In this document: piece after piece, positions 1-49,541 of the stretch
Layout: each line of letters starts with the position of its first letter
Position numbering within the stretch: the stretch's first letter is position 1
Origin: Candidatus Thioglobus sp.
GTDB lineage: Bacteria; Pseudomonadota; Gammaproteobacteria; PS1; Pseudothioglobaceae
Direction: 5' to 3'
DNA: 49,541 nt
NCBI GenBank assembly: GCA_029936515.1
Contig: JAPYSK010000004.1
Coordinates: 1 to 49,541, forward strand
Notes under the pieces: generated by a model
What the model was told of the DNA's origin: nothing
The model's input: only the letters and a program-made list of their open reading frames with translations
Databases searched by the model: none
Position numbers and translations under genes: made by a program

Positions 1-39
1 AGAGGCATCATCCATTTTTAAAATTTGCTCTTCACTCAT
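1..39 (-). CDS. Partial gene, N-terminal 13 codons only (possibly dksA)
   Basis: Reading the minus strand, an ATG at 39 opens a frame that runs off the window edge and encodes MSEEQILKMDDAS. An in-frame TGA lies about 33 bases before this ATG, and no other ATG, GTG or TTG lies between them, so the ATG is the probable start. The peptide resembles the N-terminus of proteobacterial DksA proteins, which often begin with an acidic LxEEELLKM-like stretch before a YMN motif. The motif itself is outside the window, so this is a guess from 13 residues. It would be divergent from the aldehyde dehydrogenase operon. Confidence 0.35.
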   Translation of the reverse strand, partial: MSEEQILKMDDAS

Positions 40-278
40 TGGCTCAGTCAGAGGCCAGTTTCGCTTTATTCAATCTTGACTTTTAGCCGATCTGTTCTTC
101 TTGCATTCCTTCCAAGTCGTTCTGTATTAGTCGTCATAAAATAAACAATTAACTTGTGTAAAAGATACCTCTATTCTAAGATACTTAGTTTAAAAGTCAA
201 CAAAAATTGAGATGTTAAAACCTTGATAAATCGCTATTAAAGAGTAAAATTAATCATTTTTTAATGCGTTAATAATAC

Positions 279-1727
279 ATGTCAAACCTATCAAATAATT
301 TTATAGCTGGTGACTGGGTGAAAGGCTCTTTTTCAATAACAAATATTAACCCTTCAGATACTAATGATGTGATTGGTGAGTATGCGCAGGCAAATAATGC
401 CCAACTAGATGACGCGTTAAACTCTGCTCAAATTGCTCAAAAGCAATGGTCAGCTACTGGTTTAGAACAGCGACAAGCGGTATTAATGAAGATTGGTGAG
501 GAGATGATGGTTCGCAGTGCTGAATTAGGGGAATTATTGTCTCGTGAGGAAGGTAAACCGGTTGCTGAAGGCAAAGGAGAGGTTTATAGAGCTGGTCAAT
601 TTTTTACTTATTATGCAGCTGAAGTGCTTCGTCAAAGTGGTGACACAGCAGATTCAGTTAGGCCAGGAATTGAAATCGATGTTCGTCGTGAACCTATGGG
701 TACAGTTGCAATTATTTCGCCGTGGAATTTCCCCACTGCTACTGCAAGTTGGAAAATTGCTCCAGCACTAGCATTTGGTAATGCTGTTATTTGGAAACCT
801 GCCAACCTAACGCCAGCGAGTGCCGTTGCGTTGACTGAAATCATCTCTAAACAAGACATTCCCAAAGGGCTATTTAATTTAGTTATGGGCTCTGGATCGT
901 CTATCGGTCAGGCGTTAGCTGAAAGTCCAAAAGTTCATGCGATTAGCTTTACTGGTTCTTATGATGTTGGTCTTCAAATAGCAGGTGCTGCGGCTAAAAA
1001 TTTAACCAAATTTCAATTGGAATTAGGTTCTAAAAATCCATTGGTTGTAATGGATGATGCAGATATTGATGTCGCTGTAACTGCAGCGACAGGAGGCGCT
1101 TTTGGAAGTACTGGGCAAAAATGTACTGCATCATCAAGGCTGGTTGTTCATGCATCAATTCATGATGAATTTGTTGATCGAATGAGTCAGTCTACTTCAT
1201 CTCTTAAGGTTGGACATGCTCTTGAAGAAGGGACTCAAATTGGTCCAGCGGCAAGCCAACAGCAACTTGATTCAAATCTCAAATATATGTCCTTGGCAAA
1301 AGAAGAAGGTTGTGAGATAGTATGTGGGGGTCAGAAGCTTGAGCTTGATAATCCTGGATTTTATATGCAGCCTGCTTTGTTAGTTGGTGGTGATAACTCA
1401 ATGAGAGTGAATCGTGAAGAGTTGTTTGCGCCAATGGCTTGCGTCATTAAGGTTGCAGACTATGAAGAAGCACTTTCAGTCGCCAATGACACAGATTTTG
1501 GGCTAGTTTCAGGGATTGTTACTCAGTCCTTGTCACGGGCTAATCATTTTCGAAGAAATGCAGAGAGTGGTTGCGTTATGGTTAACTTACCAACAGCAGG
1601 TACTGATTACCATGTTCCTTTTGGTGGCAGAAAAAACTCAAGTTTTGGCCCGAGAGAGCAAGGTACGTATGCCAAAGAGCTTTATACTCAAGTAAAAACC
1701 TCTTATATTTCTAGCGGTAATCCATAA
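279..1727 (+). CDS. NAD(P)-dependent aldehyde dehydrogenase
   Basis: This 482-residue protein is a full-length ALDH superfamily enzyme, which oxidises an aldehyde to a carboxylate in the cytoplasm. The N-terminal half carries the cofactor-binding motif IISPWNFP and FTGSYDVG. The general-base glutamate is in QLELGSKNP (about E248), and the catalytic cysteine is in GQKCTASSR (about C282). The sequence is closest in style to alpha-ketoglutaric semialdehyde and succinate semialdehyde dehydrogenases, but the substrate cannot be read from the sequence. It is the first gene of a coupled operon: its TAA overlaps the ATG of the M19-family gene by one base (TAATG). A role in oxidising an aldehyde made by the downstream proteins is inference. 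Confidence 0.9.
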   Translation: MSNLSNNFIAGDWVKGSFSITNINPSDTNDVIGEYAQANNAQLDDALNSAQIAQKQWSATGLEQRQAVLMKIGEEMMVRSAELGELLSREEGKPVAEGKGEVYRAGQFFTYYAAEVLRQSGDTADSVRPGIEIDVRREPMGTVAIISPWNFPTATASWKIAPALAFGNAVIWKPANLTPASAVALTEIISKQDIPKGLFNLVMGSGSSIGQALAESPKVHAISFTGSYDVGLQIAGAAAKNLTKFQLELGSKNPLVVMDDADIDVAVTAATGGAFGSTGQKCTASSRLVVHASIHDEFVDRMSQSTSSLKVGHALEEGTQIGPAASQQQLDSNLKYMSLAKEEGCEIVCGGQKLELDNPGFYMQPALLVGGDNSMRVNREELFAPMACVIKVADYEEALSVANDTDFGLVSGIVTQSLSRANHFRRNAESGCVMVNLPTAGTDYHVPFGGRKNSSFGPREQGTYAKELYTQVKTSYISSGNP

Positions 1728-2716
1728 TGGCTCATTCATCACTTTTCATTGACGCCCTCCAATACAACAATTGGAGTGAAGAGGTTTTCAAACAAATTAA
1801 TGAAGGTGGTTTAAGTGCGGTCCACGTTACAATTTGCTACCATGAAGACTTTCAGGAGATGGTTCAAAATGTTGTGGACTGGAATCGTCGTTTTGAAAGT
1901 TATTCAAGTATGATTTTTCATGGTCGAACAGCAAGTGATGTTCGCAAAGCACAAAAAGAAGGGCGTACTGCGATATTTTTTGGATTTCAGAATTGTTCAC
2001 CTATTGAAGATAATATTGGACTGGTCGAAATATGTCATCAGTTAGGTATCAGATTTATGCAGTTAACCTACAACAATCAGAGCTTATTAGCTACAGGCTG
2101 TTATGAAGAAAATGACCCTGGCATTACTCGAATGGGTAAGCAGGTAATAAAAGAAATGAATAGAGTCGGCTTGGTTGTTGATATGAGTCATTCTTCTGAG
2201 CGCTCAACTCTTGAAGCCATTGAAATATCTGAACGTCCAATTGCAATAACTCATGCCAATCCAACTTTTTGGCATCCTGCACTAAGAAATAAGTCTAATA
2301 AAGTTCTTGAGGCTCTCGGAGAAAGTGGAAGTATGCTCGGATTTTCAGTATATCCACATCACCTAAAGGATGGTACAAACTGCACATTGGAAAGTTTCTG
2401 CACAATGATTGCTGATACAGCAGAAATCATGGGAGTTAATAACATTGGGATTGGGACTGACTTGTGTCAAAACCAACCTGACAGTGTTGTTGAATGGATG
2501 AGAAATGGTACATGGACAAATGAACGTGACTATGGCGAAGGTTCAGCTGGCTTTGCTGGCTTTCCCGATCAACCTGAATGGTTTCAGGGTAACCGCGACT
2601 TTGTAAATATTGCAACAGGACTAATGAGTGTAGGCTTCTCTAATGATGATGTAGATTTAGTAATGGGTAATAATTGGCTGAGCTTTTTTGAATCATCTTT
2701 TGAATCTTTAAAATAA
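1727..2716 (+). CDS. M19 (renal dipeptidase-like) family protein with incomplete metal site
   Basis: The 329-residue protein has the overall pattern of the M19 membrane dipeptidase/amidohydrolase fold. Two zinc-type histidines are visible (H155 in VDMSHSS and H176 in ITHANP), and a late aspartate lies in GIGTD (about D245). The N-terminal HxD pair of true dipeptidases is absent: the equivalent stretch reads DALQYNNW. The bridging glutamate position is Q88 in FGFQNCSP. Related proteins near dimethylglycine and choline catabolism genes in pseudomonads share such changes, as I recall, so this may be a specialised subfamily rather than a decayed gene. There is no signal peptide. The start overlaps the upstream stop, and the next gene follows after 5 bases. 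Dipeptidase activity should not be assumed. Confidence 0.8.
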   Translation: MAHSSLFIDALQYNNWSEEVFKQINEGGLSAVHVTICYHEDFQEMVQNVVDWNRRFESYSSMIFHGRTASDVRKAQKEGRTAIFFGFQNCSPIEDNIGLVEICHQLGIRFMQLTYNNQSLLATGCYEENDPGITRMGKQVIKEMNRVGLVVDMSHSSERSTLEAIEISERPIAITHANPTFWHPALRNKSNKVLEALGESGSMLGFSVYPHHLKDGTNCTLESFCTMIADTAEIMGVNNIGIGTDLCQNQPDSVVEWMRNGTWTNERDYGEGSAGFAGFPDQPEWFQGNRDFVNIATGLMSVGFSNDDVDLVMGNNWLSFFESSFESLK

Positions 2717-2721
2717 TATCG

Positions 2722-4464
2722 ATGACTGCTGACACAGTATTGCTTGATATCGATTCTGATTTTATGCGACCACCTGAACAGGTAATGCGTCTAGATAGAA
2801 TGGGCTCTTCATTCCCAACTCGTTTAAGTTTTATGCGAACACTCATTAGGCGCATGTCTAAGGAGAATTGGAAATTTGAAAGAACTCTTCGTGAGGTTGA
2901 CAAAGATGGTCATGGTGTTAGCGTTTATTCAGCTTCAACACCAAGTAGAACATACTCATTAATAGCTTTTACTCAAGAGATACCACCTGAAATGCGAACC
3001 GATAGAGTCATTGCAGAAGTGTGGGATGCAACATTTAATCTATTTGATGGTATTCCTTCACAAGAGGATATTGATTATTTAGCAAACAACACTCCAAAGC
3101 AGGAAGGCGGACGATATAGGCCAAGCGAACTTGTTTTAGCAAGGGCAAATAAAAGCCTAAGAGTTTTTGAAAATGTCATTGCCTCCTTAGCTGAGGGGGC
3201 TCAACCAGATCTAGATTTATTATCTTCTGTAGGTTATCTAATGAGAACAACAGCTGTGTATGGTAGTGGTAAGTTTGGTTGCGCAGATAGAGCTAAGATT
3301 GCTGATAGAGAGGAGTGTAGGGCTCCATTTCAAATGGAATTATTGGCTGTCTATTTAATTCGTTGGTTCACAATTGATTCAGTAGAAGAGCTTGCTAAAG
3401 AAAGAGGTGGCGACAAAGCGGTAAAGTTGAATACAAATACTCGTCAATTTATCGGTGTGGGAAACTCTACAGGGCTTGGTATGGCGCCATTCTTACTTAA
3501 ACATCCTGCATTAATACATAATTGGGTTGTTGCTAAAGAGACCGCTTTAGCTAGGGTAAGGTCTATTGAAACACCAATCCAAGGTACCCTCGAAGTTTTT
3601 TTAAAGTCATTGCTTCAGGTCAGCCAGCACGTTGATGAATGGAATGTAGATGATGATGTTCAGGCACACAGAATTTCATGCTTAACAGATGAAATTCAGG
3701 CACTCAGGATTTGGTGTGAAGATGAATCAAATATATTCAGGCCCTATCCATGGAATGGTATTTATCACTATGTTGAGGATAATTTTTCTTTAGAGTGTCA
3801 AGAGATGATCGTTTCTCTAATCATAGAGCCCCATGGCTCGTTAGTAGACGATCTTGCAGATACAATGTCAACAACTTTAATTCCAAAATTTAAGGCTGAT
3901 ATGCCATTAACTGAACTGAAAGCAATTGTTAAAGATTGCTACCAATGGGCGACAACTATTGACTTTTCTTTAGAGGAGTCACAGCATCATTTTTGGTATT
4001 ATTCGGAGGATAAATTAGAGCCTCGGTTTGGTTCTAAAGGGGTTGATGAAGGGGTTGAGCAAGAAATGCCTTTAGCAATTGGTCGAGATGTGCACGATTT
4101 AGACGAGATGCTTTCAGAAACTAAAGATGAGATGCTTATCGCTGAGTTTGTGATGTTGTACCCTCAGTTTAGGCATATTATTCGCCGAATTCAGAACACT
4201 TTTCTAAGACCTTATTCAGAAGTTCAAGATAATCTATTGGGTGAATCTATGAGACCACTAGATCTTTTGCGATTTAAGTTGGCATTCTTTGGCGCTTCAA
4301 AGTTTGATCCTAGGTCAGACCTGTGGACTCGAATATCAATGTATCAGGGCGCACCTATGCCTGAGCAGATATCAGAACCAAACCATGACTGCTGGTCATT
4401 TCCAATAGTTGGTCGTTCGCAGTCATATCCATGCATGAATTGTAAATGTCAAAAAGCGATTTAA
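2722..4464 (+). CDS. Unrecognised conserved-looking 580-residue protein
   Basis: I cannot assign this protein to a named family. It is soluble, with no signal peptide or membrane segment, and looks mainly helical and acidic. Features that look conserved are AVYGSGKFGCADRAK near residue 190, a glycine-rich IGVGNSTGLGMAPF near residue 250, and a C-terminal PCMNCKC cysteine cluster. The glycine-rich stretch could bind a phosphate or nucleotide, but this is speculation. The gene begins 5 bases after the M19-like gene and overlaps the next gene by 19 bases, so the pair is probably translated together. Length and normal codon use argue for a real, maintained gene. It is a main candidate for an uncharacterised function in this window. 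Confidence 0.85.
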   Translation: MTADTVLLDIDSDFMRPPEQVMRLDRMGSSFPTRLSFMRTLIRRMSKENWKFERTLREVDKDGHGVSVYSASTPSRTYSLIAFTQEIPPEMRTDRVIAEVWDATFNLFDGIPSQEDIDYLANNTPKQEGGRYRPSELVLARANKSLRVFENVIASLAEGAQPDLDLLSSVGYLMRTTAVYGSGKFGCADRAKIADREECRAPFQMELLAVYLIRWFTIDSVEELAKERGGDKAVKLNTNTRQFIGVGNSTGLGMAPFLLKHPALIHNWVVAKETALARVRSIETPIQGTLEVFLKSLLQVSQHVDEWNVDDDVQAHRISCLTDEIQALRIWCEDESNIFRPYPWNGIYHYVEDNFSLECQEMIVSLIIEPHGSLVDDLADTMSTTLIPKFKADMPLTELKAIVKDCYQWATTIDFSLEESQHHFWYYSEDKLEPRFGSKGVDEGVEQEMPLAIGRDVHDLDEMLSETKDEMLIAEFVMLYPQFRHIIRRIQNTFLRPYSEVQDNLLGESMRPLDLLRFKLAFFGASKFDPRSDLWTRISMYQGAPMPEQISEPNHDCWSFPIVGRSQSYPCMNCKCQKAI

Positions 4465-5177
4465 CAATTTCATTAAATGAAGTCCTTTTTTATTTTACTA
4501 GAGCAGCCTTTGGTGTTAATGTTCCAATAGGACTCTCAGAGGACTTTGCTTATAGCAATATTTGGATTGCTGAAAATGGTTTTGATCCTTCTCTGTGTAG
4601 CTTGGAGGCACTTAATAATCTAGACAACCAAGTAAGTAGTTTAGCAATCAAATTTGAAAAGTTAAATGAAAGCGGACATTTTTTTTGCCATGAAGATAAA
4701 TTTTTATCTGCCCTTGAGGCTTCAGTAAGCGTTGTTGATTGGATTGAAGTTAGTACACCAACTGATGAATTAAAAATTAGTAATGTTGATGCTCCATTTT
4801 TGGTTGTTTCAGCTATAGGAGCAAATCAATGTAGTGGACTGACAGTTTCATGGGTTGATCAAGACAAAAGCCAATATCAAGTCAATTTTATAGATAATGA
4901 AACATGGGAAATCATAAGTTCATCAGTCAACCCAATAGAGCTAACTAGTGGGGCTGATATGCTAATTACTTCTTTTTATGCTAATGATAATATTCCACAA
5001 GGCTCAAATATTAAAAAGTTTAATGTAACTAAGGCAACGCTAAAAACTCTCAATAATGGCGTTCAAGTGAGAGAGAATTGGCAGGGAATTTATGACTATT
5101 TTTCGCGCTGTTTGGTGAAGTCAAGTGCTGAATCTAGGGCTTCCGGGGCAGGCGCGGGAATGGTTGATACAGATTAA
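4446..5177 (+). CDS. DUF3726-like protein
   Basis: This 243-residue protein resembles DUF3726 proteins, mainly through its C-terminal signature SRASGAGAGMVDTD, with a helical N-terminal region (LNEVLFYFTRAAFGVNVPIG) and a central beta-rich part. The family has no established function. The ATG lies inside the end of the 580-residue gene (19-base overlap), indicating translational coupling and perhaps a physical complex. The stop codon is one base from the stop of the convergent sdaA gene, so no classical terminator can fit between the two genes. The family name is from recall of the C-terminal pattern. Confidence 0.75.
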   Translation: MSKSDLTISLNEVLFYFTRAAFGVNVPIGLSEDFAYSNIWIAENGFDPSLCSLEALNNLDNQVSSLAIKFEKLNESGHFFCHEDKFLSALEASVSVVDWIEVSTPTDELKISNVDAPFLVVSAIGANQCSGLTVSWVDQDKSQYQVNFIDNETWEIISSSVNPIELTSGADMLITSFYANDNIPQGSNIKKFNVTKATLKTLNNGVQVRENWQGIYDYFSRCLVKSSAESRASGAGAGMVDTD

Positions 5178-5178
5178 T

Positions 5179-6558
5179 TTAACACTCAATAAAGCTTACA
5201 GCTAAACCACCAAGTGAGGTCTCTTTGTATTTGTGTGACATATCTATGCCTGTTCTTTTCATTGCGGCAATACATTGATCTAGAGAAATTAAGTGTTCAC
5301 CACTCTCTCTTAAGGAAAGTGAGCTTGCTGTGTACGCTTTGACAGCACCGAAGCCATTTCTCTCAATGCAAGGCACTTGTACGAGTCCTTTGACAGGATC
5401 GCAAGTCATTCCTATATGGTGCTCTAAAGCCATTTCTGCAGCATTTTCGATTTGGGCACTAGTACCTCCTCTTATGGCGCAAAGACCTGCAGCAGCCATA
5501 GAAGACGCTGAACCAACCTCGCCCTGACAGCCAACCTCAGCTCCTGATATCGAGCTGTTAAGTTTAATCAGTCCACCTATTGCGGATGCTGATAAAAGGA
5601 ATTGATGGATTTGTTCTGGAGTCGCTGACTTATGTTTATAGTAATAGTATAAGGTTGCTGGCACTACCCCTGATGCACCATTAGTTGGAGCAGTTACTAC
5701 CATATGTCCTGCAGCATTTTCTTCATTAACTGCCATTGCATAAGCACAAAGCCAATCATTAGTACTTGTATTTTCTAGGTCATTTTGTAGGCTTTCATGT
5801 AACTTCTTTGCCCGCCTTTTTGTATTTAATCCACCAGGCAGGATGCCTTCTGTAGCGAGACCGTTTTCAACACAGCTTTTCATTGCACTCCATATCTCAT
5901 CTAGTTTATTGATAAGTATTTCTTCAGGAATATTTTCTAGCTCATTTGCAAGCTTCATTTCCCAGATTGTTTTATTATTCTTTTTAGACATTTCTAGCAT
6001 TTGTTCAGAGTTGTTGAAAGGGTATGGATACGGCGCACTTGATTCTGCAGCAATTGGAGCTTCAATATTATCTATTTCAGCAAGAGTTGATATAAAGCCA
6101 CCACCGATAGAGAAATAGGTATGAGAAATGAGCATCTTATCTGATTTGTCTAGAAGTTCAAAAACCAAACCGTTAGGATTTTGTTTCATTGAATTTCTGG
6201 TGTCAAAAATGATATCGTCTTCTGAAAAGAACGCTGCCTTTTGAGTGTTATTGATATCTATACTTTTTGAGTTCCAGGTGCGCTCAATCACCTCATCCAT
6301 ATTTTCTTTGATGATAGTATGTGGCAGGTATCCATTTAGACCAAGAGTTACTGCTCTATCCGTTGCATGGCCTACACCAGTGTATGCTAGAGAGTCCTTT
6401 AAAGTGCATCTAATATGATAAGTATCAATGCTAGAATTTGATTCTACAAAATTCCTGACATGTTGCATGAAATCATTGGCAGCAACCATTGGTCCCATGG
6501 TGTGTGAGCTTGAGGGGCCAACACCAACTTTAAATAAGTCTAAAACGCTGATAAACAT
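5179..6558 (-). CDS. sdaA: L-serine ammonia-lyase, iron-sulfur type
   Basis: The 459-residue protein matches the single-chain, Fe-S dependent L-serine dehydratases that convert serine to pyruvate and ammonia. The N-terminal beta domain starts with SVLDLFKVGVGPSSSHTMGP, typical of the family. The alpha domain carries the three cysteines that hold the 4Fe-4S cluster, about C344 (EVGCQGEVGS), C386 (MTCDP) and C397 (VPCIER). The length is as expected for E. coli SdaA-type enzymes. In this context it would drain serine, made from glycine and methylene-THF, into central metabolism. The 3' end abuts the convergent DUF3726-like gene with one base between stops. The start has an inverted repeat about 31 bases upstream. 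Confidence 0.95.
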   Translation of the reverse strand: MFISVLDLFKVGVGPSSSHTMGPMVAANDFMQHVRNFVESNSSIDTYHIRCTLKDSLAYTGVGHATDRAVTLGLNGYLPHTIIKENMDEVIERTWNSKSIDINNTQKAAFFSEDDIIFDTRNSMKQNPNGLVFELLDKSDKMLISHTYFSIGGGFISTLAEIDNIEAPIAAESSAPYPYPFNNSEQMLEMSKKNNKTIWEMKLANELENIPEEILINKLDEIWSAMKSCVENGLATEGILPGGLNTKRRAKKLHESLQNDLENTSTNDWLCAYAMAVNEENAAGHMVVTAPTNGASGVVPATLYYYYKHKSATPEQIHQFLLSASAIGGLIKLNSSISGAEVGCQGEVGSASSMAAAGLCAIRGGTSAQIENAAEMALEHHIGMTCDPVKGLVQVPCIERNGFGAVKAYTASSLSLRESGEHLISLDQCIAAMKRTGIDMSHKYKETSLGGLAVSFIEC

Positions 6559-6588
6559 GATAAATTAAGTTCTACGAAGATTGTCATT

Positions 6589-6611
6589 CTACATTACGGA
6601 TCTAAATGTAG
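6589..6611. repeat. Inverted repeat between sdaA and the racemase-type gene
   Basis: CTACATT and AATGTAG form a perfect 7-base stem around a 9-base loop. It lies about 31 bases upstream of the sdaA start and just downstream of the stop of the minus-strand enolase-superfamily gene. On the minus strand the T-run comes before rather than after the stem, so it is not a standard intrinsic terminator. It could be an operator or a transcript-end structure. Confidence 0.35.
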
Positions 6612-6623
6612 CTATTAAAAAAA

Positions 6624-7709
6624 TCACCATATGATACATTGTTTTACAGTCTCTTTATTGAAAGTAAAACCGGTTCCAGGTCTTTCTGGAATATCAATAT
6701 GACCATTGATAACTTCAATTTGTTCATTAAACAGTCTGGAAAACCATGGCATATGTTCAACGGAAATACAATTTTCTACTGAGCCTGCAACGCAAAGACT
6801 TTGTTCTGTAAAGATGTGTGTTGAAATTGGAACTTCGTATTCTTTTGCAATATTAGCAACCTCTCTCATTAAGGAGATGCCACCAATTCTTTGAAGGTCT
6901 GGCATGACAATATCACAAGCTTTAGCTTCAAGCATCTCAATAACACCATGCTTGGAATACTCATTTTCACAAGAAGCAATTGGGGTGTTAATTTCATGTT
7001 TTACCTTGGCATGACCCAAGCGATCAGAAAATGCAACTGGCTCCTCTAGCCAAAATAAATCATATTCTTCTAGTTCCTTTCCTAATCGAATGGCGTCATC
7101 AGTTTTAAGGCCTTGATTAACATCTGCCATCAATTCAATTTCAGGACCAATCGCTTTTCTAAGTTGTTTTACACGTTCAACATCGCTTAATAAATTACCA
7201 CTTCCAATTCGAACTTTCATAGCCAAGAAGCCTTGATCAAGAAATTCTTGAGCTTCATTTAGTATTGAATCAATAGATTGGGAAAGCCATAATCCACCAC
7301 TCGCATAGGTTTTTATCTTTGACCGGTGACTACCAAAAAGGCGATGCAAAGGTAAATGAGACGCCTTGCCATTGATATCCCATAATGCGGTATCAATTGT
7401 TGATAGTGCAGAGATAGCATAGTTACTTTTTCCACTCTGATCAATAACGCTCCAAATATCTTGCAAAATATCGTCAATAAATTGAGGATCTTTGCCAATT
7501 AAAATTGATGATAAGCCTACTAAAGTTTCCTTGTAAACTTTTATTTCATAGGAGTTCAAACTAAATAAATAGCTCTGCCCCTCTATCCCTTCGTCAGTTG
7601 CAATGGTTAGCAGAACACATCCAACTGATGACATTTCATGGATAGCGGTTGTTATAGTGTTTTCAAAGGGTAGATCTATAATTCGAGTAGCTATTTTGGT
7701 AATTTTCAT
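6624..7709 (-). CDS. Mandelate racemase/muconate lactonizing enzyme family protein
   Basis: This 361-residue enolase-superfamily enzyme shows the MR-subgroup active site. It has a KxR motif (K165/R167 in MKVRIG), metal ligands D196 (MADVNQG), E222 (LEEPV) and E248 (SCENEY), and the D271/H298 dyad (MPDLQ and STHIF). Such enzymes abstract the alpha-proton of a carboxylate and act as acid-sugar dehydratases or racemases; the substrate is not predictable here. The LysR gene lies 5 bases upstream on the same strand, so the two are probably cotranscribed. The divergent aldolase, dehydrogenase and reductase genes make a hydroxy-acid or sugar-acid substrate plausible. Confidence 0.9.
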   Translation of the reverse strand: MKITKIATRIIDLPFENTITTAIHEMSSVGCVLLTIATDEGIEGQSYLFSLNSYEIKVYKETLVGLSSILIGKDPQFIDDILQDIWSVIDQSGKSNYAISALSTIDTALWDINGKASHLPLHRLFGSHRSKIKTYASGGLWLSQSIDSILNEAQEFLDQGFLAMKVRIGSGNLLSDVERVKQLRKAIGPEIELMADVNQGLKTDDAIRLGKELEEYDLFWLEEPVAFSDRLGHAKVKHEINTPIASCENEYSKHGVIEMLEAKACDIVMPDLQRIGGISLMREVANIAKEYEVPISTHIFTEQSLCVAGSVENCISVEHMPWFSRLFNEQIEVINGHIDIPERPGTGFTFNKETVKQCIIW

Positions 7710-7714
7710 TACAA

Positions 7715-8566
7715 TTAATTAACTATATTGATTGACTTCAGAGCTTGGACAGCTGATTGCTGTAAATTCTTGTTTTCGGTGCTTATGGGATATCCTAAAT
7801 AGGTTGGACGGTTAAAGACTGGTGCATTTTCAACCAAAAACAAGCTTTTATTTTGCAGGTATGGCTTGATTGAGCTTTCTAAAAAATAGCCAGACCCACC
7901 ATGAGTAAGAATTTGATTGAGTCCGAATGAGCCAAGACCAACAGACATTTTCGGGATAAATGTTTTGGGAAAAGCGAGATTGTGCTGGGCGCGGAATTCG
8001 TCTCCCCAATCAACAAAAATATAACCAGGTGTTCTACCAACTTGTAGTTCTCTGGGCTCTGTAGAAACCAAATAAAGTGACTCGTTGTTAAATGCCTCAA
8101 TCTGAATATTTGGATGGTTAGTGGGCGCGTACAAAATCGCCATATCGAGTTGTCCATCTCTAAGTTGAGTCATCAATGGATCGGAATAATCTGCGATAAC
8201 CCGAGTAGCTATAGTGGGGTTGCTTTTTTGCATAAAAGTTAGCCATTGGGTGGCAATATAATCCCAATGATTAAGCTGTATGCCCAAGCTGAAAACACCA
8301 TCCAAATCCTCAGGCAGGGCAATTTCTTGTCGTGCTCTCTCCCAAGCCTGAACTACAGTTAAGGCGTGTGGATGAAAAAGCCTCCCGGCGGCACTCAATT
8401 TAGAGCCATTACGTTTGCGAATAATTAAGGTTTGATTTAGCCGTTCTTCCAGGGCTTTTATCCGCGCGCTAACCGTTGATTGAGTAACATGAAGTCGTTC
8501 AGCAGTAAGCTGAAAACTACTAGACGAATGGAGCTCTAAGAAGGTACGCATGTGTTCAATATTCAT
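7715..8566 (-). CDS. LysR-family transcriptional regulator
   Basis: The 283-residue protein has the N-terminal winged helix-turn-helix of LysR regulators (LTAERLHVTQSTVSARIKAL at about 20-40), followed by a periplasmic-binding-protein-like effector domain with typical motifs (QLRDGQLDMAILY). It is transcribed divergently from the aldolase gene across about 148 bases that contain a perfect palindrome. This is the usual arrangement for a LysR protein controlling both itself and the divergent catabolic genes. The inducer is unknown but is likely a substrate or intermediate of the neighbouring enzymes. Confidence 0.92.
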   Translation of the reverse strand: MNIEHMRTFLELHSSSSFQLTAERLHVTQSTVSARIKALEERLNQTLIIRKRNGSKLSAAGRLFHPHALTVVQAWERARQEIALPEDLDGVFSLGIQLNHWDYIATQWLTFMQKSNPTIATRVIADYSDPLMTQLRDGQLDMAILYAPTNHPNIQIEAFNNESLYLVSTEPRELQVGRTPGYIFVDWGDEFRAQHNLAFPKTFIPKMSVGLGSFGLNQILTHGGSGYFLESSIKPYLQNKSLFLVENAPVFNRPTYLGYPISTENKNLQQSAVQALKSINIVN

Positions 8567-8622
8567 TCATCATATCCAATAATAATATTAATAATTATGA
8601 TGTTACTCTTTAATATTGATGA

Positions 8623-8638
8623 AATAAATCGATTTATT
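8623..8638. promoter_or_regulatory. Perfect 16-base palindrome, candidate LysR operator
   Basis: AATAAATCGATTTATT reads the same on both strands. It sits in the divergent intergenic region about 57 bases upstream of the LysR start and about 76 bases upstream of the aldolase start. LysR sites are typically T-N11-A dyads in exactly this position. Assignment to this regulator is inference. Confidence 0.45.
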
Positions 8639-8714
8639 CGATATATAGAAACAATTTTTATCAACTAATATTTCTATCTGTTAATGTATATTTACAATTA
8701 TTTTGGAAGATAAA

Positions 8715-9452
8715 ATGACAATGCGAACATTAAACCTAGAGCAGCAGCAAGAAAAAGTGAAAATTGACTTGGCAGCAATGTTTAGATTAACTGCAATGCA
8801 TGGATGGGATGATACAATTTGGAATCATATTACTGCCAGAGTTCCTGGCTCGGACCATCATTTTTATATGCATCGTTTTGGACTATCTTATGAAGAGGTT
8901 TGTGCGTCCAACTTAATTAAGGTTGATGAAGAGGGCAATGTTCTTGAAGGTCCAAAAGACGTTAATACTGCTGGATTCATTATTCATAGTGCAATCCACT
9001 TGAATCATCCAAACAATAAATTTGTATTCCACGCACATCCACCGAGTGCCATTGCAGCAACTGCATTTAAGGAAATACCTTTTCTTGTTCAAGATTCTTC
9101 AATGCTATATGGGAAGGTTGGTTATCATGATTGGGAGGGATTATCCGTTGACCCTGATGAAAGATTAAGGATAGCTCATAATTTAGGCAATAATTCATGC
9201 TTGGTGATGAGAAATCATGGATTTTTGACTGTTGGAGAGACGGCAGGGCAATGCTTTATGAATATGTATTATTTAATACGAATGTGCGAAGTTGCTCTCT
9301 CAGCAACCGCTTCAAGTATTGAGCTTGACTCAGGACTAAAGCAACTATGGCCAATAGCATCAAAGCAATATGAGGCTTTTAAGCCAGGACTATATGAATG
9401 GCCTGCCTTATTGCGTCGATGCGATAGATTGGACCCCTCCTATAAGAAGTAA
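8715..9452 (+). CDS. Class II aldolase/adducin family protein
   Basis: This protein of about 245 residues belongs to the zinc-dependent class II aldolase (fuculose-phosphate aldolase/AraD/adducin) fold. The metal-binding histidines are seen in FHAHPPS and in RNHGFLTVG. The glutamate used by FucA-type aldolases for proton transfer is not evident at the equivalent place, which reads NTAGFIIHSAIH, as in many uncharacterised members. I prefer the ATG at 8715 because GGAAGA lies 4 bases upstream; a TTG at 8703 is in frame but overlaps this likely ribosome-binding site. It opens the plus-strand cluster, with the oxygenase gene 7 bases downstream. It may cleave or decarboxylate a hydroxylated intermediate. 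Confidence 0.88.
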   Translation: MTMRTLNLEQQQEKVKIDLAAMFRLTAMHGWDDTIWNHITARVPGSDHHFYMHRFGLSYEEVCASNLIKVDEEGNVLEGPKDVNTAGFIIHSAIHLNHPNNKFVFHAHPPSAIAATAFKEIPFLVQDSSMLYGKVGYHDWEGLSVDPDERLRIAHNLGNNSCLVMRNHGFLTVGETAGQCFMNMYYLIRMCEVALSATASSIELDSGLKQLWPIASKQYEAFKPGLYEWPALLRRCDRLDPSYKK

Positions 9453-9459
9453 ATAGATT

Positions 9460-10344
9460 ATGAAAAAAATTATTTCTCCATCGACTTTTAGTTCTTTTGA
9501 AATTCGATTAGACGAGTTTATCGATTTAGAAGAATTCCCTATTCATGATTTGACGAATCCAAGAAGAGAGTTGCTAGTTAATGATTGCCGTAAAGATCTA
9601 GAAAAATGGGGATGTGCCCACATTCCTAATTTCATTACCAATTCAGCAATAATTAAAATGAAAGAAGAGGCCTTTAGGCTTATTAATAGTTCTCGCAGAG
9701 CCCATAAGTTTGTGAATCCTTACCTTACGGAGGATGACTCTTCATTGCCCGAAGACCATCCCAAGCGTTTTTTTGAAGAAAGGACTTCATCTTTTATAAA
9801 TTCTGACCTTTTGGATAGAGATTCAGTACTTAGAAAGATATATGACTCTGATGTCATGGTTCATTTTGTATCAGAGTGTCTAAATGTTGGGCCAATTTAT
9901 CGCTGGGCTGAGCCACTAGGTAGAAATCCATATAGTGTAATGCATAATGGTGACTACTTCCCATGGCATTTTGATGGTAACGACTTTACAGTAAGCATAT
10001 TAGTCAATGAGTCAAATGATGGTGGTGTTTTTGAATATGCTCCGGATATTCGCACCCCAAAAAATGAAAATTTTGAAGATGTTAAGAAGGTTTTACAGGG
10101 GGGTAGAGACAAGGTTAGGATTTTGAGTTTAAAAACTGGAGATTTACAAATATTTAAAGGGCGTTATTCTCTTCATAGGGTAACAGTTGCCAGGGGCGAT
10201 GAGCCAAGGATTATTGCTGTTCCAACCTATGTGACAAACCCATACCTGGTGAATAGGCCACACCATGCCGAAGCTTTTTATGGCCGTTCAATGCCAATTC
10301 ACCATGAGCGTAACTTGGAGCGTCTCGATAATCTAACTGACTGA
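9460..10344 (+). CDS. Fe(II)/2-oxoglutarate-dependent oxygenase, ArpA/BesD-like
   Basis: The 294-residue protein has the 2-His-1-carboxylate facial triad of 2OG oxygenases: H170 and D172 in PWHFDGND and a distal H239 in SLHRVTVARG. R250 (GDEPRI) is the likely 2-oxoglutarate anchor. The surrounding GGVFEYAPDIR and GDLQIFKGRYSLHRV resemble the ArpA/BesD group, some members of which hydroxylate or halogenate free amino acids. Because the aspartate of HxD is present, hydroxylation is expected rather than halogenation. Placement between an aldolase and a beta-hydroxyacid dehydrogenase, with 7- and 9-base spacers, suggests it hydroxylates an amino acid or related small molecule for breakdown. The substrate is unknown. 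Confidence 0.82.
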   Translation: MKKIISPSTFSSFEIRLDEFIDLEEFPIHDLTNPRRELLVNDCRKDLEKWGCAHIPNFITNSAIIKMKEEAFRLINSSRRAHKFVNPYLTEDDSSLPEDHPKRFFEERTSSFINSDLLDRDSVLRKIYDSDVMVHFVSECLNVGPIYRWAEPLGRNPYSVMHNGDYFPWHFDGNDFTVSILVNESNDGGVFEYAPDIRTPKNENFEDVKKVLQGGRDKVRILSLKTGDLQIFKGRYSLHRVTVARGDEPRIIAVPTYVTNPYLVNRPHHAEAFYGRSMPIHHERNLERLDNLTD

Positions 10345-10353
10345 GGATAAAAG

Positions 10354-11247
10354 ATGAATATAGGTTTTATTGGTTTAGGATATATGGGTTCAGGAATGGC
10401 AATGAATTTATTGCAATATTGTCAAAATTCTAAACATGAGTTATTAGTTCTGGATATAAATGAAACAGCCCTAAATAATATTCTCAGCAAGGGTGCGATT
10501 CATGGAGAAAGTGTTTCTAATTTGTGCGCGCAATGCGATGTATTATTCACTTCTCTTCCAAGTTCAAAGGAAATAAACCTTCTAGCATTTGGTGATGAAG
10601 GCATTTTAAAGAACCTAAAAATGGGCGCCACTTGGTTTGAAACGAGTACCAATGAATTGGAAGAGTGGGAGAAGGTTAAAGAAAGAGCACCAAAGCATTT
10701 GATGCTTGTTGATGCCCCAGTCAGTGGGGGCGCAGAAGGCGCTAGCGCTGGCACATTGTCTATTTTCTTGGGAATTGATGAAGAGGTACTCGTTAAGTTC
10801 AAACCTCTATTAGAGGTTATTGCTTCAAGGGTTATGCTTATGGGATCTTCAGGAGCCGGCTATGTAACTAAATTGGCACAACTTCACTTAAACTATATAG
10901 CAGCACAAGGGATTGGTGAAGCATTAATGCTCGGAGCAAAGGCAAATCTCGATTTAAATACATTTCATTCAGTATTAATGAATAGTTGCTCTAAGAGCTA
11001 TGTAGTAGAAAACTACATCCCCAAAGTACTCGATGGAAGTTATGACAAGTCTTTTACACTGGGCCTTGCTGAAAAAGATGTAAGGTTAATTGTTAGACTA
11101 GGTAGTCATTTAAAAGTTACTATGCCTTTAATGGAGAAAGTTTATAAGACTTATCAGGAAGCCACTAAACGTTATGGCAGTAAAGTACCACATTTAAGTG
11201 TGGTTAGATTAATTGAAGATAAGCACAACCAATATCTTAGAAAATAA
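10354..11247 (+). CDS. NAD(P)-dependent beta-hydroxyacid dehydrogenase
   Basis: This 297-residue protein is of the 3-hydroxyisobutyrate/tartronate semialdehyde reductase family. It has the N-terminal Rossmann motif GFIGLGYMGSGMA, the substrate-binding DAPVSGGAEGA, and the catalytic lysine region KLAQLHLNY. A good Shine-Dalgarno (GAGGAT) precedes the ATG. Members interconvert a beta-hydroxyacid and its semialdehyde; tartronate semialdehyde/glycerate and hydroxyisobutyrate are the common substrates. Nine bases separate it from the oxygenase gene, so it probably works in the same pathway. Confidence 0.9.
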   Translation: MNIGFIGLGYMGSGMAMNLLQYCQNSKHELLVLDINETALNNILSKGAIHGESVSNLCAQCDVLFTSLPSSKEINLLAFGDEGILKNLKMGATWFETSTNELEEWEKVKERAPKHLMLVDAPVSGGAEGASAGTLSIFLGIDEEVLVKFKPLLEVIASRVMLMGSSGAGYVTKLAQLHLNYIAAQGIGEALMLGAKANLDLNTFHSVLMNSCSKSYVVENYIPKVLDGSYDKSFTLGLAEKDVRLIVRLGSHLKVTMPLMEKVYKTYQEATKRYGSKVPHLSVVRLIEDKHNQYLRK

Positions 11248-11321
11248 AAGTAATTTCAAAAGTGATTTAATCCTCATTATTACATGGTAAAAATAATATA
11301 AGATTTAATGATGGTGACAAA

Positions 11322-12590
11322 ATGAAACAGTCTGCTAATGACAGAATGAATGCAATTTCAGAGCAGGGACTATGTGCAGGTTGTGGTATTTGCCAATCTA
11401 TTGCAGGGGCCGATAAGATTAAATTTGTAAAATCGCTTAATGGTTATGAACGGCCAGTAATAATTGGTGAGCTGGATGATTTTACTGTAGATAGAATTTT
11501 CGATATATGCCCAGGCACCCGAATCGAAGGATTACCGGAAAATAAGTTAAGTCCTTCAACAAAGATTGACAAGGTTTGGGGTCCATGGCATCGGATTGCA
11601 AGGGCTTGGGCTGGAGACGAGAAGACGAGATTTGAGGGGTCAACGGGTGGTGTATTAACAGCGCTTGCTCAATTTATGTTGAACGATAAACGGGTGGACT
11701 TTATTTTGCATGTCAAAGCTTCAGTCAAAGACCCAACTTTCGGCGAAAGTTATCTGAGTTTTACCGAAGCTGACGTGTTGGAGACTGGTGGGTCACGTTA
11801 TGGCCCCTCTGCACCGCTGATTAACATAGATGAGATATTGGCACGTGGTCAGACTTTTGCTTTTATTGGCAAGCCTTGTGATATTGCCGCTCTGCGTAAC
11901 TTAGCTCAATATGATGTGAGAGTGAATGAATTAGTGAAATACTGGTTGACTCCTGTATGTGGTGGTTTCATGGCACCATATTCAATGGATTCCTTTCTTT
12001 CTCGTGCTGGAGTTGCGCGTAAGAGTCTTACGGCACTCCGCTATCGTGGGCAAGGTTGCCCCGGACCCACGCGAGTTGAAACGGCTGAAGAGGTAAAGGA
12101 GTTTCACTATCTTGATTTTTGGGGAGACGATGAAAGTGGATGGCATTTGCCTTTTCGATGTAAGATTTGTCCAGACGGAATTGGTGAAGCTGCTGATATT
12201 TCAGCCTCTGATACATGGATTGGTGGATCTCCAACGCGCGAAGAAAGTAAAGATGACCTTGGAACCAATGCAGTAATTGTTCGAACTGCTGCAGGATTAG
12301 AATTGTTTGAAGCGGCTGCAAAAGCAGGTGCAATTACCATCGAATACGATATCACTCCGGATGATATGAGTATCTACCAGCCTCACCAGGTGCGTAAGAA
12401 ATACGCAGCGCATGATCGCCACCAAGGATTGGGTGATCAGGGCCGAATTGTCCCAAAAACGGATCGCCTGAGACTTATAGAGCTTGCAGATGAATTGCCA
12501 GAATCTACCCGAAAATTGCAACGAGCTGGTACACGAGCAAGAGTGCGTTCTGGCAAAGCAACCGAACCAAAACCTGAAGAATTTGAGTGA
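11322..12590 (+). CDS. FrhB/FdhB-like flavin and iron-sulfur oxidoreductase (F420 hydrogenase beta family)
   Basis: The 422-residue protein has an N-terminal cysteine cluster (C18, C21, C24 in LCAGCGICQ, then CPG), a central FrhB-type region (STGGVLTALAQF, GKPCDIAALRN) and the typical FRCKICPDGIGEAADIS motif. The family includes F420-reducing subunits, but also flavin/Fe-S reductases that do not use F420, such as the plant hydroxymethyl-chlorophyll reductase and BciB. No F420 synthesis gene is in view, so ferredoxin-linked reduction is more likely. The last 40 residues are charged and basic-acidic repeats without clear homology. Sampled lines reach 50-60% G+C (one near 37%), above neighbouring genes. 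Its electron partner and substrate are unknown. Confidence 0.85.
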   Translation: MKQSANDRMNAISEQGLCAGCGICQSIAGADKIKFVKSLNGYERPVIIGELDDFTVDRIFDICPGTRIEGLPENKLSPSTKIDKVWGPWHRIARAWAGDEKTRFEGSTGGVLTALAQFMLNDKRVDFILHVKASVKDPTFGESYLSFTEADVLETGGSRYGPSAPLINIDEILARGQTFAFIGKPCDIAALRNLAQYDVRVNELVKYWLTPVCGGFMAPYSMDSFLSRAGVARKSLTALRYRGQGCPGPTRVETAEEVKEFHYLDFWGDDESGWHLPFRCKICPDGIGEAADISASDTWIGGSPTREESKDDLGTNAVIVRTAAGLELFEAAAKAGAITIEYDITPDDMSIYQPHQVRKKYAAHDRHQGLGDQGRIVPKTDRLRLIELADELPESTRKLQRAGTRARVRSGKATEPKPEEFE

Positions 12591-12630
12591 AATTGTTCGT
12601 TCTTTTTATAAAATAATCACGGATTTTGAT

Positions 12631-13827
12631 GTGAGCAACTTAATTCCAATACCTAAAATATCCTCTAAGGCTTTGCAAGAAATGTTTGATTATAGATTGG
12701 CACGTTTGCGTCAATCCATGGGTGAACAAAATGTAAGTTTGTCTATTTTGACAAATCCTGTAAGTTTGAGGTACGCAATTGATTTTGATGAGTATCAAGT
12801 CTTTCAATCTAATACTCCAACATGTTATTTATTTGTTCCTTTGGAGGGCCCTTTGGTTATGCATGGTGCGACTCAAAAAGATTTTCCAAATGTTTCAGAA
12901 TACCGACGACCTAATTTTATTTCACCATTTGATGGTGGTGTTGAACTTGTTAACAAGTCTATGCTTTTTAGCAAAGAGGTGGATAGTTTTATGAGTCAGC
13001 ATTGTTACAATAAAAAAATTGCTGTTGAAAGATTTTCACCACTTGTTGTTATGTCATTAAAAAATCTTGGATGTCAAATAAGTGATGCAGAATGTTTATT
13101 ACAAAAAGCCAGGATGATTAAGCATCAAACTGAAATTGAGTGCATTAAGCATTCTATATCAGTTGCAGAGTATGGTATGAAATTAATGCATGAAAATACT
13201 ATTTCGGGGATAACAGAGAGAGAGTTATGGTCAATTCTTCACCAGGTTAATATTTCTAATAATGGATCTTGGATGGAGGGTCATATGCTTTCTTCAGGAA
13301 CAAGAACCAATCCTTGGTTGCAAGAGGCAAGTGAACGAATTATTGAAAAAGGCGATATGGTTGCTTGTGATACTGACATGATTGGCCCAAGAGGCTATAT
13401 GGCAGATATTTCACGATCTTGGATATGTGGAGGTGGGCGAGGTAACAGAGAACAGAGGGATGCTTATCAGCATGCATATGATGAGGTTTGCTTTAATATA
13501 GATGCAATTAAGATTGGAAAGTCTTTTTCAGAATTATCCAGTGAGGCATTTGAACGTAATAAAATTTATAAAAGAAACCACTACCCTTGCGTTTACCATG
13601 GTGCTGGTCTGACAGATGAATATCCTAAGATATATTACCAAGAAGATTGGGCTAGGGATGGGTATGACGGTGTAATTGAACAAAATATGGTTTTATGCGT
13701 CGAAAGTTACTCCGGTGCTGAAGGGGGCAAGGTTGGTGTCAAACTTGAGGAAATGGTATATATAACTGAAACAGGAATAGAGTTATTAAGTTATTATCCG
13801 TTTGAAGATAATTTATTAGTAAATTAA
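12631..13827 (+). CDS. dddP: DddP-like M24-family enzyme, candidate DMSP lyase
   Basis: This is an M24/creatinase-fold protein with a complete metal site: D247 and D249 (CDTDMIG), D259 (ADISRSW), H323 (YHGAGL), E358 (CVES) and E373 (KLEE). The intervals 12, 64, 35 and 15 equal those I recall for DddP (D295, D307, H371, E406, E421). The residues matching the DddP catalytic D377 and Y366 are also present (D329, Y318). The aromatic at the recalled W95 position seems to be phenylalanine. DddP splits DMSP into DMS and acrylate. The start is uncertain: GTG at 12631 has GGA 7 bases upstream. TTG 12583 and ATG 12682 are alternatives; an ATG at 12484 would overlap the FrhB-like gene by 107 bases, although it would give nearly the DddP length. 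Other M24 activities remain possible. Confidence 0.7.
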   Translation: MSNLIPIPKISSKALQEMFDYRLARLRQSMGEQNVSLSILTNPVSLRYAIDFDEYQVFQSNTPTCYLFVPLEGPLVMHGATQKDFPNVSEYRRPNFISPFDGGVELVNKSMLFSKEVDSFMSQHCYNKKIAVERFSPLVVMSLKNLGCQISDAECLLQKARMIKHQTEIECIKHSISVAEYGMKLMHENTISGITERELWSILHQVNISNNGSWMEGHMLSSGTRTNPWLQEASERIIEKGDMVACDTDMIGPRGYMADISRSWICGGGRGNREQRDAYQHAYDEVCFNIDAIKIGKSFSELSSEAFERNKIYKRNHYPCVYHGAGLTDEYPKIYYQEDWARDGYDGVIEQNMVLCVESYSGAEGGKVGVKLEEMVYITETGIELLSYYPFEDNLLVN

Positions 13828-13873
13828 ATTTAAAATATTGATATAAATCTGTAACTTAAATATGGAGTAAATT

Positions 13874-14812
13874 ATGGCATTATTATTAGCATCTACTGAC
13901 TTTTGGGAGGATATGGAGGTATGGTCGGCAAGCCTTAAGTCAGCCTTACCAGAGCTAGATATTAGAGTATATCCCGATGATGGCAATGTTAACGAAGTTG
14001 AGTTTGCAGTCGTTTGGAAACATCCTCACGGAATTTTAAAAAAATATCCAAATTTAAAAGCGATTCTGTCTCTAGGTGCGGGAGTTGACCATATTATAAG
14101 CGATCCTGATTTGCCTGAAGGATTGCCTATAATTCGTCTGGTCGATAAAAAATTAACTCATGAAATGTGTCTTCATTCGCTGCATTGGGTTTTGCATTTT
14201 CATAGTGATCAGTACCTTTATAGAGTTCAACAATCTAACCGCGAGTGGATCCAGCAAAGCTCTGTTCAGACAGAGGATCGAACAATTGGTATTATGGGTT
14301 TAGGCAATATTGGCAGAAGTATTGGTGAATTATTAGTCACTCAAGGCTTTAATGTAATAGGCTGGGGTGCCAAGAATAAATCTTCATTAAAGGATATCAA
14401 ATATTATTATGGTGAAGAGCAGTTTGGTGATTTTCTAAGTAAGACAGACATATTAATCAATGTCCTTCCATTAACTTCAAATACTACTAATATCCTTACA
14501 AAAAATAAGCTTGAGTTTCTCCCTAAAGGTTCATTTATTATTAATATTGGTAGAGGTGGGATAATTAATGAGGATGATTTATTATCATTCTTAGATGATG
14601 GACATATTACTGCAGCTGCTTTGGATGTTTTTGCAGAAGAGCCGTTGCCAGAAAATAATTCACTTTGGAGCCACCCTTCTGTTTACATTACGCCTCATAT
14701 TGCGGGACAAAGTAATCCAAATTCTGCATCAAAAACTATTGCTGAAAATATTCATCGTATTCAGAAAGGAGAATTGCCATATCCTATATATAACAAGACC
14801 AATGGCTATTAA
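13874..14812 (+). CDS. D-2-hydroxyacid dehydrogenase, GhrA-like (glyoxylate/hydroxypyruvate reductase)
   Basis: The 312-residue protein has the NAD(P)-binding motif GIMGLGNIGRSIG. The catalytic residues of the D-isomer 2-hydroxyacid dehydrogenases are the arginine in NIGRGGIIN, the glutamate in FAEEPLP and the histidine in TPHIAGQS. The N-terminal half (LKAILSLGAGVDHI, LTHEMCLHSLHWVL) fits the GhrA branch, which reduces glyoxylate and hydroxypyruvate. A GGAG ribosome-binding site precedes the ATG. Glyoxylate reduction would fit glycine-linked metabolism nearby, but another 2-keto acid is possible. It is AT-rich, unlike the two genes that follow. Confidence 0.88.
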   Translation: MALLLASTDFWEDMEVWSASLKSALPELDIRVYPDDGNVNEVEFAVVWKHPHGILKKYPNLKAILSLGAGVDHIISDPDLPEGLPIIRLVDKKLTHEMCLHSLHWVLHFHSDQYLYRVQQSNREWIQQSSVQTEDRTIGIMGLGNIGRSIGELLVTQGFNVIGWGAKNKSSLKDIKYYYGEEQFGDFLSKTDILINVLPLTSNTTNILTKNKLEFLPKGSFIINIGRGGIINEDDLLSFLDDGHITAAALDVFAEEPLPENNSLWSHPSVYITPHIAGQSNPNSASKTIAENIHRIQKGELPYPIYNKTNGY

Positions 14813-14851
14813 TCTCTGTCCCTTGCGATTTCTTACTCTGGAGTTTTATAA

Positions 14852-15616
14852 ATGAACGACACCAAAAACTTTGAACTCTTGAGTAAAAGCATCGAACTTG
14901 ACCAGGGACCGGGACAATACAGAATTGGTCTGGTCGCTCTTTCTAATGATTATGTTACCGAACGCGACTTTATGAATATGCGCCCCAGTGATGATGTCGT
15001 TGTTTATACAAGTAGGATACGTAATACACCGGAATGCACAGCCGAATCTCTTCGTCAGATGGAACCTCTCATTACTGAAGCGACCTCTCTTATTGTGCCT
15101 GAGGGGCGTTTGGACGTAGTGGCATATAGTTGTACTTCGGGAACGGCCGTGATGGGTTTTGATAAAATACGCTCACTCATACAAGCCGCCCGCCCTGGTA
15201 TTGCGGTTGTGACGCCGATTACATCATCTTTGGTAGCTCTTGATCTTTTCGAAGCACAACGAATTGCAGTGTTGACCCCCTATGTAGATGATGTTAACGC
15301 CGGTATTGCGAGGTATTTGGAAGATCATGGTAAATCGATTTCTGCATTTAGCAGTTTTAAAATAGTGGAGAATGAAACCATGGCGTTGCTGACCCCACAA
15401 AGTATCTTTAATGCGGCTCTTGAGGCTGACAGGAATGACGCCGATGCTTTGTTTATTTCATGCACAGCTATCCGAGCCGTTGAGGTGATTGATCAAATAG
15501 AACAGAAACTTGGTAAGCCTGTTATTACTGCTGTTCAAGCGATGTTTTGGCAGTCATTACGCCTTGCAGGTTTTAATGGAAAAATTTCCGGTTACGGGCA
15601 GTTAATGTGTTTGTAG
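14852..15616 (+). CDS. eutA: EutA-like protein, arylmalonate decarboxylase/maleate isomerase family
   Basis: The 254-residue protein belongs to the Asp/Glu racemase superfamily. It has two cysteines at the expected catalytic positions, C94 (AYSCTSGTAVMG) and C204 (FISCTAIRAVEV), as in maleate isomerase and in the ectoine utilisation protein EutA. The EutA assignment is favoured because an EutD-like gene follows after 63 bases. The biochemical role of EutA in ectoine breakdown is not well settled. GGAG at 14840-14843 precedes the ATG by 8 bases. The gene is GC-richer than the gene upstream (a sampled line is about 52% against about 30%), suggesting it arrived with eutD as a unit. Confidence 0.75.
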   Translation: MNDTKNFELLSKSIELDQGPGQYRIGLVALSNDYVTERDFMNMRPSDDVVVYTSRIRNTPECTAESLRQMEPLITEATSLIVPEGRLDVVAYSCTSGTAVMGFDKIRSLIQAARPGIAVVTPITSSLVALDLFEAQRIAVLTPYVDDVNAGIARYLEDHGKSISAFSSFKIVENETMALLTPQSIFNAALEADRNDADALFISCTAIRAVEVIDQIEQKLGKPVITAVQAMFWQSLRLAGFNGKISGYGQLMCL

Positions 15617-15620
15617 ATCT

Positions 15621-15635
15621 AATACCTATGGTATT
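15621..15635. repeat. Short hairpin between the eutA-like and eutD-like genes
   Basis: AATACC and GGTATT form a 6-base stem with a 3-base loop, followed by a T-rich stretch. It begins 5 bases after the eutA-like stop. It could weakly attenuate or stabilise the message, but it has too little G+C to call a terminator with confidence. Confidence 0.3.
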
Positions 15636-15679
15636 TATTCTACATAGACCTACAACACGAAATAAATGGAGATAATGTC

Positions 15680-16861
15680 ATGAATTATAATAAACCGTTT
15701 CAAAAGTCCGAATACGATCAACGTGTCAGAAACGTAAAACTACGCATGGAGAAAGCCGGTTTTGAACTTCTTATCTGTCAAGACCCAGCCAATATGAATT
15801 GGCTTACAGGTTTCGATGGCTGGTCATTTTATACTCCTCAGGCTGTTCTCCTACATTTGAATGAATCAACGCCGATATGGTTCGGGCGTGCTCAGGATGC
15901 GAAGTCGGCCGCGATTACTACCGATATAAGTTCTGAAAATATCATTGGTTTTTCTGAACCATTGGTTCACCATCAAAGTAAACACCCATTTGATGAGCTA
16001 TGTGATCTTATAATCACCCGTGGTTGGGGCTCTGAGCGGATTGGTGTTGAACTAGATGCGCATTACTATACAGCTCGGGCACATCAACACCTTATTAATG
16101 GCCTGCCTAATGCACATATTTCGGATAATGTTGAACTTGTAAATTGGGCACGACTTGTGAAATCTGATGCGGAACTTGTATACATGCGTGAAGCTGGTCG
16201 AAATGTCACTAGTACTATGAATCAGGCGATTTCCAATCTCAAACCTGGCACTAAGCAATACGAAATCATTGCTGATGTATATCACTCACAAATTACCGGA
16301 TTAGATGGTAAGTTTGGTGACTATACCAGTTTATGCCCATTAATTCAGGTTGGAGAGGGGACTAGTACTCCTCACTTGACATGGACCGATGAACCAATTC
16401 CTGATAACGGGTTAATTGTAATGGAGCTAGGCGCTGCACGAAGACACTACCATACTCCTTTGACACGAACAGCCCACCTTGGCAAACCACCTGAAGAGAT
16501 CATTCGACTGGCTGAGGTTATCGTCGAGGGAGGTGATACTGCTCTTGCAGCAGCAAGGCCTGGGGTTACATGCGGTGAGGTTGAAGAAATCTGGCAGAAT
16601 GTTCTTAAACTTAATGGTTATCAAAAGGAGAGCCGTGTAGGTTATTCTATAGGTCTAAATTACCCCCCAGATTGGGGTGAAAGGACAGCAAGTTTACGAA
16701 GTGGTGACAATACCGTTTTAGAGGCGGGGATGTGTTTTCATTTCCAGTCTGGTATGTGGCTTAAAGAATTTGGTGCAGCAATCTCGGAGTCTTTTGTAGT
16801 AACAGAGAACGGTGGAGAGCGATTTTGCAGTGTCAATCGTGAGCTCATCATCATAGATTAA
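15680..16861 (+). CDS. eutD: EutD/DoeA-like ectoine hydrolase (M24 fold)
   Basis: The 393-residue protein is an M24/creatinase-fold hydrolase with features I associate with ectoine hydrolase EutD/DoeA: NWLTGFDGWSFYTPQ near residue 45 and GYSIGLNYPPDWGE near residue 320. The M24 metal ligands are largely lost. The Asp-x-Asp position reads ELGAARRHYHTP (about 248), and the usual GHGIG histidine is replaced in GYSIG. EutD opens the ectoine ring to N-acetyl-diaminobutyrate. The partner deacetylase EutE and the EutB/EutC enzymes are not in the window, so either they lie elsewhere or the substrate differs. It is GC-richer than the flanking AT-rich genes. Confidence 0.75.
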   Translation: MNYNKPFQKSEYDQRVRNVKLRMEKAGFELLICQDPANMNWLTGFDGWSFYTPQAVLLHLNESTPIWFGRAQDAKSAAITTDISSENIIGFSEPLVHHQSKHPFDELCDLIITRGWGSERIGVELDAHYYTARAHQHLINGLPNAHISDNVELVNWARLVKSDAELVYMREAGRNVTSTMNQAISNLKPGTKQYEIIADVYHSQITGLDGKFGDYTSLCPLIQVGEGTSTPHLTWTDEPIPDNGLIVMELGAARRHYHTPLTRTAHLGKPPEEIIRLAEVIVEGGDTALAAARPGVTCGEVEEIWQNVLKLNGYQKESRVGYSIGLNYPPDWGERTASLRSGDNTVLEAGMCFHFQSGMWLKEFGAAISESFVVTENGGERFCSVNRELIIID

Positions 16862-16876
16862 TTATGGAGATTATGA

Positions 16877-17905
16877 ATGAATGCTTTATTTGCCTCAGAT
16901 AATGTGACTAGTGCATGCCCTGAAGTTATGGATGCAGTTATTGCTGCTAATTCTGGTATTGCCGAATCATATGGCGATGATCAATGGTCATCCAGATTGC
17001 AAACGAAATTATCTGAAATTTTTGAAACTGATGTAATAGTTTTTCCTGCAGTAACTGGAACGGCAGCAAATGCTCTGGCTCTTTCTGTATTGACTCCTGT
17101 GTTTGGGAAAATATATTGTCATGAGTTATCGCACATTAATACAGACGAGTGTGGTGCACCTGAGTTTTTTACTGGTGGCGCGAAGTTAATTCCTATGCGA
17201 AGTAGTAACGGAAGAATCGACGCTAGTGATCTATCTCAAACTATACGAGGAGCTGGAAATGTGCATGTTCCACAGCCTGCTTCTGTAAGTATTACTCAGT
17301 CATGTGAAACTGGAACTGTCTATCAGATTGATGAAATTATGGCTATTTCAAAAACAGCTCATAATCACGGATTGAGTGTTCATATGGATGGTGCTCGATT
17401 TGCTAATGCGATTGCTTCTCTTGGTGTTAGTCCAGCAGAAATGACGTGGAAATCAGGTGTTGATGTGCTTACCTTAGGCGGTACAAAAAATGGTTGCCTT
17501 GCAGCAGAAGTGATTGTGTTTTTTAAGCCTGAGCTAGTAGGAGATTTTCCATTCCTGCACAAAAGGTCTGGTCAACTTCTTTCTAAAATGCGCTTTATTT
17601 CATCTCAGCTTGAGGCCTATTTATCTGATGATGTATGGCTTCGTAACGCTGGTCATGCCAACGCAATGGCAAAAATTCTAAGTGAAGGTTTAGATGCTTT
17701 TTCTAATATTGAATTGGCATATCCAACACAATCAAATGAAGTTTTTGTTCATCTTTCTCGTGAGCTTATAGATTATCTAAATAATGCAGGTTACGATATT
17801 AATGAAGAAGAGCTCGACGGCCAAGCTGTTAGATTTGTCACCGCTTGGAATTCAGAGTTGAAAGACGTTGATCGATTGCTTACAGTTATAAAACAGTATA
17901 CATAA
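16877..17905 (+). CDS. ltaE: Low-specificity threonine aldolase
   Basis: The 342-residue PLP enzyme of fold type I matches the beta-eliminating lyase/threonine aldolase family. The PLP lysine is K204 in TLGGTKNG, and the aspartate that pairs with the pyridine nitrogen is in VHMDGARFANA. It cleaves L-threonine or allo-threonine to glycine and acetaldehyde. The ATG at 16877 is preceded by GGAGA. It is the last gene before the glycine cleavage genes, from which 184 bases separate it. This suggests it supplies glycine to that system. Action on other beta-hydroxy amino acids, such as a product of the upstream oxygenase, is also possible. Confidence 0.9.
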   Translation: MNALFASDNVTSACPEVMDAVIAANSGIAESYGDDQWSSRLQTKLSEIFETDVIVFPAVTGTAANALALSVLTPVFGKIYCHELSHINTDECGAPEFFTGGAKLIPMRSSNGRIDASDLSQTIRGAGNVHVPQPASVSITQSCETGTVYQIDEIMAISKTAHNHGLSVHMDGARFANAIASLGVSPAEMTWKSGVDVLTLGGTKNGCLAAEVIVFFKPELVGDFPFLHKRSGQLLSKMRFISSQLEAYLSDDVWLRNAGHANAMAKILSEGLDAFSNIELAYPTQSNEVFVHLSRELIDYLNNAGYDINEEELDGQAVRFVTAWNSELKDVDRLLTVIKQYT

Positions 17906-17913
17906 TCAGTAGA

Positions 17914-17952
17914 AGGGTGTGTACGTCTTCAAAGCGAATTGGCTAACACCCT
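17914..17952. repeat. Inverted repeat in the ltaE-gcvT gap
   Basis: AGGGTGT and ACACCCT form a perfect 7-base stem around 25 bases, 8 bases after the ltaE stop. There is no adjacent T-run on the plus strand. It may mark the transcript end of the upstream cluster or be a structured leader element. I could not match it to the glycine riboswitch. Confidence 0.3.
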
Positions 17953-18061
17953 ATGATATTATTTTTATGATAATGGTAATATTCTGTTCTCAGAAAATGG
18001 AATTTAATTAGTAAAGTATGATTTAAAGTGCTATTGAAATCAACTAAAGATACCATTCTTA

Positions 18062-18067
18062 TATAAT
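18062..18067 (+). promoter_or_regulatory. Candidate -10 element upstream of gcvT
   Basis: A perfect TATAAT lies 22 bases upstream of the gcvT ATG. The only nearby TTGAAA is 22 bases away, too far for a normal -35, so the promoter may depend on an activator or lack a good -35. A GAGG ribosome-binding site follows at 18078-18081. Confidence 0.35.
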
Positions 18068-18089
18068 ATGGTTTTTTGAGGTAAACTCT

Positions 18090-19214
18090 ATGTCTATAGA
18101 TAAGAAAATTCGAACCACTTCTCTATATCAAATGCATCTAGATGCTGGAGCTAAAATGGTGCCATTTGCTGGATACGAAATGCCTGTAAGCTATCCTCTT
18201 GGGATAAAAAAAGAACACATTCATACTCGAGAAAAAGCAGGTCTTTTTGATGTTTCACATATGGGTCAAATCAGGTTAGTTGGTAAAAATGCAAAAAGAG
18301 CGCTTGAATCTTTGGTTCCAGTCGACATTATTGATCTGCCTTTAATGAAATTGCGTTATGCCCTCTTCACAAATAAGGATGGCGGTGTAATGGACGACTT
18401 AATGGTTACAAACCTTGGTGATGAAGATTTATTTTTAGTCGTAAATGCTGCTTGCAAGGAAGCTGATTTTGAACACTTGCAAAATAGTATTGGCGTTGAA
18501 TGCAAAGTAGAGTTTCTTGAGGATGTTGCATTATTAGCATTGCAAGGACCTAAAGCACATGAAGTTTTAGCTGAGATTACTCCTTGTACCAGTGAGATGA
18601 CTTTTATGACTGCTAAACAGTTAGTTATAAATGGAATTAATTGTTTCATTACTAGGTCTGGATATACAGGTGAGGATGGCTTTGAAATTTCACTTCCAGC
18701 AAAAGATGCTGAAGACTTAGCAAAACTACTGCTTTCTAATGAAGAAGTAGAGTGGGTTGGTCTAGGCGCAAGAGACTCACTTCGTTTAGAGGCTGGATTA
18801 TCTCTTTACGGGCATGAACTTGATAATGATCATAGTCCTGTAGAGTCTTCACTGAACTGGGCATTGTCTAAGGTAAGAAGGACTGGAGGCGAGCGTCAGG
18901 GCGGCTATCTAGGTGATGATATTATTATGAGTCACCTCAATGAGGGTTCTGAATCAAAGGTTGTTGGATTGCAGCCAGAAGGCAGAATGCCAGTTAGGGA
19001 TGGAGCTTTGATAGAAGATGATTTGGGTAATGAAGTAGGAAAAGTTACTAGTGGGGGTTTTGGTCCTAGTCTCGAGAAACCTATAGCTATTGCAAGAGTC
19101 GAAACTCATTATTTAGAGAATCAATCTAAACTTTTTGCTTTGGTACGAGGAAAGAAAATTGCAGTCGAGGTAGTAAGGCTGCCATTTGTTAAACAGAATT
19201 ATTACAGAGGTTAA
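18090..19214 (+). CDS. gcvT: Aminomethyltransferase, glycine cleavage T protein
   Basis: The 374-residue T protein moves the aminomethyl group from lipoylated GcvH to tetrahydrofolate, giving methylene-THF and ammonia. Typical motifs are MVPFAGYEMPVSYP at the N-terminus, LFDVSHMGQI around residue 50, and the folate-binding SGYTGEDGFEI near residue 190. The length is as in other bacteria. GAGG at 18078-18081 gives a good start. gcvH follows after 22 bases. It belongs to the same superfamily as the C-terminal half of sarcosine oxidase alpha encoded later in the window, but it is a dedicated T protein. Confidence 0.96.
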   Translation: MSIDKKIRTTSLYQMHLDAGAKMVPFAGYEMPVSYPLGIKKEHIHTREKAGLFDVSHMGQIRLVGKNAKRALESLVPVDIIDLPLMKLRYALFTNKDGGVMDDLMVTNLGDEDLFLVVNAACKEADFEHLQNSIGVECKVEFLEDVALLALQGPKAHEVLAEITPCTSEMTFMTAKQLVINGINCFITRSGYTGEDGFEISLPAKDAEDLAKLLLSNEEVEWVGLGARDSLRLEAGLSLYGHELDNDHSPVESSLNWALSKVRRTGGERQGGYLGDDIIMSHLNEGSESKVVGLQPEGRMPVRDGALIEDDLGNEVGKVTSGGFGPSLEKPIAIARVETHYLENQSKLFALVRGKKIAVEVVRLPFVKQNYYRG

Positions 19215-19236
19215 AAATTCAAAATAAGGAGGAGTC

Positions 19237-19608
19237 ATGAGTATTAAATTTTCTGAAGATCATGAATGGGTAGAATTGAAAGGAGATGATTTAGTTGTAA
19301 TCGGGATAACAGATTTTGCCCAAGAACAATTGGGTGACCTGGTCTATGTTGAGTTGCCAGAAGTTGGAGATGAGTGTAGTCGCGGAGAAAATATTTCCGT
19401 AATTGAGTCGGTTAAAGCAGCATCAGACTTGGTTGCACCAGTTTCTGGAACGATTATTGAAGTAAATAGTCGTTTGGAAGATGAGCCAGAATTAGCTACA
19501 GAGGATTCTATGGGTGAAGGTTGGTTTATTAAAGTGAAATTATCGAATACATCTGAGTTAGATGACTTGATGGATGAGAGCGCATACAACAGTTTTATTG
19601 AGGAATAA
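19237..19608 (+). CDS. gcvH: Glycine cleavage H protein
   Basis: The 123-residue H protein is the lipoyl carrier of the glycine cleavage complex. The lipoylation lysine is K60 in VIESVKAASD. N-terminal YxEDHEW-like and FAQEQLGDLVYVELP motifs are typical. A very strong GGAGGAG ribosome-binding site precedes the ATG, consistent with the need for excess H protein. gcvP starts 12 bases after its stop. Confidence 0.97.
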   Translation: MSIKFSEDHEWVELKGDDLVVIGITDFAQEQLGDLVYVELPEVGDECSRGENISVIESVKAASDLVAPVSGTIIEVNSRLEDEPELATEDSMGEGWFIKVKLSNTSELDDLMDESAYNSFIEE

Positions 19609-19620
19609 GGAAAGAGTTTA

Positions 19621-22473
19621 ATGGCTACTAAGATCGAAGATTTATTAAATAATGATGCCTTTACCAATAGGCATATTGGTTCTTCAAGTGAGCAGAAAAA
19701 TCAGATGCTTAATTATCTTGGTTTTGATAACTTAGATAAATTAATTGACGAGATTGTGCCAGATATTATTCGTCGTAAAGAGCCAATGAATATAGCCAAT
19801 GGTATGTCAGAGTTGGCGGCACTCAAACAGCTAAGAAATCTAGCTAGAATGAATATTCGTTATAAGTCGTTCATTGGTCAGGGTTATTACAATGCAATTA
19901 CACCTCCTGTAATTCAGCGTAATATCCAAGAAAATCCCGCTTGGTATTCAGCCTACACCCCCTACCAACCAGAAATATCTCAGGGTCGTTTAGAGGCATT
20001 AATGAACTTTCAAACAATGGTCTCTGATTTAACGGGCATGGATTTAGCAAACGCATCAATGCTTGATGAAGCTACTGCTTGTGCAGAAGCTATGACCTTA
20101 TGTCATCGAGTTAGTAAATCAAAGAGCAACGTTTTTTTTGTAGCTAATGACTGTTATGCTCAAAATATCGAAGTAATTAAGACACGAGCTGAACCATTAA
20201 ATATTGAAGTAGTTATTGGCGATCCTTTGGTTGAACTAAAAGAGCTTGATTGCTTTGGAGTATTATTGCAGTATCCGAATACCTATGGTGGTTTTAGTGA
20301 TTACTCAAATTTAATAGAGTCGATCCATCAAAAAAAAGCGCTTGTTGCAATTAGTGCAGACTTGCTGTCTTTGACGCTCTTAAAACCACCTGGTGAAATG
20401 GGCGCAGATTTGGTGGTTGGAAATACTCAAAGATTTGGCGTGCCAATTGGTTATGGCGGCCCACACGCTGCTTATATGTCTATCAATGATAAGTATAAGC
20501 GATCTATGCCAGGGCGCATTATTGGTGCATCAGTTGATACTAAAGGTAGGTTAGCATATCGACTTGCACTTCAGACTAGAGAGCAACACATTCGTCGTGA
20601 GAAGGCTACTAGTAATATTTGTACAGCACAGGCGCTTTTGGCAATTATGGCTAGTATGTACGCGGTTTACCATGGCCCACAAGGCCTTAAATATATTGCT
20701 GGACGAATTTTTCGCTATGCCAGTGTTTTTGCTGATGGCATGGAAAAAATGGGATTTCGTATTGTAAATCAAACATTTTTTGATACATTAACGGTAGAAG
20801 TAAAAAACTCTGATGCTATTATTATGCAGGCTGAAAAAAATGGATACAATATAAATGTTTTTAGTAAAACTCTAGTTTCAGTTTCATTTGATGAGCTAAG
20901 CACTCCTGAGGATATTGAGTATTTATGGAGGATATTTAATACAGAGTCTAATCTTAACTCTCAAAACTTATTTGAGAAAAATAAAACTCAAATTAACAAG
21001 AATTTAAAACGGAAATCAAAATTTTTAACACATAAAGTCTTCAATACCTATCGCTCAGAAACAAACATGATTAGGTATATTCGCTATCTTGGTGATAAAG
21101 ATATAGCACTTGATCGTTCAATGATTCCGCTTGGATCGTGCACAATGAAATTGAATGCTGCGGCTGAATTGATACCCGTTACTTGGCCAGAATTTTCTCA
21201 AATTCACCCTGCAGTTCCAATGAATCAGGTCATAGGATATCAGCAAATGATAAGCGAGCTTGAAGAGATGCTTTGTGAAATAACTGGCTACTCAGCGATA
21301 TCATTACAACCTAATTCTGGAGCCCAGGGAGAGTATGCCGGCCTTATTGCGATACGTGGATATCACAGAAGTAGAGGTGATGATAACCGAAATATTTGTT
21401 TAATTCCTGCCTCTGCTCATGGCACCAACCCGGCTTCTGCACAAATGGCAGGTATGAAGGTAGTAGTAATTAAGACTGCAGATAGTGGGAATATTGATCT
21501 TGCAGATTTAAAATCAAAGTGTAAAGATAATGCTGATAATCTTGCAGCAATAATGATTACCTATCCCTCTACTCATGGAGTATTTGAAAAAGATGTAAAA
21601 GAGGTGTGTGAGATCATACATAAAGCTGGAGGTCAGGTATATATTGATGGTGCAAATATGAATGCTATGGTGGGCATTTCTGCTCCTGGTGAATTTGGGG
21701 GTGACGTTTCACATCTAAACTTACATAAGACATTCGCAATACCTCATGGAGGTGGCGGTCCAGGTGTAGGACCTATTGGAGTTAAGGAGCATTTGGTAAA
21801 TTTTTTACCTACAACGCCATTAAATAATACAGATGTCGGTAGTATTGCTGGAGCACCTTGGGGCTCAGGAAGTATTTTGCCTATTAGTTGGATGTATATT
21901 GCAATGCTTGGGAAGGATGGTCTTTATGATGCTACATGTAATGCAATCTTGAATGCAAATTACATAACTAAAAGGCTTGAAGAGCATTACCCAATACTCT
22001 ATAGTGATGAAAATGGTAGGGTTGCCCATGAATGCATTGTTGACATTCGACCTATCAAAGATACAGTAGGTATTAGTGTTGATGACGTTGCAAAACGATT
22101 AATTGACTTTGGTTTTCACGCGCCAACTATGTCATTTCCAGTTGCAGGCACACTAATGATTGAGCCAACGGAGTCTGAATCTTTAGATGAGCTAGATCGA
22201 TTTTGTGATGCTATGATACAAATCAGGAAAGAGATACAGAAGGTTGAGTCAGGTGAGTATTCAACAGAAGATAACCCATTAATTAATTCGCCCCACACTC
22301 TAGAAATGGTAACATCTACTCAATGGAATTTTTCCTATTCTAGGGAAGAGGCTGCTTACCCTTTAGAAACCTTAAGAAGAGTTAAGTATTGGCCTCCAGT
22401 CTCTCGAGTAGATAACGTTTATGGGGACAAAAACTTAATTTGTTCTTGTCCGAGTATTGAAAATTATAAATAA
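19621..22473 (+). CDS. gcvP: Glycine dehydrogenase (decarboxylating), single-chain P protein
   Basis: The 950-residue P protein is the PLP-dependent decarboxylase of the glycine cleavage system, in the single-polypeptide form usual for gammaproteobacteria (about 950-960 residues). The PLP lysine is K703 in [18 protein letters not shown]. The N-terminal half begins with the typical [12 protein letters not shown], and [11 protein letters not shown]-like ([14 protein letters not shown]) begins the active half. It is cotranscribed with gcvT and gcvH. Confidence 0.97.
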
Positions 22474-22478
22474 CTGTT

Positions 22479-22994
22479 ATGAAATCATTTTTGATTAGTG
22501 TATTAGGGGACGACAAACCTGGATTAGTGGATGGGTTGTCAAAAATCATTGTTTCTAGTGATGGTGATTGGATTGAAAGTCGCATGTCAAGCTTTGAAGG
22601 AAAGTTTGCTGGCATCTTGAAAGTTAATGTTCCATCAAAAAATGCTGCAAAATTAAAGAAAGCATTAGTTTCTTCTTCGTTAGGTTTACAGATTGCATGC
22701 GAAGAAACAACACCTCTAGAACAAGCTGATTTTAAGAGTTACAATATTGAGCTTATAGGCCAAAATCATGTTGGCATTATTAATAAACTCTCTCATGTCT
22801 TGGCTAATGATTTGCAATCAAATGTAGAAGAGCTAAAGACTGAAATAATCGATGCATCGATGTCAGGAGAGCAACTATTCAAGGCACAAATTACTCTTCA
22901 TCTTCCTGTTTCTGTGGATGAAAGCCTTATGAGAGATAAACTAGAGCAAATTGCTGACGAGATGATGGTAGAGATCTACTCGTACGAAAGTTAG
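22479..22994 (+). CDS. GcvR-like tandem ACT-domain regulator
   Basis: The 171-residue protein consists of two ACT-like domains. The first starts FLISVLGDDKPGLVDGLSKI, and the second starts YNIELIGQNHVGIINKLSHVL. This matches the GcvR family, which in E. coli binds glycine and antagonises the activator GcvA of the gcv operon. It starts 5 bases after gcvP, so it would be made together with the enzymes it may control. No GcvA-type gene adjoins it. A general amino-acid-sensing role is an alternative. Confidence 0.8.
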   Translation: MKSFLISVLGDDKPGLVDGLSKIIVSSDGDWIESRMSSFEGKFAGILKVNVPSKNAAKLKKALVSSSLGLQIACEETTPLEQADFKSYNIELIGQNHVGIINKLSHVLANDLQSNVEELKTEIIDASMSGEQLFKAQITLHLPVSVDESLMRDKLEQIADEMMVEIYSYES

Positions 22995-23008
22995 AAAACC
23001 GATCACCA

Positions 23009-24214
23009 CTAACTAATTATATTATGTTCTGGTCCAAATGGAAATTTGGTAATGTCATATGCACTATCTTCAGTTAATACCATAATATCATGTTCACGAT
23101 AGCCTCCTGAACCTGGCTGTCCTTCTGGAATCATAATCATTGGCTCCATAGAAACTACCATATTTTTTTGAAGAACTGTATCAATATCCTCTCTTAACTC
23201 TACACCAGCTTCACGGCCGTAGTAGTGAGACAGTACACCAAATGAGTGACCATAGCCAAAGGTCCTGCTTTCAAGCAAACCATATTCTTCAAAAATTTTA
23301 TTAAGCTCAAGAGCAATGTCTTTGCATGCAACTCCAGGTTTAATAAGTTTCATTCCTTCTTCATGAACCTTTACATTAATTTCCCATAATCTAAGAGATT
23401 CATCATCAACATGGTCATAAAATAACGTTCTTTCTAGTGCTACATAATAGCCGGCAATCATTGAGAAACAGTTAAGACTTAGAATATCACCCTTTTGAAC
23501 TTGCCTTGAAGTAACAGGGTTATGAGCACCATCAGTATTGATGCCAGACTGAAACCAGGTCCAAGTATCCATGAGTTCAGTGTGCGGATAGCGCTTAGCA
23601 ATTTCTCTGACCATGGCCTGTGTTGAGTGAAGAGCTATTTCGTGCTCTGGCGCACCTTCTTTAATAGCCTCAACTAAAGCTGCACCACCTATATCACAAA
23701 CGTTTGCTCCTTGAATAATGTGTGCAATTTCTTCATCTGATTTAACAGAGCGCATCTTCATGCAGTCAGCTGAAATATCAAAAAACTCAGCTTTATCAAA
23801 GGCAGTTTGAAGCTTGTCTAAACGTTCTTTGGTTATATGGTCATGCTCGATGCCAATTTTACCACTGTTATTTACTAGCTGCTGTAATGCATAAAAGAAG
23901 CTATCTTTTTGCCAGTCTGTGTAGACTAAGTTTTCACCAAAAGTTCGTCTCCAAGGCTGGCCACCATCAATATTTGCGGTTACAGTTGTTGCTTTCTCTT
24001 GAGTGACAACAAGCGCATAAGGACGTCCAAACGAACAATAGAGGAAGTCACTGTAATAATTAATACTATGGATAGATGTAAAAATTACACTATCAATATT
24101 ATTTTGTGCCATATGACTTCTAAGGCGTTCTTGACGATTTTGGAATTCTTTATCACTAAATGTATGTACTATATTGTCACCATTTGGTATAAGTATTGTT
24201 CTTGGCATATTCAT
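23009..24214 (-). CDS. Creatinase (creatine amidinohydrolase)
   Basis: The 401-residue protein matches the Pseudomonas creatinases nearly end to end in style and length (402-403 residues). It has the N-terminal NYYSDFLYCSFGRPYALVVT, TWTWFQSGINTDGAHNPVT with the catalytic histidine (H231 here, H232 in P. putida), FGYGHSFGVLSHYYGREAG and the C-terminal KFPFGPEHNII. It hydrolyses creatine to sarcosine and urea. The fold is that of M24 peptidases, but without their metals. AAGGAG lies 5 bases before the ATG on the minus strand. It is the last gene of a minus-strand run and converges with the gcv operon. The sarcosine product would feed the soxBDAG genes in this window. Confidence 0.95.
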   Translation of the reverse strand: MNMPRTILIPNGDNIVHTFSDKEFQNRQERLRSHMAQNNIDSVIFTSIHSINYYSDFLYCSFGRPYALVVTQEKATTVTANIDGGQPWRRTFGENLVYTDWQKDSFFYALQQLVNNSGKIGIEHDHITKERLDKLQTAFDKAEFFDISADCMKMRSVKSDEEIAHIIQGANVCDIGGAALVEAIKEGAPEHEIALHSTQAMVREIAKRYPHTELMDTWTWFQSGINTDGAHNPVTSRQVQKGDILSLNCFSMIAGYYVALERTLFYDHVDDESLRLWEINVKVHEEGMKLIKPGVACKDIALELNKIFEEYGLLESRTFGYGHSFGVLSHYYGREAGVELREDIDTVLQKNMVVSMEPMIMIPEGQPGSGGYREHDIMVLTEDSAYDITKFPFGPEHNIIS

Positions 24215-24344
24215 AGCGACTCCTTTGTATAAGTTAATTTGTGCGGATGTTAGTCAATTTCGTTAAGTATAGCAAGTTTTTTTTAAACATATGCTTTTAG
24301 CTTCTTGCAAGGGAAGTTAAGTCCTAGGTATAAAAATTATAATT

Positions 24345-25211
24345 TTATTGTGGTTTATTTAAAACACTTTCACGAATGAATGTATAAAGCCCAGAGGCTA
24401 CAATAATTGTAGCTCCAATCAATGTGAAGCTATCTGGCCTCTCTCCGAGAATTATGATTGCTAGGAGCATTGCAAATACTATTCTTGAATATCGGAATGG
24501 CGATATAACTGACATTTCACCAATACGTGAAGAGATAACAAGTGAATAATAAGCAATTACTCCAAAGGTTGATGCTCCAATAAAATACATAATTTGATTT
24601 GATGTTGGAGCTATCATTGCTGAGTTAAATGGAATTATCAAAATACCTGAGATCCCAAAAGCTATGAAGGCATATAAAGCAATCGTTACTGAAGGAAGTT
24701 TCACCTTCATTGCGCGAGTTGCTAAGTCTCTTGCTGCTAGAAATACAGCTCCAAGCAATGCGAATATTGATGCTGGCATGAATCCTCCAAAGCCAGGACG
24801 CAAAATCAATAATACACCAATGAAGCCAACAAATACTGCCGACCAGCGCCTCCACCCTACATTTTCTCTAAAAAATACTGCAGCTCCAATGGTTACTAAT
24901 AATGGCGTTATTTGTAGAATTGCTGAGGCGGATGAAAGTGGCGTTAAGGCAATTGCTGTAACAAAAAATACCGCCCCTAAAAGATCAAAAATTGTACGAC
25001 TTATTACATGCCTGTTCAATAGATCTTTATGAATAATTGGTGCTCGCTGAAGAAGTGCAATAATTAGCAATATAACGCTTCCAGTAAAGCCAAGAATTAT
25101 TATTACTTCTGATATTGGAAAATAAGCCGAGAGCATTTTGATAAATAAATCTTCAAATGCAAAGCCAGCCATGGCTAGAATCATGAATAAGATACCTCTT
25201 AAGTTTTCCAT
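24345..25211 (-). CDS. EamA/DMT-family transporter
   Basis: The 288-residue integral membrane protein has about ten hydrophobic helices in two similar halves, the layout of the drug/metabolite transporter (EamA) superfamily. It lies between creatinase and a DUF1989 gene on the same strand, so uptake or export of creatine, a related guanidino compound or a product is plausible but unproven. Substrate cannot be inferred from this family's sequence. The spacing to creatinase is 130 bases, so creatinase may also have its own promoter. Confidence 0.88.
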   Translation of the reverse strand: MENLRGILFMILAMAGFAFEDLFIKMLSAYFPISEVIIILGFTGSVILLIIALLQRAPIIHKDLLNRHVISRTIFDLLGAVFFVTAIALTPLSSASAILQITPLLVTIGAAVFFRENVGWRRWSAVFVGFIGVLLILRPGFGGFMPASIFALLGAVFLAARDLATRAMKVKLPSVTIALYAFIAFGISGILIIPFNSAMIAPTSNQIMYFIGASTFGVIAYYSLVISSRIGEMSVISPFRYSRIVFAMLLAIIILGERPDSFTLIGATIIVASGLYTFIRESVLNKPQ

Positions 25212-25243
25212 TCTTTTCTAGCTGTATGAATTAAAGTTGAATT

Positions 25244-26107
25244 TTAACTGGCACCATGACTTCTAGAGTACTTATTTAATGATGGCGAAACCCAGTGCTT
25301 TAAAGTGCCAATCTTTGGTTGGTAGATTTCAACTTTTAGAGGGTAGCATTTTGCAGAATCACTTGAATGAATTGAGCTGCAATCACCTCCTGGACAAGCT
25401 GATAAAGCACCTAATAGATCTATCTCAGCAAAAAATTCAATGAAATCATTAGGTCTTACGGGGCTAGCTTTCATAAAGTATTGATGAGTGTCTTTAGTAA
25501 AGCCAGTACACATAAAGACATTCAAAACGTCATGAACTCTTTGCTCAACTTCTGCAATTGTCTTTTGCTGTTGGGTCGCTAAGGCTCTGCAAAGGTTTGA
25601 ATGGCAACAGTAATGATATTCCTCATCATTTAATGCCATATGTGTATAAGGATCACAACGAGTACCTATAACATCGTGGACGCCTCCTCCGTCTTCATCC
25701 CATCCGTACCAGTCAAGTGTGTCATGAGTAATTGTAGTGATAGGTCTAAGATAAGGAAAGTTTGAGTAAAGTCTATCACCAGTACTTACATGAGTGCCAT
25801 AGAGCGCCCTAGTTTTTCCACTATAAAAATGCTCATTAATATTATTTTTATTCCACAAGTTTAAATCTCCAACTTGGGGTCCCTCGATGCTTACAATTCG
25901 AAAAAAATGACCAGCAGGCACAACAAAAGTTTTTGCCTCTCTTGGTGGAATGATAAATGAGTCAACAAGTTTCATTTTATCTCTTGCATCTCTATAAAGA
26001 GTTGAATCATATGTCGGTAAATTATCAATAGGGTAAGAAACCACAGGCTTAATAGCACGACGCTCATTCGCATCTAGCGGTTCTAAATTTTGACAAATTG
26101 TTTTCAT
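25244..26107 (-). CDS. DUF1989 (urea carboxylase-associated/carboxyguanidine deiminase-like) protein
   Basis: The 287-residue protein resembles the DUF1989 family, formerly called urea carboxylase-associated proteins. Visible motifs are IVSIEGPQVGDLNLWN near 90, the GTRCDPYTH region near 150, and the cysteine-rich YHYCCHSNLCRAL near 165, which may bind metal. Two DUF1989 proteins (CgdA and CgdB) form carboxyguanidine deiminase in guanidine assimilation. Here there is a single copy without a carboxylase or urea amidolyase beside it, so that reaction is not assured. Association with creatinase suggests handling of a guanidino, ureido or urea compound. Confidence 0.78.
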   Translation of the reverse strand: MKTICQNLEPLDANERRAIKPVVSYPIDNLPTYDSTLYRDARDKMKLVDSFIIPPREAKTFVVPAGHFFRIVSIEGPQVGDLNLWNKNNINEHFYSGKTRALYGTHVSTGDRLYSNFPYLRPITTITHDTLDWYGWDEDGGGVHDVIGTRCDPYTHMALNDEEYHYCCHSNLCRALATQQQKTIAEVEQRVHDVLNVFMCTGFTKDTHQYFMKASPVRPNDFIEFFAEIDLLGALSACPGGDCSSIHSSDSAKCYPLKVEIYQPKIGTLKHWVSPSLNKYSRSHGAS

Positions 26108-26203
26108 AATTTTTTAGTCATTTTTTTATTATAAAGAAGTTGCTGCACACAGTTTGTTCGTAAATACACTAGAGTGTTCAAAGTAATCATACAACATCAT
26201 AAA

Positions 26204-27355
26204 TTATTTAACCTCTAGGTTTAGTGATTTACTGCTTAGTCTTTCAATGCCATTTGAACCAACGATCACTGAGTGTCCAGGACACATAGCAAGACGATTT
26301 TCTCTATTCATTAAAATCATGTGTAAAAAAAACACCATGTTTTCTTCAATCACCATCGGGTTATTTTCAAAAATCATTGGGTGGTCAACCCAAATAGGGG
26401 CATAAGCGCAGCCCATTGAATAGCCACAAGCATTTAATCGATGATCCTTAAAACCTCCTTTGTCCATGACATTAGCATGTGCCATAAATACATCACCTAA
26501 AGTGTTTCCTGGTTTTAAGGTTTCTTCACACGCTAATAGGGCATCAACAGCTACACTATGCATAATATGGTGTTCTGGTTTAGCCTCCCCAATTAATACA
26601 GTTCTCATCATTGCTGCATGATATCGACGATAACAGCCTGCCCATTCCAGAGTCATTTGATCGACTGAATCAAGGTGTCGTGGGCCAGCATGATAACGAC
26701 ACAGTAGTGCATGTTCACCTGAACCAATGATAAATTCATTTGCAGCGTAAGTACCGCCGCCCTTTAAAACTGCACCTTGCATTGCAGCGACAATGTCTCC
26801 TTCAAAGGCACCTTCTTGAGTTAGTTTTATGCCTTCATCATATGCTTTATCAGCAAGTATTCCAGCTTTTCGAATATAGGCTAATTCTTGAGAGCTTTTA
26901 ATGTAACGCAACTGATTAACTAAGTCAGAAGAATCACTAAGACTGCAAAAACCATCTAATGCGCCCTCTAAAAGGCGGTAATTATGTGCAGTTAACCCGA
27001 AGCTATCATATTCAATTCCTAATTGTTTATTTTCACAATTAAGTTCTTTAAGTAGTAATTTTAAATTTAACGCTGGATTTCTGCCTTCCTCATCTTTCCA
27101 GATTCTTATATCATCTAGAATTGATGTCAACTCTGCTTGAGCAAAATCAGGGGCTCTTGTGAGTAGCACCATTCGGCCATCTATGCCTAAATATAGGCAC
27201 TGAAACATTGCATATCCAAAGCTATCATAGCCACTTAGATAGTACATACTTTCTTGCCGAAACATTAAAATACCATCAAGACCTCGCTTTACTAGTTCAG
27301 AAATTGTTTTAGATTGTCTTTTTTGAAACTCTTCAGAAGTGAAATGAATGGCCAT
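26204..27355 (-). CDS. M24-fold protein without canonical metal ligands
   Basis: The 383-residue protein has the creatinase/aminopeptidase P two-domain layout: an N-terminal domain to about residue 150 (MYYLSGYDSFGYAMFQ) and a pita-bread catalytic domain. The metal site is not canonical. The DxD region reads LEWAGCYRRYHAAMMR near 233, and the histidine of the GHGxG motif is replaced in CGYSMGCAYAP near 310. It is therefore likely an amidohydrolase-type enzyme using the fold without metals, as creatinase and EutD do. It lies 44 bases after the oxoprolinase-type gene. A substrate related to hydantoins, ureido acids or creatinine products is inference. Confidence 0.82.
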   Translation of the reverse strand: MAIHFTSEEFQKRQSKTISELVKRGLDGILMFRQESMYYLSGYDSFGYAMFQCLYLGIDGRMVLLTRAPDFAQAELTSILDDIRIWKDEEGRNPALNLKLLLKELNCENKQLGIEYDSFGLTAHNYRLLEGALDGFCSLSDSSDLVNQLRYIKSSQELAYIRKAGILADKAYDEGIKLTQEGAFEGDIVAAMQGAVLKGGGTYAANEFIIGSGEHALLCRYHAGPRHLDSVDQMTLEWAGCYRRYHAAMMRTVLIGEAKPEHHIMHSVAVDALLACEETLKPGNTLGDVFMAHANVMDKGGFKDHRLNACGYSMGCAYAPIWVDHPMIFENNPMVIEENMVFFLHMILMNRENRLAMCPGHSVIVGSNGIERLSSKSLNLEVK

Positions 27356-27399
27356 AATTTTCTACAAATCAAATAATATTAGTGCTAATAGTTATTTAG

Positions 27400-30300
27400 C
27401 TAATTGTATTGTCCATAACCACCTCCACCAGGTGTTTTCAGGACAAAAATATCATCTTTTACAACTTCAATCTGACCTTTAGTCCCTAATTCAGTGATTT
27501 GTGCATCTGCATGAATGACATAATTTTTTCCTACTGCGCCTGGCTTTCCCCCTTCAATACCATAAGGGGGTACTACTCTGTGGCCAGCAATCATATTTAC
27601 TGTCATTGATTCTAGAAAGCGTAATCTTCGATCAACACCATCACCTCCTTTATGAATGCCATCACCTCCAGAGTTATTTCTAATACTGAATGATTCAAGT
27701 CTAACAGGAAAGCGCCATTCTAAAACCTCAGGATCTGTTAATCTAGAATTGGTCATGTGGGTATGAACTGCACTGCAGCCATTTTGTTCTGCGCTTGCAC
27801 CAGAACCTCCACAAATAGTTTCATAATTCTGAATTCTATCATTGCCCCATATAAAGTTATTCATAGTTCCTTGTGAGGCAGCAACTACACCTAAGGCCCC
27901 CAAAAGTGTATCTACAATATATTGAGAAGTTTCAACATTTCCAGCTATAACTGCTGCTGGGTATTTAGGGTTAATCATTGAATTTTCAGGAATAATTAGC
28001 TTTAAGGGCCTGAGGCAGCCGGCATTGAGTGGAATATCGTCATCAACTAAACAACGAAAAACATAAAGAACTGCAGCATGACAAATCGCACTTGGTGCAT
28101 TAAAGTTGCTTGGATGTTGATTACTAGTCCCAGTAAAGTCTATAGTTGCGCTGCGATCCTTTTTATCGACACTTATAGCAACACTCACTTGGTAGCCATC
28201 ATCCATTTTGTAGGTAAAGCTAGAATCACTCAGAACATCTAAAATTCTTCGAACAGACTCCTCAGCGTTATCTTGAACATGCTGCATATATGCGTGAACA
28301 ACCTCAAGGCCATAATTTTGAATTATTTCAAGTAATTCTTGGGCGCCTTTTTCTGCTGACGCAACCTGAGCTTTTAAATCAGCAATATTTTGCTTAATAT
28401 TACGTGCAGGGAAGTCACCAGAGTTTAATAAATTGTATATTTCTTCTTCAAGAAAAACCCCTTTTGACACTAAAGTGAAATTATCAATCAAGATGCCCTC
28501 TTCTTTAATATGTTTTGAATATGCAGGAGCAGATCCTGGCACCGTTCCACCAATATCTGCATGGTGGCCACGAGTTGCAACATAGAAAATTACCTTTTTT
28601 TCTCGTTCATCATAAACAGGCTTTATAAGAGTAATGTCAGGTAAATGTGTTCCACCATTGTATGGAGCATTAATCAGAAAAGCATCACCAGGCATCATTG
28701 TTTTATTGTTTTCGCGAATTATTGTTTTTATTGACTCGCTCATTGAGCCAAGATGAACAGGTACATGAGGAGCATTGGCAACTAAATCACCAGCTGGAGA
28801 AAATAAAGCACAAGAAAAATCGAGTCGCTCTTTAATGTTAACTGATGAAGCAGTATTTTCTAGTACTGTTCCCATTTGCTCTGCAACGTTCATAAATAAA
28901 TTGTTAAAAATCTCCAGCATTACTGGATCAACGTTTGTGCCAATAGCGCTCATTCTTTGTTTTTGTTCAGAGCGTTCTAATATAAGATCACTGTCCCCCT
29001 TGATGCTTGCTTGCCAACCAGGCTCAATAACAATTGTTGAGGTTTCTTCAATAATTACAGCGGGTCCAATAATCTGTTCATTAGTAGCAATATTATTACG
29101 ATGATAAAATGAAGTGGGAGTTAAATCACCATTCATCACAACATTTAACTTTGCTAGTGGACTTCTACCTTCCTTTATACTGTTGTTTTTTTTGCTTTCA
29201 AAATGCTGACTTGGAGACGAAACTTCAACTTGAATTGATTCAACAATCATCGATTTTTCTGGAGAAATAAATCCAAACCTGGCAAGATGAATGTTTTCAA
29301 AATTTGATTTTATTTTTTGATATTCAGAAAATCTAACTGCAAGAGCGCTATCAGATCCTTCATAGCGAAGATAAATTCGAGAGCTATAATAAAGCTTCTT
29401 AGAATCTAAATTTTGAGCCAACATTTCTTCTCTTCCTTTTTCTTTTAAATTATCAAATTGAATCAAGAGTGATTCAATAATGTCTTCAGTAAGGTTTAAT
29501 TCAATAGCAAGATCATTAATAGTTCGAGTTTCCGCAAGGCCAATTCCATAGGCAGATAAAACTCCTGCATACTTATGTAAATGAATTATTTTCATACCAA
29601 GACTATCTGCAACGAGGCATGCATGTTGCCCTCCAGCGCCACCAAAACAAGACAAGGCATATTGGCTCACATCATATCCACGTTGAACTGATATTTTTTT
29701 AATAGCATTTGCCATACTTTGAACTGCTATTGATAAAAATCCTTCAGCAACCTTTATAGGTGAGACAGTTTTTTTAGTTGCAAGAGAAATTTCTTTTGCT
29801 AGCTCATTAAATTTTTCTTTAACTATATTAATATCTATTGCTTCGTTTGCATTTTTTCCAAACACTTTGGGAAAGAATTCTGGATTTAATTTCCCCAGCA
29901 TTACATTACAGTCAGTAACTGTTAGGGGTCCTCTATTGCGATAACAGGCTGGACCAGGGTTTGCTCCTGCTGAATCTGGGCCAACTCGGTAGCGGGATCC
30001 ATCAAAGTGAAGAATTGACCCACCACCAGCTGCTACGGTATTAATCAACATCATAGGTGCTCTAAGCCTTACGCCTGCAACTTGTGTTTCGAGGGTTCTT
30101 TCATATTCACCGTTATAGTGACAAACATCAGTGGAAGTACCTCCCATATCAAAGCCGATCAGTTTTTTAAAGCCTGCTTTTTCTCCAGTTTTTACCATAC
30201 CAACAACCCCACCAGCGGGACCTGAAAGAATTGCATCTTTTCCTTGAAAAAATTTTGCATCAGTTAGTCCGCCATTGGATTGCATAAACATTAACTTTCC

Positions 30301-31032
30301 TTTTTCTCTCTTCACAGTCCCCACAGCATTTTCAATTTGTCTCACATAGCGTCGCAAAATAGGTGATAGGTAAGCATCAATCACAGTTGTGTCACCTCTA
30401 GGGATAATTTTCATTAATGGACTAACTTGGTGGCTCACTGAAATTTGTTTAAAACCAATTTCTTTAGCAATGAGATGTATTTGATTTTCATGGTTTTGAT
30501 ATCGATATCCATGGAGCAGAACAATAGCGATTGAACGGTACCCATTGTCAAATACTTTTTTTAGTTTTATTTCTGTATCAGTCTTATCAAGTTTTTTAAT
30601 TATGTTCCCATGAATATCTACCCGCTCATCAATCTCTACAATTTCTGAGTAGAGCATATCTGGCAATTTAATATTGAGAGCAAATAATTTTGGTCGTTGC
30701 TGGTAACCAATTCGTAAGATATCACCAAATCCTTTTGTAATTGCTAATAGAGTTTTTTCGCCTTTACGTTCTAATAAAGCATTAGTTGCAACAGTTGTGC
30801 CCATTTTTATTAGATCAATTTTATCTAGCGGGATTTGGTCATTAGACTTTAAAGACAATATGTCACGAATACCTTGGATAGCTGCGTCAGAGTATTGTTT
30901 AGGATTTTCTGATAGTAGTTTATGTGTGGAAATTTTACCATCTGGATTACGCCCAATAATATCTGTAAAGGTCCCTCCTCTGTCAATCCAGAATTGCCAT
31001 TTATTATGGGTATTTGTAAATTTTTTAATCAT
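27400..31032 (-). CDS. Fused hydantoinase A/B (5-oxoprolinase-type) enzyme
   Basis: The 1210-residue protein joins an N-terminal HyuA-type ATPase-like half ([19 protein letters not shown] at the start, GMGGTSTDV-like [13 protein letters not shown] near 290) to a C-terminal HyuB half starting near residue 690 ([17 protein letters not shown]). It ends in the family-typical TPGGGGYG. Fused proteins of this size are usually ATP-dependent 5-oxoprolinases, while N-methylhydantoinases are often split. Both reactions open a five-membered cyclic imide or lactam. Beside creatinase, N-methylhydantoin from creatinine is an attractive alternative to 5-oxoproline. It heads the minus-strand run down to creatinase and diverges from an EamA transporter gene. 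Confidence 0.9.
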
Positions 31033-31134
31033 AATTTATATTGTATATATAAATGATATTTAAATATAAAATTCATAAAAAAAGACAATCTAAGTTAAAA
31101 ATATCTATTCTATATTAATGAGTAAAAAAAATGA

Positions 31135-31163
31135 TTGACAGTTATTCAAATTAGGAACAGAAT
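31135..31163 (+). promoter_or_regulatory. Candidate sigma-70 promoter for the EamA transporter gene
   Basis: A perfect TTGACA (-35) is followed after 17 bases by CAGAAT (-10, four of six matches). The predicted start of transcription would be near 31170, about 40 bases before the ATG. The perfect dyad at 31178-31191 would lie just inside the transcript, where a repressor or RNA hairpin could act. Confidence 0.5.
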
Positions 31164-31177
31164 GCGCAAATAATTGG

Positions 31178-31191
31178 CATCAATCTTGATG
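31178..31191. repeat. CATCAA-TC-TTGATG dyad in the transporter leader
   Basis: A perfect 6-base dyad with a two-base centre lies between the candidate promoter and the GGTGGAG ribosome-binding site of the EamA gene. Its position suits an operator. No regulator gene is adjacent. Confidence 0.35.
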
Positions 31192-31210
31192 TTAAAGGTG
31201 GAGATTATTC

Positions 31211-32107
31211 ATGCAGAATAACTATTTACGTGGGTTTACGCTAGTTATTATCAGTGGGGTAATATGGAGTTTTAGCGCTCCTTTAGTTCGTTTATTGGAA
31301 GATGCAGAAATTTATAGATTGCAATACCTTCTCTATAGAAGTCTAATTATTACTTTGGTGGTATTGATTTTTATTTTATTTAGAGAGGGTAGAAATTTTT
31401 TAAACACTTTTAAGCGTATTGATTCTTGGAGTTTATTCGGTGGTTTAGTGATGTCAGCCATATTTTTTGGTTGGATTTATGCTCTTACAACAACAACAGT
31501 AGCCATAACATTATTGATGTTGGGGTTGTCTCCTGTTCTTTCTGCGTTTCTTGGTTACCTTGTTCTTGGGGAGAGGCTTAGTAGAATAACAATAATAAAT
31601 ATGATGATTGTTATAACTGGAATTACAATTATGGTTTGGGGTAGTGACAAATCTACTACCATATTAGGCGTAATTTATGGATTCTTTGTAGCTTTAGGCT
31701 TTGCTATATACACAATTACAATTCGAAAAAATCCTGAAATACCTAAATTATTAACACCCGCAATTGCCGGCTTTTTTTGCATGATATGGGCAATAATCTT
31801 GATTATAGTAACCGATAGTAGTTTTGAAATACCAAGCGTTAATATTGGTATAAGTGTGATGAGCGGACTAGTTATTGGTGTTGGTTTAATATTGTATGCA
31901 TTTGGTGCAAAATACTTACCAAGTGGAGAGCTAGTAATGCTTTCATTGTTAGAAGTAGTTTTAGGTATTTTTTGGGCATGGCTGCCAATTTTAGGAATTC
32001 ATGAGGTGCCAAGTACAAATACTTTAATTGGTGGTTGTGCTATAGTTATGGCAATTATTTTGCAAGGAATTAATGCTAGAAAAATACACATAATACCTAT
32101 GCCATAA
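31211..32107 (+). CDS. EamA/DMT-family transporter
   Basis: The 298-residue protein has about ten membrane helices in two EamA repeats (for example ALVISGVIWSFSAP-like GFTLVIISGVIWSFSAP at the N-terminus and the second repeat from about residue 150). It is a second DMT-type transporter in the window and is not closely similar to the one at 24345-25211. GGTGGAG at 31197-31203 is a strong ribosome-binding site. It diverges from the oxoprolinase-type gene and precedes the GbcB/sarcosine oxidase genes by about 230 bases. The substrate is unknown. Confidence 0.88.
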   Translation: MQNNYLRGFTLVIISGVIWSFSAPLVRLLEDAEIYRLQYLLYRSLIITLVVLIFILFREGRNFLNTFKRIDSWSLFGGLVMSAIFFGWIYALTTTTVAITLLMLGLSPVLSAFLGYLVLGERLSRITIINMMIVITGITIMVWGSDKSTTILGVIYGFFVALGFAIYTITIRKNPEIPKLLTPAIAGFFCMIWAIILIIVTDSSFEIPSVNIGISVMSGLVIGVGLILYAFGAKYLPSGELVMLSLLEVVLGIFWAWLPILGIHEVPSTNTLIGGCAIVMAIILQGINARKIHIIPMP

Positions 32108-32303
32108 GCCCTTGTAATATAATGTTTTTTAAGTTTTAAAACAAAGGTATTGCATTAGTTAATCTTCATAGATAAAATTCGCGCTTTTTCTGTATTGCTT
32201 TAATTTAGCGTTTAAAAGAAAAGTATCATTGAGATAAGTAATTGATGCATTATTTGTAATTGTGATTTGTTGTATTTTTGCGTTTCAATAAAAACTATTA
32301 AAA

Positions 32304-32309
32304 TATAAT
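32304..32309 (+). promoter_or_regulatory. Candidate -10 element for the gbcB-like/sox operon
   Basis: The 231-base gap 32108-32338 holds no convincing gene. A perfect TATAAT lies 29 bases before the chosen ATG at 32339. Upstream TTTCAA at 15-base spacing is a poor -35. The rest of the gap is AT-rich with no clear riboswitch or terminator. Confidence 0.35.
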
Positions 32310-32338
32310 ATTTTCCCTATTAAATCTTGTTTTTTATT

Positions 32339-33445
32339 ATGAATGAATTAGTTTTTCCAAACATTAATATTGAAAATCTTACCAAATGGGAGGGCAACCT
32401 TTCGCCGCTTGAGTGCATAGAAATAAAAGACGAAACTCACAATGTTAAGAGCTTTACTTTTAAGTCTAAGTTAGATGCATGGTTTCAGTTTTTGCCAGGG
32501 CAGCATACCACTTTATTTTTGAATATTGATGGTTCTGAAGTTATGCGGACCTACACCATTGCTTCAAGCCCCTCTAGACCGCATACTATAACAATTACTA
32601 ATAAGAGAATGCAAGATGGTGTTGTTACTAATTGGATGCACGAGAGTTTGAAAGTTGGTGACTGCATTGATGCTCTAGACATTGGAGGCTCTTTTAGTGT
32701 TGCTCTTGACAAGCCCAGAACTAAAATTTTGTTAATGTCAGGTGGAAGTGGAATTACGCCAATGCTCTCAATGGCAAGATATTTTATTGATCTATCTTTA
32801 AATGTTGATCTAATTTTTCTTCACCATGCGCAATCATCTAAGGACTTGATTGCAAAAGATGAGCTCGATTATTATCAACTTCACCAGTCAAATTTTCAAA
32901 GACATTTTATATGTGATGTTGCCGATTCAGATTGGCAAGGACCAAGTGGATTTTTAAACCATGAGATGCTTATAGAGTTAGTGCCTGATTTTGTTGATAG
33001 AGAGATATATTGTTGCGGGCCAGAACCTTATATGATTAACGCGAAAAAAATATTGGAGTCTAATGATTTTGATATGTCGTCATACCACCAAGAAAGCTTT
33101 GATATTGAGAGCTCAACTGCTCAAAAGAACATGGCTATTAATCATGAATTACCAAAGCATGAAGTTCCAGCTGAAGAAATTAATGAATATAATGTAACCC
33201 TTTCAAAGAGTGGAGAAGTTATACCTTGTGGAAGTAACACAAGCATACTGGTTTCAATACAGAAGCAAGGTATTACAGTGCCTTTTGCATGTTCCCAAGG
33301 ATTATGTGGTACATGTCGCACAAAAATGTTACAAGGCATGGTAGAGATGGATGCACAAGGTGGGCTTCTCAAGTCCCATGAAAAAGAAGGTTACATCCTT
33401 ACGTGTTGTTCTTACCCAACAACTGATGTAATTCTTGAGTTATAG
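32339..33445 (+). CDS. gbcB: GbcB-like reductase (FAD/NAD plus 2Fe-2S), Rieske oxygenase electron donor
   Basis: The protein of about 368 residues has an FNR-type FAD-binding domain (FLPGQHTTLFL, RTYTIASSP), an NAD-binding domain (LLMSGGSGITPMLSMA, YCCGPEPYM) and a C-terminal plant-type 2Fe-2S domain (CSQGLCGTCR with a later cysteine, roughly 310-350). This order is that of GbcB, the reductase of glycine betaine monooxygenase, and of carnitine monooxygenase reductase. No Rieske oxygenase subunit is in the window. I chose the ATG at 32339; a TTG at 32327 is also in frame, and neither has a clear Shine-Dalgarno. Its place before soxBDAG suits a betaine to dimethylglycine to sarcosine to glycine route. 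Confidence 0.82.
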   Translation: MNELVFPNINIENLTKWEGNLSPLECIEIKDETHNVKSFTFKSKLDAWFQFLPGQHTTLFLNIDGSEVMRTYTIASSPSRPHTITITNKRMQDGVVTNWMHESLKVGDCIDALDIGGSFSVALDKPRTKILLMSGGSGITPMLSMARYFIDLSLNVDLIFLHHAQSSKDLIAKDELDYYQLHQSNFQRHFICDVADSDWQGPSGFLNHEMLIELVPDFVDREIYCCGPEPYMINAKKILESNDFDMSSYHQESFDIESSTAQKNMAINHELPKHEVPAEEINEYNVTLSKSGEVIPCGSNTSILVSIQKQGITVPFACSQGLCGTCRTKMLQGMVEMDAQGGLLKSHEKEGYILTCCSYPTTDVILEL

Positions 33446-33469
33446 TTTTTATTGTTCGAGTTTAATATT

Positions 33470-34720
33470 ATGCAAAAAAAATATTCCTGGTATTCACTAT
33501 TAAAAGCAGGTTTTAGTGACCAAGATTGGGACCAAGCAATCCCTCTAGTTGAGCCTAAATCTAAATATGACGTCATCATAATTGGAGGTGGCGGGCATGG
33601 CTTAGCAACTGCATACTATTTAGCAAAAGAGTGTGGTATTACAAATGTCGCTGTTGTTGAAAAAGGCTATATTGGTGGTGGAAATACAGGCAGAAATACG
33701 ACTATTATTCGTTCAAACTATTTAAGAGACGAGGCTTCAAGTTTGTATGAGCATTCAATGAAACTTTGGGAAGGGCTCAGTGAAGATCTTAATTTTAATG
33801 TCATGTTTAGCCAGAGGGGTGTCTACAATCTTGGACACACTTTGCAAGATATGAGAGATATTGAGAGGAGAGTCAACGCTAATGTTCTCAATGGTGTCGA
33901 TGCTGTAGTGGTAGATGCTAAAGAAATTAAAGAACAAATTCCCATTATTAATACTTCGAAAAATGTCAGGTATCCAATTATGGGGTCTTCTTTTCAGGCG
34001 CGCGGTGGAGTTGCTAGACATGATGGCGTTGCATGGGGTTTTGCGAGGGCTGCTTCAATTCTTGGAGTAGACATTATTCAAAATTGTGAAGTTATTGATA
34101 TTGAGGTTGAAGAAGGCAGAGTTAAGGGTGTTAAAACTACCAAGGGAGATATCATAGCGGATCGTGTTGGCTGCGTAAGTGCAGGACACTCGTCAGTCAT
34201 AGCTAAAATGGCCGGCCTAAAAGTGCCCGTTGAAAGCCACCCCCTGCAAGCGTTCGTATCTGAGGCTATGAAGCCAATACTCCATACCGTAGTGATGTCT
34301 AATGCTGTACATGGTTATGTTAGTCAAAGTGACAAGGGTGATCTAGTTATTGGTGCAGGAATTGATGGTTATAACTCTTATGCGCAAAGAGGCAGTGCAA
34401 AAATTGTTGAACATTGTGCTGCTGCTATATTGGAATTGTTCCCAATATTTTCTCGCGTTCGTATGAACCGACAATGGGGCGGTATAGTTGATGTTTGTCC
34501 TGATGCATGCCCAATTATTAGTCCAACAAAGGTTGAAGGTTTGTACTTCAATTGCGGTTGGGGCACCGGAGGATTTAAAGCGACCCCAGGCTCAGGTAAT
34601 GTTTTTGCTCATACTATTGCTCAAGACAAGCAGCATGAGTTAGCAGAGCCTTTTCATATTGATCGTTTTACGAGTGGCGCTCTTATTGATGAGCATGGCG
34701 CAGCAGGCGTGGCCCACTAA
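33470..34720 (+). CDS. soxB: Sarcosine oxidase beta subunit
   Basis: The 416-residue beta subunit of heterotetrameric sarcosine oxidase carries the FAD-binding dinucleotide fold [18 protein letters not shown] near the N-terminus and the motif ARHDGVAW, whose histidine (about H184) fits the covalent flavin site of this family. The sarcosine-oxidising centre is in this subunit. I chose the ATG at 33470 ([11 protein letters not shown]), which matches the usual family start; a TTG at 33452 would add six residues. It is followed by soxD after 20 bases. Confidence 0.95.
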
Positions 34721-34740
34721 TTATCTAAATAGGTGATGTT

Positions 34741-35025
34741 ATGTTTTTGATAGATTGTCCATATTGTAAAGAATCAAGGGACCAAAATGAATTCTCTCCA
34801 GCCGGAGAGGCTTTCATTGCTAGACCTCAGAATCCTGAAGATTTGAGTGATGCAGAGTGGGCTGATTATGTTTTTTATCGGTCGAACCATAAGGGAGATC
34901 AATGGGAGCAATGGGTTCATACAAATGGCTGTCGTAAATACTTTCTGGTAAAGCGATCAACGATTAGCCATGAAATAATAAAAGTAGCTGCTTTTGGTGA
35001 AGTAACCAGCGATAGTGAATTATGA
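34741..35025 (+). CDS. soxD: Sarcosine oxidase delta subunit
   Basis: The 94-residue zinc-binding delta subunit has the N-terminal CPYCKESRDQNEF and the HTNGCRKYFLVKR motif that supply zinc ligands. Its length is as in other bacteria. It overlaps the soxA start by four bases (ATGA), the usual coupled arrangement in soxBDAG operons. Confidence 0.95.
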   Translation: MFLIDCPYCKESRDQNEFSPAGEAFIARPQNPEDLSDAEWADYVFYRSNHKGDQWEQWVHTNGCRKYFLVKRSTISHEIIKVAAFGEVTSDSEL

Positions 35026-38000
35026 GAATAGAGAACCATTCAAGTCACCAGATTGACTACTCACAGTCATTAACTTTTATATTTAATAATAAAACGTACA
35101 AAGGCTATAAGGGCGATACTTTAGCGTCAGCGTTAGTTGCAAATGACGTATTGTTTTTTGCTAGAAGTTTTAAGTATGGACGCAAGCGTGGTCTTATGGC
35201 TGCAGGTGTTGAAGAGCCTAATGCTTTAATATCATTAGAAATTGGCGGTCGTTATACGCCCAACCTAAAGGCTACTGAAGTTATGCTTTATGATGGACTT
35301 AGCGCTGTGAGTTCAAGTAATCCCAATGCATTAGATTTCCGTGCACTTATTAAGCCATTTCATCGTTTTATGCCGGCTGGTTTCTACTATAAGACTTTTA
35401 TTAAGCAAAAGGTATGGGCCAAGGTAGAGAATAGCTTAAGAGCGCTCTCAGGTTTTTCAAAAGCGCCAACTGAAAAAGATGTTGATGTTTATGACCATGT
35501 CTTTCATCATGCTGAAGTTGTTGTCATTGGTGGTGGTGTGGCAGGCATATCAGCAGCACTAGAAGTGCTTAATAATTCGAAGACTGAAAGAGTTATTTTG
35601 GTTGATGAGCGTGAACATTTGGGTGGGGAATTATTTAATGAATTCTCAACTGATGACGCAGCATCAACTTGGCATAAAGATAGTATTGAAAAACTATTTT
35701 CATATATGAATGAAGATAATAGTCGTCTTACTTTGTTTTTGAGATCAGCTGCCTATGCTTGGTATGATCATAACTATATTGAGGTATTAGAAACCAATGC
35801 AACAGGTGAGTCTTTGGTTACAGAACAGGGCCAAGCTGCTAGAAAAACAATTCATAAGATACGTGCTAAGGAAGTTATTTTAGCAACTGGTGCTCATGAG
35901 CGACCAATGCTGTTTGAGACTAATGATTTAGCAAATATTATGTTGAGTCAATCTGTGAGACGTTTTCTGAATGAATTTGGTGTAATATCGGGCAAAGATA
36001 TTGTTTTGTATGGCAACAATGACAGTATTTATAGTACTGCAATCGACCTTAATAATATAAACATTAAATGTACAGTTGTTGATGTGAGGTCTTCAGAGAT
36101 TCAGAGTGAGATTGTTACGAACGTAAAAGGCCTTGGTGTTAAAGTTTTCCAGGGTTATGCTATTCTAAAGGCAAATGGCACCCATCTTGTTCGGAGTATT
36201 GAGCTTTCTCAAGTAGCACTTCAAGGAAAAGAGTGGAATGTTTCAGGTGGCTCACAACAATTAAAATGCGATTTATTAGCAACTTCTGGAGGCTTTAATC
36301 CTGTGGTTCACCTTGATTGTCATTGTGGTGCTAAAACTTTTTATGATGAGGTTTCACAATCATTTTTACCTCAAAAAGAACGTAATAATAGACAGGTATG
36401 CGGATCTGTTGCAGGAGTAGGCGCATGGCAGGATGCCGTTGGTGATGCTAAGAATAAAGCCCAATTAACTCTTAAATCTTTAGGCATTGTTAAAAAAATA
36501 AACCAAGATAAATTGAGTACAAATTATTTAAACTTTTTTAATGTTAGCCAATTTTTTACTCCAGTTGAGATTCTTAATAGACCAAAAGTTTTTCTTGATA
36601 TGCAGAATGATGTAACTACTTTGGATGTTGCGCTTTCAATTAGAGAGGGTTACCGTTCGATTGAACATATTAAGCGCTATACAGCAATGGGTTTTGGAAC
36701 GGACCAAGGCAAAACAGGAAATATTAATGGTATTGCGGTTGCAGCTAAATTTTTAGGTATATCTATGTCAGAAGTTGGAACAACTACCTTTCGCCCTGCT
36801 TATACTGGCGTTGATTTTGGCGCTATGGCAGGTAGAGAAATTGGTGATTTTTTCGATCCTCAGAGATATACAACAATTAATGATTGTCATGTCTCGAGTG
36901 GTGCAGAATTTGAAGTTGTTGGGCAGTGGTACCGACCTTGGTATTACCCTATAAATGGGGAAGATATTCATCAAGCGGTTAACAGAGAGTGCTTGGCTGC
37001 AAGGACTTCGCTTGGGATGATGGATGCATCAACGCTAGGCAAGATTGATGTTCAGGGCAGTGATGCAAGAGAATTTTTGTCGCGAGTTTATACTAACGCA
37101 TGGATGAAACTTGCTCCAGGCAGCTGTCGATATGGGCTTATGTGTAATGAAAAAGGAATGATCATTGATGATGGTGTATCAACCTGTATAAATGATAATC
37201 ATTTTATTATGACTACCACTACTGGAGGAGCTGCCAGTGTGTATTCTGCATTGGAGATGTGGCTTCAAACCGAATGGAGTAATTTGGATGTTCACCTCAA
37301 TAGTGTTACAGACCAATATGCAACTATAGCAGTTGTAGGACCTAATGCCCGCAATTTAATGAAAGTGCTTTGCCAAGATGTTGACTTTGATCGTCAGAAT
37401 TTTAAATTTATGCAGTGGCGACCTGGTACGGTATGCGGTGTTGATGCGCGAATTATGAGGATTAGTTTTTCTGGTGAGCTTGCTTATGAAATTAATATAG
37501 AAGCTAATTATGGCTACTATATTTGGAATCAGGTTGCTTTAGCAGGTAAAAAATGGAATATAACACCTTATGGAACGGAGTCGATGCATGTACTTCGTGC
37601 GGAGAAGGGGTATATTATTGTTGGCCAAGATACTGATGGCTCAATGACTCCTATGGATGTTAATATGGGCTGGATACTTGCCAAAGATAAACCCTTTTCT
37701 TATATTGGTCGTCGATCCTTTAGTATCTCTGCACTCAATTCTGAGGAGCGTTTTCAACTAGTTGGGCTTTTGACAAAGGATGAGCAAGTTGTCCTGCCTG
37801 AAGGTTCTCATATTATTGATAATAAGAGTAGATCGATTGGTTATGTTACTTCTAGTTATTACAGTCCTATACTCGGGAGATCAATTGCATTAGCTCAACT
37901 CAAAGGAGGATTATCAAAAATGAGTGAAACAGTTTTGGTTAAGATAGTCCAAGAAAAACAAGGACTAAAAGAAATACCCTGTGAAGTCTCGAGTAGTGTT

Positions 38001-38042
38001 TTCTATGATATTAATGGCGAGAAGGTAGATGGAAATGACTAG
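35022..38042 (+). CDS. soxA: Sarcosine oxidase alpha subunit
   Basis: The 1006-residue alpha subunit has three visible parts: an N-terminal ferredoxin-like region (KGYKGDTLASALVAND near 25-45), an FAD/NAD dinucleotide-binding region starting with VVVIGGGVAGISAALEVL near 165, and a C-terminal GcvT-like tetrahydrofolate-binding half from about 620. This half passes the methyl-derived carbon to THF, giving 5,10-methylene-THF and glycine. The length matches the family. It overlaps soxD by 4 bases and soxG by 14 bases. Confidence 0.96.
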   Translation: MRIENHSSHQIDYSQSLTFIFNNKTYKGYKGDTLASALVANDVLFFARSFKYGRKRGLMAAGVEEPNALISLEIGGRYTPNLKATEVMLYDGLSAVSSSNPNALDFRALIKPFHRFMPAGFYYKTFIKQKVWAKVENSLRALSGFSKAPTEKDVDVYDHVFHHAEVVVIGGGVAGISAALEVLNNSKTERVILVDEREHLGGELFNEFSTDDAASTWHKDSIEKLFSYMNEDNSRLTLFLRSAAYAWYDHNYIEVLETNATGESLVTEQGQAARKTIHKIRAKEVILATGAHERPMLFETNDLANIMLSQSVRRFLNEFGVISGKDIVLYGNNDSIYSTAIDLNNINIKCTVVDVRSSEIQSEIVTNVKGLGVKVFQGYAILKANGTHLVRSIELSQVALQGKEWNVSGGSQQLKCDLLATSGGFNPVVHLDCHCGAKTFYDEVSQSFLPQKERNNRQVCGSVAGVGAWQDAVGDAKNKAQLTLKSLGIVKKINQDKLSTNYLNFFNVSQFFTPVEILNRPKVFLDMQNDVTTLDVALSIREGYRSIEHIKRYTAMGFGTDQGKTGNINGIAVAAKFLGISMSEVGTTTFRPAYTGVDFGAMAGREIGDFFDPQRYTTINDCHVSSGAEFEVVGQWYRPWYYPINGEDIHQAVNRECLAARTSLGMMDASTLGKIDVQGSDAREFLSRVYTNAWMKLAPGSCRYGLMCNEKGMIIDDGVSTCINDNHFIMTTTTGGAASVYSALEMWLQTEWSNLDVHLNSVTDQYATIAVVGPNARNLMKVLCQDVDFDRQNFKFMQWRPGTVCGVDARIMRISFSGELAYEINIEANYGYYIWNQVALAGKKWNITPYGTESMHVLRAEKGYIIVGQDTDGSMTPMDVNMGWILAKDKPFSYIGRRSFSISALNSEERFQLVGLLTKDEQVVLPEGSHIIDNKSRSIGYVTSSYYSPILGRSIALAQLKGGLSKMSETVLVKIVQEKQGLKEIPCEVSSSVFYDINGEKVDGND

Positions 38043-38622
38043 TTCAAAAGAAAATTTTAATCCTGAATTTAGATCCACTTTTCAGTCATCTCTAGATCGG
38101 GATGGTTTGTTAATATGTCAAGAAGATCTAGAATGTAGCGAGCTTGATGATAAAGCTGTAATTGTTTTAAGAACATCTAAAGACCATAAAAAAAATATAG
38201 AAGTAGTAAATGAATATTTTGGGGTAGATCTCCCTGAAGCTCTGTGTATTAGCTCTGGTAATAATGACATTAAGTGTCTTTGGATTAGCCCTGACGAGTT
38301 TTGGTTGGTCGATAATAGACAAAATAAGGCAGGTATACTAGATAAAATTGAATTATTACCGAAAGGTATGTCGATGATAGATAACTCTGCTGCATACGGC
38401 GTCCTTGAATTTACTGGTAAAAAGATGTACAGCCTTTTGGCAAGGTGGATGAGTTATGATTTAGGAGGCTCACTTAGCTCTAAGAAAGTTGTATCGACTA
38501 CTTTAGGGCAAGCGCCTGTAATCGTTTTTCGTGATTCAGAGGATAAACTTTTAATGTTAGTTAGACATTCATTTTCACATTATGTTGCTGGATTATTAAA
38601 GGATAGCGCAAAAAGAATATAA
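38029..38622 (+). CDS. soxG: Sarcosine oxidase gamma subunit
   Basis: The 197-residue protein in the fourth position of the sox operon matches the gamma subunit, with the motifs LWISPDEFWLV and LARWMSYDLGG. Gamma subunits are GcvT-related and less conserved than the others. Its start lies within soxA; a second in-frame ATG at 38035 is also possible. Confidence 0.88.
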   Translation: MEMTSSKENFNPEFRSTFQSSLDRDGLLICQEDLECSELDDKAVIVLRTSKDHKKNIEVVNEYFGVDLPEALCISSGNNDIKCLWISPDEFWLVDNRQNKAGILDKIELLPKGMSMIDNSAAYGVLEFTGKKMYSLLARWMSYDLGGSLSSKKVVSTTLGQAPVIVFRDSEDKLLMLVRHSFSHYVAGLLKDSAKRI

Positions 38623-38648
38623 GGCAGAATACTAATATAAATAAATTT

Positions 38649-39236
38649 ATGATGGATAAGGTTAACTTTAAAAGTATGGAGAACGGGACTGCTGAAGAGT
38701 ATGCTTTTCTTAATGGCCTTGAAGATCAATTTAATGTAGACCTTCCAAAGCGTTTGATCGCTGCGCTTAGGTCGCTCAATTCAAGTCTTTCAGGTTATCA
38801 AATTAGTCGACTAGAACACAGTCTGCAAGGTGCTACTAGAGCTCATCTTGCTGGTGAGGATCTGGAAATGGTAATTGCGATTTTGTTTCATGATATTGGA
38901 GATGAGCTGGCTCCATATTCTCATTCTGAAATGGCTGCGGCAATTCTTCGACCTTTTATTTCAGAAAAGATTTATTGGATTATTAAGCATCATGGCGTCT
39001 TTCAGATGTATTACTATGCCCATCATTCTGGTGGAGATAGAAATGCTAGAGAATTATTTATTGATAGCCCGTGGTATCAAGATGCTATAAAATTCTGTCA
39101 TGAGTATGACCAAAACTGCTTTGACCCAGATTATGAATCAAAGCCTCTAGAGTTTTTTGTTCCTATGATCAATGAATTTTTTTCGAAGCCAAAGATAGAT
39201 GATCCTGAGGAACTTGCAAGATATGGAAAAAGATAG
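38649..39236 (+). CDS. HD-domain protein in the sarcosine oxidase operon
   Basis: The 195-residue protein has an HD-domain metal pattern: H57 (LEHSLQG), H81/D82 (LFHDIGDE), H92 (SHSEMAAAIL), H114/H115 (IIKHHGVF) and D154 (CHEYDQN). The same set of ligands serves both HD phosphohydrolases and the small group of mixed-valent diiron oxygenases such as PhnZ, so sequence alone does not separate them. The H57-to-H81 interval of 24 is the same as recalled for PhnZ, but the next histidine comes earlier. It begins 26 bases after soxG and is likely cotranscribed. Its role may be linked to methylated amine or one-carbon metabolism. Confidence 0.75.
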   Translation: MMDKVNFKSMENGTAEEYAFLNGLEDQFNVDLPKRLIAALRSLNSSLSGYQISRLEHSLQGATRAHLAGEDLEMVIAILFHDIGDELAPYSHSEMAAAILRPFISEKIYWIIKHHGVFQMYYYAHHSGGDRNARELFIDSPWYQDAIKFCHEYDQNCFDPDYESKPLEFFVPMINEFFSKPKIDDPEELARYGKR

Positions 39237-39272
39237 TTTTTAAATTTTCTAACTAATTATTGAGGCTATTTA

Positions 39273-39791
39273 ATGAATCTTTTTTTACTTCAGTTGCAAC
39301 CTCGTCAAATCCATTTAATTGTTTTTCTACTTGTCGGAGCTCTGATTGGTTACGCAGCTTACAGTATAAAAATACTGGGGCTTGAAGCTTGTACTCTTTG
39401 TATCACCCAACAGTTTTTTTATTGCGTTATTGGTGTCACTTCATTTGTTGCCTTTCTTCATAACCCTCTTGGCCCTCTTGTTCGCCTTTATTCAGGATTT
39501 ATTTTTTTGTGCGCAACAGCTGGAGCATGGATTGCTGGTAGACAGGTTTGGTTACAAAGCTTGCCAGAAGACGAGGTTCCTTTATGTGGACCTCCACTAG
39601 AATACATCATTGACGTTTTTCCATTTTCTGATGTCCTTAATGCCTTGTTTATGGGGGATGGTAACTGTGCAGAAATACCTTGGCAGTTTTTAGGTTTAAG
39701 TATGGCGGGCTGGTCTTTTATTTGGTTTGGAGTGATTATAATTTTGAGTCTATTGGTAATTAAAAAAAGCACATTAATCGCTAATTCGTAA
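39273..39791 (+). CDS. dsbB: Disulfide bond formation protein B
   Basis: The 172-residue inner-membrane protein has four hydrophobic helices, the first periplasmic redox pair in ACTLCITQQ and a second loop pair in PLCGPP and GNCAEIPW. This is the DsbB pattern that reoxidises DsbA and passes electrons to quinone. The length is usual. It lies 36 bases after the HD gene and could be read through from the sox operon, but functionally it is separate. Confidence 0.92.
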   Translation: MNLFLLQLQPRQIHLIVFLLVGALIGYAAYSIKILGLEACTLCITQQFFYCVIGVTSFVAFLHNPLGPLVRLYSGFIFLCATAGAWIAGRQVWLQSLPEDEVPLCGPPLEYIIDVFPFSDVLNALFMGDGNCAEIPWQFLGLSMAGWSFIWFGVIIILSLLVIKKSTLIANS

Positions 39792-39869
39792 TAGAAAACT
39801 TCACAATTTCCAAAAAAATTAATTCTATGGTAAGATTATTTATTAATTATCTAGACTAATTTTTAAGAT

Positions 39870-41003
39870 TTGGCTGATTTTGAAGAAACAATAAAAGGAC
39901 TATTTGATTCAGTTGATATTCAAGTCAATGGCTCACGTTCGTGGGATCCTCAGATTCACAATAAACTTTTCTATGCACGCGTATTAAGTCGAGGCTCTTT
40001 GGGGCTTGGTGAAAGCTATATGGACGGATGGTGGGATTGTAAAGCTCCAGATCAATTCAGTTATAAGCTTATGAGCGGTCGAATTGACAAACAAATAAAA
40101 GTGACTAATCCTGGTTTATTGATCAATATAATAAAGGCCTATATTTTAAATGCTCAAACGAAAAAAAAAGCTTATATAGTGGGCAGAGAGCATTATGACA
40201 TTGATAATGATTTATTTTCTCTAATGCTTGATGAGGGGATGAATTACTCTTGTGGCTACTGGCGAAATGCCAAGAACTTAGAGCAGGCTCAGGTCAATAA
40301 GTTAGATTTGGTCTGTAGGAAGCTGCACCTAAAGCCCGGCATGAGTGTACTTGAAATTGGTTGTGGCTGGGGAGGCTTTGCTAAGTATGCCGCTGAAAAT
40401 TATGGAGTAAGTGTGCATGGTATAACCATATCAAAAGAGCAGCTACATTATGCCAAAGCGTCTTGTAAAGGTCTAAATACTACCTTTGAATTAAAAGACT
40501 ATCGAGAACTGAATACACAGTATGACTCGATAGTTTCAATTGGTATGTTTGAGCATGTAGGTTATAAAAATTATAAAGAGTATATGGAAGTTGCCAATCG
40601 GTGCTTGAAGGAGGATGGTTTATTTTTACTGCATACGATTGGAAGAAACAACTCTGGACGGGCAGCTGATCCATGGATTAATAAGTATATTTTTCCTAAT
40701 GGGATGTCGCCTTCATCTAAGCAAATCAGTGACGCTGTAGAGGATATTTTTGTGGTTGAAGATTGGCATAATTTTGGCCAAGATTATGATGCAACACTAA
40801 TGTCCTGGAATGAAAACTTTCAAAATAACTATGATAACTTAAATGAAGTATATGATGAAAGGTTTAAGCGTATGTGGGAATATTATTTGTTGATGTGTGC
40901 AGGTGCTTTTCGAGCTAGGAGAAATCAAGTATGGCAGTTGGTAATGTCGAAGGGTGGTATTAAGGGAGGCTACACCTACAGTAACAACCCTAGGCTTGAT
41001 TAA
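39870..41003 (+). CDS. cfa: Cyclopropane-fatty-acyl-phospholipid synthase
   Basis: The 377-residue protein matches E. coli Cfa throughout, with GSLGLGESYMDGWWD near 45, the SAM-binding LEIGCGWGGFAKYAAENYG near 165, and SIGMFEHVG plus GAFRARRNQVWQLV near the C-terminus. It uses SAM to add a methylene bridge to unsaturated membrane lipids. The best start is a TTG at 39870, because the next in-frame ATG would remove conserved sequence; a strong ribosome-binding site is not evident. Confidence 0.95.
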   Translation: MADFEETIKGLFDSVDIQVNGSRSWDPQIHNKLFYARVLSRGSLGLGESYMDGWWDCKAPDQFSYKLMSGRIDKQIKVTNPGLLINIIKAYILNAQTKKKAYIVGREHYDIDNDLFSLMLDEGMNYSCGYWRNAKNLEQAQVNKLDLVCRKLHLKPGMSVLEIGCGWGGFAKYAAENYGVSVHGITISKEQLHYAKASCKGLNTTFELKDYRELNTQYDSIVSIGMFEHVGYKNYKEYMEVANRCLKEDGLFLLHTIGRNNSGRAADPWINKYIFPNGMSPSSKQISDAVEDIFVVEDWHNFGQDYDATLMSWNENFQNNYDNLNEVYDERFKRMWEYYLLMCAGAFRARRNQVWQLVMSKGGIKGGYTYSNNPRLD

Positions 41004-41031
41004 CCAATCTAATATATAGAAATTTAACATG

Positions 41032-41625
41032 CTAGTCAGTTCTAAGTTCTTTATTAAAGAAAAATAAACCATTCAACATTGCCACTGCATCACAACCTGC
41101 ATGAAAAGCTAATCTTTGATTTTCAAATGTAATACCTCCTATGCCAACAATCGGTAATTTTATTTTTTCTTTTGCGATCTTAATTACTGATAAAGGGCAC
41201 TCACTTGCAGTGGGCTTCGTTATCGAGCTGAACAGTGAACCAAAGGCGACATAGTTAGCACCCATTTCTTCAGCCTCAAAGGCAAGTTGTAATTGATTGT
41301 AGCAAGATACACCAATGATTGCTTTTTCACCCAGTTGTTCTCGAGCAGTATTAATAGAAGTATCGTTTTGACCTAAATGAACACCATCTGCACCTACTTT
41401 CTCGCAAAGGTTAATATCATCATTGACTATAAATAAAGTATTATGTTGTAGGCAGAGCTCAAGCAACCGTTTTGCTTCTTCTAGCTTCAGTTTATCGTTA
41501 TTAGTTTTATGGCGATACTGGAGGATATTGACTTTATGTTCGTTGAATATACGCTCAATAAGTGCTATATTCAGATTGTTGTTTGGTGTAATTCCGTATA
41601 AACCTTGTATTCTTTGATCTAACAT
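41032..41625 (-). CDS. thiE: Thiamine-phosphate synthase
   Basis: The 197-residue TIM-barrel protein has the ThiE pattern: GLYGITP at the start, QYRHK (pyrophosphate site), FIVNDDINLCEKVGADGVHLGQ, and IVGIGGITFEN near the end. It joins the pyrimidine and thiazole parts to thiamine phosphate. Its ATG is separated by one base from the ATG of the divergent lptC-like gene, so its promoter must lie inside that gene. No TPP riboswitch is visible ahead of it. Confidence 0.93.
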   Translation of the reverse strand: MLDQRIQGLYGITPNNNLNIALIERIFNEHKVNILQYRHKTNNDKLKLEEAKRLLELCLQHNTLFIVNDDINLCEKVGADGVHLGQNDTSINTAREQLGEKAIIGVSCYNQLQLAFEAEEMGANYVAFGSLFSSITKPTASECPLSVIKIAKEKIKLPIVGIGGITFENQRLAFHAGCDAVAMLNGLFFFNKELRTD

Positions 41626-41626
41626 A

Positions 41627-42583
41627 ATGGCAGTTTTTCAAACTAAAAAAATTCAATCATTCATTGCATTCATTATAGTCTTGGTTGCTATTATGTGGCT
41701 ATTTCAAGACAATATTTTGAAGATTTCAATATTACAAAACAAGACCGAACAATTAGATAGTAGTAATCAAGAATTAAAAGAAGCTTCTTATCTTGAAAAG
41801 ATAGATAATTTTATAATTAAGGAATATTCTAAAGACCAAATCTTACTTCATACTGTTGAGGCTGAGACTTACTTTAGTTATAAAGATTCTCCAGTTCAAC
41901 TTCTAAAAGTTAAAGTTAAAACTTTTGATGAAGCCCAACAAGAAGGTCTTGTAATGACATCAAATCGTGCTGAAATGCTTAAATCAGGAGAGATGTTTTT
42001 TAATGGTGAAGTCAACATTCAAACTAAGAGTGGAGTTTCACATGAGATCGATACTGAATCTTTAATTGTGCTTACTAATAGCGGTCAAATTAAAAGCAAT
42101 AGAGAGATTACTTATTTGGCCGAAAATGCAAAAATTAACGCCCAAGGAATGGATATGAGTATTGATAGTGATACAATGTTTTTAAATGGAAAAGTAAAAA
42201 TTAAGCAAGATTCTGGTTCAATAATCAATTCAACTAATTTATTCATTAGCCATGCTGAGGGAGAAAAAAAATATCAGAGTAAAGAAAAAACTGTTTACCT
42301 CTCGAAATATAATACTGTTAACTCTGAAGAAGGTATAGATGCTGATATGAATAAAAATTTGATAAAATTACTAGGTAAAGTTGAGATATTAGGCCTCTCA
42401 GGTAGTAAAATAGAAAGTTATAATCTTTTAATAGATCAGTCAAATGGAGGCGAAGTATATAAGGCTAATGATTCAGTTCATTACCAATCATCTGCAACCA
42501 ATATTAAGGCAAAAAAAATGAATTATGATGCTGTTACAAAAAAACTTGAATTAATGGATGAGGTTTTAGCTGTTTATGAATAA
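41627..42583 (+). CDS. lptC: LptC-like LPS-transport protein, long form
   Basis: The 318-residue protein begins with a cytoplasmic stub and a single membrane helix (about residues 10-27, FIAFIIVLVAIMWLF). A periplasmic region of repeated beta-strands, as in LptC/LptA (OstA fold), follows. E. coli LptC is 191 residues, so this one has roughly an extra repeat region. The recurring NGEVNI, NGKVKI and LGKVEI strands suggest duplicated jelly-roll parts. The lptA gene overlaps its end by 8 bases, which supports the call. Low sequence conservation in LptC leaves some doubt. Confidence 0.8.
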   Translation: MAVFQTKKIQSFIAFIIVLVAIMWLFQDNILKISILQNKTEQLDSSNQELKEASYLEKIDNFIIKEYSKDQILLHTVEAETYFSYKDSPVQLLKVKVKTFDEAQQEGLVMTSNRAEMLKSGEMFFNGEVNIQTKSGVSHEIDTESLIVLTNSGQIKSNREITYLAENAKINAQGMDMSIDSDTMFLNGKVKIKQDSGSIINSTNLFISHAEGEKKYQSKEKTVYLSKYNTVNSEEGIDADMNKNLIKLLGKVEILGLSGSKIESYNLLIDQSNGGEVYKANDSVHYQSSATNIKAKKMNYDAVTKKLELMDEVLAVYE

Positions 42584-43061
42584 ATTGCTTATTTTATTGA
42601 TGGCTTTTGTGACTTCTCTGGTTTTTGCGCTTCCAGAGGATGCAAAGCAACCGATTGAAATTGAGGCTCAGTCTGTTGTCGTTGACGAGACTACAGGGTT
42701 GAATATGTTTAGTGGTAATGCAGAAGTTAGGCAGGGCTCTCTTCTTTTGTTGGCTGAATTTATCCAAGTGCAAACAGATAATGATGAAGTGGTTAGTATG
42801 ATTGCACAGGGTAGTCTGGAAAAACCTGCGAAATACATTCAAAGACAAGAAAATCAAGAGCGTTTTATTGAAGCCACTGCAACACTAATTAAATATGACG
42901 TAGATAAAGGCATGGTTTTTTTAAAAGGTAATGCTAATCTTATTCAGGGTTTTGAGTCATTTAGTGGTGATACATTGGAATATGACATCAATAATAACAA
43001 AGTTAATGCGAAAGGCTCAGAAGACGGCACACAAAGGGTTAAATTTAAAATTGACTTGTAG
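42576..43061 (+). CDS. lptA: LptA-like periplasmic LPS-transport protein
   Basis: The 161-residue protein has a cleavable signal peptide (MNKLLILLMAFVTSLVFA, with cleavage probably before LPED). An OstA/LptA beta-jelly-roll repeat domain follows (PIEIEAQSVVVDETTGLNMF and GNAEVRQGSLLLLAE). It would bridge LptC at the inner membrane and LptD at the outer membrane in lipopolysaccharide transport. Its ATG lies within the end of lptC. The usual next gene, lptB, is missing here; instead the convergent adk follows after 14 bases. Confidence 0.88.
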   Translation: MNKLLILLMAFVTSLVFALPEDAKQPIEIEAQSVVVDETTGLNMFSGNAEVRQGSLLLLAEFIQVQTDNDEVVSMIAQGSLEKPAKYIQRQENQERFIEATATLIKYDVDKGMVFLKGNANLIQGFESFSGDTLEYDINNNKVNAKGSEDGTQRVKFKIDL

Positions 43062-43075
43062 CTCTCTAGTGGTGG

Positions 43076-43729
43076 CTAACTTACTAGGGCAGATGTAATT
43101 CTTTCTTTGACTTCGTCAAGAGAGCCAACTCCCTTAATAGCTATAAACTTTGTGCCAGTTCTGAAATCAAGGGCATCAGCCCTGTAGTATTGAACTAGTG
43201 GTTCTGTTTGTTTATGGTAGATCTTTAGGCGTCCTCTAACGATATCTTCATCATCATCAACGCGTTGAATCAAGTCTTCACCAGTTAGGTCGTCTTTGCC
43301 TTCAAGATTCGGCGGGTTGAAAGCGATATGGTAGGTTCTTCCAGAGGCTAAATGAACTCGACGACCAGACATCCTTTTTACGATATCTTCATCTGGGACT
43401 TGAACGTCAAGGACATAGTTGATCTTAATGTCTTGTAACTTCAGTGAGTCTGCTTGAGTAATGGTTCTAGGAAAGCCATCCAGTAAGTATCCATTATTAC
43501 AGTCTTGCGATTCTATTCTCTCTTTTACTAATGAGATAATAATATCATCAGAAACAAGATTGCCTGCGTCAATAACTTTTTTTGCTTCTATGCCTATTTT
43601 TGATCCAGCATTTACTGCAGCCCGAAGCATATCACCAGTTGATATCTGAGGAATATTAAATTTTTCACAAATATGAGACGCTTGGGTGCCTTTTCCAGCT
43701 CCTGGTGGTCCTAATAAAATGATATTCAT
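43076..43729 (-). CDS. adk: Adenylate kinase
   Basis: The 217-residue protein has the P-loop [12 protein letters not shown] at the start, DGFPRT in the core, and a long LID domain ([20 protein letters not shown]). It catalyses AMP + ATP to 2 ADP. Its LID lacks the zinc cysteines, as in most Gram-negative enzymes. The PPi-phosphofructokinase gene lies 15 bases upstream on the same strand, so the two are probably cotranscribed. Confidence 0.96.
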
Positions 43730-43744
43730 AATACTTCTTTCATA

Positions 43745-44989
43745 TTAGAGTTCAAAGGGTGGTAATTTTTTATCAACTTTTGACTTTTTCAGTACGACAT
43801 AGTCAGGTAATCCATTAATATACGGAGGATAATTCTCACCTTCAATAAGTGGAAGTAAATATTCACGACATTCATCAGTTATTGAAAAGCCATCTTCAGA
43901 AATGTAATTTGTTGGCATCATTTTTTCGACATTTGCAATATCTTTTAATTCACCACAACCAATTTCCCATTGATAAGGATTATTAGATGTTCTAATGATT
44001 GCTGGCATGATTGAATTTTTACCATCTAGGGCCATTTCAACTGCTGCCTCACCAAGTGCGTATGCCTGCTCAACATCTGAATTAGAAGCCAAGTGACGGG
44101 CCGCGCGCTGAAGATAATCAGCTACTGCCCAATGAAATTTATATCCTAGAGATTTTTTAATTATGTTTGCTACCACTGGCGCAGCACCTCCTAATTGTGC
44201 ATGTCCAAAGTCATCACGAGCCCCCTGCTCTGCTAAGAATCTTCCATCTGGCCATTTTGTTCCTTCTGAAACTACAATAGTGCAATATCCATAATCTTGA
44301 ACGTTCTTATCAACTTTTTCAAGAAATGCTTTTTCATCAAAGTCAATCTCTGGAAATAGAATTACAACTGGTATTGAGGAGTCTACAAGACCGCCAGCTG
44401 CTGCAATCCAACCAGCATGACGACCCATAACCTCAAGTACAAAAATTTTAGTTGATGTTGCAGCCATTGATGCAACATCAAAGCTTGCCTCCATCGTAGA
44501 GACAGCGATATATTTTGCTACTGAGCCAAAACCAGGGCAATTATCAGTTACTGGAAGGTCATTATCAACAGTTTTAGGAATATGGATTGCCTGGATTGGG
44601 TACCCCATACTTTCTGATAGTTGGGAAACTTTTAGGCAAGTATCCGCCGAATCACCACCACCATTGTAGAAAAAATAACCAATATCATGTGCTTTAAATA
44701 CTTCTATTAAGCGTTCATATTCAACTTTATTGGCCTCTAATGACTTCATTTTGTATCGACATGAGCCAAAGCAGCCTGATGGAGTATGGTTAAGTGCAGC
44801 AATATCTGCATCAGACTCAAGAGATGTGTCTATTAGATTTTCCGTTAAAGCTCCAATAATGCCATTTTCGCCTGCATATACTTTTCCAATCTTATTTGGG
44901 TATTTACGTGCTGTCTCAATAACGCCACTAGCTGAAGCATTAATAACAGCAGTGACACCACCAGATTGGGCATAGAAAGCATTTTTCAT
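43745..44989 (-). CDS. Pyrophosphate-dependent 6-phosphofructokinase
   Basis: The 414-residue phosphofructokinase has GGGDSADT near 110 and PKTVDNDLP near 138. The lysine in the latter replaces the glycine of ATP enzymes and is a mark of PPi-dependent types. VMGRHAGWIAA follows near 190. PPi-PFK works reversibly between fructose 6-phosphate and fructose 1,6-bisphosphate. In methanotrophs and thioautotrophic gammaproteobacteria related enzymes replace fructose-bisphosphatase in the Calvin cycle, which supports the proposed lineage. An inverted repeat lies in its leader. Confidence 0.92.
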   Translation of the reverse strand: MKNAFYAQSGGVTAVINASASGVIETARKYPNKIGKVYAGENGIIGALTENLIDTSLESDADIAALNHTPSGCFGSCRYKMKSLEANKVEYERLIEVFKAHDIGYFFYNGGGDSADTCLKVSQLSESMGYPIQAIHIPKTVDNDLPVTDNCPGFGSVAKYIAVSTMEASFDVASMAATSTKIFVLEVMGRHAGWIAAAGGLVDSSIPVVILFPEIDFDEKAFLEKVDKNVQDYGYCTIVVSEGTKWPDGRFLAEQGARDDFGHAQLGGAAPVVANIIKKSLGYKFHWAVADYLQRAARHLASNSDVEQAYALGEAAVEMALDGKNSIMPAIIRTSNNPYQWEIGCGELKDIANVEKMMPTNYISEDGFSITDECREYLLPLIEGENYPPYINGLPDYVVLKKSKVDKKLPPFEL

Positions 44990-45025
44990 AATGTTCTCTT
45001 AATCATATTTGAAATTTAAAAGTGA

Positions 45026-45071
45026 GAATGACTTAAGTTTTGAGTCTTTAATTATTTGCTCAATGTCATTC
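45026..45071. repeat. Nested inverted repeat in the leader of the PPi-pfk gene
   Basis: GAATGAC and GTCATTC form a 7-base outer stem, and TTGAG and CTCAA form a 5-base inner stem. The structure lies 37-82 bases upstream of the pfk ATG on the minus strand. The 266-base gap 44990-45255 otherwise shows no gene. There is no T-run on either side, so a leader structure or operator is more likely than a terminator. Confidence 0.35.
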
Positions 45072-45255
45072 CTTAAACAGCGATTAATTATACCATTTGA
45101 ACAGAAAGTAGCCTTAAAAATTCTATAGCATGGTTTAATTATATTAATATTTATTTTTGGCTAAAAACTAAATTTTATACTAGAAGGTTTAATTACTCTG
45201 TGACTAATTGTTTCAGATTTGAAAGAATTTCACTGGATGAAATCATGGTGAAATT

Positions 45256-45945
45256 TTAAAGTGGTAAAGCTTGAGAAAAATTCTCAATATTGATAAAACC
45301 AGGAATGATTTTTTTTTCAATTTTGGTACTAGGTTTATTTATTGCTACAATATTTTTAATTTTAAATTTTGAGGCTGACTCCAAAACATCTAACGAGTCA
45401 TCAAAAAAGATTGCTCTTTCTTTATCAAAATTAATGACCTTCATAAGTTGTCCCCAAAATTCTTGTTCTTGTTTTGCTATACCAAAGTCATGCGATGAGA
45501 CGATCCCATCAAAGTAGTTTTGTAGTTGGGTGACTTGCATTTTTAGTTTGATGCCTTTTCGATGTGCATTAGTAACAAGGTAGATTTGCTTCTTCTTTTC
45601 TATTGCAGCCTCAAGGAAGCTTTTAACATGCTCATGAACTTGAATCAAATGTGCAGTATCTTTTTTTAATTGCAAAATATTGAGTTTTAATTTTTCCTCC
45701 CAATAATCAAGACAATACCAATTTAGTTTCCCCTGTTCAGCATCCAACATTGAAATTATCATTTCTTTAGCATCTTCATAGCTAATACCATGCTTTTTTG
45801 AATAAACTGTAGGGAGATATTCAAGCCAAAAATGCAGATCAAAATTTAAATCTAGAAGTGTGCCATCTAAGTCAAGCAAAATAGAGTCAATTTGATTCCA
45901 ATCAAAATGAAAGTTTAGATTATTTTTTTCGCCAAGTCGTGCCAT
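45256..45945 (-). CDS. HAD-family GMP/IMP nucleotidase, YrfG-like
   Basis: The protein of about 229 residues is a HAD phosphatase with motif I LLDLDGTLLDL, motif II LVTNA and motif IV FFDDSLDVLE. NWYCLDYWEEKL and the overall pattern match E. coli YrfG, which dephosphorylates purine monophosphates. I prefer the start at 45945 (MARLGEK); an upstream ATG at 45972 would lengthen the overlap with cysS from 26 to 53 bases. The overlap with cysS indicates cotranscription. Confidence 0.88.
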   Translation of the reverse strand: MARLGEKNNLNFHFDWNQIDSILLDLDGTLLDLNFDLHFWLEYLPTVYSKKHGISYEDAKEMIISMLDAEQGKLNWYCLDYWEEKLKLNILQLKKDTAHLIQVHEHVKSFLEAAIEKKKQIYLVTNAHRKGIKLKMQVTQLQNYFDGIVSSHDFGIAKQEQEFWGQLMKVINFDKERAIFFDDSLDVLESASKFKIKNIVAINKPSTKIEKKIIPGFINIENFSQALPL

Positions 45946-47302
45946 TTGTGCTGTCTTCGAGAATAATGTCAAGCGCTAAAAGCTCATCACGTATTTGATC
46001 TGATAATGCAAAATCTTTTGATTCTCTTGCGGCATCTCTTTGGCGTATTTTTTCATTAATATTGAGTTCTGATAATTCCATACCTTGTTTAAGGTAATCT
46101 TCAACATCATATTCAAGAATACCAATGCAGTTTCCTAATTTGATTAGCAGTTGCGCTAATGTTTTAGCTTGCTTAAGATCCTCTTTACGATTAATATTTA
46201 TTTGCTTTGCAATTTCAAATAATATACTGAGTGCAATAGGAGTATTAAAGTCATCATCTAAGGCAGAATTAAATCTATTTTCGAAGTCAGAAATGTTTCC
46301 AGTTAGAGTTCCTTTGTCAATAGAAAGACCCCTGTAGGAAGTGTATAGTCTCTTCAAGGCAGATTTTGCACCTGCAATATTTTCATCACTGAAATTTAAA
46401 GGTGAGCGATAATGACTACTCATAAGGAAGTAACGAAGTGTTTCGCCGTCATATTTTTTTAAAACGTCACGAATAGTAAAAAAATTATTAAGAGATTTAC
46501 TCATCTTTTCGTCATTTATATTGACGAAACCTACATGCATCCAGGTATTAACAAATTTACAATTGTTAGCACCCTCAGACTGAGCTATTTCGTTTTCATG
46601 ATGAGGAAATGTAAGATCCATTCCACCACCATGGATATCAAAATGATTTTCGATGAAATGAGTTGACATTGCTGAGCACTCAATATGCCATCCAGGTCGA
46701 CCCTCTCCCCATGGGGATGGCCATTTAGGTTCATTTGGTTTTGCCATTTTCCATAATACAAAGTCAAGGGGGTCTTGCTTGTCACTCTCTATATCAATGC
46801 GAGCACCAGCCACCAGGTCATCAAGATTTTTGCCTGAGAGCATTCCATAATTTTTAAATTTTCTAACTGAATAGTAGACATCACCATTTTTACCTTGGTA
46901 GGCTAGACCTTTTTTTGTGAGTGACTCAATCATATTTATCATTTGATCAATTGAGTTAGTTGCTCGTGGTTCAAGATCTGGTGTAAGAACACCAAGAGCC
47001 TTCTCATCATCGTGCATAGCATCAATAAATCGATTTGTTAAGGCGTAAATATCTTCATTATTTTCAATTGCTCGGCTAATAATCTTATCGTCAATATCAG
47101 TAATATTTCTTACATAGTTCACTTGTGGGAAGTTGCGTTTCATATGACGAGTAATAACATCAAACATAACCAAAACCCTAGCGTGACCCATATGACAAAA
47201 ATCATAAACCGTCATGCCGCAGACATAAATTCCAATACTGTTAGGATCAATAGGGCTGAATTCTTCTTTTTGATTAGTTAATGTATTATAAATTTTGAGC
47301 AT
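45920..47302 (-). CDS. cysS: Cysteinyl-tRNA synthetase
   Basis: The 460-residue class I aminoacyl-tRNA synthetase has the zinc cysteine in IYVCGMTVYD, the HIGH-type motif HMGH in FCHMGHARV, and KMSKSLNNFF. The middle part carries WHIECSAMS and GGMDLTFPHHENE with the remaining zinc ligands. The length is usual. It diverges from the rubredoxin gene across about 180 bases. Confidence 0.97.
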   Translation of the reverse strand: MLKIYNTLTNQKEEFSPIDPNSIGIYVCGMTVYDFCHMGHARVLVMFDVITRHMKRNFPQVNYVRNITDIDDKIISRAIENNEDIYALTNRFIDAMHDDEKALGVLTPDLEPRATNSIDQMINMIESLTKKGLAYQGKNGDVYYSVRKFKNYGMLSGKNLDDLVAGARIDIESDKQDPLDFVLWKMAKPNEPKWPSPWGEGRPGWHIECSAMSTHFIENHFDIHGGGMDLTFPHHENEIAQSEGANNCKFVNTWMHVGFVNINDEKMSKSLNNFFTIRDVLKKYDGETLRYFLMSSHYRSPLNFSDENIAGAKSALKRLYTSYRGLSIDKGTLTGNISDFENRFNSALDDDFNTPIALSILFEIAKQININRKEDLKQAKTLAQLLIKLGNCIGILEYDVEDYLKQGMELSELNINEKIRQRDAARESKDFALSDQIRDELLALDIILEDSTNGTTWRKK

Positions 47303-47409
47303 TGCGATATTTTATACTGCTTTTTCTTAATAAGCTTTACTACAAGTCATATTACTTTTAATCCATTAGCATAAGTAAGTGGATTGATTTTCTATTTAGA
47401 ATAAACAAA

Positions 47410-47437
47410 TTGTATAATTATTTTTCAATTTTATAAT
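47410..47437 (+). promoter_or_regulatory. Candidate promoter of the rubredoxin gene
   Basis: TTGTAT (four of six -35 matches) is followed after 16 bases by a perfect TATAAT at 47432-47437. Transcription would begin near 47444, about 39 bases before the ATG. The AT-rich context makes chance matches likely. Confidence 0.4.
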
Positions 47438-47482
47438 TCTAAAAGAAGCTCTTAAACTCTCTTTTTGGTAGTTGGAGGTAAT

Positions 47483-47647
47483 ATGAAAAAGTATAAATGC
47501 AATATGTGTGGCTGGGTTTATGATGAAGCCAAAGGTGTACCTGATGATGGTATTGAACCTGGCACAGCTTGGACTGATATACCCGATGACTGGGCTTGTC
47601 CAGTGTGTGGTTCTGGTAAAGAAGACTTTGATATGGTTGAAATTTAA
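47483..47647 (+). CDS. Rubredoxin
   Basis: The 54-residue protein has two iron-binding CxxC pairs, [10 protein letters not shown] and [11 protein letters not shown], and the typical [12 protein letters not shown]. It is a one-electron carrier with a single iron. GGAGG at 47474-47478 is an excellent ribosome-binding site for the ATG at 47483; the in-frame TTG at 47465 would include that site inside the gene and is rejected. Partners cannot be told from context. Confidence 0.96.
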
Positions 47648-47724
47648 CTTAAGGAAAATTTAAATGCATTAGAAGCTTGCCAGCGTAAAATATGCTCATT
47701 ACAGTTCTAAACCCTAATAATTAA

Positions 47725-48801
47725 ATGTCAAAAATATTAATTCTGCCCGGTGATGGCATCGGAAAAGAGATAGTGGCTCAGGCAGTCAAGGTGATCGATT
47801 CACTAAACGCTAATCATGATATGGGTATGAGTCTTGTTGAAGGTCTTATAGGAGGTGTTGCATATGATGAGACTGGCTCACCGTTACCTGAAGAAACTAT
47901 CAATTCTGCTAAGAGCTGTGACTCAATCTTATTAGGAGCAGTTGGAGGTCCAAAATGGGAATCATTAGAGCGTGATTTACGTCCAGAGCGCGGTCTATTA
48001 GGCATTAGAGCTGAGCTAGACTTGTTTGCTAATTTAAGGCCAGCTATCCTTTACCCACAACTAGAAAATGCTTCAAGTCTAAAAACTGAAATTGTTTCAG
48101 GCCTTGATTTAATGATTGTTCGTGAACTTGTTGGTGGTATTTATTTTGGTGAGCCACGAGGTGTTGAAGTAAGAGATGGTGAGCGATTTGGAATTAATTC
48201 TGCAACTTACTATGAATCTGAAATAGCACGTATTGGCCATTCAGCTTTTCAAATAGCGAAAAAAAGAGGAAAGCGTGTTTGTTCTGTAGATAAAGCTAAT
48301 GTCCTTGAGGTATGTGAGCTTTGGAGAGAGGTTATGGAGGAGGTTTCAAGAGACTATCCTGATGTAGCACTTTCTCACATGTATGTTGATAATGCTGCAA
48401 TGCAACTTGTAAGAGATCCGAAACAATTTGATGTTATGGTTACGAGTAATCTTTTTGGGGATGTGTTGTCTGATTGTGCAGCGATGCTTACAGGCTCAAT
48501 TGGTATGCTTCCATCTGCCTCTTTAAACAAAAATAATTATGGCATGTATGAGCCCATTCATGGTTCAGCTCCAGATATTTCTGGCAAAGATATTGCTAAT
48601 CCATTAGCAACTATACTGTCGGTTTCAATGATGCTGAGATATTCACTTAATCAGGAAGAATTAGCTGACAAAATTAATTCAGCGGTTAGTGGAGTTCTTG
48701 ATCAAGGATATAGAACGGCAGACATTTCTTCAAAGAGCGACAAAATAGTTGGAACGGAAGAGATGGGCGATTTAATTGTAAAGGCAATAGAAGCTCAGTA
48801 A
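47725..48801 (+). CDS. leuB: 3-Isopropylmalate dehydrogenase
   Basis: The 358-residue enzyme of leucine synthesis begins [20 protein letters not shown]. It has the substrate arginines in LFANLRPA and [18 protein letters not shown], the metal aspartates in [13 protein letters not shown] and the NAD-binding [10 protein letters not shown]. leuC and leuD are not in this window. Its last bases overlap the convergent glycosylase gene by 7, so the two stop codons lie inside each other's frames. Confidence 0.96.
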
Positions 48802-49421
48802 AGAACCTCTTTACTATCAATAGATCTCCATAAAAACCAACAGGCTACTGATCTATATGGTTTCCATGTATCTGAAATTTTGATAATTTCATCTAAATCT
48901 AATACTTTTTTGTTATTTCCATAGAGTCGATTCATAGCTCTAATAATTCCTACATCCTTTATTGGAAAAATATCTTTCTCTAATAAATAAAACATGCCAA
49001 ACATTTCCGCAGTCCATGGGCCGATACCTTTTATTGTAATTAGCTCATCAAAAATGCTGAGGTATGTTCGCCCTTTCCAATAAGAGTGGCTAACTATGTG
49101 GTTAGCTTTAAAGTGCTCTGCAATATTTATAATGTATTGAGCTTTCTGTTTTGATAGTCCACAGGACTTTAAGTTTTCAGTGCTAGCCGAAAGAACATTT
49201 TCTGACTTGATACTTCCAATTAGATTGGTTAATTTTTTCCAAACGCTAGAAGCAGCTTTTACTGATATTTGCTGACCAACTATAGAGCGAAGGAGCGTTT
49301 CTAATGCTTCTCCGCGAGAAGTAATGCTATATTGGCTATGTTGTTTCAATATTTTGGCTAGTTGAGGGTCAGTCTTAGTCAAATATTCAATAGATTCTTG
49401 CCAATAATTAGGATTAGTCAT
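48795..49421 (-). CDS. DNA-3-methyladenine glycosylase, AlkA-type HhH-GPD protein
   Basis: The 208-residue protein belongs to the helix-hairpin-helix glycosylases, with the hairpin [15 protein letters not shown] near 130 and the catalytic aspartate in [30 protein letters not shown] near 47 is typical of AlkA/MAG proteins. There are no iron-sulfur cysteines at the C-terminus, unlike endonuclease III. It removes alkylated bases. It is shorter than E. coli AlkA, which has an extra N-terminal domain, but similar to yeast-type and short bacterial enzymes. Confidence 0.9.
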
Positions 49422-49452
49422 TTTAAATAGGAATAAAATTATGGAAATATTG

Positions 49453-49473
49453 ATTAAACGAGTTCGGTTTAAT
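49453..49473. repeat. ATTAAAC/GTTTAAT inverted repeat upstream of the glycosylase gene
   Basis: A perfect 7-base dyad with a 7-base centre lies about 32 bases upstream of the glycosylase start. On the plus strand a TATAAT at 49511-49516 follows, and a CTGTTA/TAACAG dyad sits near the window end, suggesting that another plus-strand transcript begins here. What it encodes is outside the window. Confidence 0.3.
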
Positions 49474-49541
49474 TAATTTATCTGATAATCTAGTATAGAA
49501 GACATTGTCGTATAATCCCTGTTAATTTTTATAACAGTAAT

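Follow-up and report, generated by a model that had tools for sequence, protein, structure and literature searches.

A predicted DddP-like M24 metalloenzyme of Candidatus Thioglobus branches apart from DddP and lies in a recurring gene cassette

Active site and predicted fold of the M24 protein

In Tara Oceans data, dddP is reported to account for ~65% of ddd genes (PMC10686828). Its product, the DMSP lyase DddP, is described as carrying Asp and Phe in place of two histidines of the M24 peptidases (PMC5395565). Six metal ligands are given for the enzyme (D295, D297, D307, H371, E406 and E421), and Tyr366 and Asp377 are also named among its residues (PMC4108388). A conserved Trp and a Tyr are reported to bind the sulfur of DMSP (PMC5395565), and the proposed mechanism is a β-elimination that uses this metal site and base pair (PMC4108388; PMC5395565). 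According to one of these reports, the DddP lyases of Todd et al. 2009 show no variation in their metal-binding and proposed catalytic residues, and the fungal FgDddP, with 32% identity to RdDddP, confers DMS production (PMC4108388). DMSP lyase activity has also been reported for O. doudoroffii DddP2 and for the HWgs001 enzyme of a scallop symbiont, which is 55% identical to DddP2; both are described as distinct from most DddP (PMC10989825).

The window analyzed here is an entire contig (C80; 49,541 nucleotides) of a 1.44 Mb Candidatus Thioglobus sp. genome, which is ~95% complete in 83 contigs. The open frame at 12631..13827 on the plus strand encodes a DddP-like M24 protein of 398 residues. 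The mechanical ORF begins further upstream, at a TTG (12484), and overlaps the preceding gene. The starts of six orthologues fall within three residues of the GTG at 12631, which was taken as the start codon and from which the residues are numbered. RlDddP is the closest solved relative (31% identity), and the phmmer E-value of 1e-60 indicates that this kinship is homology and not chance. Among solved structures, the best four distinct sequences are DddP chains (E 1e-60 to 3e-58), and the next is a prolidase (7e-13). The AlphaFold2 model (pLDDT 94.8) has the M24 pita-bread fold with RlDddP as the nearest structure. In Foldseek, this predicted model matches 4rzy with a TM score of 0.92 and an rmsd of 2.0, and it matches prolidases, creatinases and DoeA/EutD with TM scores of ~0.7.

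All six DddP metal ligands are kept in the alignment with RlDddP. D247, D249 and D259 (13369..13407, plus strand) correspond to D295, D297 and D307, H323 corresponds to H371, and E358 and E373 (13702..13749, plus strand) correspond to E406 and E421. Y318 and D329, which are located at −5 and +6 relative to H323 (13582..13617, plus strand), occupy the columns of RlDddP Y366 and D377, as is visible against 4s00/4s01. Phe58 (12802..12804, plus strand) occupies the column of Trp95. A first-pass annotation made from the DNA letters had recognized five ligands at intervals of 12, 64, 35 and 15 residues (D247, D259, H323, E358 and E373), a catalytic Asp and Tyr at these offsets and a Phe at the Trp95 position, all of which are borne out by the alignment; D249 is a sixth ligand, of the DddP type.

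The M24 fold would also suit a hydrolase of a small amide, amidine or peptide-like metabolite, of the creatinase, ectoine hydrolase or dipeptidase type, rather than a lyase, and relatives annotated as Xaa-Pro peptidases occur on plasmids. The active site makes such a hydrolase unlikely. The DddP-type ligand D249 is present in addition to the other five, Asp329 is located where prolidase 1pv9 has a His, and DddP itself is reported to be distinguished by the swap of two M24-peptidase histidines for Asp and Phe (PMC5395565). The predicted model is also closer to DddP (0.92) than to prolidases and EutD (~0.7).

Specificity of the signature and phylogenetic placement

DddP-like M24 proteins were gathered from a class sample (369 genomes, 20 with a match at 1e-20), a phylum sample (398 genomes, 42 with a match at 1e-25 and 17 above the DddP cut-off) and a family sample (83 genomes, 53 with any match at 0.001, many of which are distant M24 proteins). 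The alignment was built from 116 distinct DddP-like/M24 proteins less one partial sequence. In the residue census, rows absent from the tree were labelled manually by clade, according to their residue pattern and score. The exact interval set is present in 31 of 33 DddP rows, in 17 of 18 rows of a group termed H13, in 9 of 11 rows of the window protein's own clade A and in 11 of 28 other DddP-like rows; none of the 17 in-genus group B rows has it, their intervals being 12/63/35/15. Asp297 is kept in all 107 DddP-like rows and Tyr366 in 106 of them. Because Asp297, Tyr366 and the intervals occur across DddP-like rows, the signature marks a superfamily and not DMSP lyase. The H13 rows hold the intervals and yet carry Gly at the catalytic Asp377 column (18/18), and exact ligand spacing was therefore rejected as a diagnostic of DddP. 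The DddP-like signature on which the first-pass annotation relied is indeed present, but it is less specific than was assumed and is general to the DddP-like superfamily, including H13. As delimited here, this superfamily is recognized by the extra Asp ligand, the Tyr366 column and a place in the tree with DddP and away from other M24 proteins, and the window protein has all three.

The column numbered 95 after that annotation and the RlDddP alignment holds Trp in all DddP rows (33/33), all group B rows (17/17) and 25 of 28 other rows. Clade A has Phe in 11 of 11 rows, and H13 has Tyr (12), Phe (5) or Asn (1). Clade A thus has Phe in place of the Trp reported to bind DMSP sulfur and, judged from the alignment, Trp95 is the informative residue of the signature. 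In fifteen columns, the fixed residue of clade A differs from that of DddP. Columns 79, 83, 90, 92, 95 and 99 are six of these, and the differences there hold in 10 or 11 of the 11 clade A rows.

The first tree comprised 68 rows, including RlDddP; six distant or odd rows were left out, as were rows, such as RdDddP, that shared more than 82% identity with a retained row. With L051 and L054, clade A (7 rows, 100/100) branches separately from the DddP clade, which has 24 rows (100/100) and includes RlDddP. A constraint uniting the seven rows of clade A with the 24 of DddP was rejected (AU p 0.0011), the clade membership for the AU tests having been listed after the first tree was seen. The second tree comprised 73 rows, with L002 dropped and six plasmid proteins added. 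It contains a 13-row clade A+ (100/97) that includes proteins of Pseudomonas sp. MPC6, Mesorhizobium and Alisedimentitalea, and the union of clade A+ with DddP was rejected again (AU p 0.0015). H13 forms one clade in the first tree and two groups on an open backbone in the second, in which clade A+ plus L139 joins H13 at 78/93, a support that is not decisive. The backbone is open in part and the root rests on long outgroup branches; the sequences of Oceanimonas DddP2, the HWgs001 enzyme and fungal FgDddP are outside both row sets. Fungal DddP sequences are unlikely to belong to H13, since DddP lyases are said to have invariant metal and catalytic residues.

The NCBIfam DddP equivalog, NF043017, has a cut-off of 600 bits. 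The window protein scored 270.1 bits, below this cut-off, and five other clade A proteins that were scanned scored 253–295 bits. One genome of the same genus (G028) encodes a protein at 639 bits, above the cut-off and inside the DddP clade, and carries clade A and group B proteins besides it. By these sequence comparisons, the window protein is probably not a DddP orthologue and belongs to a separate clade A of the DddP-like superfamily. Membership in the DddP clade, for which an M24 phylogeny had been named as the check, is contradicted by the placement of the protein outside the RlDddP-containing clade in the trees and AU tests. The reading as a true DddP is not favored after the profile cut-off, the tree, the AU test and the residues.

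The protein could still be a divergent but genuine DMSP (or DMSOP) lyase, comparable to DddP2 and the fungal enzymes, in which Phe takes over the part of Trp95 in sulfonium binding. It retains all six ligands as well as the residues of the Tyr366 and Asp377 columns, and relatives with 42–43% identity are also found on marine Rhodobacterales plasmids. DddP2 and the HWgs001 enzyme are reported to be active though distinct from most DddP (PMC10989825), FgDddP is reported to be active at 32% identity to RdDddP (PMC4108388), and DMSOP is reported to be a further substrate of known DMSP lyases (PMC10686828). Several observations make this reading quite improbable, however. The protein lies outside the RlDddP clade at 270 of 600 bits, and the Trp reported to bind sulfur (PMC5395565) is Phe in every clade A row. 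Relatives with 42–45% identity, which are closer than RlDddP, include Pseudomonas and Mesorhizobium plasmid proteins, and G028 holds a protein above the DddP cut-off in addition to its clade A protein. No acrylate genes were recognized among the 29 of 43 window ORFs scanned, and no AcuI-type reductase scored above the cut-off in the host's own ~95%-complete genome (best 57 of 297 bits). DMSP cleavage at this locus, as first proposed, is not upheld by the clade placement, the profile score and these gene searches.

Pseudothioglobus is listed among predicted DMSP degraders (PMC13310141). A DmdA-like fragment is located at a contig end of the host genome (G000:C70:11259-11945 of 11,947). It scores 297 bits over 229 of 369 positions, below the cut-off of 410, possibly because it is cut by the contig end. 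If the host uses DMSP, demethylation would be a better supported route than cleavage.

A recurring cassette around the M24 gene

The left border of the cassette is formed by a gene for L-serine ammonia-lyase (5179..6558, minus strand; TIGR00720 545 bits, above cut-off). Next to it, profile matches identify a mandelate racemase/muconate lactonizing (MLE) superfamily enzyme (6624..7709, minus strand) and a LysR-type regulator (7715..8566, minus strand), which is divergent from the cassette. Four genes precede the M24 gene on the plus strand. They encode a class II aldolase/adducin-family protein (8703..9452; NF005451 251 bits, above the cut-off of 207), a HalD-like Fe(II)/2-oxoglutarate oxygenase (9460..10344; PF23169), a β-hydroxyacid dehydrogenase that resembles HIBADH and tartronate-semialdehyde reductase (10354..11247; below every listed equivalog cut-off) and an FrhB/FdhB-like protein from a family of Fe-S flavoproteins (11322..12590; PF04432/PF04422), the last of which is located 40 bp upstream of the M24 gene. 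On the other side, a GhrA-like 2-hydroxyacid dehydrogenase gene (13874..14812, plus strand; profile matches), which recurs near the cassette elsewhere, is followed on the same strand by EutA-like and DoeA-like genes (14852-16861, DoeA-like at 15680), a GntG-like gene and gcvT-gcvH-gcvP. The early description of the region as osmolyte-rich holds. No betaine transporter was recognized in the window among the proteins scanned (29 of 43 ORFs).

Halogenases of this oxygenase type typically lack the Asp of the HxD...H triad. The HalD-like protein keeps HxD...H and is therefore read as a hydroxylase, and a halogenase reading was rejected. The EutA-like and DoeA-like genes, 1–2 kb downstream of the M24 gene, would favor the M24 hydrolase considered above, as would a Rhizobium gallicum FrhB-like relative whose surroundings include ectoine transporter genes. 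In the fetched stretches, however, EutA-like and DoeA-like genes were not seen at the other clade A loci, those of sister genomes included, and they were set aside as the main context of the M24 gene.

Full-length clade A genes were found in 7 of 29 genus genomes. Named orthologues with 67–76% identity come from MAGs of Candidatus Thioglobus (3), the SUP05 cluster (1) and uncultured Gammaproteobacteria (2), and further orthologues come from Marinobacterium jannaschii and Marinomonas sp. MED121 (58%), a gammaproteobacterial MAG (53%) and an Oceanospirillaceae MAG (52%). Six of these ten records coincide with genus genomes already sampled and were counted once. The genus is shared with Candidatus Thioglobus and SUP05 cluster records, which agrees with the non-roseobacter marine host that had been supposed. 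In the class sample (369 genomes), the window's own genome provides the only match to clade A proper, and the next best match, L051 (432 bits), branches as kin outside clade A. Plasmid relatives occur in 179 of 72,556 records, with up to 45% identity, and are mostly from Rhizobium and Sinorhizobium.

Two genus genomes hold clade A fragments (G005, 85 residues; G032, 27 residues with a stop), which suggests that the M24 gene can decay in genomes that retain the aldolase and HalD genes. Such fragmentary copies would fit a broad-specificity or vestigial relative with a minor role in the cassette and an exact chemistry that is not conserved. This is highly improbable, given that the active-site residues are invariant at 68–76% identity across the seven genus genomes and at 51–58% identity in four loci outside the genus.

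The M24 gene recurs with some of the same neighbors. HalD-like (≥73%) and aldolase (≥80%) proteins are each encoded in the same 12 of 29 genus genomes, including all seven with clade A. Within the genus, FrhB-like proteins and full-length clade A coincide exactly, in 7 of 29 genomes (Fisher 6e-7, kinship uncorrected); in three of the seven they are only 40–41% identical and possibly paralogues, and outside the genus they are present in only one of four genomes. At 10 of 11 clade A loci (the window and nine of ten fetched), a HalD-like gene lies no more than 4 kb from the M24 gene. This holds at none of six DddP loci, which were restricted to those flanked on each side by at least 7 kb (p = 6e-4, kinship uncorrected). 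HalD-like genes are also directly beside 10 of 18 H13 members; one H13 locus reads HalD-like, M24, MMSDH, with an OpuAC betaine-binding protein 2.5 kb on. Among the remaining census rows, many with just 1.5 kb flanks, only L054 and L078 have a HalD-like neighbor.

In sister Thioglobus-group genomes, the cassette genes are arranged in various orders. G006 has only the FrhB-M24 pair at that place, with the HalD and aldolase genes on another contig. In G024 (67% complete), the serine ammonia-lyase gene is located directly before GhrA and the cassette is absent between them, so the cassette behaves as an island. Where the M24 and FrhB genes are neighbors, in three sister genomes and a Pseudomonas plasmid, the gaps are −1, 12, 164 and 72 bp. 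The Marinobacterium locus comprises HalD-like, M24, FrhB-like and LysR genes, and the Marinomonas locus comprises GhrA-like, aldolase, HIBADH-like, LysR, MLE, M24 and two HalD-like genes. L048 and L049 contain GhrA-like, MLE, LysR, aldolase, HalD-like, HIBADH-like and M24 genes, and L048 also contains serine ammonia-lyase. The aldolase is ~82% identical in Marinomonas, an Oceanospirillaceae MAG and a gammaproteobacterial MAG.

The plasmid of Pseudomonas sp. MPC6 encodes LysR (50%), two HalD-like proteins (54% and 51%), M24 (45%), FrhB-like (45%), GhrA-like (48%) and MLE (49%) relatives. The M24 gene precedes the FrhB-like gene on this plasmid, and a glycine betaine/proline ABC transporter is encoded ~6 kb from the M24 gene. 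The aldolase and HIBADH-like genes had no match near the Marinobacterium or Pseudomonas M24 genes. On two Mesorhizobium plasmids, the clade A+ M24 relative has a betaine/proline/choline transporter gene 7–8 kb away, and MttB-like and transporter genes together lie 6–8 kb from it. HalD-like and FrhB-like proteins had no match in the Mesorhizobium and Alisedimentitalea stretches of clade A+. In the open-licence literature searched, no published description of the cassette was found, and a search on inactive DddP homologues also gave none.

Other neighborhoods were observed around DddP-like relatives. The Paraburkholderia relative adjoins a ring-hydroxylating dioxygenase and a reductase, and the Alisedimentitalea relative adjoins a desaturase and an oxygenase ferredoxin. 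L110–L112 are located beside a GbcB-like reductase, and the Parasedimentitalea relative is located beside MttB-like and sarcosine oxidase genes.

Proposed role and comparison with known systems

The reading that we favor, with a probability of about 0.5, is that the clade A M24 enzyme catalyzes one step in the cassette-encoded breakdown of a small osmolyte-like carboxylate, which is most likely an onium compound (betaine or sulfonium) other than DMSP, and that it is not a DddP orthologue. A metal site and base pair as proposed for DddP make a lyase-type step plausible. The separate branch and the recurring cassette make an osmolyte-like compound other than DMSP more likely, and the remodelled 79–99 region, the recurrent hydroxylase and the transporter evidence together point to an onium substrate other than DMSP.

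The M24 protein would then be a dinuclear-metal enzyme from an undescribed branch of the DddP-like superfamily, encoded in a LysR-controlled cassette. The substrate carboxylate would bind one metal, the Asp329/Tyr318 pair would abstract the proton next to the carboxylate or activate water, and a C–N or C–S bond would break by β-elimination, as has been suggested for DddP. The HalD-like hydroxylase, HIBADH-like dehydrogenase, class II aldolase and FrhB-like protein would process the M24 substrate or product, and the fragments may feed GhrA, the glycine cleavage system and serine ammonia-lyase. Judged by the downstream enzymes, the pathway may end in small hydroxy- or oxo-acids and in glycine or serine. 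The analysis shows the residues, the predicted fold, the separate clade, the recurring neighbors and the linkage with HalD and, inside the genus, with FrhB; the regulation, the substrate class, the order of steps and elimination rather than hydrolysis are what we infer here. More tentatively, clade A may be a C–N/C–S-cleaving metalloenzyme of an undescribed betaine-/sulfonium-type osmolyte pathway, where it and a HalD-type hydroxylase would catalyze successive steps, joined in several lineages by an FrhB-type protein; this possible pathway would be common to SUP05 relatives, Oceanospirillaceae and an Antarctic Pseudomonas plasmid.

With clade A and group B, the host lineage carries DddP-like proteins that have the metal and catalytic residues and are located outside the RlDddP clade, so that gene counts based on motifs or identity can assign the wrong function. 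Should the cassette degrade another osmolyte, it would provide candidate genes for a missing marine pathway and a test of how DMSP lyase arose from M24 stock. If clade A does cleave onium C–N or C–S bonds, the DddP-like superfamily would be mainly onium-degrading, with DMSP lyase as one branch.

Compared with DddP (RlDddP 4rzy/4s00/4s01; RdDddP 4b28; NF043017), the window protein has the predicted fold, the six ligands and their spacing, the Tyr366 and Asp377 columns and the HGxGL-DE motif in common. It differs in its 31% identity, the Trp95 to Phe exchange, the remodelled region 79–99 and the separate clade. It also lacks ~37 N-terminal residues of DddP, as judged by the orthologue starts, and the HalD/FrhB/aldolase-type neighbors of its gene are unlike those of DddP. 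The M24 fold is common to the ectoine hydrolases DoeA/EutD (6yo9, 6twk), and a DoeA-like gene is present in the same window, but the similarity of the window protein to these enzymes is low (TM ~0.69, 17% identity in Foldseek) and its score against TIGR02993 (ectoine hydrolase) is 24 of 613 bits, below the cut-off.

Among the DddP-like groups, H13 (e.g. L114 and L124) resembles clade A in that its members are often beside a HalD-like hydroxylase and have Tyr or Phe at column 95 in 17 of 18 cases. Unlike clade A, H13 has Gly at the Asp377 column, and neither an aldolase nor an FrhB match was found in the H13 stretches examined, which do not include L068 and L069. Group B, a DddP-like M24 group from the same genus, has the same ligands, Tyr and Asp as the window protein at 33–39% identity. 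Where annotated, its neighbors are MttB-like (TIGR02369, below cut-off) and FAD-oxidoreductase/GcvT-type genes, and two group B proteins scanned against NF043017 scored 470 and 476 bits. In contrast to the window protein, group B keeps Trp95 and the N-terminal extension and is located nearer to DddP in the tree.

Borders of the clade A cassette

The site in G024 (L036, 15843-18323) was observed to be free of the cassette, the genes that recur beside the DddP-like M24 gene of clade A. Here, the serine ammonia-lyase gene lies immediately upstream of the GhrA gene, and this junction marks the borders of the cassette island.

Other DddP-like groups and a DmdA-like gene

Group B (L032, L034 and L036-L039) is a second DddP-like family that recurs in the genus. 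The two group B proteins scanned scored 470 and 476 bits against NF043017 (DMSP lyase DddP; cut-off 600 bits). Trp95 is retained in this group, and at the annotated loci its genes adjoin MttB-like and FAD-oxidoreductase/GcvT-type genes. DddP-like matches at 33-44%, counted for any DddP-like group together, were present in 22 of the 29 genus genomes. Group B might be the reason why Pseudothioglobus counts among the predicted DMSP degraders. In the DddP-like M24 proteins of the H13 group, Gly occupies the catalytic Asp column. HalD-like hydroxylase genes often immediately adjoin H13 genes (e.g. L114, L118 and L124), and one H13 locus also contains MMSDH and an OpuAC betaine-binding protein. The window's own genome carries a DmdA-like gene (L167; G000:C70:11259-11945), which is interrupted by the contig end and scored 297 bits across 229 positions.

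Further catabolic genes in the window, and an FrhB-like relative elsewhere

Between GhrA and gcvT (14852-17905), EutA-like, DoeA-like and GntG-like PLP aldolase genes scored 243, 419 and 76 bits against cut-offs of 318, 613 and 230 bits, respectively. None of this set was seen in the fetched stretches of sister clade A loci; the genes perhaps form a variant ectoine-type module. A second catabolic cluster (23009-32107) encodes two further M24 proteins, DUF1989, two EamA transporters and a 1210-aa hydantoinase A/B fusion. G015, G028 and G030 also carry parts of this cluster, again downstream of their clade A cassette. The GbcB-like reductase and SoxB/SoxA-type genes at 32327-39236 are consistent with the breakdown of glycine betaine to sarcosine.

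A Rhizobium gallicum plasmid (L165) encodes an FrhB-like relative (47.7%), and the same stretch carries genes for ectoine synthase and for the ectoine transporter proteins EhuC/EhuD.
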